Shown in pieces: positions 1 to 64,000 of a stretch of 64,000 bases of DNA. How positions within the stretch are numbered: position 1 is the first letter of the stretch; each line of letters opens with the position of its first letter. A model generated the notes under the pieces. It ran no database searches and was not told where the DNA came from. It saw only the letters and a program-made list of their open reading frames with translations. The position numbers and the translations under genes are program-made. This stretch comes from Nitrosospira multiformis (GTDB taxonomy: Bacteria > Pseudomonadota > Gammaproteobacteria > Burkholderiales > Nitrosomonadaceae), in the NCBI RefSeq assembly GCF_900103165.1, contig NZ_FNKY01000001.1, positions 558,001-622,000 of the forward strand, written 5' to 3'.

Positions 1-615
<615 letters not shown>

Positions 616-629
616 GCAACCAAAGCATG

Positions 630-678
630 ACACCGGTCCGCCGCCGTCGCCAGACGGAAGGGTGGATCGGTGTTTTTT
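630..678 (+). terminator. Rho-independent terminator after amoB
   Basis: The arms ACACCGGTCCGCC and GGGTGGATCGGTGT pair almost fully (G-U pairs tolerated) around a GC-rich loop and are followed by a run of six T. It lies 15 bases after the amoB stop, so it should end or attenuate the amoCAB transcript before amoE and amoD. Confidence 0.85.
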
Positions 679-779
679 AATGTGCCAGTGAAATGAAACC
701 ACCCAACCTTCGCATCGGCGTGGTCGGGGGACGAAAGAAAAAGTGAATCATCGTCATATCCAAACGGGAGGACCTGCTC

Positions 780-1355
780 GTGGTTAGGCAAGTGAGACAG
801 GCGGGTACTGCGGCTCTCATCCTGGTGACGGCGCTTTACGCCGGCGCGGTGGCGGCGCATGGGAAAGTCTCATTGGAAGAGGACAACTGCGTGCGCCGGA
901 TCGGCGACAGCATGGTGCACTTAAGCGCCTACCAGCCCCAATTTGAACCGAGCGCGCAATACTGCACGGAAATACCCAAGAGCGGAGACACCTATCTGGT
1001 GGTGGACCTGGTGGACCTGGCGCTGCGCGACATGCCGATCGGCATGCGGGTAATCAAAGGCACCAGCGAGACCGACGATGAAACCGTGACCTACCTGCGC
1101 CCGAGCATCCACCCGGATGGCGTCATCAAGGGAGAAACCAGCCTGGACCAGGGACTGTACACGGTCATCATCATCGCGGAAGGGCAGCCCCCGCTACGCT
1201 ACCAGTATCCCCTGCGGGTACAGATGATCAACTATGCACACATATTCCGCACCGCGGTGGGGCCCTTGATCGCCCTGCTAGTACTGACCCTGCTGGGGTA
1301 CAAGCTCATGAAATCCAAGCGCATGCAGCGCTGGCGCGCTTCGCGCCGCTCCTAG
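780..1355 (+). CDS. amoE: AmoE, amo-cluster membrane-anchored periplasmic protein (orf4)
   Basis: Protein of 191 residues encoded directly downstream of amoCAB in ammonia oxidisers; its biochemical role is not established, but a part in assembly of or copper supply to ammonia monooxygenase has been proposed for the family. It has a signal peptide ending near AVAA-HG (residues 24-28), a periplasmic beta-rich domain with two cysteines (C37, C62), one C-terminal membrane helix (about 160-177) and a basic cytoplasmic tail (KSKRMQRWRASRRS). The start is GTG, chosen because GGGAGGA lies at 766-772, seven bases upstream. It is clearly paralogous to the next gene: both begin the mature protein with AHG and share the YQP, cysteine and AL.D/PLP-MRVI pattern. 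Confidence 0.88.
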   Translation: MVRQVRQAGTAALILVTALYAGAVAAHGKVSLEEDNCVRRIGDSMVHLSAYQPQFEPSAQYCTEIPKSGDTYLVVDLVDLALRDMPIGMRVIKGTSETDDETVTYLRPSIHPDGVIKGETSLDQGLYTVIIIAEGQPPLRYQYPLRVQMINYAHIFRTAVGPLIALLVLTLLGYKLMKSKRMQRWRASRRS

Positions 1356-1424
1356 GCGAAGAGGCGGACCCAGGCGGACGGCAAGAATACACGATTCAAC
1401 ATTCCTTTATAGGTGATTTTGATA

Positions 1425-2003
1425 ATGTCCTTACAAACTCTGAAACCTGCCCTGATAGGGCTAATGCTCACGATGATCGGCCTGCCATTTTCCACCTCGG
1501 TACAGGCGCACGGCGGACTGTCCCTCGCGGACGACATCTGCAAACTCACGATCGGCCCGTTTACCATGCACTTTACCGGCTACCAGCCGGAAGCCACGCA
1601 AGAAAAAGAATTCTGCGAAGACATCCCGGCGACGGGACGCACCGTAGTCGCCCTCGACTATATCGAAGAAGCGCTGCGCCCCCTGCCCACGGAAGTGCGC
1701 ATCATCCGCGATACCGGCGCGCAGGCGGGCGCCGAAGGCAACCTCGACGCCATCACCATCCTGCACATCCCGGCCAAGGTTTACCCCAATGGCTCGATCA
1801 ACTTTGAATACGACTTCATGCAGCCTGGCAAGTTTGTCGGCCTGGTGACCGTACGCGACAAGGAAGAATATGTCTCGCGCTTCCCCTTCTCGGTGGGTGA
1901 GCCCAAAGGCACCTCGCCCTACCTGATCGTCGCCATCGCGGCCCTCATCGGTGCGGCGGCGGTGTTCTTTTTACGCGGCCGGCAAAAATCCACGCCTGCC
2001 TGA
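1425..2003 (+). CDS. amoD: AmoD, amo-cluster membrane-anchored periplasmic protein (orf5)
   Basis: Second member of the AmoE/AmoD paralogous pair (192 residues from this start). It has a signal peptide ending in VQA-HGG, a periplasmic domain with two conserved cysteines (in DDIC and EFC) and a C-terminal membrane helix (YLIVAIAALIGAAAVFFL) followed by RGRQKSTPA. The longer frame opens at a GTG at 1413, but the ATG at 1425 is preferred because AGGTG at 1411-1415 is spaced correctly for it. The gene lies 69 bases after amoE and precedes copC-copD. The mature N-terminus begins with His, as in CopC and AmoE, which would allow copper binding by the amino-terminal group; that is inference. Confidence 0.88.
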   Translation: MSLQTLKPALIGLMLTMIGLPFSTSVQAHGGLSLADDICKLTIGPFTMHFTGYQPEATQEKEFCEDIPATGRTVVALDYIEEALRPLPTEVRIIRDTGAQAGAEGNLDAITILHIPAKVYPNGSINFEYDFMQPGKFVGLVTVRDKEEYVSRFPFSVGEPKGTSPYLIVAIAALIGAAAVFFLRGRQKSTPA

Positions 2004-2062
2004 GTCCCGGCCGGGCCGGAGGTCAAGCCGAACCATACGCCGGCAATACAGTCAAATGAATA

Positions 2063-2088
2063 CTGTCGCCCCCCTTTGGGGGCGACAG
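2063..2088 (+). promoter_or_regulatory. Very stable hairpin between amoD and copC
   Basis: CTGTCGCCCCC and GGGGGCGACAG form an uninterrupted stem of about 11 base pairs closed by a short CTTT-like loop. It is followed by ACTGAATGAGG, not by a T run, so it is not a typical intrinsic terminator. It ends 18 bases before the copC ATG and just before the copC ribosome site (GAGGAG), so RNA processing, transcript stabilisation or translation control are all possible. Confidence 0.6.
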
Positions 2089-2106
2089 ACTGAATGAGGA
2101 GTCAGA

Positions 2107-2517
2107 ATGGAATCATGGATGGTTTCCGCCCTCAAGCGGATCATGGCAGGCAGTGTGCTGCTGATGGCCATGGCGGCGAGCCTGCACAGCGCGCCCGCCC
2201 TGGCGCATGCGATGCTGGTCAAGGCGGAACCGCCGCGCCGGGCGGTACTCACCGTCACGCCGGGGCAAGTGCGGCTCTGGTTCAATGAAGAAGTCGAAAA
2301 GGACTACGCGGCGCTGACCGTACTCGACGCCGGCAAGACCCCCGTCACCGACGCCAAGCCCACGATTGCGCCCGACGACCCCCGAGCCATCGTCCTGCCC
2401 CTGCCGGAACTGGCTGCCGGCAAGTACACGGTCAAGTTCCGGGTATTATCGGTGGACGGCCACGTGGTTGACTCGTCCTACGACTTTACCGTAAAGAGCA
2501 AAGCGCAAGAGAAATGA
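2107..2517 (+). CDS. copC: CopC-type periplasmic copper-binding protein
   Basis: Small periplasmic copper carrier of the CopC/YobA family (136 residues), thought to hand copper to or from the membrane protein CopD. It has a signal peptide cut before HAMLVKAEPP, which puts the conserved copper-ligand histidine at the mature N-terminus. The family motifs P..G.V.LWFNEEVE and VLSVDGHVV are present; the Asp-His pair in DGH is the second part of the Cu(II) site in CopC proteins. GAGGAG at 2096-2101 supports the ATG at 2107. The stop overlaps the start of copD in an ATGA, so translation is likely coupled. Next to amo, it is best read as supplying copper for ammonia monooxygenase. Confidence 0.92.
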   Translation: MESWMVSALKRIMAGSVLLMAMAASLHSAPALAHAMLVKAEPPRRAVLTVTPGQVRLWFNEEVEKDYAALTVLDAGKTPVTDAKPTIAPDDPRAIVLPLPELAAGKYTVKFRVLSVDGHVVDSSYDFTVKSKAQEK

Positions 2518-4610
2518 TCGAGGTCATCGCGACGCTCCTGCGCTGGTTACAGCTTGCGTCCAACATGATCCTGGTCGGCAGTTGCATCTTCCTCGCCATC
2601 GCCGGATCGTTCCACTCCCCCTGGGTGACCCGGCTGCAACGCGCCCTGCCGTGGCTGGGCCTGCTGCTGCTGCTGGGCCTGCTGGGCATCCTCGCCACCA
2701 CCACGGCGCAGGCCACCGGCATAACCGAAAATGCCTGGCGGCCGGATGCCTGGTTCGCCCTCCTGCAGAATACCCGTATGGGCCACATCTGGGTGGGCCG
2801 CGCGCTCCTGGCCCTCCTGGTTGCCGCCATCGCCCTCTACATCCGCTACACCCCCGCAGCGCGCTGGCGCTACCTCCTGTGCGCGACGGTCGCCTCCCTC
2901 ACGCTGGTAGTGGGCTCACTCGCGAGCCATGCCGCGGCCGAAGAACTCTCGGTGGTATCGATCCTGCCCTACGCCCTGCACATCATCCTGGCCAGCGTCT
3001 GGTTCGGCGCCCTGCCGGCTTTCCTCGTCGTCTGTTTCGCCTGCACCGCCCCGGCGGCCCATGCGGCGGCCGCCCCCTCCGGCCTCCAGAGCGACGCCAT
3101 TGCCCGCATCCACGAACTGTTCCAATCGCGCGAAGAAGCGGTGCAAGCCGGCGCCCAGGCGCTCAAACGTTTCTCGGTCATGGCGCTGCCGGTCATGCTG
3201 GCCGTCATCGCCACCGGCATCATCATCACCGACCGCATGGTCGACACCACCTACGCCGCCATGGTCTCCACCCAGTACGGCTGGCTGCTCAACGCCAAGA
3301 TCGGCCTGCTCATCGTGGTACTGCTGATTGCCGCGCGCGCGCGCGCCACCTGGCTGCCGCTGCTCTCCCAGATCTCGCCGCAGAATACGGACAAGGCCCT
3401 GGCGGCGGGGCAACGCCTGCGCAAATGGGTCAGCTTCGAATTCGTCCTGGCGCTGGGCATCGTGCTCTTGGCCACCATCGTGGCCAATACCGTCCCGGCC
3501 AAGCACGCCATCATCCAGAACTGGCCCTACACCTTCCGCTTCTCCCTGGCCGCCACCTGGGGAGAAGAGAGCGTCATGCTGCGCGCCTGGGCAGGCATTG
3601 CCCTGCTGCTGCTGGCCGGCGGAGCGCTCGCTTACGGGCGCGCCCGGCACTGGGACAAGAAGCGGCGCATCGGCCTGCCGGCGCTGGCCGCGGTGCTGGC
3701 CCTGGCGGTGGGACTGCCGCCGCTGGCCATCGATGCCTACCCGGAAACCTACCGCAAGACCCCGGTCCCGTTCGACACCATCTCCATTGCCAACGGCTCG
3801 ACCCTGTTCGCCGAGAACTGCGTGGCCTGCCACGGCCTGCAGGGCAAGGGCAATGGCGTGCTGGCCAAGACCTTTGCCAAGCCGCCGGTGGACATGCTGA
3901 CCGAACCGCACACCGCCAAGCATACCGCGGGCGACTTCTTCCACTGGCTGACCTTCGGCATTCCCGATACCGGCATGCCGGTATTCGCCGACAAACTCTC
4001 GGAAGAAGAGCGCTGGGACGTGGTCAACTTCCTGCACGCCATGTCGCGCGGCTACCAGGCGCGCCTGATGAGCCCGCGCGTCGTGCCCGACCAGCCCCAG
4101 CCCTCCCTGGGCCCGCCCAACTTCTCCTACACCGCGCACGACGGCTCCAGCGGCACCCTGAAAGACTTCCGTGGCCAGAAGAACGTGCTGCTGGTCATGT
4201 TCTCCTGGCCGGCCTCGCGCGAACGGATGGAGCAGCTGAGCGCGCTCAACGCCCAGCTCAATACCGCCAACACCGTGCTGCTGGCGGTGCCGGAGGATGA
4301 TCCGGATTCGCAGGAAATCGCGCAAATGACCGCCCAGGTTCCCTTCCCAGTGATCACCCAGGGTGCGGCCGAGATCGTGCGCAGCTACACCCTGTTCCGG
4401 CGCACGCTGAATAAGCCCGACCTGCTGGGCGAGGGCAGCCTGCCCCCGCACCTGGAATTCCTGGTCGACCGCTTCGGCTACCTGCGTGCGCGCTGGATCC
4501 CCGAAGCCGACGGCCCCGGCTGGGACAATACCGGCATGCTGCTGCAGCAGCTCGCCCAGCTCAATCGCGAAAAGGAAATCCTCCCCCCGCCCGGCGATCA
4601 TGTGCATTGA
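2514..4610 (+). CDS. copD: CopD-like copper protein fused to cytochrome c and redoxin-like domains
   Basis: A 698-residue fusion. Residues 1 to about 400 are the polytopic CopD membrane domain (about nine hydrophobic helices, with conserved His/Trp such as LASHAAAEE and LHIILASVWFGALPAF). A periplasmic class I cytochrome c domain follows, with the haem motif CVACH at 436-440 and a likely axial Met in GMPVF near 488. From about 533 to the end there is a thioredoxin/TlpA-SCO-like fold (NFSYTAHDG, LKDFRGQKNVLLVMFSWP). The redox cysteines expected after the FSW are replaced (PASRER), so thiol chemistry is unlikely and metal or protein binding more plausible. The gene overlaps copC by four bases. 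CopD of ammonia oxidisers is often longer than the roughly 300-residue classical form; the domain assignment is from motifs. Confidence 0.88.
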   Translation: MIEVIATLLRWLQLASNMILVGSCIFLAIAGSFHSPWVTRLQRALPWLGLLLLLGLLGILATTTAQATGITENAWRPDAWFALLQNTRMGHIWVGRALLALLVAAIALYIRYTPAARWRYLLCATVASLTLVVGSLASHAAAEELSVVSILPYALHIILASVWFGALPAFLVVCFACTAPAAHAAAAPSGLQSDAIARIHELFQSREEAVQAGAQALKRFSVMALPVMLAVIATGIIITDRMVDTTYAAMVSTQYGWLLNAKIGLLIVVLLIAARARATWLPLLSQISPQNTDKALAAGQRLRKWVSFEFVLALGIVLLATIVANTVPAKHAIIQNWPYTFRFSLAATWGEESVMLRAWAGIALLLLAGGALAYGRARHWDKKRRIGLPALAAVLALAVGLPPLAIDAYPETYRKTPVPFDTISIANGSTLFAENCVACHGLQGKGNGVLAKTFAKPPVDMLTEPHTAKHTAGDFFHWLTFGIPDTGMPVFADKLSEEERWDVVNFLHAMSRGYQARLMSPRVVPDQPQPSLGPPNFSYTAHDGSSGTLKDFRGQKNVLLVMFSWPASRERMEQLSALNAQLNTANTVLLAVPEDDPDSQEIAQMTAQVPFPVITQGAAEIVRSYTLFRRTLNKPDLLGEGSLPPHLEFLVDRFGYLRARWIPEADGPGWDNTGMLLQQLAQLNREKEILPPPGDHVH

Positions 4611-4701
4611 AACGCTCAAGAGATATGGGTGGCAATATTGCTTGTAAGTCAGGTGTTGTTTTTGAAAAATTGGTTAACAGTCAGTTAAGGAGAGTTAAAA
4701 A

Positions 4702-5202
4702 ATGAACAAATCGATGGCCGCCGTTCTAATTAGTGCTACGTTGGCCGTGTCATCGCCCGCCGGAGCGCATACCGAAGCATATTTCGATTCCATCGCTGCG
4801 CCGCATGGCGGCCAGATGCGCATGGCGGGACCCTACCACCTGGAGCTCGTCACCAAGGAAAATGAAATCGTGCTTTATGTCATGGATCACGCAGATAATA
4901 AAATCAGCGCTGAAGGTGGCATAGGCAAGGCAGCTTTTCAAGTTGGAAAGGCGAAGCCCAAAACCTCGATCAAACTGGAGTCAGGAGGAGATAACACGCT
5001 CAAGGGTGCCGGAGACTTCTCCATCACTCCCGAAACGGTAGTTATCGTATTCGTCAAGCTGCCGGATCAGGAGGCCCAGTCCGCCCGTTTTACCCCGCTC
5101 AAGCCAAAGTCCAAGACAACCGCCAAGAAACCTGCGGAAAAGACTGGAACCGGCAAGGAATCAGCGGGTGAACACGGTGGCCACCATCATCACGATCATT
5201 GA
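4702..5202 (+). CDS. Exported protein with His-rich C-terminal tail, probable metal binding
   Basis: Not recognised as a named family. The 166-residue product has a cleavable signal peptide ending in SPAGA, then a mature start HTEAYFDSIAAPHGGQ, a small beta-rich domain to about residue 125, a Lys/Pro/Ala-rich linker (PKSKTTAKKPAEKTG) and a tail EHGGHHHHDH that should bind Cu, Ni or Zn. AAGGAG at 4687-4692 fixes the ATG. It lies 91 bases after copD in the same direction, so a role in periplasmic copper buffering for the amo system is a reasonable inference. Its base composition is less GC-rich than copC-copD, suggesting a separate origin. No cysteine is present in the mature part. Confidence 0.7.
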   Translation: MNKSMAAVLISATLAVSSPAGAHTEAYFDSIAAPHGGQMRMAGPYHLELVTKENEIVLYVMDHADNKISAEGGIGKAAFQVGKAKPKTSIKLESGGDNTLKGAGDFSITPETVVIVFVKLPDQEAQSARFTPLKPKSKTTAKKPAEKTGTGKESAGEHGGHHHHDH

Positions 5203-5295
5203 GGATACTCCGGTTAGAAAGGGGGCGTCGTAGTCTGGAAGGGGTAAAAACCGACGGTGCACCACGCACGCAATATCGAAATTGATACCCATTTA

Positions 5296-5410
5296 TCCTG
5301 AATCCGCTCCCTAGCGAACTCACCAAAAGAATGAGGTCAGGTAGCGTAAAGAATCTTTGTGGGTCATGGAATTAAAGTGACAAATGAGCGATTAATTCCC
5401 GGATTCAGGT
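5296..5410 (-). repeat. Inverted-repeat element of family R1, short form (copy A)
   Basis: Read on the minus strand it begins ACCTGAATCCGGGAATTAAT, continues with CGCTCATTTGTCAC and CCATGACCCACAAAGAT, and ends CGGATTCAGGAT, the inverse of its beginning. The internal words match five other copies in the window (23.3, 28.6, 29.9, 53.4 and 62.1 kb). It directly abuts the stop codon of the UMF1 transporter gene at 5411-5413. Confidence 0.75.
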
Positions 5411-6730
5411 TTATCTTTCCGGAGCTGTTTCGCCTTGTAGTGCGGCTCGTCGTCCCCGCTTAACGTCTACGCCCATTAGTATTATCAGCCCGATAATAAA
5501 ATAGATGCCGGTAATCAGCATGGCAAGACGATGATCGCCGCTTGAAATCCAGCTTACCAGGCCATATGTCACAGGGCCCAAAATCGACGACAGCTTTACC
5601 GCAAGTCCCCATAGTCCGAAAAACTCCGCGCGGCGGGGGCCGGGGCTGAAGTACCCCACCAGCGCCCTTCCCGCTGACTGGGAGGCGCCAAGGCACAGGC
5701 CTGCAATGTTGGCTGCCAGCCAGAACATAGCGCTGCTATCTGCCATCCATGCCACCAGCACCATGATAATCCAACCGATGAGGGTCAGCGCTATGGTGGG
5801 AATATGGCCCATCCTGTCCTGGAGACTGCCGAACGCGAATGCGCCCGCCGCGGCGGTGATATTGACTACCAGGACCAGAAGCATGGTATCACTCGTGCTG
5901 AAGCCCATTGCCTGCTGAGCGTATATCGCGGCCAGCGTAATTACCGTCTGGATTCCCGCCTGATAAAATACCAGGCAGGCAAGAAATCTCCCCAGGTCAC
6001 GGTAATCCCGTACATGGCTGAACGTTTCGCCCAGGCGGGAAAATGCTTCGCGCACCACGCTGCGTCCGGCAAGATGCGCCTGAGGTTGGGCTCTTTCCTT
6101 CAGATAAAGAAAGGTGGGGACGCTGGAGATCGCAAACAATCCAGCGGTTATCAGCATGGTTATCGGCACAAACTGTGCAGCCTGCATTCCCTCCCCCTGT
6201 GCCCACGTCACGTACGCAAGCGAACAACCCAGGCTCACCAATCCGCCGATATAGCCGAGACTCCACCCCCAGCCGGACACCTTCCCCAGCGCTTCACCCT
6301 GTGCAAGTTCAGGCAGAAATGCGGCGATCAAATTCTCGCCGCAACCGAAGAAAAAATTGGTAAGAATGATGAGTACCACCGCCAGCCACAAATCCCCCGG
6401 TCCCACCAGCGAAAGCATCGCGGTAAAGACGACACAACCCATGGTCGTAAGGAGAAGCAGGCGTTTCTTTGCGGCATATGCGTCAGCATAGGCGCCCAAT
6501 GCCGGCCCCGTTAGCATGATTAGCGCATACGAAACCGCCAGCGCCACAGTCCAGGCAAATGTTCCCCATTCCTGGTTACCTGTTACCACCCCAACAAAAT
6601 AAGCATTGAAAATCGCAGTGATGACTACCGTTGTATAGCCCGAATTGGCAAAATCAAACATTGCCCACGACCAAACCTCACGCCGGCTGACGCCCGCCGC
6701 AAGGTGCGATGATTGATCCTCTAAGGGCAT
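5411..6730 (-). CDS. UMF1-family (Atg22-like) major facilitator transporter
   Basis: Membrane transporter of 439 residues with about twelve hydrophobic helices. The N-terminal signature EVWSWAMFDFANSGYTTVV and the GPALGAYADAYAAKKR loop are typical of the UMF1 family (Pfam MFS_1/Atg22-like). The substrate of bacterial members is unknown; the yeast relative exports amino acids from the vacuole. The C-terminal half keeps GSLQDRMGH and the final helix ends in a basic tail (VDVKRGRRAALQG). The start ATG is the only good one before the signature. The gene stands alone, convergent with the 4.7 kb gene, and a repeat element touches its stop codon. Confidence 0.85.
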   Translation of the reverse strand: MPLEDQSSHLAAGVSRREVWSWAMFDFANSGYTTVVITAIFNAYFVGVVTGNQEWGTFAWTVALAVSYALIMLTGPALGAYADAYAAKKRLLLLTTMGCVVFTAMLSLVGPGDLWLAVVLIILTNFFFGCGENLIAAFLPELAQGEALGKVSGWGWSLGYIGGLVSLGCSLAYVTWAQGEGMQAAQFVPITMLITAGLFAISSVPTFLYLKERAQPQAHLAGRSVVREAFSRLGETFSHVRDYRDLGRFLACLVFYQAGIQTVITLAAIYAQQAMGFSTSDTMLLVLVVNITAAAGAFAFGSLQDRMGHIPTIALTLIGWIIMVLVAWMADSSAMFWLAANIAGLCLGASQSAGRALVGYFSPGPRRAEFFGLWGLAVKLSSILGPVTYGLVSWISSGDHRLAMLITGIYFIIGLIILMGVDVKRGRRAALQGETAPER

Positions 6731-7401
6731 GAACGCAGCCCCTTCAATAATCTTATTATGTTATCCCCCCATTTCGAACAGATTCTCTAGTCAGGTCGTT
6801 TTATAAGTTCGCTTGATGATTGCGCAGGATTTTTATTTCCCTGGGATTTTATAAAAGAGGGTGTAGTTATTCATACGCCCGATTGAGCAAAATTTCCATA
6901 GAAAACGAAAGACCAACGAGGCTGCGCGCCAATTTATGAACATCCGGTTAGTACTACGGTCCAATAGGCAACGCTCACAAAACCCGTAAGATGCAATCAT
7001 GGCGTAAACCTATTTCAGGCAAGAACGTTAATATCACAAGTAGCTTGATTCTTTCCTGGTATTTCTTTAATCGGTTCGCTGGCACAGACAGCGACTTAAA
7101 AAGGAAACCCGATAATGCATACAATTTTCGAGTCGGCAGCTTCATATACCCTCAGCTTTTTGACCCAATGCATCAATATGATAGTGATGTGCTTCTGGCG
7201 GGAACGGCGTCTGTCCGCGGCGGCGACGCAACGGAAGGAAAATCCCCCCGCATAAGCCTACCGCTGGACTATTACCCGTTTACTTACCCGCTTACGCACC
7301 GAAATCCGGAAGCGGCAATTCTGCCCTGCGTTTTTGTTGTTGGTTAAGATGTGGAGCATTCCATACCGCAACACATTAGCGCAGGGCGTTTCAGAACATC
7401 G
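6731..7401. other. Intergenic stretch without a convincing gene
   Basis: A 671-base gap between two minus-strand genes. One plus-strand frame (6991-7347, 118 codons) is open, but it has no ribosome site, no recognisable motif and ordinary-looking residue composition, so it is not called. The promoter of the UMF1 gene should lie in 6731-6850, which is AT-rich, but no clear -35/-10 pair stands out. Confidence 0.5.
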
Positions 7402-7773
7402 CTATAGCCGTTTGTCGCGCCGAAGCCTTCGATTAACTTGCCAATGATAAAAACGGCTAAGTAACGGCCGAATGAAGGGCAATCCAATAAACCAGGCCAG
7501 CGGCTTCAATACCGAGACCTTGCTCATGAGGACAATATAGGCATCCAGCTCGGAAAAAACTTTCTGGTTTTCGTCTTTGACGTGCAGCTCCGTTAACGCC
7601 TTGTGAGGATCGATGCCACACTGGCGCAACTCGTTGTCTTTGCCGGTAATGTCGACCCAGACCACATCATCCCCATTTCTGCCCGCGAGCCGTTCATAAC
7701 TCCGCCTGTCCTTGACACAACTTGGGCAGGCGCCATCATAATAAACAGTAACCTTTCCTCGTTCCGTACTCAC
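7402..7773 (-). CDS. DCC-family thiol-disulfide oxidoreductase-like protein (DUF393)
   Basis: A 123-residue protein of the DUF393/YuxK family, a thioredoxin-like fold of unproven function. The defining YYDGACPSCVKDRR motif lies at about residues 12-25 with the CPSC redox pair. Typical following features are present: a conserved aspartate segment (VVWVDITGKD), GIDPHKALTELHVKDE and the C-terminal LKPLAWFIGLPFIRPLLSRFYHW membrane-binding helix. The start is GTG (7771-7773 on the minus strand). It is the last ordinary gene before the decayed integrase remnant, so the left edge of the accessory region lies between 7774 and 7854. Confidence 0.88.
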   Translation of the reverse strand: MSTERGKVTVYYDGACPSCVKDRRSYERLAGRNGDDVVWVDITGKDNELRQCGIDPHKALTELHVKDENQKVFSELDAYIVLMSKVSVLKPLAWFIGLPFIRPLLSRFYHWQVNRRLRRDKRL

Positions 7774-7853
7774 AGATCCCCATAATATATAGTTAATGCT
7801 GCAGAGATATTGCTCCGCAGTTCACTATAGCTATCAGCAGTGGCTAGAAATAA

Positions 7854-8281
7854 GTGGATGTTTCCGTTCTGTTCGCTGAATATCTTGAACGGCATTCTAA
7901 AAGAAACAAGCGGGTATGGAAAGAGGATGAGCCGCGGTACGTCAACCACCTTGCAAACGCTTAGGAAACAAAAAATTGTCCGTCATTGACCGCGCACATG
8001 TTGTTTCGATACGCGGCAGCATAACTAGGGCAGGTCATCCAAGCACTGCAAACCGGGTTAACGCGTTGATATCGGGCATATTTGGATGGGCGATATCTGC
8101 GGGGCTATGGGAGAAAAACTCCGCAACCGGTATTAAGCTTAACAGAGAGCATTCGCGTGACAGGTTCATTCAACGCGATGAGCATAGCCCATTTAGATTA
8201 TGTACATTTGTCATTAATAAGTGTAGCGTGAAAAATGTTGGATATGGTAGGTTGACAGTTAAGCAAGCTCAGTTCGGTTAA
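7854..8281 (+). pseudogene. P4-type tyrosine integrase remnant, frameshifted and truncated
   Basis: Two adjacent frames together give the middle of a P4/SF370-type phage integrase. Frame one (7854 to about 7957) reads AEYLERHSKRNKRVWKEDEP then RYVNHLANA and stops at a TAG. Frame two continues as LGNKKLSVIDRAHVVSIRGS, then the core-binding helices ANRVNALISGIFGWAISAGL and the NSATGIKLNREHSRDRFI word that leads into the catalytic domain. The join needs one single-base deletion or a two-base insertion near 7957. The N-terminal arm-binding domain and the whole catalytic domain (Arg-His-Arg-Tyr) are missing; after about 8195 the frame loses similarity. The gene is dead. Confidence 0.8.
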
Positions 8282-8441
8282 AATCGTCTATGCTCCAAAT
8301 TCTATCTGGCGATTTTTTCCCGAATAGATCAAACATTATTTGTGCTGTTATTCTACGCAAGACAGAACCCCGTGCTTTTTTACCGAGCTCCCGATCCCGT
8401 TTATCCTGTTCCCTCTCGCGCTTGCGTTGCTCTTTAGCCTC
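8259..8441 (-). pseudogene. Possible antisense coding remnant, unrecognised
   Basis: On the minus strand 60 codons are open between a TGA and a TAA. They encode a strongly charged helical stretch (EAKEQRKREREQDKRDRELG) followed by ARGSVLRRITAQIMFDLFG and KKSPDRIWSIDDFNRTELA. There is no start codon at the front, so if real it is the C-terminal end of a broken gene. The composition looks more protein-like than the plus-strand frame here, but no family is recognised. Confidence 0.25.
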
Positions 8442-8540
8442 TCATACAGGGTGTATCGCCTCGTTATGTGGCTTTGATAGAAGTGCACGCAGACAAGATC
8501 CGGATCAAATCCACATGATCCTGTTCGGTAAAAAGGACAA

Positions 8541-9629
8541 ATGCCTTCAGAGTTAATTGTGGAGACAAAGTCTCTCTTCGAGACATATTTCGGCGGTCCC
8601 GACCAGCCTCCAGGTTACCTGCGCAATATATTGGCAGAGCGTATCGCTGCGGTTCCATGCGGCGGATCGATCGATTGGGTTACCTACTATTTTCGTGATC
8701 TGAGGCTGGCCGAGGCGCTCGTTCAGGCTCACAGGCGGGGGGTAAAGGTTGGTTTGACCCTGGCAGGCAGGCCACGCATCCCCACTGCCAATGACGCGGT
8801 GATCGCTATGCTCTCCGGCCCTGATGGTCTGGATGAAGGACTTAGCGTGGTAACTCTGCCGGGTATACCAGCACCGCGAGGCAGATCGTGGAAACCACAA
8901 TTACATGAAAAACTCTACTGTTTCTCGCACCCCAAACCCATCGCGTTCATCGGCTCTTTCAATCCGTTAGGAAACATGTCGGATGAAAAGCGGGAGATCA
9001 ACCGAGAGATAGGCGACCAGGACAGGGGCCATAACGTGCTCGTCGGGTTCACCGACCCTATGCTGATTGAGCAACTGGTAAAACATGCTCGGCAGTTACA
9101 GCGGTTCCCTCCGGGACTCACTTACCGGTTCTCCACAGAGGCAAATCGGACGGTTAATGGCCCAGACACCGCTATTTACTTCTGGCCCCGGGTGCATCCA
9201 CATCCGGTGGTGAAGTTCTTGAGCCAGGTGGGCGACAATGCTCGTGTCCGTATCGTAGCATCCCACATTAGAACGGAGAGTGCTGTAGATGTTATGCTTC
9301 GACTCGCCCATCGAGGCGTGGCATTGGAGATATTCGCAGACGCAGCGCCAAAGCGAGTCACTGCAAAGGTGGAGCAGCGGTTGCTCGCCGCCAACGTTCA
9401 GTTCAGGCGAATCAGAGATCCTGAAGATCTTCCAATGCACCTCAAGTTCGTATTAGTGGAGGATAACGATGAGGTCTGGTCCATTTTTGGTAGCTTCAAT
9501 TGGACGAGGCCATCATTCTGGCTCAACCATGAAATTGCCGCCATTTCAAGCAATCCCATGCTTTTTAAGGCGTTTTCTGATCGATGCGATGTATTGGAAA
9601 ATAAAAGAGGCTTAACCCCGTGCCTATAA
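8541..9629 (+). CDS. Phospholipase D-fold protein with two HKD-type motifs
   Basis: A 362-residue cytoplasmic protein of the PLD superfamily. The first half-site is H122-E-K124 with G138-S-F-N141; the second is H300-L-K302 with G317-S-F-N320. The classical Asp after the first HxK is not evident, and the second has acidic residues (VEDND) instead, so these are variant HKD motifs. Members cleave or transfer phosphodiesters (phospholipids or nucleic acids); the substrate here is unknown. No signal peptide or membrane helix is seen, which favours a nuclease-like or defence role over lipid synthesis. AAAAGGA at 8531-8537 supports the ATG. It lies in the decayed island, next to a toxin-antitoxin pair. 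Confidence 0.8.
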   Translation: MPSELIVETKSLFETYFGGPDQPPGYLRNILAERIAAVPCGGSIDWVTYYFRDLRLAEALVQAHRRGVKVGLTLAGRPRIPTANDAVIAMLSGPDGLDEGLSVVTLPGIPAPRGRSWKPQLHEKLYCFSHPKPIAFIGSFNPLGNMSDEKREINREIGDQDRGHNVLVGFTDPMLIEQLVKHARQLQRFPPGLTYRFSTEANRTVNGPDTAIYFWPRVHPHPVVKFLSQVGDNARVRIVASHIRTESAVDVMLRLAHRGVALEIFADAAPKRVTAKVEQRLLAANVQFRRIRDPEDLPMHLKFVLVEDNDEVWSIFGSFNWTRPSFWLNHEIAAISSNPMLFKAFSDRCDVLENKRGLTPCL

Positions 9630-9803
9630 TTCAAACGCATTAATTTGAAATTTTGGGGAAATATAAAAAATTCTGCCTCAACTCTTATTATTCCCGTAGA
9701 AAATCAAGTTCGCGAATTAGACGAAATGCATGGGAGGCAGACTATCTGCGGAAGTGGTAGAGCTTGAATCGAAACACTTCATGACGATATAACATACAAA
9801 GAT

Positions 9804-9818
9804 TATCATCAGATGATA
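9804..9818. promoter_or_regulatory. 15-bp palindrome upstream of the toxin-antitoxin pair, likely operator
   Basis: TATCATCAGATGATA is a perfect palindrome about a central A and lies 10 bases before the ATG at 9829 within a very AT-rich stretch. Its place fits autorepression by the HTH partner protein encoded at 10188; this is inference from position. Confidence 0.55.
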
Positions 9819-9828
9819 TTATTAAGCC

Positions 9829-10191
9829 ATGCAGTCTGATGCTGGACTTGAGGCTCTACTTGATCTTGACGGCTATGTCATTGCTCAGGATTTGGGATGC
9901 TGGGTCAAGGTCGAGGCATGGCGAGTCGTGGCAACCCCGGAAATTCCGCATGGTATCCGCTATTCGCTCATGCTTCATGAACCCTATGGAAAACGGATCA
10001 TGGGGTACGACAACAGCCATGCCATAAAGCCGCCGAAGAAATTCAAGTATGCGGGTCAGCGGCTAGCGTATGACCATAAGCATCGTCACATTGCGGATAA
10101 GGGAGTCCCTTATGAATTCAGGGATGCCTACCAGCTGCTTGCTGATTTCTTTAAAGAAGTGGATCGTGTATTAAAGGAAATGGAGCTATGA
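9829..10191 (+). CDS. TumE-like toxin of a type II toxin-antitoxin pair (DUF6516)
   Basis: A 120-residue basic protein with the layout of the DUF6516/TumE family: LDLDGYVIAQDLGCWVKVEA at the front, then RYSLMLHEPYGKRIMGYDN with the family's basic/aromatic core, KHRHIADKGVPYEF, and a C-terminal helix YQLLADFFKEVDRVLKEMEL. Family members are toxin candidates encoded upstream of a small HTH antitoxin, as here. The stop overlaps the next start in ATGA. No good ribosome site is visible ahead of the ATG, which fits low toxin expression. The family assignment is from residue pattern and gene order only. Confidence 0.65.
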   Translation: MQSDAGLEALLDLDGYVIAQDLGCWVKVEAWRVVATPEIPHGIRYSLMLHEPYGKRIMGYDNSHAIKPPKKFKYAGQRLAYDHKHRHIADKGVPYEFRDAYQLLADFFKEVDRVLKEMEL

Positions 10192-10541
10192 AAAGAATTG
10201 TGATCGGCATCATGCCGCAAGAGAAAATCCGTGAACGCATGTTGGCAATAGCCAAAGGCGCGTACAAGCCCAAACCTGGGGAACCAAAGGTATGGTTTAC
10301 CTCGATGAAATCCCTTGCCGAGGTCCTGAGTGACGACAACCGTGCCTTGCTTACAATCATTCACGAATCTCAGCCTGAGTCGATTACCGGTCTTGCAGCG
10401 ATTACCGGACGAAAGCCCAGTAATCTCTCACGCACTCTGAAAACCATGTCTCATTATGGGATTGTGGAAATGCGGCGCGAGAACCGGCATGTGCGTCCTA
10501 TCGTCAATGCTACTGAGTTTCAAATATTGACCGCTCAATAG
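10188..10541 (+). CDS. HTH antitoxin/regulator, TumA-like partner
   Basis: A 117-residue protein with a winged helix-turn-helix at about residues 55-100: LLTIIHESQPESITGLAAIT, GRKPSNLSRTLKTMSHYGIV and EMRRENRHVRPIV (wing). This is the MarR/ArsR-like fold of antitoxins paired with DUF6516 toxins. The N-terminal part (KVWFTSMKSLAEVLSDDNRA) resembles the toxin-binding or dimerisation segment of that group. It overlaps the toxin gene by four bases. It probably binds the palindrome at 9804-9818 and represses the operon. Confidence 0.7.
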   Translation: MKRIVIGIMPQEKIRERMLAIAKGAYKPKPGEPKVWFTSMKSLAEVLSDDNRALLTIIHESQPESITGLAAITGRKPSNLSRTLKTMSHYGIVEMRRENRHVRPIVNATEFQILTAQ

Positions 10542-11116
10542 ATCGGTGTGAATTTGAATACATTATCTTTCAGGAATGAATTAAATCGATGGGAACTAAT
10601 TCCAAACAAGGCAAGTGATTTTGAGCACTGAACATCGCTTTAACATTTGGGAAATCGCACATCGCTGGCAACCTTGATCCCGAATCCACCGATCCCCAAA
10701 AGCTATACTCCTTGCTGTGAAAGATACCTTGCGTTCGCTGGCTGGCGCCAATCATTACGATGGCCTGATGATTGTCAATAGTAATGGCGTAGAAGACAAA
10801 GGGACTTACCATGAGCCAACCCAACAGCGTTATAAACATGAGGAAATCGAAAAAAGGACTTGGAGATTGCAATCAAAGAAAGATTTTCAATAAACTGCTA
10901 TTGGAGTCGGTACTGTCGCAAGAGGTAATGAGCCTTCCTGCGTTTGAAACACTAGTGCTAATGAGAACCATCTTGAAACGCCGATCCGTGCTAGAGCCGC
11001 CGCATGGTTTAAAGATGCAGTAATGAAAAAATGGGTCGAAGAATCGCTCAAGCTTTGTAGTCCGGTCCCGTAGAAAGGGCTAGGATCGATTATTTAGTGA
11101 TAGTTAAGAGGTAAGG
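10542..11116. other. Gap with short coding-like fragments, no intact gene
   Basis: A 575-base stretch within the island. Two small plus-strand segments look protein-like: 10717-10893 (58 codons from a GTG, reading TLRSLAGANHYDGLMIVNSN then THYH-like TYHEPTQQRYKHEE) and about 10960-11072 (PIRARAAAWFKDAVMKKWVE). Neither has a ribosome site or a recognised family, and they are in different frames, so they are best seen as debris of lost genes. An open frame at 10811-11023 overlaps the first and is not convincing. Confidence 0.35.
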
Positions 11117-11638
11117 ATGGGTACTGTAGGTCGAATTTCAAATGAAAGGAAAAACCTAAATCGTCTAACTGGCGAATTTTTGGTTGCGTCGAGGCTCGCG
11201 CAACGTGGTTACATGGTTACGTTACAGTGGGGCAATGCAATTAGCTATGACATTCTCGCGTTTGATAAGAGCGGCAATGTCGCTTTTATCGAGGTTAAGT
11301 CAACGGCTTCTTACTCCCGCCGATGGATGCTCCAGAGCAAATATGCTCACCCCAGAGAAGACACGATTCCAATTGATAGGCGTTTTGTGTGTTGCGTAGA
11401 TATATCGAGCAAAGAAACTGAGCCAATCATTCATGTTTTTCCAGCATCGATAGTGGCTGAAGGACTTCATTATTACTTCAGCAGTAAATTTCCTAACAGC
11501 ACAAGTTACCATCTCTCTCTTGATTTCAAGCCACAGGGAAAATCCAGGCAAGACGTTCAGACCGTAGGGGAATTTATCGACGCAGAGAAATATGTGGAAA
11601 AGTTTTCAAGTCTTGGTCTTATCCCAGTTCTAAATTAA
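11117..11638 (+). CDS. PD-(D/E)XK nuclease-fold protein
   Basis: A 173-residue protein with the core signature of the PD-(D/E)XK nuclease superfamily: helix with E20 (LTGEFLVASRLAQRGY), D45 in YDILAFDKSG, and E59-V-K61 in NVAFIEVKST. The spacing is like that of Holliday-junction resolvase or intron-associated PD-(D/E)XK proteins, which cut DNA. No extra DNA-binding domain is visible; the C-terminal part (about 100-173) is unrecognised. AGAGGT lies just before the ATG. It stands alone in the island, with no methyltransferase nearby, so a classical restriction-modification role is not supported. Confidence 0.7.
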   Translation: MGTVGRISNERKNLNRLTGEFLVASRLAQRGYMVTLQWGNAISYDILAFDKSGNVAFIEVKSTASYSRRWMLQSKYAHPREDTIPIDRRFVCCVDISSKETEPIIHVFPASIVAEGLHYYFSSKFPNSTSYHLSLDFKPQGKSRQDVQTVGEFIDAEKYVEKFSSLGLIPVLN

Positions 11639-11791
11639 GCTGCCGAGGAATTTCCTGATGAATTTTTCAAGATCATCCCTTCTACTTAGCTCGCACTCCC
11701 ATATGTCCGGCACGAACGATGCATAATTAAACCCCGCGGCGGCACGAGAAAAAGCGATAAATGATATCAAAGAGAGTATTTTGGAGAATAT

Positions 11792-12739
11792 ATGAAGCGA
11801 TTAATTTCGAGCCTAATTATTTTGCTCAACCTAGCGGGTTATGCCTCTGCTAACGAAAAACCCGTAGGCGAATATATGCGAAACGCCGCAGCTGCCCAGG
11901 ACCGAGGAGATTGGGATGAAGCACGCCGCATTTATGTTCGTGCATTCGCTGAGGCCAATCTTGCCCAAGCCGATTCCCGCTTTAAAGCTGTTATCCACTA
12001 TGGATATGGCCGGTCCCTCGGCGTGACGTGCTTCTTCGAGGAAGCAGAGCGCCAACTTAATCTTGCTAACGATTTCGATAAGCATACTGGGGGTGTATTC
12101 TATCTTTCCTTGACCGAATTAGCGCGCCTGAACCTGGATCAAAGAAAATTCGCTGAAGCGGTGTCTTATCTTGAGCGCATTTTGGCTGAATTGGACCCTA
12201 TAATCACCGCCAGAAAGCGGAAATTAGCTCAGGCTATGGCTAGACAAGTTGATTTTGAAAATACATCTCTTAGGCTTTTAGATACTATAGTAAAAGAAGG
12301 GAAAAAAAGAGATTCTAAGTTAGAAGAAATTCAGAGAATAAATGAAGGTAGTTTTCTTGAGCAAGTAGTTGGAATGTTTACCATTCCAGGTATTGCTGTG
12401 GAAGCACAAGTAGCCGCTGAAAGGCAACAGAATGCTGCTGATACTTTAGCCAAGATAAACCAGCAACTACAAGAATCTGCTAAAACATCCGCTGGAGTAC
12501 AGGAAAGAATTACAGAAAGTACCATACTTAGTATGAGTAGCGCTATCGAAACAGATGTGTCCGCCTTTTATGCTAATGTACTTGACGATTACGCTTTGTC
12601 CCTTTCCGGCGCAGGGCGCATGCAGGATGCTGAAGCGGCAGCGAAGCGAGCCGCAGAGACCAGAGCAACCATACCGAAGGAGCAATCTATCTCTGACCGA
12701 ACACCCTACGGCAAACACTGTGCCAAACAGCGCCTTTGA
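11792..12739 (+). CDS. Exported TPR-type helical protein, function unknown
   Basis: A 315-residue product with a signal peptide (MKRLISSLIILLNLAGYASA) and an all-helical mature part. At least three TPR-like units are seen: EYMRNAAAAQDRGDWDEARR, a YGYGRSLGVTCFFEEAERQL unit and LTELARLNLDQRKFAEAVSY. A long charged coiled-coil-like stretch follows (about 145-230, including AAERQQNAADTLAKINQQLQ), then a last TPR unit (YALSLSGAGRMQDAEAAAKR). It may be a periplasmic or surface scaffold. GGAG at 11783-11786 supports the ATG. Its lower GC content and island setting suggest transfer. Confidence 0.65.
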   Translation: MKRLISSLIILLNLAGYASANEKPVGEYMRNAAAAQDRGDWDEARRIYVRAFAEANLAQADSRFKAVIHYGYGRSLGVTCFFEEAERQLNLANDFDKHTGGVFYLSLTELARLNLDQRKFAEAVSYLERILAELDPIITARKRKLAQAMARQVDFENTSLRLLDTIVKEGKKRDSKLEEIQRINEGSFLEQVVGMFTIPGIAVEAQVAAERQQNAADTLAKINQQLQESAKTSAGVQERITESTILSMSSAIETDVSAFYANVLDDYALSLSGAGRMQDAEAAAKRAAETRATIPKEQSISDRTPYGKHCAKQRL

Positions 12740-13134
12740 AAATGATTATAAACTGTTGCATAAGGCTTCCCTTTCGCCACAGAACAATCGCGATCTAATC
12801 TGCTCATATCTGATCGGTAAGATGCCTGATGTGGTTTTGCGCTTCATTGATCACAATTGGTTTTACAAGTTGACTGTCACTAGTCAAGGGCCCGCGATGG
12901 CAAACGTCATGCAGAACTAGCCAAGTTGTTCGCAGGTTCGAAACCGGCCTTGTTTATGTGACCGCATTCCCAACCGTTCAATAATGGGGCGCTATATAGG
13001 CGAAATCGCATGGGAAATCGAGGTGTGAGTGGCAGATTCTTCCTTGCATCTCATTCACTTCAATGGGATAAGATTCCTTGGCTCATACCCACTGAGAATG
13101 AGGGACGTTAATCAACATTGCATGGACCGGAGGC
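12740..13134. other. Intergenic stretch without a gene
   Basis: A 395-base gap. An open frame that overlaps the end of the TPR gene runs to 12920, but it starts inside that gene in another frame and shows no motif. Nothing else is recognised. Confidence 0.5.
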
Positions 13135-14091
13135 ATGGTTAAGAAGATTTTCTTGTATTTTGGATTATGGGCATTTCCCTTTGCCGTGTCTGCTCAAGTA
13201 GATTGTTCGCTTCTTGATCCACGCGTTTCCGTTTCCTCGGAAAAAGAAGGGAAGATTAGCGTAGCTCTGAATACGTTGTACAAGATTGCGAAAATCGATT
13301 CTGGAATAGAGGGAAAACTCAAGGATGAGATTAAGAATCTCCAACAAGGGTCGGACACCGTCTCGGAGAGCCTTGCAGTAAAAGCTAGGACGCTATATCT
13401 ATTCTGTGGGATGGTGGCCAACGCGAAGGACTTAAGCACGGAGCGAAAATTTGAACTATTCACTATTCTTCAAGGGACCACTCAAGATTCCCGAAATGAG
13501 CAAATAGTACCGAAACCAAGTGTAACCTCCCGCCCCTCAACCAACCTGTCAAGTTCGAGCAGTACAAAGGGGAGCCCCATTGTCTCAGAATGGATATTTG
13601 GTACTTCTACACTTGAACGCAGCTGCTATTACAGCTGGGATATATTTCCGCAAGGTGGCGCGAAACTCCAACTCGAAGCTTCGACGGCTGTTGTGAAAGG
13701 GTGGAGCTTTGGGGTCGTATTCCAAAACTCTTCACTTTTTGCTGGAAAATTCTTCGACATAAGAGATCTTCAAGTCGTGCTATCCCTTGATGGAGTGCCA
13801 ACAAAACTAAACTGGCGACACGGCATTTCAGACGAAAATGGAATTATTAGTTCGAAATTTGACTATATAGTGAAGTATGACTTTAAAAATAATGTAAGTG
13901 ACCCAAGCCCGCAATACGAAGCCCGTCGACAGAAACTAACCTCAGCGAGAGAGCTTTCGATCAAGCTTTCGGGATTTGGGAAATCTTACCCTCCCGTTAA
14001 AGTGTCGGCGCAATCTTTAAAGGAGCGTATCAAACGACGTGAATGCCCTTATACGGATGTTTCTGAAATACTTAACACGTTTGTGCGTTAG
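13135..14091 (+). CDS. Hypothetical exported protein
   Basis: An unrecognised 318-residue protein. It has a signal peptide (KKIFLYFGLWAFPFAVSA) and a mature start QVDCSLLDPRVS. A helical N-terminal part (to about residue 125) is followed by a Ser/Thr-rich linker (about 130-160, SRPSTNLSSSSSTKGS) and a C-terminal beta-rich domain with cysteines (RSCYYSWDIFPQGG; RRECPYTDVS). GGAGG at 13129-13133 ends only one base before the ATG, which is too close for efficient initiation; no better in-frame start keeps the signal peptide, so the start is accepted with caution. The gene ends 277 bases before a dead serine recombinase. No function can be given. Confidence 0.6.
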   Translation: MVKKIFLYFGLWAFPFAVSAQVDCSLLDPRVSVSSEKEGKISVALNTLYKIAKIDSGIEGKLKDEIKNLQQGSDTVSESLAVKARTLYLFCGMVANAKDLSTERKFELFTILQGTTQDSRNEQIVPKPSVTSRPSTNLSSSSSTKGSPIVSEWIFGTSTLERSCYYSWDIFPQGGAKLQLEASTAVVKGWSFGVVFQNSSLFAGKFFDIRDLQVVLSLDGVPTKLNWRHGISDENGIISSKFDYIVKYDFKNNVSDPSPQYEARRQKLTSARELSIKLSGFGKSYPPVKVSAQSLKERIKRRECPYTDVSEILNTFVR

Positions 14092-14368
14092 ATTTTATAG
14101 GCTGCCCATACTCCGAGAATATTTGTCTCACCCTACGCCTAGCCTTCGTTCTGCGGATGCTTCGCCCCCTTAACTCAAACGTTCCTGCGTCCGCTTCCGG
14201 AAAGTTTGATCACCAGCATCAGTCGCGCTGCTAACAGAAACATGGCCCGCACCAAGGGTGTTGCACAAGGGGTCCCTTTTGCAACACTAAAATGGACAAT
14301 ACTAACGTATTGTTTTTTTGTTTCGCAATGTGGTGAAAGGCTGTGGCGAAACAATTGGGGGGTCAAGC
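14092..14368. other. Gap between exported protein gene and recombinase remnant
   Basis: A 277-base stretch without a gene. It contains an intrinsic terminator at 14296-14318 and a 12-base segment GTTGCACAAGGG followed by CCCTTTTGCAAC, an imperfect inverted repeat at about 14260-14285. Confidence 0.5.
14296..14318 (+). terminator. Intrinsic terminator
   Basis: ACAATAC, loop TAAC, GTATTGT is a perfect seven-pair stem followed by TTTTT. It lies 205 bases after the hypothetical exported protein gene and 50 bases before the recombinase remnant. Confidence 0.65.
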
Positions 14369-14772
14369 ATGAAAATCGGCTATGCGCGGGTATCGACCGA
14401 CGAGCAGAATCTGGATTTGTAAAGGGACGCACTGAATAAATAAACCCGAGTGCGAAATAATATTTACAGATCATGGCGTAAGCGGAATCGCTAATAATCG
14501 CCCTGGCCTTTTTCAAGCAATTGCGGCGGTTGGTGCCGGTAATGTTCTCGTAGTGAAACTCGACCGGCTAAGCCGGTCCCTGAGCTTTCTAATTGAGTTA
14601 ATTGATAAACTACGAAAAGACCAGGCGGGATCTGAAAGTCTCTCGATGGTATCAACACCACGACCACAAGCGGGAAACTAGTTTTTCATATCATGGGTGC
14701 ACTGGCCGAGTTCGAGCGCGCACTGATTTCCGAGCGGTCAAAAGCGAAAATGTGAGCTGCAAAGAAACGTGG
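14369..14772 (+). pseudogene. Serine recombinase (resolvase/invertase) remnant
   Basis: Conceptual reading across frames recovers a nearly full resolvase/invertase catalytic domain: MKIGYARVSTDEQNLDL (with catalytic S9), then after an in-frame TAA and a shift ECEIIFTDHGVSGIANNRPG, VLVVKLDRLSRSLSFLIELI, and after another shift TTSGKLVFHIMGALAEFERA followed by LISERSKAKM, a TGA, and AAKKRG. At least two stops and two frameshifts break it, so it is inactive. A good ribosome site (GGGGGG at 14357-14362) remains before the ATG. The C-terminal HTH DNA-binding domain is absent: at the point where it should begin, the palindrome array starts. Confidence 0.85.
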
Positions 14773-14789
14773 GTACAGGAGAGCCAGCA

Positions 14790-14935
14790 CCTGTAACAGG
14801 AACCCATACCCAGCCAATTCCTGTAACGGTAACAGGAAATACCAGCGCTCCTGTAACGGTAACAGGAAAGAATAACCCTCCTATTCCCGTAACAGGAATG
14901 GGCGCTCTCATTGATCCTGTATCGGTTACAGGAAT
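14790..14935. repeat. Array of five phased palindromes
   Basis: Five copies of a palindrome related to CCTGTAACGGTTACAGG occur at 14790-14800 (short form CCTGTAACAGG), 14818-14838, 14849-14867, 14883-14899 (short form) and 14914-14935. Their centres are near 14795, 14828, 14858, 14891 and 14925, so the period is 30-34 bp, about three DNA turns. On the plus strand the array is in one open frame and would encode repeats of PVTVTG. It lies exactly between the serine recombinase remnant and the gpA-like remnant. It could be an iteron-type origin, a recombinase site or a coding repeat. Confidence 0.75.
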
Positions 14936-14937
14936 CC

Positions 14938-15331
14938 TGGCGCGTCTTGCGGATGAGTATTGGTGGTGGCGGGCATTGCGTAAGCTTCATGTGTCAGACA
15001 CCTCGAGCATGGCGCTATCCGCTTGGGACTGGTCCATAGCCGCAAGGGCAAGTACGTCAGTGATGAAACGCTGCAAAGAGAACAGAAACAAAATCGCCGT
15101 AACCGGATCATTCTCGAACAGTGCATCGCCACTAATGAGCTGGGGCAGGAATATACCCTCCAGCAATTAGCCGATCTTTCCGTATCTAATCCAAGGATTC
15201 GTCGTGCAGAGTTGATGACGCGCATTGCCGGGCTTGATGCGGTGGCGCAATCGCTAGGGCATACGGGCGTGTTCTATACTGTTATGCATCAGTTCTTTTC
15301 ACATCGTTATGTACAAGGGACATCAGCCTAG
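14938..15331 (+). pseudogene. P2 gpA-like replication endonuclease fragment
   Basis: Two frames joined near 14995 give an internal piece of a phage replication gene A protein: ARLADEYWWWRALRKLHV in the first, then RHLEHGAIRLGLVHSRKGKY and VSDETLQREQKQNRRNR in the second, followed by ATNELGQEYTLQQLADLSVS and NPRIRRAELMTRIAGLDAVA, close to the NP.IRR.ELMTRI.GFE word typical of P2-type GpA. The rolling-circle nuclease domain that normally follows (catalytic tyrosines) is missing, because the frame ends in FYTVMHQFFSHRYVQGTSA. It shows that a P2-like phage or phage-plasmid contributed to this region. Confidence 0.75.
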
Positions 15332-15637
15332 CGATAATTTCTCCGTATAGCAAAAAAGCCAAAAAGAAAGATGAGCACTGGGATTTCGCCTCAGTAACGG
15401 GTTTAGCGCGATCCATCCTGGAGACGCGGCTAGCATTCTTACCGCGAACCTATCCTCTGTTCGCAACGTGCTCGCATGCCGATGAGTTAAGGCGCACTGG
15501 ACTTTAAACCCTCGGTTTCTCGGATGTCGGGCGAAAGTAGTGCCATTAATAACCAATTTATAGCACCGTCCTGTCTACACCATGTCTACATGAGTAATTC
15601 ATTCTCAGTAGACAATTTATTAATAGCCTGATTATAT
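15332..15637. other. Non-coding right edge of the island
   Basis: A 306-base stretch between the gpA remnant and tRNA-Thr. The word GTCTACA/TGTAGAC-like occurs several times (TGTCTACACCATGTCTACAT at about 15573-15592 and AGTAGACA at 15608-15615), giving an imperfect inverted repeat next to the tRNA. It may be part of an attachment or arm site. No gene is recognised. Confidence 0.4.
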
Positions 15638-15713
<76 letters not shown>

Positions 15714-16101
15714 CTCGAAGAAAAAATCGAATTTACGATTATAGAGGTTTGGGAAACCGCGGGCAAATTGGTTGACATCTGAAATCAAATGCATGAATGG
15801 CGTGGACGCCAGAGAGGTGCAGCCAGTTCGCAAACCCCTGGCTCAATCCGCGGAGATACCGCGCGCGCACTCCCGAAACAAGCCCGTATCCTTTCATCAC
15901 TGATCGGACTTATCACCCCGATTTATCGAGAAGACAGGAAAGGACGCGCAAGGCAGCATGCGGCGAAGCCTTAATGCCATAGTGGCCGGCTTTCACACCA
16001 TTTCTTTTATCAGCACGGTCAAGTATAGATATTTTCCTCTATTTTCGTCGATTGTCATCTAACATCTGGACATTTTTTACCGGTTGCGGCACACTTATCG
16101 G
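15714..16101. other. Intergenic stretch between tRNA-Thr and aroQ
   Basis: A 388-base gap with two overlapping short open frames (61 codons each) that lack ribosome sites and similarity. The promoter of the tRNA should be at about 15720-15770 on the minus strand and that of aroQ just upstream of 16102; no clear element is seen. Confidence 0.5.
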
Positions 16102-16557
16102 ATGAAAACCAAAGAATCTCGGCCAAAAAATATTTTAGTGCTTCATGGTCCGAACCTGAATCTTTTAGGCAAGCGCGAGCCTGAAGTCTACGGATCCGTG
16201 ACGTTAGAAGAAATTAACGAGAATTTGCTGAATTTAGCTAAAGAATCTGACATAAAATTAGTTGCTTTCCAAAGTAATGCTGAGGGCGAATTAATTGATC
16301 GTATTCAGCAGGCAATGGGTGACAACGTCGATTTCATTATTATTAATCCAGCGGCTTATACTCATACCAGTATTGCCATGCGTGATGCGCTTGCTGCTAC
16401 AAGGTTGCCATTCATTGAAGTTCATCTCTCCAATATTTTTGCTCGCGAGTCTTTTCGCAAAGAATCGTATTTTTCTGATCTGGCGCTTGGCGTTATTAGT
16501 GGTTTGGGCGCCAAAGGCTATGAGCTGGCCTTGAAATATGCGCTGACAGCCCGTTAG
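16102..16557 (+). CDS. aroQ: 3-dehydroquinate dehydratase, type II
   Basis: Catalyses the third step of the shikimate pathway, the trans-dehydration of 3-dehydroquinate to 3-dehydroshikimate, as a dodecamer in the cytoplasm. From the ATG at 16102 the protein has 151 residues, the normal length. Family motifs are clear: [20 protein letters not shown] with the catalytic Arg/Tyr, [31 protein letters not shown], and [14 protein letters not shown] with the catalytic His. An in-frame TTG at 16084 would add six residues and is not needed. As in many proteobacteria it precedes accB and accC, here with a 199-base spacer. Confidence 0.96.
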
Positions 16558-16756
16558 TGCGCATTCCTCAAAATCGAAAAATTCTCTATGTTTTGACGGG
16601 TGCCTGTGTTCACTGAATGAAATTGACAGAAGATAGGATCCATTCTCGCCGGCTTTCTGGCTGATGGAATGCTGCAAGTAGCAGAATCCTATATTGATGA
16701 TGGCAGGATTAGATGGTTAAAGATGCCCAAAAGGGCAGCGTTCCGGGGAGGTCTTT

Positions 16757-17209
16757 ATGGATCTGCGAAAACTTAAAAAACTGATTGAGCTGGTGGAAGA
16801 ATCGGGAATTGGCGAGCTGGAGATTACAGAAGGCGAGGAAAAGGTTCGCATCAGCAAGTCCGCGTCCTCTACTCAGACTTATGTCACCGCGCCACCCGTC
16901 ATGCAGGCGGTCGCTCCGGCTACCGCTGCCGAGTCCGTGGCATCCACCTCGGCACCAACCGAGTTATTGACGCAAGGCCATGTGGTGAAATCGCCCATGG
17001 TGGGAACATTTTATCGTACCTCCACCCCTGGGGCGAACCCGTTCGTAGAGGTAGGACAGACGGTGAAGGCTGGCGATACCTTATGCATCATTGAAGCAAT
17101 GAAGCTGCTCAATGAGATTGAATCGGACAAGGACGGGATTATCAAAGCGGTTCTCGTGGAAAACGGCCAACCCGTCGAGTACGGCGAGCCGCTATTTGTG
17201 ATCGAATGA
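16757..17209 (+). CDS. accB: Biotin carboxyl carrier protein of acetyl-CoA carboxylase
   Basis: Carries biotin between the carboxylase and carboxyltransferase of acetyl-CoA carboxylase, the first step of fatty acid synthesis. The 150-residue protein has an N-terminal helix ([20 protein letters not shown]), an Ala/Pro/Thr-rich linker (about 38-72) and the biotinyl domain with EAMKLLNEI; the biotinylated lysine is K116. GGGGAGGT at 16745-16752 is a strong ribosome site. A small hairpin (TGCCCAAAAGGGCA at 16723-16736) lies in the leader. accC follows after 86 bases in the same direction, the usual accBC operon. Confidence 0.97.
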
Positions 17210-17295
17210 TTTTAAGCGCTATCTTCCATCTTTCTTTACAAGGGATACCAATAGAACAGATGGCAGGCGCCCCTGTCGTTTAATAGGGATATCCC

Positions 17296-18651
17296 ATGTT
17301 TGAAAAAATTCTAATAGCCAATCGAGGTGAAATCGCTCTGCGTATTCAGCGTGCTTGCCGTGAGATGGGAATTAAAACAGTGGCGGTGCATTCCGAGGCA
17401 GATGCCAATGCAAAATATGTGAAGCTCGCCGATGAGTCCGTGTGTATTGGGCCGGCGCCGTCGGCCCAGAGTTATCTCAATGTGCCCGCCATTATCAGCG
17501 CAGCTGAAGTAACCGATGCGGAAGCGATTCATCCCGGCTATGGTTTTCTCTCCGAAAATGCCGACTTCGCCGAGCGTGTGGAAAGTAGCGGTTTTGTCTT
17601 CATCGGCCCTCGCCCCGAAACGATACGCATGATGGGCGACAAGGTCAGCGCCAAGAACGCAATGAAAAAAGCGGGTGTTCCCTGTGTTCCGGGGTCCAAC
17701 GGCGCATTACCGGAATCTCTTGATGAGATCCGGGCGATCATCCGTGCGATTGGCTATCCTGTCATTATCAAGGCATCAGCGGGCGGTGGCGGGCGTGGAA
17801 TGCGCGTGGTTCACACCGAGGCCGCGTTGTCGAATGCGGTCATAATAACCCGCAACGAGGCACAGGCGGCGTTCGGTAATCCAACGGTTTATGCGGAAAA
17901 ATTTCTGGAAAATCCGCGTCATATTGAATTCCAGGTGCTGGTTGATGAACACCGCAATGCAATCCACCTGGGAGAACGTGAGTGTTCAATGCAGCGCCGC
18001 CACCAGAAAATCCTCGAGGAAGCACCCGCCCTGGGCATTCCCCCCAGATTACGCGACAGGATGGGTGGCCGCTGCGCCGATGCGTGCCGGCGTATCGGTT
18101 ATCGGGGAGTGGGAACGTTCGAGTTCCTGTTTGAGAAAAACGAATTTTATTTCATCGAAATGAACACGCGTTTACAAGTGGAACACCCCGTTACGGAGGC
18201 AATTACCGGGATAGATCTGGTAAAAGCACAAATTCGTGTTGCCGCCGGTGAAAAATTGACCATTCGCCAACGAGATGTTACATGGAAGGGGCATGCCATC
18301 GAATGCCGCATCAACGCCGAGGATCCTTATAAGCTTACGCCTTCCGCCGGTCGTATCACTCAGTATCATGCTCCCGGCGGCCCGGGCATTCGGGTCGACT
18401 CTCATATTTATCATAACTACGTGGTGCCGCCCTATTACGATTCCATGATCGCCAAAGTGATTGCTTATGGGGATAACCGCGACCAGGCAATCGCCCGAAT
18501 GCGCATTGCGCTGTCGGAGATGGTGGTTGAAGGCATCAACACCAATATCCCATTGCATCTCGATCTATTGTCGGACGCAGCGTTTTTGACGGGCGGTACC
18601 AGCATCCACTACCTTGAGCAAAAGCTTGCCAATTACAATAAGCCGGGCTAA
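17296..18651 (+). CDS. accC: Biotin carboxylase of acetyl-CoA carboxylase
   Basis: ATP-dependent carboxylation of biotin on AccB. The 451-residue ATP-grasp protein matches the family length. It contains the start [20 protein letters not shown], the ATP-binding glycine loop [11 protein letters not shown], the metal-binding [20 protein letters not shown] segment and the [15 protein letters not shown] motif. It lies directly downstream of accB and upstream of prmA, an order common in proteobacteria. Nothing unusual is seen. Confidence 0.97.
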
Positions 18652-18697
18652 AAGCGGCCAGCCGTATTGCGGCGAGTTTTCCTGAGTATTGCGATAT

Positions 18698-19615
18698 ATG
18701 TCCTGGATTTCTCTCACCCTGGAGACCGATGACACGCATGCCGAAGCCCTGAGCGATGCGATGCTTGAACTCGGTGCGTTATCAACGGACATACACGATG
18801 CGGCTGCGGGCACTGAACGAGAGCAGTCGTTATTCGATGAACCCGGTGAGTCGGCTGGGGAAATCTGGTCCGTGTCGGAACTTACCGCCCTATTCGAAGC
18901 GGATGCCGACATAACGTCCATTGTGCAAGCTGCGGCGCAAGCGGCTCAGCTTCCCATTCCGCCCGTCTACCACCTGACGCATGTGGAAGAGCAGGACTGG
19001 GTGCGGATTACGCAATCGCAATTCGATCCGATACAAATATCGTCACGGTTGTGGATTGTCCCCACCTGGCATCGGGCGCCCGATCCCGCCGCGATCAATC
19101 TGACACTCGATCCCGGACTGGCTTTCGGCACCGGCAGTCACCCTACCACAAAACTATGCCTTGCCTGGCTTGACGAAAACCTGCAAGGGGGCGAAGATGT
19201 TCTTGATTACGGTTGTGGCTCCGGCATATTGGCTATCGCCGCGTCGAAGCTCGGTGCGCACCATGCGGTGGGCGTAGATATAGATGCGCAGGCGGTTGCA
19301 GCCAGTCGCGAAAATGCCATGCTTAATCAATGTGACGAAACAGAAATGGAGTTTCATACGGCACATTTTGCGACTTGGACAGATCCGGCACGCGAAGCCT
19401 GGGCGGATGTGGTTGTCGCCAATATTCTTGCCAATCCTTTGATCATGCTGGCTCCGATACTGATGCGTGCTACCCGGCAAGGGGGCCATATAGTACTTTC
19501 CGGCATACTTATGGAACAGGCGGAGGAAGTCAGTCATGTCTATCAGCAATGGTTCAATATGCATATTGCCGGGGTGCGGGAGGGCTGGGTGTTGCTGGCC
19601 GGGACCAGGAAGTGA
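18698..19615 (+). CDS. prmA: Ribosomal protein L11 methyltransferase
   Basis: Trimethylates lysines and the N-terminus of ribosomal protein L11 using S-adenosylmethionine. The 305-residue protein begins MSWISLTLETDDTHAEALSD (L11-binding domain) and carries the SAM-binding motif EDVLDYGCGSGILAIAASKL near residues 165-185 and VVVANILANPLIMLAP further on, both diagnostic. An in-frame TTG at 18689 is ignored in favour of the ATG at 18698. It is 46 bases after accC and probably cotranscribed with it. Confidence 0.95.
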   Translation: MSWISLTLETDDTHAEALSDAMLELGALSTDIHDAAAGTEREQSLFDEPGESAGEIWSVSELTALFEADADITSIVQAAAQAAQLPIPPVYHLTHVEEQDWVRITQSQFDPIQISSRLWIVPTWHRAPDPAAINLTLDPGLAFGTGSHPTTKLCLAWLDENLQGGEDVLDYGCGSGILAIAASKLGAHHAVGVDIDAQAVAASRENAMLNQCDETEMEFHTAHFATWTDPAREAWADVVVANILANPLIMLAPILMRATRQGGHIVLSGILMEQAEEVSHVYQQWFNMHIAGVREGWVLLAGTRK

Positions 19616-19643
19616 ATTTGAATTTTCTTGAAAAATAACGGCT

Positions 19644-20366
19644 ATGGCGCTTATAACCCGTTGTCCTGACTGTGCCACCGCTTTTCGTATAACCCCCTTG
19701 CAGTTGCAGGCGCACGGCGGGGATGTGCGCTGTGGACACTGCGCGCATGTATTTAACGGTTTCGCCACACTGGCGACAATGCAAGAGCTGGAAGCTGTTG
19801 ATTTATCCAGGAAGACGGTGCCGGACAAACCGGAAAGCCCGGAGATTCCATCCATAGGTGATTCGCCCATCACGGCTTTGACTGATCAAGAAGTGTCCTC
19901 TCAAGCGACCGGTAACGAAACAGTGCAGACCGAAGCAGCATTGGAGAGCCCACCTACTGAGGCGCCAGAACCGGAAGCGTCGGTGGTGAAAGAACCGGTC
20001 CTGCAAGTACCGCACGTAACCAGCGCACCGGAGAGCAACCCGGCAGAAAATTACCCACCGGACGACTATACGGATGAGTATGCCTTCAATGCGGCACCGC
20101 CGCGCAAGACTTCCCTCACATGGGGCTTTGCGAGTCTGTTTTTGCTTGTTGTGCTGGCCGCTCAGGCCATTTATTTTTATCGCGCCCAGCTTTCTGTTAT
20201 CACGCCCGCTGCCAGGCCGTTTCTGGAACAATACTGCGAGCTATTGGGATGTACCATTCCACCGCCGCAAAAATCAGCATTGCTGAATAGCGGGTCAGTT
20301 CTTGTTTTATCCGGGATTGGTTTATACAACTTGAATCCACCGGAATCAAACGGTTTACGCCGATAA
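19644..20366 (+). CDS. MJ0042-type zinc finger/DUF3426 membrane protein, C-terminally truncated
   Basis: A 240-residue protein of unknown function in the zinc-finger plus DUF3426 family that often follows prmA in betaproteobacteria. The finger has C7-x2-C10 and C30-x2-C33 (RCPDCATAF and RCGHCAHVF). A long acidic Pro/Glu-rich linker runs from about 50 to 150, and one membrane helix at about 158-176 (LTWGFASLFLLVVLAAQAIY). The conserved periplasmic DUF3426 domain begins (RPFLEQYCELLGCTIPPPQK) but breaks off after VLVLSGIGLYNLNPPES; about 80 further residues are normally expected. The gene therefore looks shortened by a deletion or frameshift in its 3' end. Confidence 0.8.
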   Translation: MALITRCPDCATAFRITPLQLQAHGGDVRCGHCAHVFNGFATLATMQELEAVDLSRKTVPDKPESPEIPSIGDSPITALTDQEVSSQATGNETVQTEAALESPPTEAPEPEASVVKEPVLQVPHVTSAPESNPAENYPPDDYTDEYAFNAAPPRKTSLTWGFASLFLLVVLAAQAIYFYRAQLSVITPAARPFLEQYCELLGCTIPPPQKSALLNSGSVLVLSGIGLYNLNPPESNGLRR

Positions 20367-20460
20367 CGGGATTGGACTCCATAAAATTATGGGCTGTATT
20401 CGCAGTGCATTTGAATTAAAATTGAAATCCCGTCAAATCCAGTAGTCGCCTTCAAGCAAA

Positions 20461-21273
20461 ATGATCCCTGAGACGTTAATTGAAATCAAAGGTTTGAACT
20501 TCTCCTATGGGGAGCGTTCCATCCTGAAGGGGATCGACATGACGATGTCACGTGGTAAAGTCATCGCCATCATGGGCGGCAGCGGTAGCGGCAAGACCAC
20601 GCTGTTGCGTCTTATCGGTGGAGCGGTTCGCCCATCCTCCGGCTATGTCAAGGTTGCCGGCAAAGTAGTACATGAGCTCAAAAGGGATGAGCTTTTCCAG
20701 ATGCGCCGAAAAATGAGCATGTTATTCCAGTTCGGCGCGCTGTTTACCGATTTGTCGGTATTCGACAACGTAGCTTTCCAGATGCGTGAACATACCAATT
20801 TACCCGAATCGATGATTCGTGATCTGGTGCTGATGAAACTACAAGCTGTCGGTTTGCGTGGGGCGCACGATCTGATGCCCGCGCAACTTTCGGGAGGAAT
20901 GGCGCGGCGGGTGGCGTTAGCTCGCTCGATTGCGCTGGATCCGCTACTTATCATGTATGACGAACCGTTTACGGGGCTCGATCCAATTTCATTGACTGTC
21001 ATCGGAAATTTGATCCGTCGCTTGACCGATGCGCTCGGTATGACCTCCATTGTGGTAACCCACGATGTGCAGGAGTCCTTGAAAATTGTGGACTATGTTT
21101 ATTTCATTTCAGGGGGCGTGATCGCGGCGCATGGTACACCGGACGAAGTGCGCGAATCGATTGCGCCTTTTGTCCATCAGTTCGTGCATGGCGAAGAAGA
21201 CGGCCCTGTTTCGTTCCACTACTCTGCGGAAGCTTACGCGAGCGATCTGAAACTGGAGGGTAGTTTTGCCTAG
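20461..21273 (+). CDS. mlaF: Mla phospholipid transport ATPase
   Basis: ATP-binding subunit of the MlaFEDB complex in the inner membrane, which moves phospholipids between the inner and outer membranes to keep outer-leaflet asymmetry. The 270-residue protein has Walker [10 protein letters not shown], the signature [20 protein letters not shown], Walker [15 protein letters not shown] and the switch histidine in [10 protein letters not shown]. It overlaps mlaE by eight bases. It leads an operon mlaF-mlaE-mlaD-mlaC-mlaB with tight spacing. Confidence 0.95.
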
Positions 21274-22063
21274 GCGTATCGTTGTCGGTATTCGGGGTGT
21301 GGGTCATCGCGTGATAGACAGTATCTGGCGGCTGGGCTACGCCAGCCGCTTTTTTCTGTTGACACTGCTGAAGTCGGGTACCAGCTTTCGACGTTTTGGC
21401 CTGATTATCCGTGAGCTTTATTTTACGGGCGTGCTGTCGCTGATTATTATCGTTGTGTCGGGATTGTTCGTCGGCATGGTGCTGGGTTTACAGGGCTATG
21501 AAACGTTACAGAGATTCGGTGCAGAATCCGCTGTCGGTACAATGGTTGCGCTGTCGCTCGTTCGGGAACTGGGGCCTGTTGTGGCGGCGCTATTGTTCGC
21601 CAGCCGTGCCGGGTCTGCCATTACCGCTGAAATCGGCTTGATGAAGGCCACGGATCAATTGGCGGCGATGGAAATGATGGCGGTGGATCCGATTGCCCGG
21701 GTGGTGGCTCCCCGGTTCTGGGCGGGTGTAATTTCGATGCCGTTTCTGGCGGCGCTGTTTTCGGTGGTTGGCGTATTTGGGGGTTATCTGGTAGCGGTGG
21801 TACTTATCGGGGTGGATGAGGGTTCATTCTGGTCGCAGATGCAAAACGCGGTGGATTTCCGGTACGACATCGTCAACGGTGTCATCAAGACCTGTGTTTT
21901 TGGTGTAGCCGTAACGGCAATTGCGGTGTTCGAGGGTTATGATGCATCGCCCACGGCTGAAGGGGTGTCCGGCGCAACCACCCGCACCGTGGTGACTTCC
22001 TCGCTGGCGATTCTGGGATTGGATTTTGTTTTGACCTCGGTCATGTTCAGGGGAATGAGCTGA
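21266..22063 (+). CDS. mlaE: Mla phospholipid transport permease
   Basis: Membrane permease of the Mla ABC system, 265 residues with five or six helices. Family words are present: [40 protein letters not shown] and [20 protein letters not shown]. The start is TTG at 21266, supported by GGAGGG at 21255-21260, and it overlaps the mlaF end. Its stop and the mlaD start share a base (TGATG), so translation is coupled. Confidence 0.95.
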
Positions 22064-22563
22064 TGCAGCGAACAACGATGGATTTGTGGGTAGGTGTATT
22101 TGTCATGGCCGGAATCGGCGCATTGCTGGTTTTGGCTTTGAAAGTGGGAAATCTGGGTACTTATAGCGAAGCAGAGAGCTATACATTGATTGGAAATTTT
22201 GAGAATATCGGCGGTTTGAAAGTCAGAGCCCCGGTAAAAAGCGCAGGTGTGGTAGTGGGACGTATAACGGATATTCAGTTCAACACCGAGACCTACGATG
22301 CCGCGGTGACCATGAACATAGACCGTCGCTATCAATTTCCCAGAGACACTTTCGCCAGCATTCTTACATCGGGTCTTTTGGGTGAGCAATACATTGGCCT
22401 GGCGGCGGGTGGCGACGAGACAGTACTGAAGAATGGCGATAAAATCATGAAAACCAACTCTGCAATGGTTCTGGAAGAAATGATCGGGCGATTCCTATTC
22501 GATAAAGCATCGGAGAACAAGGCGTCAGAAGACGGCGATAGCGACGATGACGGCAAGAAATAG
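22063..22563 (+). CDS. mlaD: Mla substrate-binding MCE protein
   Basis: Membrane-anchored MCE-domain protein that forms the hexameric ring of the Mla complex and passes lipid between MlaE and MlaC. The 166-residue product has one N-terminal helix (LWVGVFVMAGIGALLVLALK), the MCE core (FENIGGLKVRAPVKSAGVVV, GRITDIQF, LTSGLLGEQYIGLAAGG) and a charged tail (SENKASEDGDSDDDGKK). The gene is translationally coupled to mlaE. Confidence 0.95.
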   Translation: MQRTTMDLWVGVFVMAGIGALLVLALKVGNLGTYSEAESYTLIGNFENIGGLKVRAPVKSAGVVVGRITDIQFNTETYDAAVTMNIDRRYQFPRDTFASILTSGLLGEQYIGLAAGGDETVLKNGDKIMKTNSAMVLEEMIGRFLFDKASENKASEDGDSDDDGKK

Positions 22564-22643
22564 CCATATATTCGCGGTGAGGCATGCGTTGGCTTATGAT
22601 GCAGTTTAAAATGGATAGTTCAACTAATTTTAATGAGGAAATC

Positions 22644-23282
22644 ATGAAAAAATACCTTGGTATCTTTGTATTGCTGGCGGTGTGGTTGCCTGCGCTGCCT
22701 GCATGGTCAATGGAGGCCACCAGTCCCGATAAGCTGGTGGATAACACCGCTCAGGAGGTGCTTACAATTGTCAGGCAGGACAAGAGCTTGCAAGGCAGTC
22801 ACGCCAAGATTCTCGATTTGGTGGAGGCCAAGATACTGCCTCATTTCAATTTCAACCGGATGACCCGGCTGGCGATGGGCAAGAATTGGTCCAAGGCCTC
22901 GCCTGATCAACAGGAGCAATTGGTGAAGGAGTTCCGTACCCTCCTGGTTCGCACCTATTCCAACGCATTGACTGATTATCGTGACCATACTATCAAGGTT
23001 GAACCGCTCAAAGTCGCGGCGGATGATACCGATACCACGGTCAAAACGAAAGTGATGCAAGATTCTGGTCAGCAGCCGGTTCCCATCGATTACAGCATGG
23101 AAAAAACCGGCGATGGCTGGAAAGTGTACGATGTAACGGTTGCGGGAGTCAGTCTGGTAACCAATTACCGCAGCACCTTCAACAACCAGGTTCGCGACGG
23201 TGGAGTGGATAAACTACTTAAAACCCTGGTAGATAAGAATCGTTCGTTGATAGCTGCCGATAAAAAGGCCGATGCGCGGTAA
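22644..23282 (+). CDS. mlaC: Mla periplasmic phospholipid-binding protein
   Basis: Soluble periplasmic carrier that ferries phospholipids between the outer-membrane MlaA site and the inner-membrane Mla complex. The ATG at 22644 is chosen because GAGGAA at 22634-22639 precedes it and a signal peptide follows (KKYLGIFVLLAVWLPALPAW); the longer open frame from 22584 is not used. The 212-residue protein shows the Tgt2/MlaC pattern: TRLAMGKNWSKASPDQQEQL, VKEFRTLLVRTYSNAL and YDVTVAGVSLVTNYRSTFNN. In many betaproteobacteria mlaA lies beside mlaC; it is absent here. Confidence 0.94.
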   Translation: MKKYLGIFVLLAVWLPALPAWSMEATSPDKLVDNTAQEVLTIVRQDKSLQGSHAKILDLVEAKILPHFNFNRMTRLAMGKNWSKASPDQQEQLVKEFRTLLVRTYSNALTDYRDHTIKVEPLKVAADDTDTTVKTKVMQDSGQQPVPIDYSMEKTGDGWKVYDVTVAGVSLVTNYRSTFNNQVRDGGVDKLLKTLVDKNRSLIAADKKADAR

Positions 23283-23286
23283 TCCG

Positions 23287-23392
23287 TGATCCTGATCCCG
23301 CCCGTTGACTTGCTCATTTTTCAGATGGGCGCCATGATTTACACCGATGTTTTGTACCATTTTGACTTTAAACTTCAACTACTGGATGCAGC
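23287..23392 (+). repeat. Inverted-repeat element of family R1 (copy F) filling the mlaC-mlaB gap
   Basis: Begins TCCTGATCCCGCCCGTTGAC, continues TTGCTCATTTTTCAG and GCGCCATGATTTACA as in the other copies, and ends CAACTACTGGATGCAG, which resembles the right end of copy C (CAACTACCGGATTTAG). It takes up nearly the whole spacer between the mlaC stop (23282) and the mlaB start (23393). Confidence 0.65.
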
Positions 23393-23683
23393 ATGGCCGA
23401 AGTAGTTCTGTCCAAGGACGGCGAACTGAGCGTCGAGGGATCAATCACCTTCGATAATGTGGTTGCGGTGGTCGAGCGGGGCATTGCGTTGTTTAATCAT
23501 GATGATCTGGTAATTGATCTAACGCGAGTGGCTGAAGTGGACTCGTCAGCTGTCAGCCTGTTGCTGGAATGGCAGCGCGAGGCGGGCCGCCGCCACCACC
23601 GAATGTGTTTTGCCAACATGCCGCAAAACCTGCGAGGTTTGACTCAGCTGTATGGCGTTTCCGAATTGATCCTTCAAGCGTAA
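23393..23683 (+). CDS. mlaB: Mla STAS-domain protein
   Basis: A 96-residue STAS-domain protein (anti-sigma-antagonist fold) that binds MlaF and stabilises the ATPase. Motifs: VEGSITFDNVVAVVERGI, LVIDLTRVAEVDSSAVSLLL (with the conserved DSSAVSLL turn) and MPQNLRGLTQLYGVSELI. It is separated from mlaC by a repeat element, which may weaken cotranscription. No good ribosome site is seen; the ATG borders the repeat. Confidence 0.92.
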   Translation: MAEVVLSKDGELSVEGSITFDNVVAVVERGIALFNHDDLVIDLTRVAEVDSSAVSLLLEWQREAGRRHHRMCFANMPQNLRGLTQLYGVSELILQA

Positions 23684-23828
23684 TCATAAATGGGTGATGG
23701 CGGAATGAAGTGCCAGAAACTGGCGCTTTCCGGCCAATCGAGGGTAACTCACATGGGGCATACTTAAAAATCCCCTATCCAAGCCCGTTACGCATGCCCC
23801 TGATACTCCTTATCCTTGTTTCTTCCCG

Positions 23829-24752
23829 ATGACACTGGCAATCGAAGTCAAGCAGATGCACAAACGCTTCGGCGCATTACAGGCGTTGTGCGGTGTCGAT
23901 CTTGAAATCGGCACCGGTGAATTTTTTGCACTGCTCGGTCCGAATGGCGCGGGCAAGACCACTCTCATTAACATCATAGCGGGGCTGACTCTTGCGAGCA
24001 GCGGCAGCGCCAGAGTGATGGGATATGATGTCGTTGCCGATTACCGTGAAGCGCGGCGTATGCTGGGTGTGGTGCCGCAGGAACTCGTATTCGATCCATT
24101 CTTTACCGTCAGGGAAACGCTTGCGATCCAGTCGGGCTATTATGGCCTGAAGAATAACGGTTCCTGGATAGAGGAGATCATCCACCACCTGGATCTCACC
24201 GACAAGGCCGACGCCAACATGCGTACGCTGTCCGGTGGCATGAAGCGGCGCGTGCTTGTGGCCCAGGCATTGGTGCACAAGCCACCGGTGATCGTTCTGG
24301 ACGAACCCACCGCGGGAGTGGATGTGGAATTGCGCCAGGCGCTTTGGCATTTCATCAAACAGTTGAACCGCAATGGCCACACCATCGTGCTCACCACGCA
24401 TTATCTTGAGGAAGCCGAAGCTTTATGCACCCGCGTGGCGATGCTCAAACAAGGGAATATCGTCGCGTTCGACAGTATCAAAAATCTCGTCAATAGTATT
24501 TCCGGATGTTCGGTGCGATTGCGGTTGTCGCCCGATACACTCCCTTTGCCGCTACAACCCTTATTGAGTAGCCATGAGGACGGATACTGCATCCTGGCAA
24601 TCGGGGAATATTCCCAGCTCGAAAATGTCATGGCGGCGCTGCGCATGGCGGACGTGCAAGTCCTGGAAATGCAGGTGTTGCAACCTGATTTGGAAGAAGT
24701 GTTCGTGAAAATCATGGGCCATACCGAAAATCCGCAGCCAGTATCCCGATGA
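23829..24752 (+). CDS. ABC transporter ATP-binding protein (ABC-2 type)
   Basis: A 307-residue ATPase of the drug/polysaccharide exporter type (YadG/NodI-like), which energises the permease encoded next. Walker A is LLGPNGAGKTTLINIIAGLT, the signature is LSGGMKRRVLVAQALVHKPP, Walker B is VIVLDEPTAGVDVE, and the switch His is in VLTTHYLEEAE. A C-terminal domain of about 80 residues follows. Like yadG-yadH in other proteobacteria it lies between mla genes and bolA. It overlaps the permease gene in ATGA. The substrate is not known. Confidence 0.9.
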   Translation: MTLAIEVKQMHKRFGALQALCGVDLEIGTGEFFALLGPNGAGKTTLINIIAGLTLASSGSARVMGYDVVADYREARRMLGVVPQELVFDPFFTVRETLAIQSGYYGLKNNGSWIEEIIHHLDLTDKADANMRTLSGGMKRRVLVAQALVHKPPVIVLDEPTAGVDVELRQALWHFIKQLNRNGHTIVLTTHYLEEAEALCTRVAMLKQGNIVAFDSIKNLVNSISGCSVRLRLSPDTLPLPLQPLLSSHEDGYCILAIGEYSQLENVMAALRMADVQVLEMQVLQPDLEEVFVKIMGHTENPQPVSR

Positions 24753-25504
24753 CCGGGTTCTTTACTCTGCTCCACAAGGAGCTGCTGCGCTTCTGGAAAG
24801 TCGGGTTACAAACCGTATTCGCGCCAATGCTTTCCACGCTGCTCTATCTGCTGATTTTTTCTCACGTGCTGGAAGAACACGTACAGGCATATCCGGGCGT
24901 GGCATACACCGTCTTTCTGGTTCCGGGTCTGGTGATGATGGCCATGTTGCAGAATGCTTTTGCCAACTCGTCATCCAGCTTGATTCAATCGAAGATCTCA
25001 GGCAATCTCGTCTTTGTCCTGTTATCCCCGCTTTCTTACCAGGAAATATTTTTGGCCTATGTACTGGCATCCGTCGTACGCGGCCTGGCGGTGGGGTTGG
25101 GGGTCTACCTGGTGACGCTCGGATTTTTCGAAATACCGGTAAGCTCATTTCTATGGGTATTCGTGTTTGCCCTGATGGGCAGCGCATTGCTGGGGGCGCT
25201 AGGCATTATTGCCGGTATCTGGGCGGAAAAGTTTGATCAGCTGGCCGCTTTTCAGAACTTTGTCATTCTGCCTCTGACATTTCTATCCGGGGTGTTTTAC
25301 ACGATCCACTCGTTGCCTCCCTTCTGGCAGGGATTGTCGCACTTGAATCCATTTTTTTACATGATTGACGGTTTCCGCTATGGTTTTTTCAGCGTGTCGG
25401 ATATTTCACCCTATGCCAGCCTTGGGATTGTGGCGGCGTGCTTTTTGGCGGTATCATGGCTGACATTGCGGATGCTTAGGGCAGGTTATAAGATCCGCCA
25501 TTGA
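24749..25504 (+). CDS. ABC-2 type permease
   Basis: A 251-residue membrane protein with six predicted helices that pairs with the ATPase just upstream (four-base overlap). Family words: MTGFFTLLHKELLRFWKVGL, VLEEHVQAYPGVAYTVFLVP, and NFVILPLTFLSGVFYTIHSL near the C-terminal third, the ABC-2 signature. It resembles YadH/NodJ exporters. Substrate unknown; the mla context suggests an envelope role. Confidence 0.9.
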   Translation: MTGFFTLLHKELLRFWKVGLQTVFAPMLSTLLYLLIFSHVLEEHVQAYPGVAYTVFLVPGLVMMAMLQNAFANSSSSLIQSKISGNLVFVLLSPLSYQEIFLAYVLASVVRGLAVGLGVYLVTLGFFEIPVSSFLWVFVFALMGSALLGALGIIAGIWAEKFDQLAAFQNFVILPLTFLSGVFYTIHSLPPFWQGLSHLNPFFYMIDGFRYGFFSVSDISPYASLGIVAACFLAVSWLTLRMLRAGYKIRH

Positions 25505-25709
25505 GGCATCATAAAATCCAATTGTTGTGACGATCCGTTTCGCAGATTGATAAATCGCTTGCTTAGAGTGCGCACAGTCCACGGATCGAAGACGCATCAC
25601 CAGAGTCGCAATTATTCGAAATCGGAATAATTGCCGGCATTGAACCCGAATCATCTTGTCTGCCTGCCGGATTTGGGTTGAAGAAATTATTAATATAAAG
25701 GAAGAAAAA

Positions 25710-25958
25710 ATGGTCACATCGGAAAGCATAAAAAATCATATTGAAACCTCCATGCCATGTGAGCTGGTGCATGTGGAGGGCGATGACGGTCGTCACTTCA
25801 GCGCCATCATTGTCAGCGCTGAATTCCGCGAAAAGAATATGGTGCAGCAACACCAACTGGTTTATCGCGCACTTGGCGACAGGATGAAGCAGGAGATCCA
25901 TGCCCTGTCCATGAAAACCTTGACACCGGAACAGTGGGCAGAAAATAGCCAGGCGTAG
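25710..25958 (+). CDS. BolA/IbaG family protein
   Basis: Small BolA-fold protein (82 residues) of the IbaG/YrbA type, which works with monothiol glutaredoxins in iron-sulfur or stress biology. Motifs: IKNHIETSMPCELVHVEGDD, the HFSAIIVSAEF strand with the conserved His, and HQLVYRALGDRMKQEIHALS. AAGGA at 25698-25702 supports the ATG; a longer frame from 25656 is not used. In relatives murA usually follows; here a terminator follows and then convergent rpoH, so the cluster has been cut. Confidence 0.93.
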   Translation: MVTSESIKNHIETSMPCELVHVEGDDGRHFSAIIVSAEFREKNMVQQHQLVYRALGDRMKQEIHALSMKTLTPEQWAENSQA

Positions 25959-25989
25959 TATTACACCTGGCTGGCGTGTAGAGCACGGG

Positions 25990-26016
25990 CTTACCGGAAA
26001 AATGGCGGTAAGTTTT
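25990..26016 (+). terminator. Intrinsic terminator after the BolA gene
   Basis: CTTACCG and CGGTAAG pair around a nine-base loop and are followed by TTTT. It separates the mla/bolA unit from convergent rpoH. Confidence 0.7.
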
Positions 26017-26052
26017 GTCGAGTAGATATTAGTTCCGCAAGCTTGCGCCGGT

Positions 26053-26898
26053 TTATGCGGCCGTTGCCATCGCCCCCCGCATTTTCTCCATTGCCTTGGC
26101 TTCAATCTGGCGAATGCGTTCGGCGGATACGCCCAGCTCGTCGGCAAGATCATGCAGCGTTGCGGTATCGTTTTCCCGCAGCCAGCGCGCTTCGATGATG
26201 TGCCGGCTACGTGCGTCCAGGCTCGCCAGCGCTTGTTCCAGCCCTTCTCCGCGCAAGCGTGTGGTTTGTTCGGCTTCCAGCAATTTTGGCGGTTCTGAGC
26301 CGTCGGTGAGATAAGCGATAGGGCTGAATGTCTCGTCCTCGTCTTCAGATAGCGGTTCCAGCGAAATATCACGTCCGTTGAAACGGGTTTCCATTTCTAC
26401 CACTTCCTCGGCCTTGACGCCCAATTGCTTGGCCATGGCGTTAACTTCCTCAGGATTCATGGTGTCCAGAACCGGCTTCATACTGCGCAGGTTAAAGAAC
26501 AATTTGCGTTGCGCCTTGGTCGTGGCGATCTTTACCAGCCGCCAGTTGCGCAGTATGAATTCATGAATTTCCGCCTTGATCCAGTGCACCGCGAACGATA
26601 CCAGTCTTACACCGCGCTCAGGATCATAGCGTTTGACCGCTTTCATAAGGCCGATGTTGCCCTCTTGAATCAGATCTGCCTGGGGCAGACCATAGCCTTT
26701 GTAACCGCGAGCAATGGCGACCACTACGCGCAAGTGCGATAAAACCAGTTGGCGGGCCGCGTCGATGCTATCTTCATCCCTCAGGGATCGTGCCAAACGG
26801 ACTTCTTCTTCCTGAGAAAGAATGCGAAAGCGATTAACAGACTGAATGTAACTTTCAATGCTGCCGCCAGCTGAGGGTATGGCTAAAGCAAAAGTCAT
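26053..26898 (-). CDS. rpoH: RNA polymerase heat-shock sigma factor (sigma-32)
   Basis: Sigma-32 directs RNA polymerase to heat-shock promoters. From the ATG at 26898 the protein has 281 residues, the family length; the ribosome site GGAGGAC (26901-26907) fixes this start, and a longer upstream frame is ignored. Motifs: the RpoH box region (RKLFFNLRSMK), region 2 GLPQADLIQEGNIGLMKAVK and RGVRLVSFAVHWIKAEIHEF, and region 4.2 with DLADELGVSAERIRQIEAKA. It lies downstream of ftsYEX as in Escherichia coli. Confidence 0.96.
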   Translation of the reverse strand: MTFALAIPSAGGSIESYIQSVNRFRILSQEEEVRLARSLRDEDSIDAARQLVLSHLRVVVAIARGYKGYGLPQADLIQEGNIGLMKAVKRYDPERGVRLVSFAVHWIKAEIHEFILRNWRLVKIATTKAQRKLFFNLRSMKPVLDTMNPEEVNAMAKQLGVKAEEVVEMETRFNGRDISLEPLSEDEDETFSPIAYLTDGSEPPKLLEAEQTTRLRGEGLEQALASLDARSRHIIEARWLRENDTATLHDLADELGVSAERIRQIEAKAMEKMRGAMATAA

Positions 26899-26990
26899 AT
26901 GTCCTCCTTGGATCCTATAAAAAATAACCTTTCCTGATAAGAAAGTCAATCGCCTGAAAAGTTCCCTGCGAAAATTCCTAACCTTATGAA

Positions 26991-27899
26991 TTAACTTGGT
27001 TCTATCTGCCACAGATGGTTTGCCACCGACAACCACGCCCCCAGCCAGCCAAGACATGCCGACAGTAATAACAGAGTCAGGCTGTCCTCCGGGGAAAGAT
27101 GATAGAGAGGAAAATCCACCACATAGAGCCGCGTCAAATTCCTCAGTTCATCATCTATCAGGTGGATTCCAAGGGAGATAATAAGCCATGCTGCCATCCC
27201 CCCGGCCATTCCCTGAATAGCGCCGAAGTACAGAAAAGGACGGCGGATGAAACCGTTAGTCGCACCGATCAACTTCGACACCTCTATTTCATCCCGTTTG
27301 GTGAGAATCTGCAGACGTATGGTGTTGAAAGTCACGGCGACCAGCGCGAAACTCAGTAATGCGGCGAGCATCAGCACCGCCAGACGACCCAGATTAATCA
27401 GAGCGTCCAGCCGCTTTGCCCACGCCGAGTCCAGTTGCACGTGTTCGATCCGGGGCCATTTTTGCAATTCCGCATGGAGTTCTTCCAGCGCCGCGGGCGA
27501 GAGGCTTCTGGCATTTATCACGAAAGCGTCGGGTAGCGGATTTCGTTCAAGACTATCCACGAGATCCGCCAATCCATTACTTTGCTTGAGCTGCTCCAAA
27601 GCGCTGTCTCTGGGAATGAACTCGAAGCTCGCTACCTGCGGATGCTCCTTAAGGCGTGCTGCAATTTGTGCCACCTCATCGCCATTCGTATCCAGCTCAA
27701 GAAACAGGCTCAGTTGCGGCGCACCCGAAACCTGAGTGGAGAATGCCTGAAGATTTCCCAGCAGCATGTAAATTCCAGCGGGCAGGCTGAAGGCAATCCC
27801 GATCACGATAATACTGAGCAGGTTTCCGATGGGTGCGCCCGCCAACCGCTTAAGCGCCAGGACGAAAGCGTACCAGTGATGAGCCAGCCACACGCTCAT
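26991..27899 (-). CDS. ftsX: Cell division protein FtsX
   Basis: Membrane partner of FtsE in the divisome, which controls peptidoglycan hydrolases at the septum. The 302-residue protein has four helices and the FtsX extracellular domain between the first two (LSLFLELDTNGDEVAQIAAR, FEFIPRDSALEQLKQSNGLA, NPLPDAFVINA). The conserved KLIGATNGFIRRPFLYFGAI segment lies before helix three. The start overlaps the ftsE stop by four bases. Confidence 0.95.
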   Translation of the reverse strand: MSVWLAHHWYAFVLALKRLAGAPIGNLLSIIVIGIAFSLPAGIYMLLGNLQAFSTQVSGAPQLSLFLELDTNGDEVAQIAARLKEHPQVASFEFIPRDSALEQLKQSNGLADLVDSLERNPLPDAFVINARSLSPAALEELHAELQKWPRIEHVQLDSAWAKRLDALINLGRLAVLMLAALLSFALVAVTFNTIRLQILTKRDEIEVSKLIGATNGFIRRPFLYFGAIQGMAGGMAAWLIISLGIHLIDDELRNLTRLYVVDFPLYHLSPEDSLTLLLLSACLGWLGAWLSVANHLWQIEPS

Positions 27900-28549
27900 A
27901 CCGTCAGTTCGCCGTGATTGAGCGCGAAAATACGCAGTGGCGTGTTGCCCAGCAATTCCACATCATGGGTGGCTATGAGGACGGTTACGCCCACTTGATG
28001 AAATGACTTGAACATCGTCATGATGTCTCTTGCATAATCCGCGTCAAGGTTGCTGGTTGGCTCATCGGCAATCAGTATGGAAGGCCGGTTTACGATAGCG
28101 CGGGCGATGCAAAGGCGTTGTTGCTCACCCCCGGAAAGTGTAATGGGCCGTGTTTTTTCCCTGTCCAGCAATCCTACCTTATCGAGCGCGGCGCGTACCC
28201 GTCCGGTTGCCGCTCGGGAATCAAACCCGCTGATTTGTAGAGGCAGCAGCACGTTATCGAATACGGAACGGTCAAACAGGATCTTTTGATCCTGAAATAC
28301 CAGACCGAGATTACGCCTCAAAAATGGGATGGCGCCGCTCTTGAGCGCACTGACATTCTGGCCGTTAACAATAATACTGCCGGAAGTAGGGCGCTCGATA
28401 GCTGCAATGAGCCTCAATAGCGTACTTTTGCCCGCACCCGAATGGCCGGTGATTAATGCCATCTCGCCGGCCTCGAGCGTAAACCCGATATTCTTGAGCG
28501 CATTGAAACCATTGGGATAACGCTTGCAGACCTGATTAAAGCTGATCAT
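27896..28549 (-). CDS. ftsE: Cell division ATP-binding protein FtsE
   Basis: ATPase of the FtsEX complex (217 residues). Motifs: [20 protein letters not shown], Walker [21 protein letters not shown], signature [20 protein letters not shown], Walker [13 protein letters not shown] and the switch ATHDVELL. It is coupled to ftsX. A 341-base spacer that contains repeat copy B separates it from ftsY. Confidence 0.96.
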
Positions 28550-28615
28550 GGAAAAGCCTTCACCGCAAAGGACTCATTTTAACCCGTCAAGCGTGCTTGC
28601 GTCCCTTGAGGATTG

Positions 28616-28857
28616 AACCTAAATCCGGCAATTGACCGGTCATTTTTCAGTTGGCACCATGATTCACCAAGATTTCTTGGACCCTTTGATCCTCACCTTT
28701 TATGGGGAGTGAGCTATAAGGCGGATCGAAAGGTTTTTGTGGCACAGGGCTGCGTTGTTCGTAACGCCTTGGAATGGGATGGCGATTGCAGTCATTGCGC
28801 CCTGCGCCGCACCCAAGAACCATGCACTCCATCCTGTCCAACTGCCGATTTCAGGTT
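28616..28857 (+). repeat. Inverted-repeat element of family R1, long form (copy B)
   Basis: Begins ACCTAAATCCGGCAATTGAC, includes CGGTCATTTTTCAGTT and CCATGATTCACCAAGAT, and ends TCCAACTGCCGATTTCAGGT. The inner part shares CTGCGTTGTTCGTAACGCCT and TGGAATG with copy C, so both are long forms (about 240 bp) of one element. It sits inside the ftsY-ftsE spacer, within an otherwise conserved cell-division operon. Confidence 0.8.
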
Positions 28858-28890
28858 GAAACAAATCCATGGCGTCGAGCCATATCGCGC

Positions 28891-29877
28891 TCAGTCAAAC
28901 AGCGCCTCGACAAACTCACTCGCGTTGAATGGCCGCAAATCATCGATGCCTTCGCCTACCCCGATGAAGCGTATGGGTAATGACAGTTTTTGCCGGCGTT
29001 GTCTGGCAATCGCGGCAATCACCCCCCCCTTGGCAGTACCGTCAAGCTTGGTAATAATGAGGCCGGTAAGACCGAGCGCGTCATCGAAGGCCTGCACCTG
29101 ATTGACCGCATTCTGTCCGGTGTTGGCGTCGAGCACCAGCAGCACTTCATGAGGCGCATCCGGCTCGGCTTTGGCGATTACGCGCTTCACCTTTTTAATT
29201 TCTTCCATCAAGTGCAGTTGAGTGGCGAGCCGTCCGGCGGTGTCCGCCAGTACAATATCTATCCCGCGTGCTTTAGCGGCGCTTACTGCATCGAATATCA
29301 CCGCCGCGGGATCCCCCTTTTGCTGATTGCCGGTTTCCTGCGCGATAACGGCAATGTTGTTACGCTCACCCCAGGCCATGAGTTGTTCGCGCGCGGCGGC
29401 GCGGAAGGTGTCGCCCGCAGCGAGCAGCACCGTTTTCCCTTGTGACTGAAAATGATGGGCGAGTTTGCCGATTGAGGTGGTTTTACCCGCCCCATTCACA
29501 CCTGTCAGCATAATAATAAAGGGTTTATTCGTGTCCGTAGCAAGGGGCTGCGCCAGCGGCGTAAGCAGGTCGACGAGTGCTTGCTGTAGCGCGCCCTTGA
29601 GTTGCGCCGCGTCAGTCAGGCCATCGCGTTTGACTTGCCTCCTCAGTTCGTCAAGCAGCCAGGTGGTCGCATTTACGCCGGTATCGGCTGTCAGCAGTAT
29701 GGTTTCCAGTTCCTCGTAGAGAGCTTCATCGATCTTACCCCCGCCGAATAACCCGGATAACTGTTTGCCCAGATTATTTCGGGTGCGGGAAAGGCCTTGT
29801 CGAACCCTGGCTGTCCAATTCGCTGGCTGCACGCTGGCGGGTGCAGCACTATTTTTGGATTTGAAGAAACTTGGCAT
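28891..29877 (-). CDS. ftsY: Signal recognition particle receptor FtsY
   Basis: SRP receptor GTPase that docks ribosome-SRP complexes at the inner membrane. The 328-residue protein has a short N-terminal region (no long acidic A domain), the helical N domain (LSRTRNNLGKQLSGLFGGGK) and the NG GTPase domain with G1 LTGVNGAGKTTSIGKLA, the insertion box TFRAAAREQLM, G3 DTAGRLATQ and G4 TKLDGTAKGG. The ATG at 29877 is directly followed by PSFFKSKN. Repeat copies flank the gene on both sides. Confidence 0.96.
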   Translation of the reverse strand: MPSFFKSKNSAAPASVQPANWTARVRQGLSRTRNNLGKQLSGLFGGGKIDEALYEELETILLTADTGVNATTWLLDELRRQVKRDGLTDAAQLKGALQQALVDLLTPLAQPLATDTNKPFIIMLTGVNGAGKTTSIGKLAHHFQSQGKTVLLAAGDTFRAAAREQLMAWGERNNIAVIAQETGNQQKGDPAAVIFDAVSAAKARGIDIVLADTAGRLATQLHLMEEIKKVKRVIAKAEPDAPHEVLLVLDANTGQNAVNQVQAFDDALGLTGLIITKLDGTAKGGVIAAIARQRRQKLSLPIRFIGVGEGIDDLRPFNASEFVEALFD

Positions 29878-29935
29878 TCTGTTAGGCTGTCTACCTTTGT
29901 CGAAACACGTGGCGAAAACTTGTGAGCGGAATACT

Positions 29936-30174
29936 ATCCTAAATCCGGTAGTTGACCGCTCATTTAATGGATCGGTGTTATGATCAATAACAATATTTCG
30001 TATTATTTAACGCTCACCTTTCGGACGAGGCTGCTGCGGGGTGAATAGCACCGTTTTTAGGCACATGACTGCGTTGTTCGCAACGCCTTGGAATGAAATA
30101 GTCATTCCGCGTCGTTGCGTCTTGTTCTGCATCCCAAACCGCGCATTTCACCGTCCAACTACCGGATTTAGGAT
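29936..30174 (+). repeat. Inverted-repeat element of family R1, long form (copy C)
   Basis: Left end TCCTAAATCCGGTAGTTGAC and right end GTCCAACTACCGGATTTAGG are nearly perfect inverses over 20 bases. The inner part shares CTGCGTTGTTCGCAACGCCT and TGGAATG with copy B. A further right-end-like word (CCCGGATTTAGGTT at 30199-30212) follows, directly upstream of the peptidase gene, possibly the trace of a nested or older copy. Confidence 0.85.
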
Positions 30175-30222
30175 TGATTCCGGAATTTTATTCCGTTTAC
30201 CCGGATTTAGGTTATTAAAAAA

Positions 30223-31638
30223 ATGAGAGTTCATTGTCGTGACGCCGCTCCTTCTTCCGTTTCGCGGCCGGTTGCAAAAATAGTAGCGCTACTAGCGTTC
30301 CTGGTTGCTTCGGGAGCCTCCGCCACTACACATGAGTTCACCCTTGCCAACGGGCTCAAGTTGATCGTCAAGGAAGATCATCGCTCTCCCGTGGTCATTT
30401 CACAGATCTGGTACAAGGCGGGCAGTATTGATGAGCTGAATGGGGCCACAGGGGTCGCCCATGTATTGGAACATATGATGTTCAAAGGAACTCATAAAGT
30501 TCCTGGCGGCGAATTCTCCAGGCGTATCGCGGCGGCGGGCGGGCGCGAAAACGCATTCACGAGCCGTGACTACACCGCTTATTTCCAGCAATTGCAAAAA
30601 TCCAGGCTACCGCTGGCAATGGAACTGGAGTCCGACCGGATGCGTAATCTGGTGTTGACGGAAGGGGAGTTTGCCAAGGAAATCAAGGTAGTGATGGAGG
30701 AGCGGCGCCTGCGCACCGATGACCAGCCTCGCGCGCTGGTGCATGAGAAAATGACCGCCACGTCCTTTCAATCGCATCCCTACCGGCATCCCGTCATAGG
30801 TTGGATGAACGATCTGGAAAACATGAGTTTCCGGGACGCCAAGGAATGGTATGACCGCTGGTACGCGCCCAATAATGCCGTGCTGGTGGTGGTGGGTGAT
30901 GTAAGCCCGAAGGAAGTATTCGTTTTGGCGCAAAAGTACTACGGCGCTATACGGTCTCGCCCGCTATTGCCGCTGGATAAGCGCAAGCCGCAGACCGAAC
31001 CGCCACAAATCGGCATCAAGCGGCTGACGGTGAAAGCGCCCGCGCGGTTACCGTATCTTGCAATGGGCTATCATGCGCCGGTAGTACGCAATCCCGGCAC
31101 GGACTGGGAGCCGTATGCGCTGGAAATGCTTGCAGGGGTGCTGGATGGCAACGAATCCGCCCGGCTCAATAAGGAACTGGTGCGCGAGCAACGCATTGCC
31201 AGTTCGGCAGGCGCGGGTTACGACTCCACCGCGCGCGGCCCGGGCATGTTTTATCTTGACGGTACGCCCAGTGAAGGAAAAACGGTGGGCGATCTGGAAA
31301 CCGCGTTACGTGCGGAAGTGGAAAAACTCATACGCGAGGGAGTCACTGAAGAGGAGCTTGCGCGAGTCAAGGCACAGGTTGTGGCTGGGCATGTCTTTCA
31401 GCTCGACTCGATGTTCTATCAAGCGATGCAGATCGGCCAACTGGAAAGTATTGGTATGTCCCACCGCGATGTGGATACGATGTTGAAAAAACTACAAGCC
31501 GTTACCGCCGAACAAGTGCGCGAGGTGGCAAAAAAATATTTGAAGGATGACAGTCTGACGGTTGCGGTACTCGATCCGCAGCCGCTGGAACAACAGAAAG
31601 CCCCTTTTGCCGCGCCTCCTGGTGGACTGCGTCATTGA
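30223..31638 (+). CDS. M16 family zinc metallopeptidase, active-site subunit type
   Basis: A 471-residue exported protease of the M16 (pitrilysin/processing peptidase-like) family. An N-terminal hydrophobic segment (VAKIVALLAFLVASGASA) acts as a signal. The inverted zinc motif H80-V-L-E83-H84 lies in GVAHVLEHMMFKGTHKVPGG, and the third ligand glutamate is expected near residue 160 (MEERRLRTDD). The two M16 domains are linked in the middle, and the second contains the GMFYLDGTPSEGK region. A partner without the zinc motif follows, the usual paired arrangement; together they probably degrade periplasmic peptides. No clear ribosome site precedes the ATG. Confidence 0.92.
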   Translation: MRVHCRDAAPSSVSRPVAKIVALLAFLVASGASATTHEFTLANGLKLIVKEDHRSPVVISQIWYKAGSIDELNGATGVAHVLEHMMFKGTHKVPGGEFSRRIAAAGGRENAFTSRDYTAYFQQLQKSRLPLAMELESDRMRNLVLTEGEFAKEIKVVMEERRLRTDDQPRALVHEKMTATSFQSHPYRHPVIGWMNDLENMSFRDAKEWYDRWYAPNNAVLVVVGDVSPKEVFVLAQKYYGAIRSRPLLPLDKRKPQTEPPQIGIKRLTVKAPARLPYLAMGYHAPVVRNPGTDWEPYALEMLAGVLDGNESARLNKELVREQRIASSAGAGYDSTARGPGMFYLDGTPSEGKTVGDLETALRAEVEKLIREGVTEEELARVKAQVVAGHVFQLDSMFYQAMQIGQLESIGMSHRDVDTMLKKLQAVTAEQVREVAKKYLKDDSLTVAVLDPQPLEQQKAPFAAPPGGLRH

Positions 31639-31765
31639 GCGGCATGATCCTGGCCTTGATTACGATTGATTGGAAAAGTATTTTCTTCTGTCGCCTCGAT
31701 CGACAAGTAACGCCAATCGATCATCAAGTTCGAAAGGTAATTCAGAATTGTTCGGAGAGGTTTTA

Positions 31766-33076
31766 ATGCAAGTGATACGTTGCGTATTTATTCTGCTTTT
31801 GGGCACCTGCTCCCAATGGGCATTTGCTACCCTGCCGATCCAGCATTGGCAGGCGGCCTCGGGTGCACAAGTGTATTTTGTCGAAAGCCGTGATTTACCG
31901 ATACTCGATGTCAGCGTGGATTTCAGCGCGGGCAGCGGTACCGACACGCCGGATAAATCCGGCCGCGCCGGCCTCGCGCTGTATCTGCTGAGTCTTGGTG
32001 CGGGAGGGCTGTCCGAAGATCAGATTGCCAAAGCGATAGCTGACATCGGTGCCCAATTGGGCGCCCATTTCGATCAGGACCGCGCGGGTGTTACGCTACG
32101 TACCCTGAGTAGCGCGCGGGAACGGAAACAGGCACTCGATATACTCGGCCGTGTCATACAGCATCCTGAATTTGTAGTCACCGTACTGGAGCGGGAGCAG
32201 CAGCGGATAATTGCCGGGCTGAAGGAAGCCGACACCAAACCAGACATCATCGCTGATCGTGCGCTGATGAAGATGCTCTATGGCAGCCATCCTTACGGAT
32301 TGCGAGGTTCGGGCGAGATCGAGACGGTGGGTGCATTGCGGCGCGATGATCTGATGGATTTTTACCGGTCTCGTTATTCCGCGCCGGGCGCGGTCGTGTC
32401 CATCATGGGCGACGTAAGCCGTGCGGAAGCGGCGGCTATTGCTGAATCACTAACGAGCGAACTGCCACAGAGCGTGCCCGCGTATGTTATACCGGCGGTG
32501 ACGGAACCCGTTCCGGAAACCAAAAGAATTACTCATCCCGCAACACAAAGTCATATTCTGCTTGCCTATCCGGGACTGCGCCGCGATGACCCTGATTATT
32601 TTCCCCTGCTCGTCGGTAATTATGTGCTGGGTGGTGGTGGATTCACCTCGCGTCTAATGGAAGAGATTCGTCAGAAACGCGGACTGGCTTACAGTGTTAA
32701 CAGCCATTTCTCGCCGCTCAGAGAAAAGGGGCCGTTTGAAATCAGTTTGCAGACCAGAAAAGAGCAGTCGGAAGAGGCGCTGGTACTCACGCGAAAAGTT
32801 CTGGCGGACTTTGTGGCGGGTGGTCCCACAGAAAAAGAACTTGTGGCGGCCAAACAGAATATTATCGGCAGTTTCCCATTGCGCCTAGACAGCAACAGGA
32901 AAATTCTCGGATATCTCTCCGTGATCGGGTTTTACGATCTGCCGCTCACCTATTTGGATGATTACCTGAAAGCGGTGGGGAATGTAACGGTTGCTCAGAT
33001 CAAGGATGCTTTTCAGCGCCGTATCAAGCCTGAAGGGATGGTGGGTGTTGTGGTGGGAGCGATGGAAAAGAAATAG
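31766..33076 (+). CDS. M16 family peptidase-like protein without zinc site
   Basis: A 436-residue partner of the preceding protease. From the ATG at 31766 (GGAGAGG at 31754-31760) it has a signal peptide MQVIRCVFILLLGTCSQWAF. The position of the HxxEH motif reads GLALYLLSLGA, so the catalytic residues are lost, as is typical for the non-catalytic beta-type M16 subunit. The family's GGGGFTSRLMEEIRQKRGLA (about residues 290-310) with the substrate-binding Arg-Tyr segment AYSVNSHF is kept. It is 127 bases after the active subunit. Confidence 0.92.
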   Translation: MQVIRCVFILLLGTCSQWAFATLPIQHWQAASGAQVYFVESRDLPILDVSVDFSAGSGTDTPDKSGRAGLALYLLSLGAGGLSEDQIAKAIADIGAQLGAHFDQDRAGVTLRTLSSARERKQALDILGRVIQHPEFVVTVLEREQQRIIAGLKEADTKPDIIADRALMKMLYGSHPYGLRGSGEIETVGALRRDDLMDFYRSRYSAPGAVVSIMGDVSRAEAAAIAESLTSELPQSVPAYVIPAVTEPVPETKRITHPATQSHILLAYPGLRRDDPDYFPLLVGNYVLGGGGFTSRLMEEIRQKRGLAYSVNSHFSPLREKGPFEISLQTRKEQSEEALVLTRKVLADFVAGGPTEKELVAAKQNIIGSFPLRLDSNRKILGYLSVIGFYDLPLTYLDDYLKAVGNVTVAQIKDAFQRRIKPEGMVGVVVGAMEKK

Positions 33077-33119
33077 AAAAAGTACTTTTATTCAATTTAT
33101 TGTCGCGTACTTGCCTGGA

Positions 33120-33657
33120 ATGAGAAACAAAGTCCGCATCATCGGCGGCGAATGGCGCAGTCGCATTATTACTTTTCCTGATGGTGCGGATTTGCGGCCG
33201 ACACCTGACCGAATACGCGAAACCGTGTTCAACTGGCTGGGACAGGATCTGAGCGGCAAAACCTGCCTTGACCTGTTTGCCGGCAGCGGGGCGATGGGCT
33301 TTGAAGCCGCATCCCGAGGAGCAGCGCAGGTGCTTATGGTGGAACTCGATCCCGAAGTATTGAAGGCGCTGAAAGCCAACTCGCAAAAACTGGGAGCGAT
33401 CCAAGTCCAATTGATGGCAATGGATGCGTTAAAATTCATGGATTCCGATCGACAGCGGTTTGACGTGATTTTTCTTGATCCTCCTTATCGACTGGGTCTG
33501 CTGCCTGAACTGCTGGCCCTGCTACCCTCACACCTTGCGGAAGATGGACTGGTCTATGTAGAAGACGATAATTTTCTGGGGTCCGGTGAGGACTGGCTTG
33601 TTTGGCGCAAGGGACAGGCGGGTAAAGTATATTATCAACTATTGAAATCCGCAAAAA

Positions 33658-33665
<8 letters not shown>
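33120..33665 (+). CDS. rsmD: 16S rRNA (guanine966-N2)-methyltransferase
   Basis: Methylates G966 of 16S rRNA. The start is ATG 33120, giving 181 residues; the longer frame from 32991 runs through the previous gene and is not used. Motifs: [37 protein letters not shown]-binding [19 protein letters not shown] and the catalytic [13 protein letters not shown]. It overlaps coaD by eight bases, the conserved rsmD-coaD pair. Confidence 0.95.
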
Positions 33666-34400
<735 letters not shown>

Positions 34401-34445
34401 GCAAATCCTCCGCGTAGCAGGCAGGGTGTCAATTAAATCGGGGAG

Positions 34446-35186
34446 TTACTCAGGTTTTCCTTGCTGGATAGCAAGCTCCTCAGGGATAGCGTAGCGTCTT
34501 GGTCCAAAGATTGCCGTGCCGATGCGAACCAGGGTTGCGCCTTCTTCGATGGCAATATCCAGGTCTTCCGACATACCCATCGAGATGGTGTCAAGCTCAT
34601 AGCCAGCCTGTTTAAGCTGATCGTACGTTTCTTTCAGCATGCGGAACTGGCTGCGCTGCAGAGCGGTGGCTTTGGTAAGCTCGGGAATGGCCATCACTCC
34701 CCGCAGTTTCAGGCGGGGCAACCCCACAATATGCGCCGCCAGATCGGCTGCCTCATCCGGTGCCACACCGCTCTTGCTGTCCTCTCCGCTCACGTTTACC
34801 TGCAAGCATACCTGAAGGGGAGGCAATGATTCGGGTCTATCCTTCGACAAGCGATCGGCAATCTTTTTCCGGTCTATGCTATGCACCCAGGAAAAATTCT
34901 CTGCGATGCGCTTTGTTTTATTGCTCTGTATGGGACCGATAAAATGCCACTCGATGGGTAAGTCGGCGAGCGCCGGGATCTTCCCCAGCGCCTCCTGAAG
35001 ATAATTTTCCCCGAAAATCGTCTGTCCGGCGGCAAAGGCTTCACGCAGGCACTCGGCGGGATTGGTTTTGCTTGCAGCTAAAAGGGTAATGGCTTCGGGT
35101 TGCCGGCCCGTTTTGTCCGCAATCTCCCTTATGCGAGTTTTTACTTTCTCCAAGCCCGAGGCAATGGTTGTTCTGTTGGGTTCCAT
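34446..35186 (-). CDS. YggS-family PLP-binding protein (PLP homeostasis)
   Basis: A 246-residue single-domain alanine-racemase-fold protein that binds pyridoxal phosphate and buffers its pool. Motifs: TLLAASKTNPAECLREAFAA with the PLP lysine, FGENYLQEALGK, EWHFIGPIQSNKTKRIAENF and SMGMSEDLDIAIEEGATLVR with the phosphate-binding end RIGTAIFG. The ATG at 35186 fits the family. In many bacteria it is next to pilT or proC; here it stands alone. Confidence 0.95.
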   Translation of the reverse strand: MEPNRTTIASGLEKVKTRIREIADKTGRQPEAITLLAASKTNPAECLREAFAAGQTIFGENYLQEALGKIPALADLPIEWHFIGPIQSNKTKRIAENFSWVHSIDRKKIADRLSKDRPESLPPLQVCLQVNVSGEDSKSGVAPDEAADLAAHIVGLPRLKLRGVMAIPELTKATALQRSQFRMLKETYDQLKQAGYELDTISMGMSEDLDIAIEEGATLVRIGTAIFGPRRYAIPEELAIQQGKPE

Positions 35187-35574
35187 TTTTTACCTTTTTA
35201 TGATGCTTCCATGTGATTTTCAGTAGGATGGGTGAAGCGAAGCGTGCAATCCATCATCTGACTTATCTTATTTTACAATCCCCATCGCTTCTTTACTCAT
35301 TGCTTTTGGTCCAATCCAGCATGAGAAATAGCCCTCCGTGAGGAAATTGAGCCGGTGTGTTATCTATGTCCGGGTTTTGATGGTTGGTTACGCTTTTATC
35401 CATTCTACATAAGCACCCAACCGGGGGCTCATAGGTGGATCTTTAATTGGTCTGTAGCCACGCAATGTTCTCTACGAGGATACAAAAATATTGAGTGAGC
35501 GGAAGCATAGTAGAGCTACTGAACTATTCGGTCAAGAATAAAGGCACCCGGATAACGGCACCGGTACCATCCCG
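35187..35574. other. Intergenic stretch between YggS and dnaE genes
   Basis: A 388-base gap on the minus side of two minus-strand genes. It holds GATGGGTGAAGCGAAGCGTG (35229 onward), a word similar to short dispersed repeats of proteobacteria, and otherwise AT-rich sequence that should include the yggS promoter. No open frame of note is present. Confidence 0.45.
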
Positions 35575-38500
35575 TCAGTAAATCACTTTGACATTTTCTG
35601 CCTTGAAATGCGCTGACAGGGATTGCAGCAAATTGTCCCGCAGGCTTACGCGCCACGCATCCCCCAACTTCAGTTCGCAAACCGTATCCTTATTGCGATA
35701 AATCACCGATACCGGACAGTACCCATCGCCATGTTGGCTATTGCCGGCATTGGCGGTGTTCGCATTCATACGATAGGGCGCAAGTAATTCCTTTAGCTTG
35801 GCCGCGTTTGCCAGCCCGTTGCAGTGGAGTCTCACGCATTTTGCGTAGCGTGAGCGAGCGCTGTCCAGATTATAGAGCTGATCGGCGGAAATACGCAGTT
35901 CATCGCCATTCCCGTCGTCCCCTCTTTTACTGCTCACCTTGGCTTCTACCAAAAGCAGCTGATCTTCCTTCAGCCAATTACGGACAGACTCGAATAACTC
36001 GTTGTATACAACTATCTCCATCCGTGCACTGGCGTCATCCAATACGATTACCCCCATCTTGCCACGTCGGGTCATCTGCGTGCGTATAGCGTAGACGATT
36101 CCCGCCAGAAGTTGCGGTTCTCGCTGGGGATTCAATCGATTCAGCCGCGTGCGCACAAAGCCTTTCAGCTCTTCCGCGCAGGCGTTGAATGGGTGGCCGC
36201 TCAAATAGAATCCCAGCGCCATTTTTTCATTCTTCAGTTGCTCCTTTTCCACCCACTGCGGCACGTTGATCAAACTCTGCTGTTCCATCGAGTCGTCAAT
36301 CTCGCCAAATAAACTCACCTGATTGACTGCACGGCCCGCCTGTTCGGCCGATTCGAGTGCAATGCCAACCGATGCCAGCAAGCCTGCTCGATGGTTATTG
36401 ACAGAATCAAACGCGCCAGCGCGGATGAGCGATTCCACCACGCGGCGGTTGACAATGCGCTTGTCCACCCGCCGGCAGAAATCAAACAGGTCGGTATAGG
36501 GCCCATCCTGATCACGTGCCTTGATGATTGCTGCAATCGCCGATTCTCCCGTACCTTTCACTGCTCCCAGACCATATCGTATGGTTTTTTTATCCACCGG
36601 AATAAAACGGTGACTGGAAAGATTGATGTCGGGCGGCAGGATGGAGAGTCCATTGGCAATGCCATCCTCAAAAAACACATGCACCTTGTCCGTATCGTCC
36701 ATATCGGCGGACAGTGTGGCAGCCACGAATTCAGCGGGATAATGCGTCTTGAGATAGGCGGTCTGAAATGCAATCAGGGCGTAAGCCGCCGCGTGCGATT
36801 TGTTGAAACCGTAGCCCGCGAATTTTTCCATCAGGCTGAACAGTTCGGTCGCATCGCGCTCTGTCAAACCATTCCTGGTGGCGCCGGCAACGAAAATATC
36901 GCGCTGCATGGCCATTTCTTCGACTTTTTTCTTACCCATTGCACGCCGCAGCAGATCGGCACTCCCGAGACTATAACCGCCTATTACCTGCGCGATTTGC
37001 ATGACCTGTTCCTGGTAAATCATCACGCCATAAGTGGGCTCAAGTATGGGTTGCAAACGTGGATCAAGATACTCCACGCGCTTGCCATGCTTACGTTCGG
37101 TAAATTCGGGAATCAGGGCCATCGGCCCCGGACGATACAGCGCCACCAGCGCGATGATGTCCTCAAAACAGTCGGGCTTTGCTTTCTGCAATAGATCTTT
37201 CATGCCACGCGATTCGAACTGGAACACTCCTATGGCGTTTCCCTGCCGCAACAGCGCGTAGGTAGCCGGGTCGTCCAGAGGCAGGTTTTCCAGGGAAAAG
37301 GATTTGACGATCCCGATTCCGGTTTCAGTAATATCTCCATCGACATCCGTTGCCGCGCGCCCGGAACCCTGTTCGGTGGGGTGTGCATTTCGCTGCCTGA
37401 TATATCTGACGGTCCAGTCGAGTATGGTCAACGTCCGCAACCCGAGGAAGTCGAACTTCACCAGGCCGATTTTCTCCACATCATCTTTATCCAGCTGGCT
37501 GATTACCGAATCACCCGCGTCAGTGCAGTAAACGGGGCAAAAATCAGTAATCTTTCCCGACGCGATCAGCACCCCCCCGGCGTGCATGCCAACATTGCGT
37601 GTAAGTCCCTCGAGGCGTTCGGCCAGTTCCAGCAGATTGCGCACTTCTTCTTCCGCTTGCGCACGCTGATTCAGTTGTGGCTCTTCCGCACGCGCCTTCT
37701 TTAGCGTCATGCCGAGATCAAACGGTACCAGCTTCGCCAGCTGATCGACGAAGTTATAAGGCAAATCCATCACCCGTCCAACGTCGCGTACCACCGCTTT
37801 TGCCGCCATGGTGCCAAAAGTTGCGATCTGCGAAACACTCTCGGCACCATACTTCTGTTTGACATAATCTATGACATGTTCGCGCCCGTCCTGGCAGAAA
37901 TCAATGTCAAAATCAGGCATGGAAACACGTTCCGGATTAAGGAAGCGTTCAAACAGTAAATCGTAACGAAGCGGATCGAGGTCGGTAATGCCCAGGGAAT
38001 AAGCGACCAGCGAACCCGCGCCGGAGCCTCGGCCGGGGCCCACAGGCACGCCATTGTGCTTGGCCCAGTTGATGAAATCAGCAACGATCAGAAAATAACC
38101 GGCGAATCCCATCTGTACGATGGTGGAGGCCTCGAAATCCAGCCGCGCGCGATATTTTGGCATTTGCGCATTGCGCTCAGTTATATCGGGATAGAGTGCC
38201 TCCATGCGCTCTTCAAGGCCTGTCTCCGATTGGGCGCGTAGATACAGCTCCAGACTCTGGTTGTTGGGCGTCGGAAATAATGGGAGACGATTGACCCCCA
38301 ATTCCAGCGTGAGATTGCAGCGCTTGGCGAGCTCCACCGTGTTGGCGAGCGCCGCCGGTAAATCGGCGAACAATGCCGTCATCTCTTCCTGGGTTTTGAA
38401 ATACTGTTCTTCGGTGCAATGCTTCGGGCGGCGGCGGTCGCCCAGCACGTAACCTTCCGCGATACATACTCGAGCCTCGTGTGCCTTGTAATCATCGGGA

Positions 38501-39129
38501 TTTAAAAACTGTACCGATTGTGTCGCCACTACCGGCAAATGCAATGCGGATGCCAGCGCCAGTGAGCTCTGCACAAGAGTCTCGGTATTGGGATGCCCTA
38601 TTCGCTGCACTTCGATATAAAAACGGTCCGGGAACAACCCCGCCCATTCTCGCGCCAGCATTTCCGCCTGAACTAAATTATTCTGCATCAACATCAGGCT
38701 AATATCGCCAAGGTTCGCCCCGGACAGGGCAATCAGTCCCGTTGTTCCGCTTCCGCTCTCGGCAAACCAGGCCTTTTTGATTTCTGCCCGCCCCTGGCGC
38801 TGGTTTTCACGATAGGCACGTGACAACAGCCGGCACAACAAAAGGTAGCCCGGGTTGGACTGGCACAACAATAAAATACGTGCGGGCTTGTTCCTGTCAT
38901 CTTCGTTACTTATCCAGACATCGCAGCCAATAATCGGTTTTATGCCTTTGGCGCGCGCCTCCTGATAAAATTTCACCATACCGAACAGGTTGGAAAGGTC
39001 CGTCAGCGACAATGCCGGCATACTATCGGACGCCGCTTTTGCCACCGCATCGTCGATACGCACAATACCATCCACGATGGAATACTCGCTGTGCATGCGC
39101 AGGTGAACAAAAGTGGGAGATGTAGACAT
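35575..39129 (-). CDS. dnaE: DNA polymerase III alpha subunit
   Basis: Replicative polymerase subunit. From the ATG at 39129 it has 1184 residues (the upstream in-frame extension to 39213 is not used). An N-terminal PHP domain starts FVHLRMHSEYSIVDGIVRID. The palm has the catalytic aspartates in VSMPDFDIDFCQDGREHVID, preceded by GPGRGSGAGSLVAYSLGITD. The finger segment GYGFNKSHAAAYALIAFQTA and the C-terminal OB fold (MTRRGKMGVIVLDDASARME) follow. It lies alone on the minus strand; a small inverted-repeat element lies upstream. Confidence 0.97.
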   Translation of the reverse strand: MSTSPTFVHLRMHSEYSIVDGIVRIDDAVAKAASDSMPALSLTDLSNLFGMVKFYQEARAKGIKPIIGCDVWISNEDDRNKPARILLLCQSNPGYLLLCRLLSRAYRENQRQGRAEIKKAWFAESGSGTTGLIALSGANLGDISLMLMQNNLVQAEMLAREWAGLFPDRFYIEVQRIGHPNTETLVQSSLALASALHLPVVATQSVQFLNPDDYKAHEARVCIAEGYVLGDRRRPKHCTEEQYFKTQEEMTALFADLPAALANTVELAKRCNLTLELGVNRLPLFPTPNNQSLELYLRAQSETGLEERMEALYPDITERNAQMPKYRARLDFEASTIVQMGFAGYFLIVADFINWAKHNGVPVGPGRGSGAGSLVAYSLGITDLDPLRYDLLFERFLNPERVSMPDFDIDFCQDGREHVIDYVKQKYGAESVSQIATFGTMAAKAVVRDVGRVMDLPYNFVDQLAKLVPFDLGMTLKKARAEEPQLNQRAQAEEEVRNLLELAERLEGLTRNVGMHAGGVLIASGKITDFCPVYCTDAGDSVISQLDKDDVEKIGLVKFDFLGLRTLTILDWTVRYIRQRNAHPTEQGSGRAATDVDGDITETGIGIVKSFSLENLPLDDPATYALLRQGNAIGVFQFESRGMKDLLQKAKPDCFEDIIALVALYRPGPMALIPEFTERKHGKRVEYLDPRLQPILEPTYGVMIYQEQVMQIAQVIGGYSLGSADLLRRAMGKKKVEEMAMQRDIFVAGATRNGLTERDATELFSLMEKFAGYGFNKSHAAAYALIAFQTAYLKTHYPAEFVAATLSADMDDTDKVHVFFEDGIANGLSILPPDINLSSHRFIPVDKKTIRYGLGAVKGTGESAIAAIIKARDQDGPYTDLFDFCRRVDKRIVNRRVVESLIRAGAFDSVNNHRAGLLASVGIALESAEQAGRAVNQVSLFGEIDDSMEQQSLINVPQWVEKEQLKNEKMALGFYLSGHPFNACAEELKGFVRTRLNRLNPQREPQLLAGIVYAIRTQMTRRGKMGVIVLDDASARMEIVVYNELFESVRNWLKEDQLLLVEAKVSSKRGDDGNGDELRISADQLYNLDSARSRYAKCVRLHCNGLANAAKLKELLAPYRMNANTANAGNSQHGDGYCPVSVIYRNKDTVCELKLGDAWRVSLRDNLLQSLSAHFKAENVKVIY

Positions 39130-39283
39130 GTTGCCGTGATCCTGACTTGATGTTTGGCATGAGCGGCTGGCCACGGAACTCAATTCCATGTAGCCCGGCT
39201 GCCGGCTCGACACTCAAACTAAATACTGAAAATCGGGAGTCGATTTTACACCAATTGCCCCATTCCCAAACTTGAGGGAATAT

Positions 39284-39408
39284 CTAACCCGAATGCTTCA
39301 TAAATTCGCGCATTTCCCGCTGATGTCTGTTTTTGGGAAATTTTATTCAGTCTGTCGCATGAATAATTAGGTCACTCTTTCACCGAATTTATGAAATATC
39401 CGGGTTAA
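39284..39408. repeat. Inverted-repeat element of a second family (R2), supplies a stop codon
   Basis: Left end CTAACCCGAATGCTTCATAA followed by ATTCGCG, and right end (reverse complement) CTTAACCCGGATATTTCATA followed by AATTCGG, form terminal inverted repeats of about 26 bases with a few mismatches. The 125-bp element has no coding capacity. The TAA stop of the YheT-type gene (39405-39407) lies inside its right end. Confidence 0.75.
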
Positions 39409-40463
39409 GAGCTTCTGAGCTCGATTAAATCCATTTGGGAATTGCGATAAACTTCAGAACCTTGCTCCGCGAAAAAACTGATAATTCTTTCCGGGAGCCA
39501 TGTCAGCCTGCCCGGAAAAGGCGCATTCAGAAATCCGGCGTGCCCCCCTTCTTCGGGAAATTCCAGCGTGACTGCGGATGACACCTCATGCGATTCAGGC
39601 AATACGGAGGCCGGCATAAAAGGATCGTTGAAGGCATTGATGACGAGAGTGCGAACCTGGATATGCCTGAGCCATGGCTTGCTACTGGATTGGTGCCAGT
39701 AGTCTTCGGCATCTCGAAAGCCGTGCAGCGGTGCCGTTACGAGATTATCGAATTGATATAACGTAGTGCATGCGGCTACTGCGGCTGCGTCAAACAGGCC
39801 GGGGAAGCGGCCAAATTTCTCCAGCGCCTTGCGTTTTAGCGTATCGAGAAAGTGACGGGTATAGAGCAGGTTGAAGCCCGACGCCAGAGCGCTCCCCGCG
39901 GCGGCCAGATCCAGCGGCACGGAAACCGCCGCGGCACCGTCGATCAACTGACAGGCTTGCTGACCTTGCTCACCCAGCCATTTCAGAAAAGCATTTCCGC
40001 CCAGTGATACCCCCACCACATAGAGCGGCGCGGAACCCGAAAGCTTGTTTTGTCCGCTTATCCTGCGCAGTATCCAATCAATTTCCATTGAGTCGCCGGC
40101 GTGATAGGCGCGCGGCAAGCGGTTGGGCGATCCCGAACAGCCGCGAAAATGCACTACCCCGGCGCGCCAGCCCAGATCCTGCAGTAAGCTCATCATACTC
40201 AGAATGTAATGACTGCACGAATCTCCTTCAAGCCCGTGAAACAGTATCACCAGCGGCGCATCGGCAGGATTATCCAGCCAGTCGATATCAATGAAATCGC
40301 CATCATCCAGTTCCCAGCGTTCGCGCCGGTAAGTAACCAGGGGGCGTGACAGCAGATAGGGATAGATGGTCTGCGCATGGCCCCCCCGCAGCCATGTGGG
40401 GGCCATGTAGGGTTTGGCGCGTAAAGGGAGGGTGGAGATTTTCACGCTAAGTCTTATCAGCAT
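39405..40463 (-). CDS. YheT-family alpha/beta hydrolase
   Basis: A 352-residue hydrolase of the YheT/ABHD1-3 group; the natural substrate is unknown. Motifs: MAPTWLRGGHAQTIYPYLLS, LVILFHGLEGDSCSHYILSM, VVHFRGCSGSPNRL, and the nucleophile elbow VVGVSLGGNAFLKWLGE with the Ser in GVSLGG. A late Asp (NAFNDPFMPA) and His (EEGGHAGFL) complete the triad. The ATG at 40463 has no ribosome site; the internal ATG at 40406 (MAPTWL) is an alternative start. The last codons (IELRSS) are followed by a stop supplied by the R2 repeat, so the original C-terminus may have been different. Confidence 0.9.
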   Translation of the reverse strand: MLIRLSVKISTLPLRAKPYMAPTWLRGGHAQTIYPYLLSRPLVTYRRERWELDDGDFIDIDWLDNPADAPLVILFHGLEGDSCSHYILSMMSLLQDLGWRAGVVHFRGCSGSPNRLPRAYHAGDSMEIDWILRRISGQNKLSGSAPLYVVGVSLGGNAFLKWLGEQGQQACQLIDGAAAVSVPLDLAAAGSALASGFNLLYTRHFLDTLKRKALEKFGRFPGLFDAAAVAACTTLYQFDNLVTAPLHGFRDAEDYWHQSSSKPWLRHIQVRTLVINAFNDPFMPASVLPESHEVSSAVTLEFPEEGGHAGFLNAPFPGRLTWLPERIISFFAEQGSEVYRNSQMDLIELRSS

Positions 40464-40738
40464 CAGACATTGGCAGATTTCAACCAGTGGCCAATAAAGA
40501 TCAAGTTGATCAATGAGCTACAACACAATGAGCTGTTAGAACCGATTGCACATAATAACATGCGGAGCTCATTATCAGTTATGGCGAGCTGTTTTCAGCC
40601 GATTGCAAAGCCGGGTGCGGCGATGCAACGCAGCAGCTGTTCCGCTCTTCAGCTGACGGATATCCTCATATCTTTCCTATTTAGCGAGAGAATTTTGAGT
40701 GAAACATATCGTGCATACTCTGCCTGCTGCAAACAAAA

Positions 40739-40760
40739 ACCCGCCGAAGCGGGTCTGTTT
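40739..40760 (-). terminator. Intrinsic terminator of the PEP-CTERM gene
   Basis: On the minus strand ACCCGC, loop TTCG, GCGGGT is followed by TTTTTGTTT. It lies about 20 bases after the stop of the PEP-CTERM protein gene. Confidence 0.85.
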
Positions 40761-40777
40761 TAACGTGTAAATTGGTT

Positions 40778-41911
40778 TTACGATTTCTTGCGGCGGCTCA
40801 AACCCAGACCCACCAAGCCGAGGCCAAGAAGTGCAAGAGTGGCAGGTTCGGGTACCGCTTCGATCTGCGCTGGCGGATCCGGCAAATTATTTACCGTGCC
40901 AGTCAGGTTCAGGGTGAGACTATAGGCAGCCCGGCTGGATGCCGCGCCGACGTCCGCATCCGACAGGCTTAATAGGTAACTGGCGCTGAAAATTCCGGCT
41001 GAAGAGGTGTCCAGCATGGCCAGCCAGCCTTGGCTTGAACCTTGGCCCAAGCCGCCGAAGCTACCCAAGTCGGTTAACAGCGTGCCGATGTCGCCGCTAC
41101 CGAAGATGCTGTCGAGATCAAGGCCGACCCGGTTGGCATCAGCCAGATTGAAGAGGCTGAATCCAAGGGTGGCAGCGTCACCCACGAAGAAAGTTCCGAA
41201 ATCCAGATTCAGGGTGAGCATTGTTGAGGAACTGTCGAAGGACGGCGCGGCGTGCAGCTGGTAGTCATAAGTGGCGCTTACGTTGCCCGCCCAGGTGACC
41301 GTATATTGCGTCGTCTCTGTCCCGGTGAATAGGGCACTTGTCTGAGTTGCCGTCAGTGTCGGGGCTGTGCGCGCCAGTGTTACATCGCCGTTGCCGACAT
41401 AACTATCCAGATTGGCGGAAGATACAGTTTGATTCAGGTTGGTAGTAGTAGCGGAACTTGTGGTAGCGGTCCCGGTGCACGCACCCCTGCGATTATCCGA
41501 ACATGAATCGCTACCATTAATAGCCGGTAAGAAGGTGGCATTTACGCCCGGTCCCGAGATACTGGCGGTGCTGCTGCCGGTCCCACTCGTGGTACCCGTG
41601 GTGTTGCTGCCGGTATTGGCGCCATCTGTGGATCGAGTCCAAGTGCTTTGGGTCCGCGTCGAGGTGAGATTCAGGGTGGTGCCCATCAGCACACCCTGAT
41701 TCGAGTTGAACTGACTGATGGCGCTGGTCCCGAGACTGGCGCCGTTGTTGTTGCTGGCGCTTCCACCCTCGGTATCGGTAGCGCTTGCAGAGTTGCTAAA
41801 GCCTGCCGGGGAAGTATTAATCAGCAGCGCACTGGCCGGCAGCGGGATTAGCACTAAAGCACTCAATGCGAAAGTGATTTTTTGGTGCAGCGTCTTGGGT
41901 GTGAATCTCAT
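40778..41911 (-). CDS. PEP-CTERM sorted exported protein
   Basis: A 377-residue exported protein with a signal peptide (KITFALSALVLIPLPASA) and a C-terminal sorting tail: VPEPATLALLGLGLVGLGLS followed by RRKKS, the PEP motif, hydrophobic helix and basic end recognised by exosortase. The mature part is rich in Ser/Thr/Gly/Asn (NTTGTTSGTGSSTASISGPG) and predicted beta-rich, with only two cysteines (DSCSDNRRGAC). It is probably an extracellular or biofilm-associated protein. AGGAA precedes the ATG. Exosortase genes are not in this window. The middle (about 240-310, FGTFFVGDAATLGFSLFNLA) resembles PEP-CTERM proteins of ammonia oxidisers. Confidence 0.88.
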   Translation of the reverse strand: MRFTPKTLHQKITFALSALVLIPLPASALLINTSPAGFSNSASATDTEGGSASNNNGASLGTSAISQFNSNQGVLMGTTLNLTSTRTQSTWTRSTDGANTGSNTTGTTSGTGSSTASISGPGVNATFLPAINGSDSCSDNRRGACTGTATTSSATTTNLNQTVSSANLDSYVGNGDVTLARTAPTLTATQTSALFTGTETTQYTVTWAGNVSATYDYQLHAAPSFDSSSTMLTLNLDFGTFFVGDAATLGFSLFNLADANRVGLDLDSIFGSGDIGTLLTDLGSFGGLGQGSSQGWLAMLDTSSAGIFSASYLLSLSDADVGAASSRAAYSLTLNLTGTVNNLPDPPAQIEAVPEPATLALLGLGLVGLGLSRRKKS

Positions 41912-42547
41912 TTTTTATTCCTGTTTTTTAGAGGAGCGCTATAAACCCATCTCATTCATATTGTTTTATAAGCATTTTTCATGCCATAAATAAAATATCA
42001 TTAATATTAAAAGAGTTGCACGTGCACCTTTATTCGAGGCGAACCATAGTGTAAAATTTTTCGACAATGAGATGGTCAAAGTTGAAGCCCAATTCGTTTA
42101 GATACACAGTTTCCAAGAAGGAGATTTCCACCTGAGGCAGGAAAAATTACTTGGTCGGCAGTGACCTGCTACCCTCAATTAACTGCGCGGCGCAGTAGGA
42201 TCTCGGTTTGCAAAGGGTGTTGGGTGGAATCCGGCTAGCGTAAAATTGCCAAGCGAGCTATGCGGTCTTGTTATCACCCCAAACCTGACTGTTTCACTCC
42301 CTCTTAGTAAGTCCGCATCACATACTCCGCTTCGTGGATCATTCTGCTAACGTACGATTTTTTTCGTTTCGTGAGCTGACCCCTTTTGATTGTTTTATTA
42401 CGTTCATTTGGCAACCGGTTTGTGCAATCATACTCATCAGCTACGTATGATTTTCAAATGTTGATAGGCAGGGGATAATCTTGACTCTGATAATGGGGGA
42501 CAAGTTCCTACCTTGTCGCCTTGTTGCAATAGCCAAGAGGAATATGC
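41912..42547. other. Intergenic stretch before the RND pump genes
   Basis: A 636-base gap between divergent genes. A perfect 10-base palindrome TGCACGTGCA lies at 42017-42026, about 110 bases upstream of the PEP-CTERM gene, and could be a regulator site. No regulator gene and no repeat copy are seen. Confidence 0.45.
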
Positions 42548-43717
42548 ATGCATCACTCTCAAATCGGTAGAGTGTACCGTACACGGTCGATGATGCCAGG
42601 CGTAATCATCGCATTGACGCTGGTGCTGGCAGGTTGTGACAGCGGGCAGGCGGGGGGTGAGCAGGCGCCACCTTCGCCGGAAGTCAGCGTTGCCCGGGTA
42701 CTCTCCAGACCGGTACAGCAATGGAATGAATACACCGGCCGCGTCAGCGCGATCGATACCGTTGAACTGCGAGCCCGCGTGAGCGGCTATGTGCAGCGCG
42801 TCGCGTACAAGGAAGACCACAAGGAAGGGCAGGAGGTGAAGAAGGGCGACCTGATGTTCCTCATCGATCAGCGCCCCTATCGGATGGCGCTGGCCAATGC
42901 GCAGGCGCAGCTCGATCGTGCGCGCGTGGCGAAACAGCTCGCGGGCATGCTGGACAACAATGCCCGGCTGCTGATGGATGCTGAAGCAATCTCACGCGAA
43001 GAGGCGGACACGCGCCGCACTACGCACACGCAGACCGCCGCGGATATCGATGCTGCCGAGGCGGTGGTAGCCAATGCGAAGCTCCAGCTAGAATTTACCG
43101 AGGTGCGCGCGCCAGTCGCCGGGAAAACAAGCCGTGCCTTGGTAACTGTCGGCAATCTGGCCGTTGCCGACCAGACCATACTGACCACGGTAGTGTCGCA
43201 GGATCCCATGTATGTATATTTCGATGTCGACGAGAACAGCTACCTGCGCTACGGCGAACAGGCGCGCGATGGCGGAGGCGCGCCGGCAGGCACCTCGGTA
43301 CGCGTCGGCCTGGCCAACGAGGAAGGCTATCCCCACGCAGGCACGATCGACTTCTTCGACAACCAGGTCAATTCCGCCGTTGGAACCATACGCGCGCGCG
43401 CCGTGCTCCCCAATGCCGATCGCATTTTTACCCCCGGCTTGTTCGTGCGCGTGCAATTCGTCAGCGGCAGGAAGGAAAATGTCCTGCTGATCGATGACAA
43501 GGCCGTGATGACAGACCAGGACCGCAAGTACGTCTACGTGGTGGACAAGGATGCCAAAGTCCAGCGCAGGGACATCGTGCCCGGCCGCATGGCGGAGGGA
43601 TTGCGCGTGATACAGTCCGGTCTTGCGGCGGACGACAGGATCGTGGTCGCCGGCCAGCAGAAAGTCCACCCCGGCATGCCGGTCAAGCCCAATGAAATCC
43701 CGATGGCCGCGCTGTAG
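42548..43717 (+). CDS. RND efflux periplasmic adaptor lipoprotein (MexE/AcrA type)
   Basis: Membrane-fusion protein that links the inner-membrane RND pump to an outer-membrane channel. The 389-residue protein carries a lipobox in TLVLAGC, so it is lipid-anchored after cleavage. It has the lipoyl half-motifs (VELRARVSGYVQRVAYKEDH and LEFTEVRAPVAGKTSRALVT), an alpha hairpin (about 105-170) and the beta-barrel region with YVYFDVDENSYLRY and GLFVRVQFVSG. AGAGGA lies at 42534-42539. The pump gene follows after 21 bases. These two genes are more GC-rich than their surroundings. Confidence 0.93.
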   Translation: MHHSQIGRVYRTRSMMPGVIIALTLVLAGCDSGQAGGEQAPPSPEVSVARVLSRPVQQWNEYTGRVSAIDTVELRARVSGYVQRVAYKEDHKEGQEVKKGDLMFLIDQRPYRMALANAQAQLDRARVAKQLAGMLDNNARLLMDAEAISREEADTRRTTHTQTAADIDAAEAVVANAKLQLEFTEVRAPVAGKTSRALVTVGNLAVADQTILTTVVSQDPMYVYFDVDENSYLRYGEQARDGGGAPAGTSVRVGLANEEGYPHAGTIDFFDNQVNSAVGTIRARAVLPNADRIFTPGLFVRVQFVSGRKENVLLIDDKAVMTDQDRKYVYVVDKDAKVQRRDIVPGRMAEGLRVIQSGLAADDRIVVAGQQKVHPGMPVKPNEIPMAAL

Positions 43718-43738
43718 GGCGCGGTGAGGTAAACATCA

Positions 43739-46700
43739 GTGGATTTCTCCAGATTCTTTATCGACCGGCCGATCTTCGCGGCTGTGCTGTCGATTGTGAT
43801 TTTTGCCGGCGGCCTGATTGCGATCCCCCTGCTGCCGAGCGGCGAATATCCGGAAGTCATTCCACCGACCGTTCTGGTACGCACCAACTACCCGGGCGCC
43901 AACCCGAAAGTGATCGCCGAATCGGTGTCCGTGCCGCTGGAAGAAGCCATCAACGGCGTTGAAGGCATCATGTACCTGAAGTCTATCGCCAGTTCCGACG
44001 GTACCCTGCAGATAGTGATCACCTTCACGCCCGGCGTGAACCCGGATATCGCCGCAGTGCGCGTACTGAACCGGGTGAGCCAGGCACTGCCGCGCCTGCC
44101 GGAGGCGGTCCGGCAATATGGCGTGACGACCCAAAAGCAATCCCCGACGCCGTTGATGTACATGAACCTGATCTCGACGGACGGGCGCTACGATTCGCTC
44201 TATTTGCGCAACTACCTGGTGCTGCATGTCAAGGATGAGCTATCCCGCCTGCACGGCATCGGCGATGTGCAGCTGTTCGGCTCGGGCGACTACGCGATGC
44301 GTATCTGGCTCGATCCGGATAAAGTCGCCTCGCGCGGACTGACGAGCGGCGACGTGCTCAACGCGCTGCGCGAACAGAATGTGCAGGTATCGGCCGGCCA
44401 GCTCGGCGCCGAGCCTTCGCCGAACAAACCGGATTTCCTGATTTCAATCAATGTGCGCGGCCGGCTGAGCACGGAAGCCGAATTCGGCGACATCATCCTG
44501 AAGAGCGGCCTGAATGGTGAGGTGGTGCGCCTGTCAAACGTGGCGCGCGTGGAACTCGGCTCCGGCAACTATACCGTGCGCGCATATAACAACAGGAACA
44601 CCAACGCCACGGTAGGCGTCTTCCTCTCTCCGGGTGCCAACGCCCTGGCAGTGGCTGATACGGTGTATGCGAAGATGGATGAGCTATCCAGGCGCTTCCC
44701 GCCAGGCATCGTCTACGATCCGACATGGGATCCCACCGTTTTTGTGCGCGATTCCATCCGCGCAGTCCAGAACACGCTGCTGGAAGCCATAGCGCTGGTC
44801 GTGGTGGTCGTGATACTGTTCCTGCAAACCTGGCGTGCGTCGATCATCCCCCTGATCGCGGTACCCGTGTCGATAGTGGGTACCTTTGGCGTGCTGTACG
44901 TACTCGGTTTTTCGATCAATACCTTGACCTTGTTCGGCCTTGTGCTCGCAATCGGTATCGTTGTCGATGATGCCATTGTCGTGGTGGAGAATGTCGAGCG
45001 CAACATCGAGGAAGGGCTGATGCCGCTTGCTGCCGCGCACCAGGCAATGAAAGAAGTATCGGGTCCCATCATCGCCATCGCGCTGGTGCTGTGCGCAGTA
45101 TTTGTGCCGATGGCCTTCCTGACGGGCGTAACCGGCCAGTTCTACAAGCAGTTCGCCGTAACGATCGCGGTTTCCACGGTGATTTCGGCCATCAATTCAT
45201 TGACCCTGTCGCCGGCATTGGCTGCCTTGCTGCTCAAAAGCCACGACACGCCCAAGGATGCGCTGTCGCGCGTGATGGAGCGTTTGCTCGGCTGGGTGTT
45301 CCGTCCCTTCAACCGCTTCTTCCAGCGCAACTCCGAGAGATATCATCGTACCGTCGGGCACGCCCTGACAAAACGCGGGCTCGTGTTCGGCGTCTACCTC
45401 ATGCTGCTCGCCTGCACCGCGCTTCTGTTCGGCAAAGTGCCGGATGGTTTTATCCCGACGCAGGATAAACTTTATCTCTTCACCGGCGCCAAGCTGCCCG
45501 AAGGCGCCTCGCTGGCACGCACCGACGAGGTCGTGCGCAAGATGATCGATATCGCCCTTGGCACCGACGGCGTGGAGAAAGTGGCGGCCTATGCGGGCCT
45601 CAATGCCTTGCAGCTTACCAACACGCCTAATTTCAGCGCCGCCTATGTCATCCTCAAGCCGTTCGACCAGCGCAGCCGCAGCGCCAGCGCCATCGTCGCG
45701 GAGCTCAACGAAAAATTCTCCTCCATCGAGGAAGGCATTACCTTCGCGTTGATGCCGCCGCCGATCGAGGGATTGGGCAACGGTTCCGGTTACTCGCTGT
45801 ACGTGGAGGACCGCGCCGGCCTGGGTTATGGCGCACTGCAGGATGCGACCAAAGCATTCCAGGGCAAGATTGCGCAGACCCCGGGGTTCACCTATCCGGT
45901 CAGCGCTTATCAGGCAAATATTCCCCAGCTTGAAATCAAGGTCGATCGCACCAAGGCCAAAGCGCAGGGCGTGCCGCTGAACGAGCTGTTCGATACGCTG
46001 CAAATCTACCTGGGCTCAGCCTATGTGAATGACTTCAACCTGTTCGGCCGCGTCTATCGCGTTTTTGTCCAGGCCGACGCCAGTAAACGGCAACGCGTTG
46101 AAGACATCGAGAAATTGCGCGTACGCAACGAGAGTGGCGATATGATACCCATGAGTGCGATGACGACGATCACGCCGACCTACGGCCCCGATCCAGTGCT
46201 GCGCTACAACGGTTATCCTGCTGCCGATCTGATCGGCGATTCCGATCCGCGTCAGTTTTCCTCGGGACAGGCCATCACCCGGCTAAAGGAAATGGCCGGG
46301 GAAATGCTGCCGGACGGCATGATGCTCGAATGGACGGACCTGAGCTATCAACAGGTGACGCAAAGCAACGCCAAGCTGATCGTATTTCCGCTTGCCGTCA
46401 TGCTCGCCTTCCTCGTGCTGGCCGCACTGTACGAAAGCTGGACGCTGCCGCTTGCCGTCATCCTGATCGTGCCGGTATGCATGTGCGCCGCCCTGCTCGG
46501 CGTATGGTTGACTGGTGGCGACAACAATATATTCGTGCAAGTAGGGCTCGTCGTACTGATGGGTCTGGCCTGCAAGAATGCGATCCTGATCGTCGAATTC
46601 GCTCGTGAACTGGAATTCCAGGGCAAGGGAATCGTTGAAGCGGCGCTGGAGGCCTGCCGCCTGCGCCTGCGGCCGATCGTCATGACATCCATTGCCTTTG

Positions 46701-46888
46701 TCGCCGGCTCGGTGCCGCTGGTACTTTCTACAGGTGCGGGTGCGGAAGTGCGCTCGGCCACGGGGATTACCGTGTTCGCGGGCATGATCGGTGTAACCCT
46801 GTTCGGGCTGTTCCTCACGCCTGTGTTCTATGTCGCCCTGCGCAAATTATCGGGGAGCGCGCTTGTCCGCCACGACCCGAAAACGTAG
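43739..46888 (+). CDS. RND efflux transporter, HAE1 family (MexF/AcrB type)
   Basis: Proton-driven inner-membrane pump subunit with 1049 residues, the standard length. It starts at GTG (MDFSRFFIDRPIFAAVLSIV). Helix four carries the proton-relay Asp-Asp in GIVVDDAIVVVENVER; the periplasmic porter begins ANPKVIAESVSVPLEEAING. The C-terminal part has GLACKNAILIVEFARELEFQ, as in MexF-like pumps for organic molecules. No outer-membrane channel gene (TolC/OprM type) and no TetR or LysR regulator lie beside it in this window, so it must use a channel encoded elsewhere. Confidence 0.95.
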   Translation: MDFSRFFIDRPIFAAVLSIVIFAGGLIAIPLLPSGEYPEVIPPTVLVRTNYPGANPKVIAESVSVPLEEAINGVEGIMYLKSIASSDGTLQIVITFTPGVNPDIAAVRVLNRVSQALPRLPEAVRQYGVTTQKQSPTPLMYMNLISTDGRYDSLYLRNYLVLHVKDELSRLHGIGDVQLFGSGDYAMRIWLDPDKVASRGLTSGDVLNALREQNVQVSAGQLGAEPSPNKPDFLISINVRGRLSTEAEFGDIILKSGLNGEVVRLSNVARVELGSGNYTVRAYNNRNTNATVGVFLSPGANALAVADTVYAKMDELSRRFPPGIVYDPTWDPTVFVRDSIRAVQNTLLEAIALVVVVVILFLQTWRASIIPLIAVPVSIVGTFGVLYVLGFSINTLTLFGLVLAIGIVVDDAIVVVENVERNIEEGLMPLAAAHQAMKEVSGPIIAIALVLCAVFVPMAFLTGVTGQFYKQFAVTIAVSTVISAINSLTLSPALAALLLKSHDTPKDALSRVMERLLGWVFRPFNRFFQRNSERYHRTVGHALTKRGLVFGVYLMLLACTALLFGKVPDGFIPTQDKLYLFTGAKLPEGASLARTDEVVRKMIDIALGTDGVEKVAAYAGLNALQLTNTPNFSAAYVILKPFDQRSRSASAIVAELNEKFSSIEEGITFALMPPPIEGLGNGSGYSLYVEDRAGLGYGALQDATKAFQGKIAQTPGFTYPVSAYQANIPQLEIKVDRTKAKAQGVPLNELFDTLQIYLGSAYVNDFNLFGRVYRVFVQADASKRQRVEDIEKLRVRNESGDMIPMSAMTTITPTYGPDPVLRYNGYPAADLIGDSDPRQFSSGQAITRLKEMAGEMLPDGMMLEWTDLSYQQVTQSNAKLIVFPLAVMLAFLVLAALYESWTLPLAVILIVPVCMCAALLGVWLTGGDNNIFVQVGLVVLMGLACKNAILIVEFARELEFQGKGIVEAALEACRLRLRPIVMTSIAFVAGSVPLVLSTGAGAEVRSATGITVFAGMIGVTLFGLFLTPVFYVALRKLSGSALVRHDPKT

Positions 46889-47340
46889 GGTGATGCGGGG
46901 AATACCCGAGACTAGCCGGTATTCGCCAAAGATAATGGATTTGTTGTCGCGGTTGCCAAAACCCGATTAGATTCTAAAATCATGGAGGCTGTCTCCTATT
47001 ACCCTTACTGAGACGGTGCGGCGGTTTGCGCATGCTCTAGAGGCCGGAGTGTGAGGACAGCGTGTGCCGGACTTCAAGCAGTAGAAGGCGGGGGGCGGCA
47101 GGTAAGAAAGATTACAGTAATCTGAATTGCTGCCGTTATGCCAGATAACCGCTTTTATGTCGGTATATTTTCCACACTATTTTTAAGGCCATATGGATGT
47201 GCTTGAATAATCAGATAATCAACATCTGGTCCGATACTTGCTTACTAATCAGAAGGTATTATTCTGAGCCCGCATATACTTTAGTACAGTAGATTAAGGA
47301 TGTACGCGTCCTATAATACAAATACTTTAGAAGGTCACAC
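46889..47340. other. Intergenic stretch after the RND pump genes
   Basis: A 452-base gap with no open frame of note and no recognised repeat. It changes from GC-rich to AT-rich at about 47100 and so may be the left border of the second accessory patch. Confidence 0.45.
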
Positions 47341-47661
47341 ATGGAAACGAAAGTGGCGGTCATGGATGCAGAAATAAAAAATGTCGGCTCCAGACTGAGG
47401 GATCATTTAGATGACGTAAGAGCACTCAGGGGAAGTTGGACCATGGTCACGATTACCCTGGTTGCCTTGATATTTGGCATTGTAGGCGTCATGGTAACCG
47501 GTTTTAGCGGCGTCGCCACGACGCAAGCTGCGTTGATGAAAGAACAGGTCGAAATAAAGGCCGATATGAAAGCCAATATGAAACAAATAGACTCCCAATT
47601 AAAGATCCTGAATGCTTCTATGGAAGCGATTACTACAGATCACCAGAACCTTAAACCTTAA
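47341..47661 (+). CDS. Small membrane protein with coiled-coil flanks
   Basis: A 106-residue protein of unknown function. One membrane helix (about 34-56, MVTITLVALIFGIVGVMVTG) lies between two charged helical stretches, METKVAVMDAEIKNVGSRLR at the front and LMKEQVEIKADMKANMKQID at the back. This looks like the small membrane/coiled-coil proteins found in phage and accessory regions. AGAAGG precedes the ATG by several bases. Two terminators follow. Confidence 0.6.
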   Translation: METKVAVMDAEIKNVGSRLRDHLDDVRALRGSWTMVTITLVALIFGIVGVMVTGFSGVATTQAALMKEQVEIKADMKANMKQIDSQLKILNASMEAITTDHQNLKP

Positions 47662-47803
47662 GCCTAAGCGCTGCATCCGCACCGGACCTGATTCGACTGG
47701 TTCGCTACCGCTGTATTTTTAGCACCTTTGTCTCATGGCAACATTTTAACAATCCCCTAATATATCTCGCGGGCGTCACGCCCCTTGCAAAGCAACACCC
47801 CGC

Positions 47804-47832
47804 CCCGGTCCAGGAAACTGCGCCGGGTTTTT
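47804..47832 (+). terminator. Intrinsic terminator
   Basis: CCCGG and CCGGG arms flank a loop of about 14 bases and are followed by TTTTT; it is the weaker of two in a row after the small membrane protein gene. Confidence 0.5.
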
Positions 47833-47860
47833 CATTCCCAATCTGCCACGCAATTACCCT

Positions 47861-47885
47861 AAACCTGCCGAAGCGGGTTTTTATT
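47861..47885 (+). terminator. Intrinsic terminator
   Basis: ACCTGC, loop CGAA, GCGGGT (one G-U pair) is followed by TTTTATT. It lies between the small membrane protein gene and the convergent GrlR-like gene. Confidence 0.7.
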
Positions 47886-47897
47886 GGTTTCTTGACG

Positions 47898-48242
47898 TTA
47901 AGGTAATTCTGCGCGCCGGGTAAATTTCACAGCAATTTTCATGGCGGGATTTTCAACCATATGTCCATTCATAATGAATGCTTGATGCTTGTTGTTCTCC
48001 TCCATATTGACCGTGCCGACTAGAGTAAATTTATCTATATTTCCAAAGATGCTGGTCAGTACCTTCCGATCATTTTCAACCCTTACGGTAGCTTTCAAAA
48101 GGCCATTTTCATAAGCATAACCTCCCACATAAATATAGCTACTATCTCCTCCAAATATCCGTCCGGTTTCTAGTATGACTACCCCGTATCCCATATCCCC
48201 CATATCTGAGCTGAATTCCACTCCATACATCGCTTCTAGCAT
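47898..48242 (-). CDS. GrlR-like regulatory protein
   Basis: A 114-residue beta-barrel protein of the GrlR family pattern: MLEAMYGVEFSSDMGDMGYG, VVILETGRIFGGDSSYIYVG, and TSIFGNIDKFTLVGTVNMEE with the closing strands HQAFIMNGHMVENPAMKIAV. GrlR of enteropathogens binds and inhibits the activator GrlA of a type III secretion system. Here no GrlA or secretion genes are nearby, so this is one of the many orphan GrlR-like proteins of unknown role. Assignment rests on the GVV-L-TGR-GGDS-Y-G pattern. Confidence 0.65.
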   Translation of the reverse strand: MLEAMYGVEFSSDMGDMGYGVVILETGRIFGGDSSYIYVGGYAYENGLLKATVRVENDRKVLTSIFGNIDKFTLVGTVNMEENNKHQAFIMNGHMVENPAMKIAVKFTRRAELP

Positions 48243-48665
48243 TTTATTTCCTCATTATTAAAATTAGAAATCTGTAATCCATGCTTACGTACGTCATATC
48301 TCGATCGGACACGCGAAGGTTTCTATAAATTGCTCTGATTGAAATCTTTTTTGATGGGTTCAGGTTCTTTTTTTACAGCTGATCGGGGGAATAATTCCCG
48401 CCGTTGCGCATCTTACGCCCGCGGTGAATAGCTCAGCAATTAGACCAAGGTACACCTGAGTGCGAGTGTGGGTATTGACGACAGATCGGCCTCACCCCGC
48501 CTCAGGGCGAATACCCACACTGATTCTCTGGTGTACCTCGGGACAGTATTCAATACTGTTGAGTTCTGTACAATTCATTGAGCAGTGACAGCGTGCGATG
48601 CGACAAAACAGAGCATAGAGTAGCCTTCATGCGCTCCGAAAGGGCGCCACAAAAAGGGAGAAGAA
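48243..48665. other. Gap containing a large nested inverted repeat
   Basis: A 423-base gap between divergent genes. Its chief content is the structured element at 48448-48538. GGGAG at 48656-48660 is the ribosome site of the next gene. No other gene is seen. Confidence 0.5.
48448..48538. repeat. Nested inverted repeat, two perfect arm pairs
   Basis: The outer arms AGGTACACC (48448-48456) and GGTGTACCT (48530-48538) and the inner arms GTGTGGGTATT (48466-48476) and AATACCCACAC (48510-48520) are perfect complements. The spacers between outer and inner arms are equal (nine bases each) and the centre is 33 bases. An RNA would fold into a long two-step hairpin; as DNA it resembles a cruciform or a small element with subterminal repeats. 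Confidence 0.7.
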
Positions 48666-49466
48666 ATGGCATCAATACCGAAAAAAGTGATCGAACGACT
48701 CATTGCCGGAATAAAAAGATATCAGCCAATACTGGCCGCTGCAAAAGCTAGGGATGTGGGCGAGGCCGATACGGTAACTATTATTAAGGACATGCTTGCG
48801 GATGTATTTGGATATGATAAATATCTAGAAGTGACATCGGAATTTTCGATACGGGGAACATATTGTGATCTCGGGATAAAGCTCGAAGGGGCGTTGCAAA
48901 TACTTATTGAAGTGAAAGCCATTGGGCTTGATCTCAAAGATCAGCATGTGAAGCAGGCTATCGATTATGCTGCGAATCAAGGGGTAGATTGGGTTTTGCT
49001 TACAAATGGTATGTGCTGGCGCGTTTACCGCTTAGTCTTCGCTAAACCAATTGATCAGGAGCTTGTGGTTGATATTGATTTCTCGGTTATGAATCCTCGA
49101 TCAGACAATGATATCGAGGTACTTTATCTCTGGTGTAAAGAAGGGTGGCAGCGCTCGGTCCTAGGTGAGTATCACACTCAAAAGCAAGCTTTATCTAGAT
49201 TCTTCATTGGAGCAATGCTGCAAACCGATCCTGTGCTTGAAATTATCCGTCGCGAGCTCCGGCGTGTTTCACCAGACGTACGTATTGATATTGATCAGAT
49301 TAAAGGTGTTCTTTCTAACGAGGTGATAAAACGAGAGGTAATGGAGGGAGATAAGGCTGATGATGCCCGCAAGAAAATTTCCCGCGCTGCAGCAAAAGCT
49401 ATTCGTGCGGCTAATCAGCGTGTAACTGTCAAGGAGCCGGAACCCGTGCAAGAATCGATGGAATAA
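48666..49466 (+). CDS. HsdR-N-like PD-(D/E)XK nuclease domain protein
   Basis: A 266-residue stand-alone protein with the N-terminal domain of type I restriction HsdR subunits (HSDR_N-like). The catalytic pattern is D68 in GTYCDLGIKLE and E82-V-K84 in QILIEVKAIG, after a helix with E33 (ARDVGEADTVTIIKDMLADV). The QAIDYAANQGVDWVLLTNGM segment is typical of the family. No helicase part and no methylase or specificity genes follow, so it is not a restriction system in the usual sense. The C-terminal 70 residues are helical and basic (DDARKKISRAAAKAIRAANQ). GGGAG at 48656-48660 supports the start. Confidence 0.8.
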   Translation: MASIPKKVIERLIAGIKRYQPILAAAKARDVGEADTVTIIKDMLADVFGYDKYLEVTSEFSIRGTYCDLGIKLEGALQILIEVKAIGLDLKDQHVKQAIDYAANQGVDWVLLTNGMCWRVYRLVFAKPIDQELVVDIDFSVMNPRSDNDIEVLYLWCKEGWQRSVLGEYHTQKQALSRFFIGAMLQTDPVLEIIRRELRRVSPDVRIDIDQIKGVLSNEVIKREVMEGDKADDARKKISRAAAKAIRAANQRVTVKEPEPVQESME

Positions 49467-49524
49467 ATAATGTTTATGGGAATATTTACCGGCCCACCAA
49501 TCTCCTAATACACAAGAAAAAATT

Positions 49525-49941
49525 ATGGTTGATCTAACCTTATTTTCCTCTGCTTTAAGTGCTGTCAAGACGGCACGAGAAATTGCGCAACTACTTAAAG
49601 AGACCGATCTTTCACTGGAGAAAGCAGAGCAGAAAAGCCGACTCGCTGACCTCCTCTATGCCTTAGCTGAATTGAAAAGTGAGTTAGCCGAAATTCAGCA
49701 CGAGGTAATTGATAGAGATGAGAAAATCAAACAGCTCCAGGAAGCGCTTCAGATAAAAAAGCATATTGTATGGGAGCAGCCGTATTATTGGTTACAGACA
49801 AATGACAATAAAGAAGGGCCGTTTTGCCAACGCTGTTACGATCAGGATGTGAAACTGGTTCGGCTTCAGGGTTATGGAGAGGGGCGATGGGAATGTAAAG
49901 GATGCAAAAGTTTCTATAAGGATAAAACATTTTATGAGTAA
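49525..49941 (+). CDS. Coiled-coil protein with C-terminal zinc ribbon
   Basis: A 138-residue protein of unknown function. An amphipathic front (LFSSALSAVKTAREIAQLLK) and a long coiled coil (about 30-78, LAELKSELAEIQHEVIDRDE) precede a conserved W-rich segment (YYWLQTNDNKEGPFC) and a four-cysteine zinc ribbon, C101-x2-C104 and C124-x2-C127. Similar proteins occur in prophages and near restriction-like genes. It follows the HsdR-N-like gene after 58 bases in the same direction and may be cotranscribed. No strong ribosome site is visible. Confidence 0.65.
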   Translation: MVDLTLFSSALSAVKTAREIAQLLKETDLSLEKAEQKSRLADLLYALAELKSELAEIQHEVIDRDEKIKQLQEALQIKKHIVWEQPYYWLQTNDNKEGPFCQRCYDQDVKLVRLQGYGEGRWECKGCKSFYKDKTFYE

Positions 49942-50679
49942 TTTTCCGATACCGAAAGCGAGAAGCGCCAATGTATGGTGGCATATTTCTCATGAAGTTT
50001 TGCAAGCGCTTTATTCATGAGGTATATAAGCTTAATTCGATTGTCCTCGTCTCTGAAACTCTGGTTACTGTCACCCGGGTTATTCCCACATTTCTTGTAG
50101 CGATAAACCGGACCTAAATTAACCTTTCAATAATTCATAGCGCCACCCAAAGGAGTTTGAACCGAGCTCTGTAGAGATGGCCCGCCCATCGTGGCGACGG
50201 ATCGTTTCTTACTAGGAGCTTGCGTGAAGGACGGCCTCCGACGTGTTCTAATGCAGGCAAAGGAAACCTGCGCATACGGTAAATTACGAGGTATGCATTA
50301 AGGAATGCAGGAATTGCGGGCCTAGCTAGGGTTGGAGAAATAATTTTGAATAGCGGTGGACACATCTCAGAAGCTTTTGGCTCAACAAAGGCCAGCTGAA
50401 TTCGCGAATCCACGAACGGGTGAAGCATTTGATTGCTATTCGCGAGGATCCGGGAAAAGTTTTTATCGTCCAGTAAGTCCTCAGGGACGAAAATTGCATT
50501 TTATCCGTGTCAGATCGCTGACAGTTGGCGACCAAGCGACGAAGCGGCTCGCACCTTTCTTCAGAATGTTAGACTGAACTAAAGATACTTTGAAATAGAT
50601 AAGTTGTGGTTATTGACTGGCGCATTCACCAGAAGAGATATAAGCACCGCCTGCCGAACACTTATAAATCTTTGAAAAT
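49942..50679. other. Gap between the accessory patch and tRNA-Lys
   Basis: A 738-base stretch without a convincing gene. Open frames on both strands near 50130-50580 (up to 97 codons) lack ribosome sites and recognisable motifs. It lies at the 3' side of tRNA-Lys and may contain worn remains of an insertion; no direct repeat of the tRNA end was found in 46.9-50.6 kb. Confidence 0.45.
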
Positions 50680-50755
50680 TGGTAGGCCGTGCCAGATTCG
50701 AACTGGCGACCAACGGATTAAAAGTCCGCTGCTCTACCGGCTGAGCTAACGACCC
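50680..50755 (-). tRNA. tRNA-Lys (anticodon UUU)
   Basis: A complete 76-base cloverleaf with CCA encoded. The acceptor arm GGGTCGT pairs with ACGGCCT with G-U pairs, the D arm is GCTCAGCCGGTAGAGC, the anticodon loop is CTTTTAA with TTT at 34-36, and the T arm is GCCAGTTCGAATCTGGC. Its 3' end faces the accessory patch at 47-50 kb. Confidence 0.97.
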
Positions 50756-50897
50756 AAAGATACGCAAAGGACGTGCATTATACCGACTCGCTCCCCCGAT
50801 ATAAAGTTTTTTGGATCAGGCTAGCCCGGCGATCGCCCACCGATCCCGTTTCGCCGCAAAATTTGCTTTAAACTGCCGGTATGCGAGGAATCAATTT

Positions 50898-52013
50898 TTG
50901 AACGACGTTATCGTCATAGGCGGAGGGATTGCCGGACTGGCCACGGCGCGCGAATTGTTACGGCAGGGAGCGCATGTAACCATACTGGAGCGCAATCGCT
51001 GCGGGGAAGAGTCATCTTGGGCGGGTGGAGGCATACTTTCGCCGCTATTGCCATGGGATTACTCCGATCCGGTAACGCAATTGACGCAATGGAGCAACCG
51101 CTTGTATCCCGGGTTTATCCAAGCATTGCACATGGAAACAGGCATCGACCCGGAGTTTCATGCGAGCGGCATGCTGGTGCTGCCCGGATTCTCTAACGGC
51201 CCAGAAGAAGTCGCGCGACAGGATGCTCGCCATCGTATAGCCGAAGCCTGGTGCGCTCAACATGACCTTGCCATGAGAATGGTTCGCTCTCACGAAATTG
51301 CGCCGGCACTCGCGCTCGACGAACCGGCGCTTTGGCTACCCGAAGTCTGCCAGGTGCGCAATCCGCGCTTGCTACAGGCGCTGGTACTCGCTGTGGAGAT
51401 GAATGGAGGCACCATCATCGAACATGCTGAGGTCACCAGCTGGAAGATAGCGCAAGAGCGCATCCAGTCGGTCGCTACCAGCCGTGGCGAGGAGTATGCA
51501 GCGGCCAGCTACATCGTTACCGCCGGAGCATGGAGCCGTCAGCTTCTGCGCGAATATGCATTAAAGCTCGATATCTGGCCGGTGCGGGGGCAGATCCTGC
51601 TGTTCAAGGCGCAGCCTGGTTTGCTCGGCACGATTGTATTACAGGAACCCGATAATTTTTATCTGATACCACGCCGAGACGGTTATATTCTGGCCGGCAG
51701 CACGGTGGAGGAAGTCGCTTTCGATAAACACACAACCGCTCATGTGCGGAAGGAGCTGCTGGAAAAGGCGCATAGGCTGGTGCCTGCATTGACCGAAGAA
51801 ATGCTAGCTGGTCACTGGGCGGGTCTGCGTCCCGGTTCGCCAGGGAATATACCGGTTATCGACAGTCATCCCTTCGTTACAAACCTGTATCTGAACAGTG
51901 GGCACTACCGTTACGGTGTTACCATGGCACCAGGCAGCGCGCGACTTGTATCCAACATGATTCTGAACAAGCCCCAGCCGCTGGATGTTACACCCTATCG
52001 ATGGCCGGCATGA
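50898..52013 (+). CDS. thiO: Glycine oxidase ThiO
   Basis: FAD-dependent oxidase that makes iminoglycine (dehydroglycine) for the thiazole part of thiamine. From the TTG at 50898 the protein has 371 residues; GAGGA at 50884-50888 supports this start, and the longer frame from 50811 begins before a sensible ribosome site. The dinucleotide-binding motif is VIVIGGGIAGLATARELLRQ, followed by CGEESSWAGGGILSPLLPWD, a ThiO hallmark. The C-terminal end GHYRYGVTMAPGSARLV binds flavin. No thiS or thiG is adjacent; the gene is followed by yebC. Confidence 0.93.
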   Translation: MNDVIVIGGGIAGLATARELLRQGAHVTILERNRCGEESSWAGGGILSPLLPWDYSDPVTQLTQWSNRLYPGFIQALHMETGIDPEFHASGMLVLPGFSNGPEEVARQDARHRIAEAWCAQHDLAMRMVRSHEIAPALALDEPALWLPEVCQVRNPRLLQALVLAVEMNGGTIIEHAEVTSWKIAQERIQSVATSRGEEYAAASYIVTAGAWSRQLLREYALKLDIWPVRGQILLFKAQPGLLGTIVLQEPDNFYLIPRRDGYILAGSTVEEVAFDKHTTAHVRKELLEKAHRLVPALTEEMLAGHWAGLRPGSPGNIPVIDSHPFVTNLYLNSGHYRYGVTMAPGSARLVSNMILNKPQPLDVTPYRWPA

Positions 52014-52140
52014 ACAATAGAGAATAATTCCTTTAGGGGCATATGTTGCCTTGAGTAACGGTTTCCCCGCGCTTTATCCGCGGCATGCGGGATGGTAACA
52101 TTGCACCCACTCCAACAAAGAGACATAAGGCATACGCATC

Positions 52141-52866
52141 ATGGCTGGTCACAGCAAGTGGGCTAATATCAAACACAAGAAAGCCGCGCAGGACGCCAAG
52201 CGCGGCAAGATTTTCACCCGGCTTATCAAGGAAATTACCGTCGCCGCGCGGCTCGGCGGAGGGGACCCCGCCAGTAATCCCCGGTTGCGCCTGGCGGTCG
52301 ATAAAGCATACGAGCAAAACATGCCCAAAGATAACGTAGAGCGTGCAATCAAGCGCGGCAGCGGTGATCTGGAGGGCGTGAATTATGAAGAGATACGTTA
52401 TGAAGGTTATGGAATCGCCGGGGCGGCCGTATTGGTCGATTGCATGACTGACAACCGTGTGCGCACGGTCGCGGATGTGCGTCATGCTTTCACCAAGTAT
52501 GGCGGCAATCTCGGCACCGACGGCTCGGTTGCGTTCATGTTCAAGCACTGCGGGCAACTGCTTTTTGCACCCGGCACCAATGAGGATAAGCTGATGGAAG
52601 CGGCGCTGGAAGCGGGCGCGGAAGATGTGGTCAGCAATGACGATGGCAGCATCGAAGTCATTACCGCACCGTATGAGTTCGTCGGTGTCAGGGCGGCGCT
52701 GGAGAAAGCCGGGTTCAAGGCGGAACTCGCCGAAGTGACCATGAAACCCGCCAACGAATCTACGCTGGCGGGCGACGAGGCGGTGAAAATGCAAAAACTT
52801 CTGGACGCGCTGGAAAGTATCGACGATGTGCAGGAGGTCTATACGACGGCGGTGATTGATGAATAG
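52141..52866 (+). CDS. yebC: YebC/PmpR-family regulator
   Basis: A 241-residue TACO1/YebC-family protein, described as a transcription regulator and more recently as a factor that helps ribosomes through difficult sequences. It starts [20 protein letters not shown], has the [20 protein letters not shown] and [20 protein letters not shown] words and ends [12 protein letters not shown]. It lies directly before ruvC, the conserved yebC-ruvCAB order. Confidence 0.96.
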
Positions 52867-52901
52867 ATTTTTATCCGGCAGGTGAAAAAGGAGTCCAGCG
52901 T

Positions 52902-53420
52902 ATCCGTATTCTTGGCATAGATCCCGGCTTGCGTATTACTGGGTTCGGGGTCATCGATAAGACGGGCAACAAGCTAGCCTATGTCGGCAGCGGGTGTATC
53001 AAGACATTGGACGGCGAACTGCCGTCGCGCCTGAAGTCCATCATGGACCATCTGAATGAAGTCATCGCGCAGCACCGTCCCGATCAGGTCGCGGTGGAAC
53101 AGGTGTTTGTCAATGTCAATCCAAAATCCACGTTGATGCTCGGACAGGCGCGCGGAGCCGCGATCTGCACGGCGGTATTGAATAATCTCGTTGTTGCCGA
53201 ATATACCGCGCTACAGATCAAGCAGGCGGTGGTAGGCAAAGGTCATGCGAAGAAAGAACAGGTGCAGGACATGGTTATGCGGTTGTTACAGCTTGCCGGC
53301 AGCCCCAGCGCAGATGCAGCGGATGCGCTTGCCTGCGCTATCTGCCATGCCCACGGCGGATTGGGGTTGGGCGGGATTTCGACAGCGGGCTACCGCATGA
53401 AACGCGGGCGGCTCGTTTGA
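52902..53420 (+). CDS. ruvC: Crossover junction endonuclease RuvC, non-canonical start
   Basis: Holliday-junction resolvase of the RuvABC system. The family N-terminus (I)[18 protein letters not shown] is encoded from about 52902, including the first catalytic Asp in GIDPG, but between the last upstream stop (TGA 52860-52862) and that Asp there is no ATG, GTG or TTG in frame. The first standard start, TTG at 52929, would delete this Asp. GGAG at 52890-52893 lies eight bases before ATC 52902 (then CGT ATT CTT), so an ATC start is the best guess; ATT at 52908 and ATA at 52863 are others. The remaining catalytic acids are in [12 protein letters not shown] and [14 protein letters not shown]. The stop overlaps repeat copy D. 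Confidence 0.85.
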
Positions 53421-53541
53421 TCCTAAACCCGGCGGCTGATCGCTCATTTTCCAGTTTAGCGCCATGATGTACAGAGATACTTTATGCTACTTGAATTTCA
53501 CATTCATGATGAATTCCCTGTTCAGCCGCCGGGTTTAGGAT
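53420..53541 (+). repeat. Inverted-repeat element of family R1, short form (copy D), fills the ruvC-ruvA spacer
   Basis: Left end ATCCTAAACCCGGCGGCTGA and right end CAGCCGCCGGGTTTAGGAT are perfect inverses over 18-19 bases. The interior includes CGCTCATTTTCCAGTTTAGC and GCCATGATGTACAGAGAT. The first base is the last base of the ruvC TGA stop, and the last two bases are the first two of the ruvA ATG, so the element exactly bridges the two genes. Confidence 0.9.
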
Positions 53542-54133
53542 GATCGGCAGAATAACGGGACTGTTGCTGGAAAAGTTTCCACCATTGGTGCTGGTCGACG
53601 TTCAGGGTGTGGGGTATGAAATCGACGTACCGATGAGCACGTTCTATAATTTGCCCGCCATCGGTGTGCAAATCACGCTGCACACTCATCTCGTAGTGCG
53701 CGAAGACGTGCATCTACTTTTTGGTTTCGCCACCGAAGCAGAGCGGCAAGCCTTTCGTCAACTCGTAAAAATTTCCGGTGTCGGCGCGAGAACTGCGCTG
53801 GCCTTGCTGTCTGGCTTGAGTGTAGCCGATCTGCATCAAGCGGTGGCAGCTCAGGATAGCGGACGGCTGATCAAAATCCCCGGTATTGGTAAAAAGACCG
53901 CCGAACGTTTACTGCTGGAATTGCGCGACAAGCTCGATGCCGGCATGACTGGCGCAACTGCGGCGGGAGGAGGGATCTCGGCGTCAAGAGATGGCAGCGA
54001 CGTGCTCAATGCCCTATTATCTCTGGGATATAATGAGCGTGAAGCCAATTGGGCGACCAGGCAATTACCTGCGGGCGTTGCCGTCTCCGACGGCATACGG
54101 CAGGCGTTGAAGCTCTTATCGAAAGACAAGTAG
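53540..54133 (+). CDS. ruvA: Holliday junction DNA helicase subunit RuvA
   Basis: Binds the four-way junction and loads RuvB. The 197-residue protein begins [20 protein letters not shown] (OB fold), has the helix-hairpin-helix pairs [17 protein letters not shown] and [20 protein letters not shown] with the GVG/GIG hairpins, and a C-terminal domain that binds RuvB ([18 protein letters not shown]). The start codon is partly made from the repeat element upstream, and no ribosome site of the usual kind lies before it apart from the repeat's GTTTAGGA. Confidence 0.95.
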
Positions 54134-54256
54134 TGTGCTTGCAGATCGAAGGTCGAGGTAGTCACGCAGGATGGATAAGCGTAGCGTGGGAAGCCCTCTT
54201 ATTAAGAAGAATTTATTTATCCCCGATGTGCAAATCGGGCGAAACCTGCTACTTGA

Positions 54257-55300
54257 ATGATTGAAACCGATCGATTAATCGCCTCTGCACCTGTTTCTCT
54301 TCAGGAAGAAGAGCTGGAGCGTGCGCTGCGTCCCAAGCACCTGAACGAATACGTCGGCCAGGAAAAAATTCGCGGGCAGTTGCAGATATTCATCGAAGCG
54401 GCGAGGCGGCGCCGGGAAGCGCTCGATCACGTGCTGCTGTTCGGCCCGCCCGGTTTGGGCAAAACCACGCTTGCCCATATCATTGCGAGAGAGATGGGCG
54501 TGAGTCTGCGTCAGACTTCCGGCCCGGTATTGGAGCGTCCCGGTGATCTGGCGGCGCTGCTGACCAATCTTGAACCCAACGATGTACTGTTTATCGACGA
54601 AATTCACCGTCTTTCACCGGTGGTGGAGGAAATTCTTTACCCCGCGCTGGAGGATTATCAGCTTGACATCATGATTGGCGAAGGCCCCGCGGCGCGATCG
54701 GTCAAGCTCGATTTGCCGCCGTTTACCCTGGTGGGCGCCACCACGCGTGCGGGCATGCTGACCAACCCGTTGCGTGATCGCTTTGGCATTATTTCGCGGC
54801 TGGAGTTTTATTCAGTGGAAGAGCTGACCAAAATTGTCACGCGCTCGGCGGGGTTGTTGAATGTTGAAATTTCTCCCGATGGAGCGGTGGAAATCGCGCG
54901 CCGCTCGCGCGGCACGCCACGCATCGTCAACCGCCTGCTGCGGCGGGTGCGCGATTTCGCTGAAGTGAAAGCCGACGGTTACATTACCCGTCCGGTGGCG
55001 GATGCGGCATTGATCATGCTGGATGTGGATCTCATCGGCCTCGACGTGATGGACAGAAAACTGCTGCTGGCCGTCATGGAAAAATTCGGCGGAGGGCCGG
55101 TGGGTGTTGATAATCTCGCCGCCGCCATCAGCGAAGAGCGCGGCACCATCGAAGATGTGCTGGAGCCCTACCTGATCCAGCAGGGCTACATGAAGCGCAC
55201 GCCGCGTGGCCGCATGGCCACGGTCATCGCCTATCGGCATTTCGGCATGGCGCTACCGAAGAACGGGTTGAGCGGCGAGTTGTGGGAAGACAGTCAATAG
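54257..55300 (+). CDS. ruvB: Holliday junction DNA helicase subunit RuvB
   Basis: AAA+ motor of branch migration, 347 residues. It starts [20 protein letters not shown] and has [20 protein letters not shown], Walker [21 protein letters not shown], Walker [21 protein letters not shown], sensor 1 [20 protein letters not shown] and the arginine finger region, then a winged helix ([17 protein letters not shown]). It is 123 bases after ruvA. Confidence 0.97.
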
Positions 55301-55382
55301 CAGTCCTGGTCATCAGTAGAACGTGGGAATTGGTAAGAAAATATTTTAGAGATTCACTCTATTTATCCATTCCAGCATTCTT

Positions 55383-55410
55383 ATTTGCGAATTCAGATTC
55401 GCAAATCTTT
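55383..55410 (+). terminator. Perfect hairpin after ruvB, terminator-like
   Basis: ATTTGCGAAT, loop TCAG, ATTCGCAAAT is a perfect ten-pair stem followed by CTTTT. It lies 83 bases after ruvB and 35-65 bases before the possible ybgC starts, so it probably ends ruvCAB transcription, and may also attenuate tol expression. Confidence 0.6.
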
Positions 55411-55417
55411 TGAAAAT

Positions 55418-55867
55418 ATGAGAACAACGGCAGAAGATGACAACTTGATGGTAAATTCGGACAAGACTATTTTCACCCTGCCGGTCCGGGTTTATTATCA
55501 GGACACCGACGCGGGCGGAGTGGTTTATCATTCAACTTATCTTGATTTCATGGAGCGCGCCCGCTACGAATGGTTGCGGGAACTGGGATTTGATATTCAT
55601 TCATTGATTCAGACTCACAAGGTAATTTTCATGATACGTTCACTCAATATTGAATACTTCAAACCAGCTTTGCTGGACGATTTGTTACAGGTGGCCGTGC
55701 AGCCTACCGAACTAGGCAGAAGCCGCATAACACTCTCCCAGCATATGCTGCGTGGCGAAGTCACTTTGGCCAGTGCCACTGTCCATGCGGTATGTGTGGG
55801 CGCCGACAGCCTCAAACCAGTAAGCGTGCCCGCGCCGCTGCGTCATAAACTTGGAAAACTCTCATGA
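55418..55867 (+). CDS. ybgC: Acyl-CoA thioesterase YbgC of the Tol-Pal operon
   Basis: Hotdog-fold thioesterase (4-hydroxybenzoyl-CoA thioesterase type) that heads the tol-pal cluster; it hydrolyses short acyl-CoA or acyl-ACP. The catalytic motif is VYYQDTDAGGVVYHSTYLDF with the Asp in DTDAGG. Other family words are MERARYEWLRELGF and RSLNIEYFKPALLDDLLQV. Two ATG starts are possible, 55418 (149 residues) and 55448 (139 residues, closer to the usual length); neither has a clear ribosome site. The gene overlaps tolQ by four bases. Confidence 0.92.
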   Translation: MRTTAEDDNLMVNSDKTIFTLPVRVYYQDTDAGGVVYHSTYLDFMERARYEWLRELGFDIHSLIQTHKVIFMIRSLNIEYFKPALLDDLLQVAVQPTELGRSRITLSQHMLRGEVTLASATVHAVCVGADSLKPVSVPAPLRHKLGKLS

Positions 55868-56550
55868 GCGCATCGGTAACGCAGGATATGTCCCTTTTCC
55901 ACCTCATCGGCAGCGCCAGCCTGCCGGTGCAACTGGTGATGGCGTTATTGCTGGTGACGTCATTTTTGTCGTGGTGGTTTATCTTTCGCAAACTATTTGT
56001 CATCCGTCAGGCGATAAAGCAGAGCGATGAATTCGAGAATGTTTTCTGGAAAGGCCCCGATCTCAATGCGCTCTTCCAAAGCGCCGCCAGCGCGCGCCAT
56101 ACGGCAGGGAGTATGGAACGGATTTTTGAGGCGGGATTCCGTGAGTTCATCAAACACAAGCGCCAGCCGGGGATGGATATCAGTACCGTGATGGATGGTA
56201 CACGCCGGGCCATGCGGGCCACCTATCAGCGAGAGATGGACAGTCTCGAGTCGCATCTTTCCTTTCTGGCGACGGTGGGGTCGGTAAGTCCCTACGTCGG
56301 CTTGTTCGGCACCGTCTGGGGAATCATGAATTCTTTCCGGGGGCTGTCCAACGTTACCCAGGCCACCATTGCTCATGTCGCACCGGGCATTGCGGAAGCA
56401 TTGATAGCGACCGCGATGGGTTTGTTTGCGGCAATTCCCGCGGTCATTGCCTATAATCGTTATGCTAACAACATAGATCGGCTGGCGACCCGTTTCGAGA
56501 GTTTCATGGAAGAATTGTCCAATGTGTTACAGCGGCAAGCAACCGGATAA
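55864..56550 (+). CDS. tolQ: Tol-Pal system proton channel protein TolQ
   Basis: Inner-membrane motor subunit related to ExbB/MotA; with TolR it uses the proton gradient to drive TolA. The 228-residue protein has three helices (LVMALLLVTSFLSWWFIFRK; a middle helix in VGSVSPYVGLFGTVWGIMNS; AEALIATAMGLFAAIPAVIA) and the conserved pore Thr. Coupled to ybgC by ATGA. tolR follows after 21 bases. Confidence 0.96.
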   Translation: MSASVTQDMSLFHLIGSASLPVQLVMALLLVTSFLSWWFIFRKLFVIRQAIKQSDEFENVFWKGPDLNALFQSAASARHTAGSMERIFEAGFREFIKHKRQPGMDISTVMDGTRRAMRATYQREMDSLESHLSFLATVGSVSPYVGLFGTVWGIMNSFRGLSNVTQATIAHVAPGIAEALIATAMGLFAAIPAVIAYNRYANNIDRLATRFESFMEELSNVLQRQATG

Positions 56551-56571
56551 GGATTTCGAAGGACAGATATT

Positions 56572-56991
56572 GTGACCGAGCGCCGAGCCAAACGCCGTCT
56601 GATGAATGAAATAAACGTCGTGCCGTACATCGACGTAATGCTGGTATTGCTCGTGATATTCATGATTACGGCGCCGCTTATCAGCCCTGGTCAGATTGAA
56701 TTGCCGCAAATTGGCAAATCACTCACGCCCCCGGTTGCGCCGCTGGAAGTGATCATCAAGGCCGACGGTAGCCTGAGATTACACGATCGCGCCACGTCAG
56801 GCGGTGAACAAAAAGTCAGCCGGACCGAGCTGGTCGATGCAATCAAACGGAAGCAGGCGCAAAACGCTGAGCAGGCGGTAGTGATCGCCGCCGACAAAAG
56901 TGTGCGTTACGAAGAAGTGACGAATGTGATGGATATTCTGCAACAGCAGCAGGTGAAGAAGGTGGGGCTGCTGGCCAGGCCGAAATCTTGA
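56572..56991 (+). CDS. tolR: Tol-Pal system protein TolR
   Basis: Partner of TolQ; 139 residues starting at GTG. A single membrane helix carries the essential Asp (NVVPYIDVMLVLLVIFMITA), followed by a periplasmic domain (ISPGQIELPQIGKSLTPPVA; VVIAADKSVRYEEVTNVMDI). It ends in an overlap with the tolA start. Confidence 0.96.
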   Translation: MTERRAKRRLMNEINVVPYIDVMLVLLVIFMITAPLISPGQIELPQIGKSLTPPVAPLEVIIKADGSLRLHDRATSGGEQKVSRTELVDAIKRKQAQNAEQAVVIAADKSVRYEEVTNVMDILQQQQVKKVGLLARPKS

Positions 56992-57860
56992 CCGGCGGGA
57001 TGGCATTGCGAGGCTCCTCGCACGTTGAGCCAGGGCGCATACCAGCAGGCGTGCTGGCGGTGCTGGTGCATATCATTTTTTTCGCGTTCATGATTTTCGG
57101 TCTCAACTGGAAAACTTATCCACCGGAAGTCATGATGGTGGATTTATGGAGTAATCTGCCCCAACCGCAGCCGCCGGTTATCCAGGCAACGCCGCCACCC
57201 CCGGCACCCGCGCCTGTCCAGCCGCCGCCCGAAGTAAAGCCGCTGCCGCCGGAACCACAGACGCCACCCCCGCCCCCCAAGCCGGATATCGCACTCAAGG
57301 AAAAGATTGAGAAACCTAAGCCCTTGGAAAAGAAGCAACCGGTAGAAAAAGATCAAAAAGAACTGAAAGAAAAAGAACTGAAAGCGCAAAAAGAAAAGGA
57401 ACAAAAAGAAAAGGAGCAAAAAGAGAAAAAGGAGAAAGAGCAAGAACTGAAGGCGCAGAAAGAAAAGGAATTGAAGGACCAGCAAGCAAGGGTAGCCGCC
57501 GAGGTAGAGCAGCTTCAGCGAGAGCAGGAAGCAAATAACAAGCTTCAGGCACAGGCGGCGGCGCAGTCTCGCCTGGGAAATGAAATAGCGGAATACAAGG
57601 CCAAAATACTGGCTAAAATCAAAAGCCATATCATCATGCCGCCCGATTTACCAGGCAACCCGGTCGCGGAATTCGACGTTACACTGCTGCCCGGCGGTGA
57701 CATTCTCGATGTCAAGTTGCGTAAAAGCAGCGGGTTTGCCGCTTTCGACAGCGCGGTGGAGCGCGCCATTTTTCTGGCCAAACCACTTCCCTTGCCACCC
57801 GATCCCGCATTATTTCCAAAATTCCGTAATTTAAGCCTCAAGGTACATTATCGTGAATGA
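56988..57860 (+). CDS. tolA: Tol-Pal system protein TolA
   Basis: Periplasm-spanning protein that transmits motor force to TolB/Pal. The 290-residue form starts at TTG 56988 (overlapping tolR); the ATG at 57000 is equally possible. One N-terminal helix (GVLAVLVHIIFFAFMIFGLN) is followed by a Pro-rich stretch (about 65-100), a very long Lys/Glu/Gln helix (100-185, in which KEKEQKEKEQKEKKEKE is repeated) and the C-terminal TonB-like domain (GNPVAEFDVTLLPGGDILDV, FDSAVERAIFLAKPLPLPPD). The low-complexity repeat region is likely to vary between strains. Confidence 0.94.
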   Translation: MTGGMALRGSSHVEPGRIPAGVLAVLVHIIFFAFMIFGLNWKTYPPEVMMVDLWSNLPQPQPPVIQATPPPPAPAPVQPPPEVKPLPPEPQTPPPPPKPDIALKEKIEKPKPLEKKQPVEKDQKELKEKELKAQKEKEQKEKEQKEKKEKEQELKAQKEKELKDQQARVAAEVEQLQREQEANNKLQAQAAAQSRLGNEIAEYKAKILAKIKSHIIMPPDLPGNPVAEFDVTLLPGGDILDVKLRKSSGFAAFDSAVERAIFLAKPLPLPPDPALFPKFRNLSLKVHYRE

Positions 57861-57909
57861 CTGAGGTATAATTCACCGCACCATCGCGAACTTCCTAAGA
57901 GTTATTTCT

Positions 57910-59208
57910 ATGCAGATTCGCTCGCCTGAATTTTTCCCATATGTCCTTGTCTTGTTCCTGTGGCTGATTGGCACGCCCGCCCATGCCGCACTCGACATCG
58001 AAATTTTTGGCGGGGGTGCGACACAGATTCCTATCGCTATTGTTCCCTTCGCCGCGGAGGAAAAGCTCAATCAGGGTATCACACCGGTGGTGGCTGCAGA
58101 TTTGCAGCGCAGTGGCTTGTTCAGAATGGTTGATCCGGCCGGCCTTGCGCCGCACGAACCCGTCGAAGTCGTTTATTCAGAATGGATCAATCGCGGCGCC
58201 AATGCGCTGGTAATCGGCAGCACCACGGCCCTGCCCGGCGGCCAGGTAGCCGTGCGCGTCCGTCTGCTGGACGTCGCAAAACAGGTGCAATTGGCCAGCT
58301 ATACTGAAACCGTTCCCGTAGGGCAGTTGCGTGCCGCCGCACATCGAATAGCGGATCTGATTTATGAAAAATTAACCGGTGATGTAGGGGTATTCAGCAC
58401 CCGTATCGCCTATGTGGTGAAAGAAGGTAAAAAATATTCATTACAGGTAGCGGATGCCGATGGGTTTAATGCCCAACCGGTGATTGAGTATACCGAGCCG
58501 ATTATTTCGCCCGCGTGGTCACCGGATGGCAAGCAACTGGCCTACGTATCCTTCGAGAACAAGAAGCCAGTAGTTTATGTGCAGACCCTTGCAACGCGGA
58601 CACGCAAGGCGGTGGCCAATTTCAAGGGGAGCAACAGCGCACCGGCCTGGTCGCCGGACGGAAAGAGGCTGGCGGTGGTACTATCTCTGGTGGGTGGCTC
58701 GCAGATTTTTTTGATTAACGCTGATGGCAGCGGCTTGCAAAGGTTCACCCAGAGTTCCGGAATCGATACCGAACCCAGCTTTTCGCCTGATGGCCAGTCG
58801 ATCATTTTTACTTCCGATCGCGGCGGCAGTCCGCAAATCTATCGTATGCAAATAACGGGACGCCCATCGGGAATGGCGGAGCGCCTTACCTTCGAGGGCA
58901 GCTATAATGTCAGTCCCGATTACAGCCGGGATGGAAAAAGCTTTACCTTTATTCATCGCAATGGTGATAAATTCAATGTCGCGACACAGGATCTGGCAAC
59001 CCGTCAGGTGCAATTGCTCACTGATTCGAGATTCGATGAGTCTCCCAGTTTTGCGCCCAACGGCAGGATCATTTTGTATGCGACCGAGGTAAAGGGCCGT
59101 GGTATATTATCCGCAGTATCAAGTGATGGCAGAACAAGGCAACAGCTTTCAACACAAGCTGGTGATGTAAGAGAGCCGGCGTGGGGCCCTTTGCCAGGGC
59201 TGCAATAA
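57910..59208 (+). CDS. tolB: Tol-Pal system protein TolB
   Basis: Periplasmic beta-propeller that binds Pal and TolA. The 432-residue protein has a signal peptide (FFPYVLVLFLWLIGTPAHA), the D1 domain (IPIAIVPFAAEEKLNQGITP) and five WD40-like repeats marked by SPAWSPDGKQLAYVS, APAWSPDGKRLAVVL, EPSFSPDGQSIIFTS, SPDYSRDGKSFTFIH and SPSFAPNGRIILYAT. It lies 50 bases after tolA, ahead of pal. Confidence 0.97.
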   Translation: MQIRSPEFFPYVLVLFLWLIGTPAHAALDIEIFGGGATQIPIAIVPFAAEEKLNQGITPVVAADLQRSGLFRMVDPAGLAPHEPVEVVYSEWINRGANALVIGSTTALPGGQVAVRVRLLDVAKQVQLASYTETVPVGQLRAAAHRIADLIYEKLTGDVGVFSTRIAYVVKEGKKYSLQVADADGFNAQPVIEYTEPIISPAWSPDGKQLAYVSFENKKPVVYVQTLATRTRKAVANFKGSNSAPAWSPDGKRLAVVLSLVGGSQIFLINADGSGLQRFTQSSGIDTEPSFSPDGQSIIFTSDRGGSPQIYRMQITGRPSGMAERLTFEGSYNVSPDYSRDGKSFTFIHRNGDKFNVATQDLATRQVQLLTDSRFDESPSFAPNGRIILYATEVKGRGILSAVSSDGRTRQQLSTQAGDVREPAWGPLPGLQ

Positions 59209-59247
59209 TTCCGAATGCCATATCTAGTCAACTATAAAGGAATGCAC

Positions 59248-59766
59248 ATGAAAAACATATTTGGCGTGTTATTGATCAGTTTGCTGGTGGCATGCTCCAG
59301 CCAGAGTACGAAGCCCTCCGCTGAAGTGGAGGACAAGTCCATCGGCACCCAGTCGGGGGCGGTTGAAAGCGGCGGTCCTACAACCGGGGCCGTACCCAAC
59401 CTGAACCCGCTTACCGATCCAAACAATATCCTCTCCAAACGCAGCGTCTACTTTGACTTCGATAGCTATGTCGTGAAGGATGAATATCGATCTCTGGTGC
59501 AGGCCCACGCCCAGTACCTGCGCGACAATGGAAATGCCAGAGTGCTGTTGCAAGGTAACGCCGATGAACGCGGCAGCCGGGAATACAACCTCGCACTGGG
59601 TCAGCGCCGCGCCGATGCGGTAAGGAATGCCATGACATTGTCGGGTGCCAAGGAATCCCAGATCGAATCCGTCAGTCTGGGTGAGGAAAAACCCCGGGCG
59701 ACAGGCCATGATGAATCCTCGTGGGCCGAGAACCGCCGCACTGATATCCGCTATCAGGGCGAGTAA
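59248..59766 (+). CDS. pal: Peptidoglycan-associated lipoprotein Pal
   Basis: Outer-membrane lipoprotein that ties the membrane to peptidoglycan. From the ATG at 59248 (AAAGGA just upstream) it has 172 residues with the lipobox LLVACS and an OmpA-like domain: SVYFDFDSYVVKDEYRSLVQ, VLLQGNADERGSREYNLALG, QRRADAVRNAMTLSGA and the closing NRRTDIRYQGE. The longer frame from 59215 is not used. Confidence 0.97.
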   Translation: MKNIFGVLLISLLVACSSQSTKPSAEVEDKSIGTQSGAVESGGPTTGAVPNLNPLTDPNNILSKRSVYFDFDSYVVKDEYRSLVQAHAQYLRDNGNARVLLQGNADERGSREYNLALGQRRADAVRNAMTLSGAKESQIESVSLGEEKPRATGHDESSWAENRRTDIRYQGE

Positions 59767-59768
59767 CC

Positions 59769-60623
59769 GTGCGGTTGCGCGCTTTCTGGTTATCGTTACT
59801 GATCGGTTGTAATGCCAGTTACGCCGGACTATTCGACGACGAGGAAGCGCGTAAGCAGATCGCGGCACAGCAGGCATTGATTGGAGATCTGCGCAATCAA
59901 GGGCGCACGCTGGAAGCACGCATTGTCAAACTTGAAGAAACGCTCAACGATCAGCCGCTATTGGAACTCCACAACCAGATCGAGACGCTCAGGCTCGACA
60001 TGAACAAGTTGCAGGGCCAGATTGAAGTACTGGTCAATGAGAATGAGTTGACGCAGAAGCGGCAGAAGGATTTTTACATTGATCTGGATAGTCGATTGAG
60101 GCGCTTAGAGCAGCCGGACGAATCCGCCGCTTCAGAATCTCCCGCTCCGCCCGCCACCAAGTCTGAGGCCGCACCGGAACCTAGTATCGAGACGCCTGCC
60201 AGGGTTGTCGCGGTGATTCCACCCCCGGCAAGTGCTGCAGCAACGGAAAGCGTGGAGAGCCGTGATTACGAGGCTGCCTATAGCCTTTTCAAGAATGCCA
60301 AGTATCAAGAGGCCATTTCCCAGTTCAAGCAATTTATCAAAAGCTACCCAGGGTCCAGCCTTGTGCCGAGCGCTCATTACTGGACCGGTAATGCTTATTA
60401 CGCGAAGCGTGACTTCAAGAACGCCATCAGTACTCAGGAAAAACTGATCGCCACGTTCCCCGCTAGCTCCAAGGCTCCCGACGCGATGCTTAACATTGCC
60501 AGTAGTCAGCAGGAAATGAATCAGAAAGCTGCTGCCAAGAAGACCCTGGAAAATCTTATTGCCAAATATCCGGGGAGCGACGCGGCACAAAAGGCCAAGC
60601 AGCGGCTGGCCAGCAGAAAATAG
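59769..60623 (+). CDS. cpoB: Cell division coordinator CpoB (YbgF)
   Basis: Periplasmic TPR protein that coordinates peptidoglycan synthesis and outer-membrane constriction with Tol-Pal. The 284-residue protein starts at GTG two bases after pal. Signal peptide (ALRAFWLSLLIGCNASYA-like), coiled coil (about 25-110, LEARIVKLEETLNDQPLLEL), Pro/Ala-rich linker and three TPR units (YEAAYSLFKNAKYQEAISQF, YWTGNAYYAKRDFKNAISTQ, KAPDAMLNIASSQQEMNQKA) are seen. Confidence 0.94.
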   Translation: MRLRAFWLSLLIGCNASYAGLFDDEEARKQIAAQQALIGDLRNQGRTLEARIVKLEETLNDQPLLELHNQIETLRLDMNKLQGQIEVLVNENELTQKRQKDFYIDLDSRLRRLEQPDESAASESPAPPATKSEAAPEPSIETPARVVAVIPPPASAAATESVESRDYEAAYSLFKNAKYQEAISQFKQFIKSYPGSSLVPSAHYWTGNAYYAKRDFKNAISTQEKLIATFPASSKAPDAMLNIASSQQEMNQKAAAKKTLENLIAKYPGSDAAQKAKQRLASRK

Positions 60624-60665
60624 CGCACCAGAATCCGCTTTCTTGGTGATGGCGCACCCTCTTAG

Positions 60666-61358
60666 ATGGTTCATACCCCTTTTCCGTCGCAACACACCAT
60701 TACGCAACCTGCCGATGCGGTAAATTTACGCATCAGCGAAATATTTTTTTCTCTGCAGGGAGAGACTAGCCGTGCCGGGTTGCCCACAGTATTTGTGCGC
60801 CTTACCGGATGTCCCTTGCGTTGCGGTTATTGCGACACCGGATATGCGTTCTATGGGGGCAAGAGCCTATCAATTTCCGCCATTCTGACGGAGGTTGCCA
60901 GCTATATGCCGCATTATGTTACGGTCACCGGTGGCGAGCCCCTGGCGCAGAAAGAATGCCTGACCCTGCTCAGACTGTTGTGCGATGCCGGTTACTCGGT
61001 TTCACTTGAAACCAGCGGCGCACTGGATGTTTCCAAGGTGGATGCGCGTGTTTCCCGAATTCTGGACATCAAAACCCCTGGTTCAGGGGAAGCGGAGAAA
61101 AACCTATGGTCCAATCTCGACCATCTTACCCGCCACGATGAAGTCAAGTTTGTACTGTGCGATGAAGCGGATTATCAATGGGCGGTTGAAGCAATACGTG
61201 GGCGTAAACTGGATCTCATCTGCCCCCTCTTATTCTCACCGGTTTACGACAAGCTTGCTCCCGCAACACTCGCGGAATGGGTGCTACGTGATCGTCTGCC
61301 GGTACGGGTACAGATCCAGCTGCACAAGCTGCTGTGGGGTGAAGGGCCGGGGCGATGA
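60666..61358 (+). CDS. queE: 7-carboxy-7-deazaguanine synthase
   Basis: Radical-SAM enzyme of queuosine precursor (preQ0) synthesis that converts carboxytetrahydropterin to 7-carboxy-7-deazaguanine. The 230-residue protein has the motif FFSLQGETSRAGLPTVFVRL and the cluster cysteines in GCPLRCGYCDTGYAFYGG (Cx3Cx2C), then VTVTGGEPLAQKECL. It is followed after 42 bases by queC; both lie downstream of cpoB, a common order. Confidence 0.96.
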   Translation: MVHTPFPSQHTITQPADAVNLRISEIFFSLQGETSRAGLPTVFVRLTGCPLRCGYCDTGYAFYGGKSLSISAILTEVASYMPHYVTVTGGEPLAQKECLTLLRLLCDAGYSVSLETSGALDVSKVDARVSRILDIKTPGSGEAEKNLWSNLDHLTRHDEVKFVLCDEADYQWAVEAIRGRKLDLICPLLFSPVYDKLAPATLAEWVLRDRLPVRVQIQLHKLLWGEGPGR

Positions 61359-61400
61359 TAAGCAGGCGGGTATGCTTCGTAAGCCCGTGTTCTTAACCTT

Positions 61401-62087
61401 ATGATAAAGGCGGTGGTGCTTTTATCAGGGGGGCTGGATTCCGCCACCACGCTTGCCGTCGCCCGCAATAGCGGATATGAGTGTTATGCTTTAAGCGTGG
61501 ACTATGGACAGCGCCACGGATCGGAACTGGCTGCTGCTGCGGCAGTGGCGCGGTTCCTTGGCGCTTGTGAGCATAAAATCATAAAAGTCGATTTGAGCAC
61601 GTTCGGCGGATCGGCGCTCACTGATAAATCCATTGCTGTACCAACCGAAGGAACGAAAACGGGTATCCCCGTTACTTACGTCCCAGCCCGAAATACCATC
61701 ATGCTGTCGCTTGCCCTGGCTTGGGCCGAGGTACTCAAAAGCTGCGATATTTTTGTTGGCGTGAATGCGGTGGACTATTCCGGCTATCCGGATTGCCGCC
61801 CGGAATACGTCGCGGCATTTGAAGAAATGGCGAATCTCGCCACCAAAACCGCAATCGAAGGTGCCAGGCTGAGTATTCATGCGCCGCTCATCAATTTGTC
61901 GAAGGCGGAGATTATTCTGCAGGGAATTTCGCTGGGCGTGGATTACAGCCTGACGGTGTCGTGCTATCAAGCGAATGAAGCAGGGCTGGCTTGCGGCGTA
62001 TGCGATTCGTGCCGATTACGCCGAGCGGGGTTTGAATCAGCGGATATGCCGGATGTGACACGTTACAAACCCAAATCCGGCGGTTGA
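61401..62087 (+). CDS. queC: 7-cyano-7-deazaguanine (preQ0) synthase
   Basis: ATP-dependent step that turns 7-carboxy-7-deazaguanine and ammonia into preQ0. The 228-residue protein has the PP-loop [60 protein letters not shown] and the zinc-binding cysteines [20 protein letters not shown]. The last residues KPKSGG and the TGA stop fall inside the left end of repeat copy E, so the C-terminal tail was supplied by an inserted repeat. Confidence 0.96.
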
Positions 62088-62150
62088 CTGGCTATATTTT
62101 ATTTTAGTATCATGATTCACAAAGATTTTTTCTTTATTTGATCTTTATTC
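62068..62150 (+). repeat. Inverted-repeat element of family R1, left part (copy E)
   Basis: Begins ACCCAAATCCGGCGGTTGAC, continues with TATTTTATTTTAGTATCATG and ATTCACAAAGATTTTTTC, matching the first 60-70 bases of the other copies. A clear right end is not found; a weak candidate is GACCGGAAATCTGAG near 62295-62310. The left end overlaps the queC coding end. Confidence 0.7.
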
Positions 62151-62201
62151 CTTGATAAGTTTGCTACGATAGGAAACACGCCCCCGAAGGGAATAGGAGG
62201 T

Positions 62202-62221
62202 GCTGCAAAAATCTTTGCAGC
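62202..62221 (+). promoter_or_regulatory. Hairpin in the queC-aat spacer
   Basis: GCTGCAAA, loop AATC, TTTGCAGC is a perfect eight-pair stem with no T run after it. Its downstream arm overlaps a second inverted repeat, AGCTCATGGCGTTGAGCT. It lies about 130 bases before aat; its role is unknown. Confidence 0.4.
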
Positions 62222-62349
62222 TCATGGCGTTGAGCTGAAAATGAGGGGCCATGATTTGTTGCCCACCGTATCACCTGGCATTTAATTTGATTGATGACCG
62301 GAAATCTGAGAATTTCAGCGATAACTCGTACTGATCATTCCCCCCCTGC

Positions 62350-63048
62350 ATGATTCCCTGGCTCACTCCTGAATCTCATTTTCCCCCGTTGGACACTGCG
62401 CTTCTCAAGCCCAGCGGCCTGCTTGCCGCAGGTGGAGATCTCTCGCCGCAGCGTCTGATCGAAGCCTACCGCCGCGGAATTTTTCCCTGGTTTAACGAGG
62501 GTGAACCTATTCTATGGTGGAGCCCCGATCCGCGCATGGTGCTGTTTCCAGGTGAGCTTAAAATCTCTCGATCGCTAAGAAAAACGCTGAAGAAGGATAA
62601 CTATGAAATTCGTGTCGATAACGCTTTTAGCGAGGTTATGCAAGCGTGCGCCGCGCCGCGCGGGGAGCAACCCGGGACGTGGATCCACGCGGAAATGATC
62701 TCAGCCTACACTGCGTTGCATGAAATGGGGGTGGCCCATTCCGTCGAAGTTTGGATGCGCGGCGAATTAATGGGTGGGCTATACGGCGTTGCTCAGGGAA
62801 AGGTATTTTTTGGAGAATCAATGTTCTCCCGCATCCCGGATACTTCCAAAATTGCATTCGTGCATTTGGTAAAACAACTGGAACGCTGGGGTTTTCACAT
62901 GATCGACTGTCAAATGAAAACCACGCATCTCGCTTCCCTCGGCGGGCGTGAAATTTCCCGGGAGGAATTTGGTCAGAAATTAAAAGAATTGGTAAACTAT
63001 ACCGAGCGAGTTGAAAAATGGTGCTTCGATCATGAGCCAATTGAATGA
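62350..63048 (+). CDS. aat: Leucyl/phenylalanyl-tRNA-protein transferase
   Basis: Adds Leu or Phe to N-terminal Lys/Arg of proteins, marking them for ClpS/ClpAP degradation. The 232-residue protein starts [20 protein letters not shown] and has [60 protein letters not shown] and [20 protein letters not shown], all diagnostic. Its end overlaps the bpt start by 17 bases. Confidence 0.97.
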
Positions 63049-63778
63049 TCTGCCTTCATCGGTACTACAGTTTTACACTACCGCGTCTTATCCGTGTAGC
63101 TATCTACCGGAAAAATTAGCACGGTCACAGGTGGCGACACCCAGTCATCTGATCGATACCGGTGTCTATGGCGAACTGGTAAAGGCCGGCTTCCGCCGCA
63201 GCGGCGCATTTACCTATCGTCCTTACTGCGATAACTGCCGCGCTTGTGTACCCGTACGGATTGCCGTTGATGAATTGGTTCTCAGGCGTGCTCATCGCCG
63301 CTCCTGGAAACGGCACCAGCACCTGGTTGCAACGCAGCACGATCTGTATTATCACCCGGACCACTACGCACTCTATCTGCGCTATCAGACGCAACGTCAT
63401 TATGGTGGCGGCATGGATCGCGACAGTCGCGAACAATATCGCCATTTTCTGCTGCCAAGCAACGTCAATTCCAGGCTGGTTGAGTTCCACGAAAACGGGC
63501 AGCTGCGCATGATCAGCATCATCGACAAACTGCCCGACGGGATATCGTCTGTCTATACCTTTTTCGATCCGGATGTGCCGGGGGCGAGCTTTGGCACTTA
63601 CAATATCCTGTGGCAAGCGCAACAGTGCCTTGCGCTAAGACTCCCCTATCTCTATCTGGGATACTGGATCAAGGAAAGCCGGAAAATGGCCTACAAAGCT
63701 GGTTTCAGGCCGTTACAAGGCTTGACCGACGGGCAATGGGAGCCGTTGAGTCACATACAAAGCAGAAGTTTCGCGTAG
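63032..63778 (+). CDS. bpt: Aspartate/glutamate leucyltransferase
   Basis: Transfers leucine to N-terminal Asp or Glu, the second branch of the bacterial N-end rule, paired with aat. The ATG at 63032 (inside the end of aat) gives 248 residues. Motifs: [20 protein letters not shown] with the N-terminal Cys, [20 protein letters not shown] then [11 protein letters not shown], and [20 protein letters not shown]. The longer frame from 63011 is not used. The pair aat-bpt is typical for proteobacteria. Confidence 0.96.
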
Positions 63779-63826
63779 AAACTGCGCTATGCCATGTGCG
63801 ATGATAATCGAATGTCTCATGGTGTT

Positions 63827-64000
63827 CTATCGTTGCATTTTCCGTATGGCTGCCGCACGTTTCTCCAAAGGCGTCGCTTTGCTTGCATAGCCAATATCAC
63901 GATATAGCTGCGCCAAGTTTTCAAGGCTCGTCGCAACATTGGGATGATCCGGGCCAAGCGTTTTTTCAGAAATCGCCAGCGCGCGCTTGAAAAGCGGCTC
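63827..64000 (-). CDS. Tetratricopeptide-repeat protein, C-terminal end (partial at window edge)
   Basis: On the minus strand, 57 codons are open from the window edge to a TAG at 63827-63829. They encode EPLFKRALAISEKTLGPDHP then NVATSLENLAQLYRDIGYAS, a TPR unit of the kinesin-light-chain type (A..I.EK.LGPDHP.VA..L.NLA.LY), and the tail KATPLEKRAAAIRKMQR. Such proteins carry long tandem arrays and are often protein-binding scaffolds. The gene begins beyond the window and is convergent with bpt. Confidence 0.85.
   Translation of the reverse strand, partial: EPLFKRALAISEKTLGPDHPNVATSLENLAQLYRDIGYASKATPLEKRAAAIRKMQR

Follow-up and report, generated by a model that had tools for sequence, protein, structure and literature searches.

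We favor, with modest confidence, the view that P0003, an orphan nuclease gene next to a tRNA-Lys gene of Nitrosospira multiformis, encodes a phage-borne single-gene defense nuclease that was drawn into a defense regulon specific to the genus. The observations behind this view are the predicted fold and intact active site of the protein, the purifying selection acting on it, the prophage and tRNA positions of the gene, and a 70-bp element that it shares with other loci of the genus and that is associated with defense genes. The 64,000-nucleotide stretch of DNA that was analyzed is referred to here as the window.

The original prediction described an accessory patch beside tRNA-Lys; all four open reading frames and the tRNA gene were found as described, including the small upstream membrane protein P0001, which is present as an ORF and membrane-like by eye (Table 1). 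Compared with genomes G021 and G014, the patch belongs to an inserted segment of 8.6 kb, starting near 42.1 kb, at a hotspot beside tRNA-Lys, and the 3' end of tRNA-Lys(ttt) is the boundary of the variable region within the genus. The position of the other boundary, near 42.1 kb rather than 47.3 kb, had been overlooked previously. The G+C content falls from ~0.60 to ~0.45 over 47.0-50.7 kb.

Table 1. Features of the patch and its surroundings (positions in the window)
Feature	Position	Strand	Remarks
Variable region: efflux operon and P0001-P0004 patch	42104..50679		Missing in G021 and G014
P0001, 106 aa, small protein with a single hydrophobic stretch (by eye)	47341..47661	+	ORF; bystander
P0002, 114 aa, weakly GrlR-like (phrog_2483)	47898..48242	-	ORF, profile matches
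Partial (core only) divergent element copy heading P0002	48439..48476	-	
70-bp promoter-like element heading P0003	48510..48579	+	Core 48510-48549
Dyad of the 70-bp element	48532-48545		
-10-like TACAAT of the 70-bp element	48569-48574		
P0003, 266 aa, HsdR-type PD-(D/E)XK nuclease domain and conserved helical C-terminal part	48666..49466	+	
P0004, 138 aa, coiled coil and CxxC/CxxC ribbon (phrog_1244)	49525..49941	+	
tRNA-Lys(ttt)	50680..50755	-	3' end towards the patch

Judging by profile, predicted fold and catalytic residues, P0003 is a member of the HSDR_N PD-(D/E)XK superfamily, with cleavage itself being a prediction. The protein matches Pfam HSDR_N_2 above the gathering score (E 5.3e-6), and all 81 sequences of the family match this profile (PF13588). 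The PD-(D/E)XK residues D68, E82 and K84, to which the original prediction had drawn attention, are indeed present and, like Q97, Y101 and E33, invariant in 81 of the 81 aligned sequences; QxxxY is a signature of the HSDR_N PD-(D/E)XK nuclease superfamily. In structural comparisons of the predicted model (pLDDT 87), the nearest solved folds were those of HsdR and type IIG nucleases, with Z scores of 9.5-10.7, whereas the C-terminal part had no solved relative at Z >=5 among the 45 chains passed on by Foldseek, and a sequence-profile search for solved relatives of P0003 returned none that was credible. No PADLOC-DB family was matched (the best was PDC-M18A, E 0.014), the single BFVD match below 1e-3 is an HsdR-N protein of an uncultured Caudovirales phage, and no publication on an orphan nuclease family of this kind was found among the top literature matches listed. 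A type I restriction-modification system was considered and rejected: at 266 aa, P0003 comprises the nuclease domain alone, and, as originally noted, there is no helicase, methylase (HsdM) or specificity (HsdS) partner among the ORFs of the patch. The family evolves under purifying selection: of 9 pairs compared, 6 had an unsaturated dS, and their dN/dS was 0.03-0.09. Most of the 80 relatives of P0003 are intact.

The 70-bp element is sharply bounded, with almost no conservation beyond the edges of the block in 30 copies, and its 3' edge lies just beyond the -10-like hexamer. Its orientation with respect to the gene is almost constant (26 of 30 copies), its spacing from the start codon ranges from 81 to 377 nt, and an ORF of at least 200 aa lies downstream in 18 of the 30 copies and divergently in 3. 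No canonical sigma-70 promoter or -35 box was detected at the element in a consensus scan allowing up to 3 mismatches of 12. BLAST located the element at 36 places in 17 of the 23 genomes of the genus and a wider scan at no fewer than 66 places in at least 21, these latter counts being lower bounds obtained by scoring 150 candidates per genome. Outside the genus, evaluation of 33 candidates per genome with stricter filters gave no match in 199 further genomes of the order; therefore, the element is uninformative on P0003 elsewhere. Within the genus, it directly heads P0003 in 2 of the 5 carriers, these two being of one lineage, and, in addition, an internally deleted copy of the gene in the genome of the window itself. 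The presence of two divergent copies within 48439-48579 had previously been overlooked. These copies make a 32-nt inverted repeat, which was evaluated as a hairpin; its DNA folding beats that of shuffled sequences (z -4.7), but the arms are the two divergent element copies, and this candidate was rejected.

Genes located behind the element are enriched in defense functions. PADLOC matched 14 of the 20 scanned genes behind the element and 2 of 20 genes drawn at random (p 1.2e-4); if all unscanned strong places are counted as misses, the figures are 14 of 33 and 2 of 20 (p 0.012). The controls in both cases were random genes rather than random island genes. The types of genes behind the element include Cas1f, McrB-like, PycTM, LmuA, MzaA, dCTP deaminase, DRT, bSEFIR, GmrSD and others, and, as read by eye, entire operons follow it. 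On inspection by eye, weaker matches to the element precede genes for PEP-CTERM proteins, MarC and lipoproteins, and those that were scanned had no PADLOC match. For a 92-aa orphan, there was no credible PDB match. The top literature matches listed included none on a shared defense promoter. We tentatively propose, as a possibility that falls somewhat short of an even chance, a Nitrosospira defense regulon in which a single 70-bp promoter element, with a putative regulator, heads many scattered systems, including CRISPR I-F, McrBC-like, Pycsar-like, Lamassu-like, Gabija-like, MzaA, defense reverse transcriptase and SEFIR, with P0003 as a new single-gene member and with further members to be found through the element. 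Because one element would head these scattered systems, newly acquired immune genes would be wired into one switch.

Defense genes are known to gather in islands, and the joint switching of different systems, as well as its agent, is a largely open problem. A short element in front of many unrelated defense operons of one genus would make this question directly testable, would allow the discovery of defense genes by promoter rather than by neighborhood, and would account for new arrivals such as P0003 coming under host regulation.

Two candidate modes of control gained no clear support. An AHL-binding LuxR scored above the cut-off in 22 of the 23 genomes of the genus; quorum sensing through LuxR is unsupported as the regulator, given that no element box was found in the luxR neighborhoods of 16 genomes (best score 11.8 of 39.4). 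For a structured RNA leader, 95% of the cells pair, but the covariation was equalled in 52 of 500 shuffles and did not clearly exceed them; no Rfam family was found at the element.

The element could, instead, be a mobile or recombination sequence, such as a MITE- or cassette-like end, that marks acquisition rather than common regulation. Its sharp edges are what such a sequence would be expected to have, as are the inverted repeat in the window, its retention in front of the internally deleted gene, and the proximity of 17 of the 66 copies to another copy (within 15 kb, e.g. G015:C2 at 104, 109 and 117 kb). We nevertheless consider this explanation unlikely: 49 of the 66 copies lack a neighboring copy within 15 kb, and the nearly constant gene orientation, the variable distance to the start codon and the termination of the block just beyond the -10-like hexamer all argue against it.

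The genomic contexts of P0003 relatives point to phages and integrative elements in a minority of cases. A repressor is encoded directly upstream on the same strand in phage Riverbug and prophage contigs L135, L136 and L137 and, with a profile iterated from these four repressors, also at genome loci L061, L066 and L080. In this minority of the loci, P0003 has the position of a phage moron or lysogenic-conversion gene, in the lysogeny region beside a repressor or integrase. Among the 80 genome loci, profile searches identified an integrase within 2 kb in 8 (L071 being a weak case), and integrase is the sole recurrent neighbor family of note (7 loci). A tRNA is present within 1.25 kb in 7 of the 80 loci, with the 3' end towards P0003 in all 7 (p 0.0023). 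The majority of the loci have neither a repressor, nor an integrase, nor a tRNA nearby, and only 1 of 50,697 phage records contains a relative of P0003. At 15 loci, the surroundings of P0003 were searched for repeats of the tRNA 3' end that could mark attachment sites; no exact match reached 13 nt, and two were 11 and 12 nt long. The terminator scan was positive at 5 of 76 P0003 loci vs 24 of 1391 control windows; in the window, it detected no terminator in the 250 nt that follow P0003.

These positions bear on a second alternative, which we likewise regard as improbable, that P0003 serves the phage or element, in integration, excision or DNA processing during lysogeny, rather than defense. 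Its placement in several prophages, with the repressor on one side and the integrase on the other, would fit such a role, and so would the strong purifying selection and the fairly good correspondence of the P0003 tree to phyla (12 changes, with a minimum possible of 8). However, at 72 of the 80 genome loci, no integrase was identified within 2 kb (many contigs being short) and most copies are nonetheless intact, and the defense-associated element heads P0003 in two genomes of the genus. It is less probable still that the four genes are the decaying cargo of an island remnant, without a present function. The low G+C content, the tRNA hotspot and the deleted copy elsewhere are compatible with decay, as are the stops within the matched stretch in 5 of 80 relatives, some of which might reflect alignment run-on beyond the natural end, but a comparison of the window's P0003 with that of G021 (dN 0.036, dS 1.1) speaks against it.

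The original prediction was that the nuclease might form a pair with the downstream coiled-coil protein, P0004. In keeping with the four-cysteine ribbon attributed to it, this protein has a CxxC...CxxC end; it matches phrog_1244 (1e-15). PADLOC matched it weakly to LmuB (E 5.8e-4), mostly over the coiled coil. The two genes are on one strand, 58 bp apart, and therefore possibly co-transcribed in the window genome, but a two-gene system is a very improbable explanation and, as a conserved one, is refuted: by tblastn (flanks up to 6 kb), P0004 occurs at the window's own locus only among 81 P0003 loci, hence at 0 of 80 others; among 41 related genomes (own included), P0003 is present in 5 and P0004 in the window's own genome alone, leaving 0 of the 4 other carriers of the genus; and phrog_1244, detected in 5 of 43 P0003-bearing genomes, adjoins P0003 in none of the 42 others. 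Only a strain-specific function of the pair could remain. No P0004 relatives were found in phage records and viral contigs at the limits used. A pairing of P0003 with P0002 was rejected, with P0002 relatives in only 3 of the 41 genomes, own included; the ORF of this presumed orphan GrlR-like regulator is present, but the likeness to GrlR is weak (NCBIfam E 0.025, under the cut-off; phrog_2483, 7.5e-9). The vaguer suggestion of an uncharacterized defense unit gains support from evidence beyond that of the original prediction, namely the positions in prophage lysogeny regions and the element shared with known defense genes, but the unit would be a single nuclease gene, not a set.

Under the favored interpretation of P0003 as a defense nuclease recruited to a genus-specific regulon, the gene would be carried by prophages and integrase elements, some copies presumably remaining at tRNA 3' ends. 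Residues ~1-170 would correspond to the catalytic domain found in type I HsdR and type IIG restriction enzymes, without motor, methylase or target recognition, and the helical tail would presumably be a target sensor or a brake on the nuclease. We infer that P0003 cuts phage DNA; expressed in the lysogen from its position behind the repressor of several temperate phages, it would exclude other phages. In the window lineage, P0003 would have acquired the genus-specific promoter-like element that also heads unrelated anti-phage operons. The element would act as a promoter and would be the target of one regulator, and, because it is common to many anti-phage operons, this putative regulator would raise the defenses together.

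Among characterized enzymes, EcoR124I HsdR (2w00) and Vibrio vulnificus HsdR (3h1t) have a common fold with residues ~1-177 of P0003 (Z 9.5 and 10.7, respectively), and the D...ExK active site and QxxxY of type I HsdR are also found in P0003; unlike type I HsdR, P0003 has no helicase or HsdM/HsdS and possesses its own helical C-terminal part. The type IIG enzymes DrdV (Z 10.7) and BpuSI (Z 10.0) resemble P0003 in their N-terminal nuclease domain but, unlike P0003, include a methylase and a target-recognition domain. Among phage protein families, phrog_17239, which carries no function, matches P0003 across 252 of 259 positions (E 3.8e-96). In excerpts of PMC12894663, a phage-exclusion gene follows a CI-like repressor in lambda RexAB and in RexABpp of a Pseudomonas putida prophage, the same position as that of P0003 relatives; the Rex proteins are unrelated to P0003, for which exclusion is hypothetical. 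With respect to regulation, excerpts of PMC12409362 describe the induction of four integron defense loci of V. parahaemolyticus in a high-cell-density mimic, that is, several defense loci under common control, as is proposed for the element-headed genes; WYL regulators and CBASS are mentioned in the same source in reference titles only. Nitrosospira, with no box near luxR in the 16 genomes scanned, differs in that one conserved cis element precedes many unrelated types of systems within a single genus.

The 32-nt inverted repeat 5' of P0003, the gene for an HsdR-N-like nuclease, consists of two divergent copies of one promoter-like element, of which the second, partial copy heads P0002. BLAST with 96 bp located this element at 36 places in 17 of the 23 same-genus genomes, and a 40-bp sequence model, trained on 26 copies that match by construction, detected at least 66 places at E <=1e-3 in 21 of these genomes (at least 36 at <=3.4e-7). 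A search at 1e-4 with stricter filters across 200 genomes from the order, the own one among them, matched the own genome alone. In 30 strong copies, a 70-bp block is conserved, with hardly any conservation on either side; ORFs of at least 200 aa lie downstream in 18 of these 30 loci and divergently in 3, and the element starts 81-377 nt before the chosen start codon of the next gene. The block contains the dyad TGTAC-N4-GTACA (114 of 130 arm pairs kept) and, in 20 of the 30 copies under a strict pattern, the longer dyad CTCAG...CTGAG. Positions 60-65 read TAAAAT, TACAAT or TATAAT in 18 of the 22 aligned copies that have the second part. We found no description of a shared element of this kind among the top matches of literature searches in open-access PMC papers.

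Coordinates of the features discussed
Feature	Location	Coordinates	Strand
Integrase fragment (profile E 7.9e-15)	window	7931-8281	
RND efflux operon (~60% G+C)	window	42548-46888	
P0001, small protein	window	47341-47661	+
P0002, GrlR-like	window	47898-48242	-
Element heading P0003	window	48510-48579	+
P0003, HsdR-N-like nuclease	window	48666-49466	+
P0004, coiled coil/zinc ribbon	window	49525-49941	+
tRNA-Lys	window	50680-50755	-
Internally deleted P0003 gene	L161 (G000:C1:132000-146000, own genome)	7292-7935	
Element, OLD nuclease, helicase	L162 (G000:C1:2153555 on, own genome)	6556-11491	
Ankyrin-repeat protein	L228	1504-4074	
Ankyrin-repeat protein	L227	428-2998	
Ankyrin-repeat protein	L233	1672-4089	
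Island with closest P0003 copy	L159 (genome G021)	5334-11292	
P0003 relative, Leptospira weilii plasmid	L143	5953-6789	
P0003 relative, Leptospira weilii plasmid	L331	5394-6230	

The genes behind the element are enriched in matches to defence-gene profiles. PADLOC was run on 20 distinct first genes from the 36 strong places. The remaining places comprise 3 in front of P0003 or P0002, 3 that duplicate families already in the scan, 3 lacking an ORF of at least 60 aa within reach, and 7 outside the set (L244, L251, L252, L253, L254, L160 and L162). Matches were obtained for 14 of the 20 at 1e-4 and 12 at 1e-20: two McrB-like AAA proteins (REase_II/PDC-S02 in PADLOC, AAA_5 in Pfam), two MzaA, PDC-S60, Mrr/PDC-M36A, Cas1f (1.7e-155), LmuA, a PycTM/2TM effector (1.8e-73), dCTP deaminase (7.9e-167), PDC-S37/Hhe, bSEFIR, DRT UG5 and GmrSD/HEC-05. 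The six unmatched genes encode an integrase, a protein resembling HicA (Pfam 2.2e-5, below the cut-off), a protein of 220 aa and, by eye, three products that are short or lipoprotein-like. Of 20 control genes taken from random positions in same-genus genomes, 2 matched at 1e-4 and none at 1e-20 (Fisher p 1.2e-4 and 2.3e-5, respectively). The difference persists when every unscanned strong place is counted as a miss (14/33, p 0.012; 12/33 at 1e-20, p 0.0013) and when three controls that look antisense by eye are removed (14/20 vs 2/17, p 4.3e-4). L253 and L254, scanned later, had no match, giving 14/22. Ten weaker places, a set hand-picked partly by eye and of little evidential weight, yielded 5 more matches, including SIR2 (1e-159) and PDC-S21.

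Weaker, partial copies precede, by eye, PEP-CTERM, MarC and lipoprotein genes, so that the regulon, if one exists, is not purely defensive. Three ankyrin-repeat proteins with sigma-70 regions are encoded under the element, and the two of them scanned (L228, L233) are MzaA by PADLOC; these proteins might be a regulator as well as a target. In L161, the deleted P0003 gene retains its start, end and own element; a second partial element lies 0.4 kb before it, heading a 92-aa orphan protein, and a tRNA-Met lies ~1 kb beyond.

The element could, alternatively, mark the route by which these genes were acquired, not their regulation. This reading is among the strongest rivals. The surroundings of P0003 were surveyed as well: a tRNA lies within 1.25 kb of it in 7 of 80 loci, in all seven with its 3' end towards P0003 (p 0.0023), and when the flanks are taken in full, 13 of the 17 tRNAs point towards it. 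In each of 14 same-genus relatives compared, contiguous similarity extending from the tRNA-Lys side breaks off within 15 bp of the tRNA 3' end. At the opposite edge, window position 42,082 (in G021) or 42,103 (in G014) sits ~150 bp from the tRNA there; thus, ~8.6 kb, the efflux operon and the patch, is an insertion relative to both genomes. The efflux operon is absent from this site in both. At this tRNA-Lys, genome G007 has a different P0003. G021 carries the closest copy (95% identical) at another place, 0.9 kb from an integrase; by eye, the island around it combines an intact integrase with a RelBE-like pair and a nucleoside-phosphorylase-like protein.

P0003 could also serve the phage itself, likewise among the strongest rivals. 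Relatives occur on 10 viral contigs (three near-identical); 50,697 phage records yielded one more and plasmid records seven, of which 6 are from Leptospira weilii; in the two such plasmids viewed, the gene follows a DUF433/PIN-like pair. Thermus phage Riverbug has the order LexA-like regulator, nuclease, periplasmic protein, integrase, and three prophage contigs (L135, L136, L137) keep a repressor directly upstream and an integrase one or two genes downstream. Among the genome loci, three (L061, L066, L080) have a repressor-profile match within 100 nt upstream, and 8 of 80 match the integrase profile no more than 2 kb away, one of these weakly.

P0003 itself is a stand-alone protein that belongs to a known nuclease superfamily. 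Re-reading the window, which spans G000:C1:558001-622000 in a genome of 3.5 Mb, confirmed the positions of the four ORFs, tRNA-Lys and the G+C dip, the HsdR-N-like identity (Pfam E 5.3e-6) and the PD-(D/E)XK residues D68, E82 and K84. The latter, with E33, Q97 and Y101, are among 23 positions invariant across 81 aligned sequences. In named genomes, 92 relatives were confirmed by scan and 80 kept (43-85% identity, many phyla); the alignment comprises the window protein and 80 relatives, after dropping 8 of the 80 genome loci (partial or with a stop within the match), then duplicates and records of other sources. The predicted model (mean pLDDT 87) is closest, over residues ~1-177, to the solved folds of DrdV, Vibrio HsdR, BpuSI and EcoR124I HsdR (Z 9.5-10.7); Foldseek alone gave no match below 1e-3, and the helical C-terminal part, folded alone, matched none of 45 chains compared at Z 5. 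Of 9 pairs compared, 6 have unsaturated dS, and in these dN/dS is 0.03-0.09, indicating purifying selection. A tree of 85 proteins is ordered largely by phylum; same-genus copies occupy two places (window and G021, with Nv6 at weaker support; Nl12 and G007), which suggests two acquisitions. Over the sequence available, the same-genus loci L089 and L088 show full identity with Nitrosospira multiformis Nl12 and Nitrosovibrio Nv6 loci, from which the genus would be Nitrosospira in the GTDB sense. The protein-family libraries searched gave no described function for P0003.

The original prediction that the nuclease and the zinc-ribbon protein form a pair is refuted: tblastn found neither P0004 nor P0002 or P0001 in the 80 other P0003 loci (flanks up to 6 kb). 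Across 41 related genomes, own included, P0003 occurs in 5, P0002 in 3 and P0004 in the own genome alone. The proposed GrlR-like nature of P0002 comes down to a weak match (E 0.025), alongside one to phrog_2483. P0004 matches phrog_1244, a family present in 5 of 43 P0003-carrier genomes, own included; its strongest non-own match is on a 15.5-kb contig distinct from the 33.7-kb P0003 contig, and of the other three, one is on a different contig and two, if on the P0003 contig, are 177 kb and ~16 kb off. Neighbour clustering, with a crude ORF choice that recovered P0003 itself in 76 of 81 loci, gave integrase (7 loci) as the single other family of note, the next reaching at most 5.

Under the regulatory reading, the element would be an activator-dependent promoter that ties P0003, together with the downstream P0004, to other defences. 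The P0003 nuclease itself would cut invading DNA, its helical part restraining or targeting the nuclease. Taking the hexamer at positions 60-65 as the -10 box would by arithmetic centre the first dyad at -42.5, around which class II activators bind; the dyad and its placement suggested a LuxR-type activator. AHL-binding LuxR proteins exceed the cut-off in 22 of 23 same-genus genomes, but none of 16 luxR neighbourhoods examined contained the element box. Support for RNA structure at the element did not exceed that of shuffles.

Operons behind the element, by eye, include McrB with McrC, Cas1 with Cas3, HicA with HicB, LmuA with an SMC-like ATPase, and PycTM with a cyclase. In the own genome (L162), the element lies 0.69 kb before genes for an OLD nuclease and a UvrD/GajB-like helicase, the gap resembling gene debris. 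The best solved relative of this nuclease is GajA (2e-8), and the two proteins constitute a Gabija-like pair.
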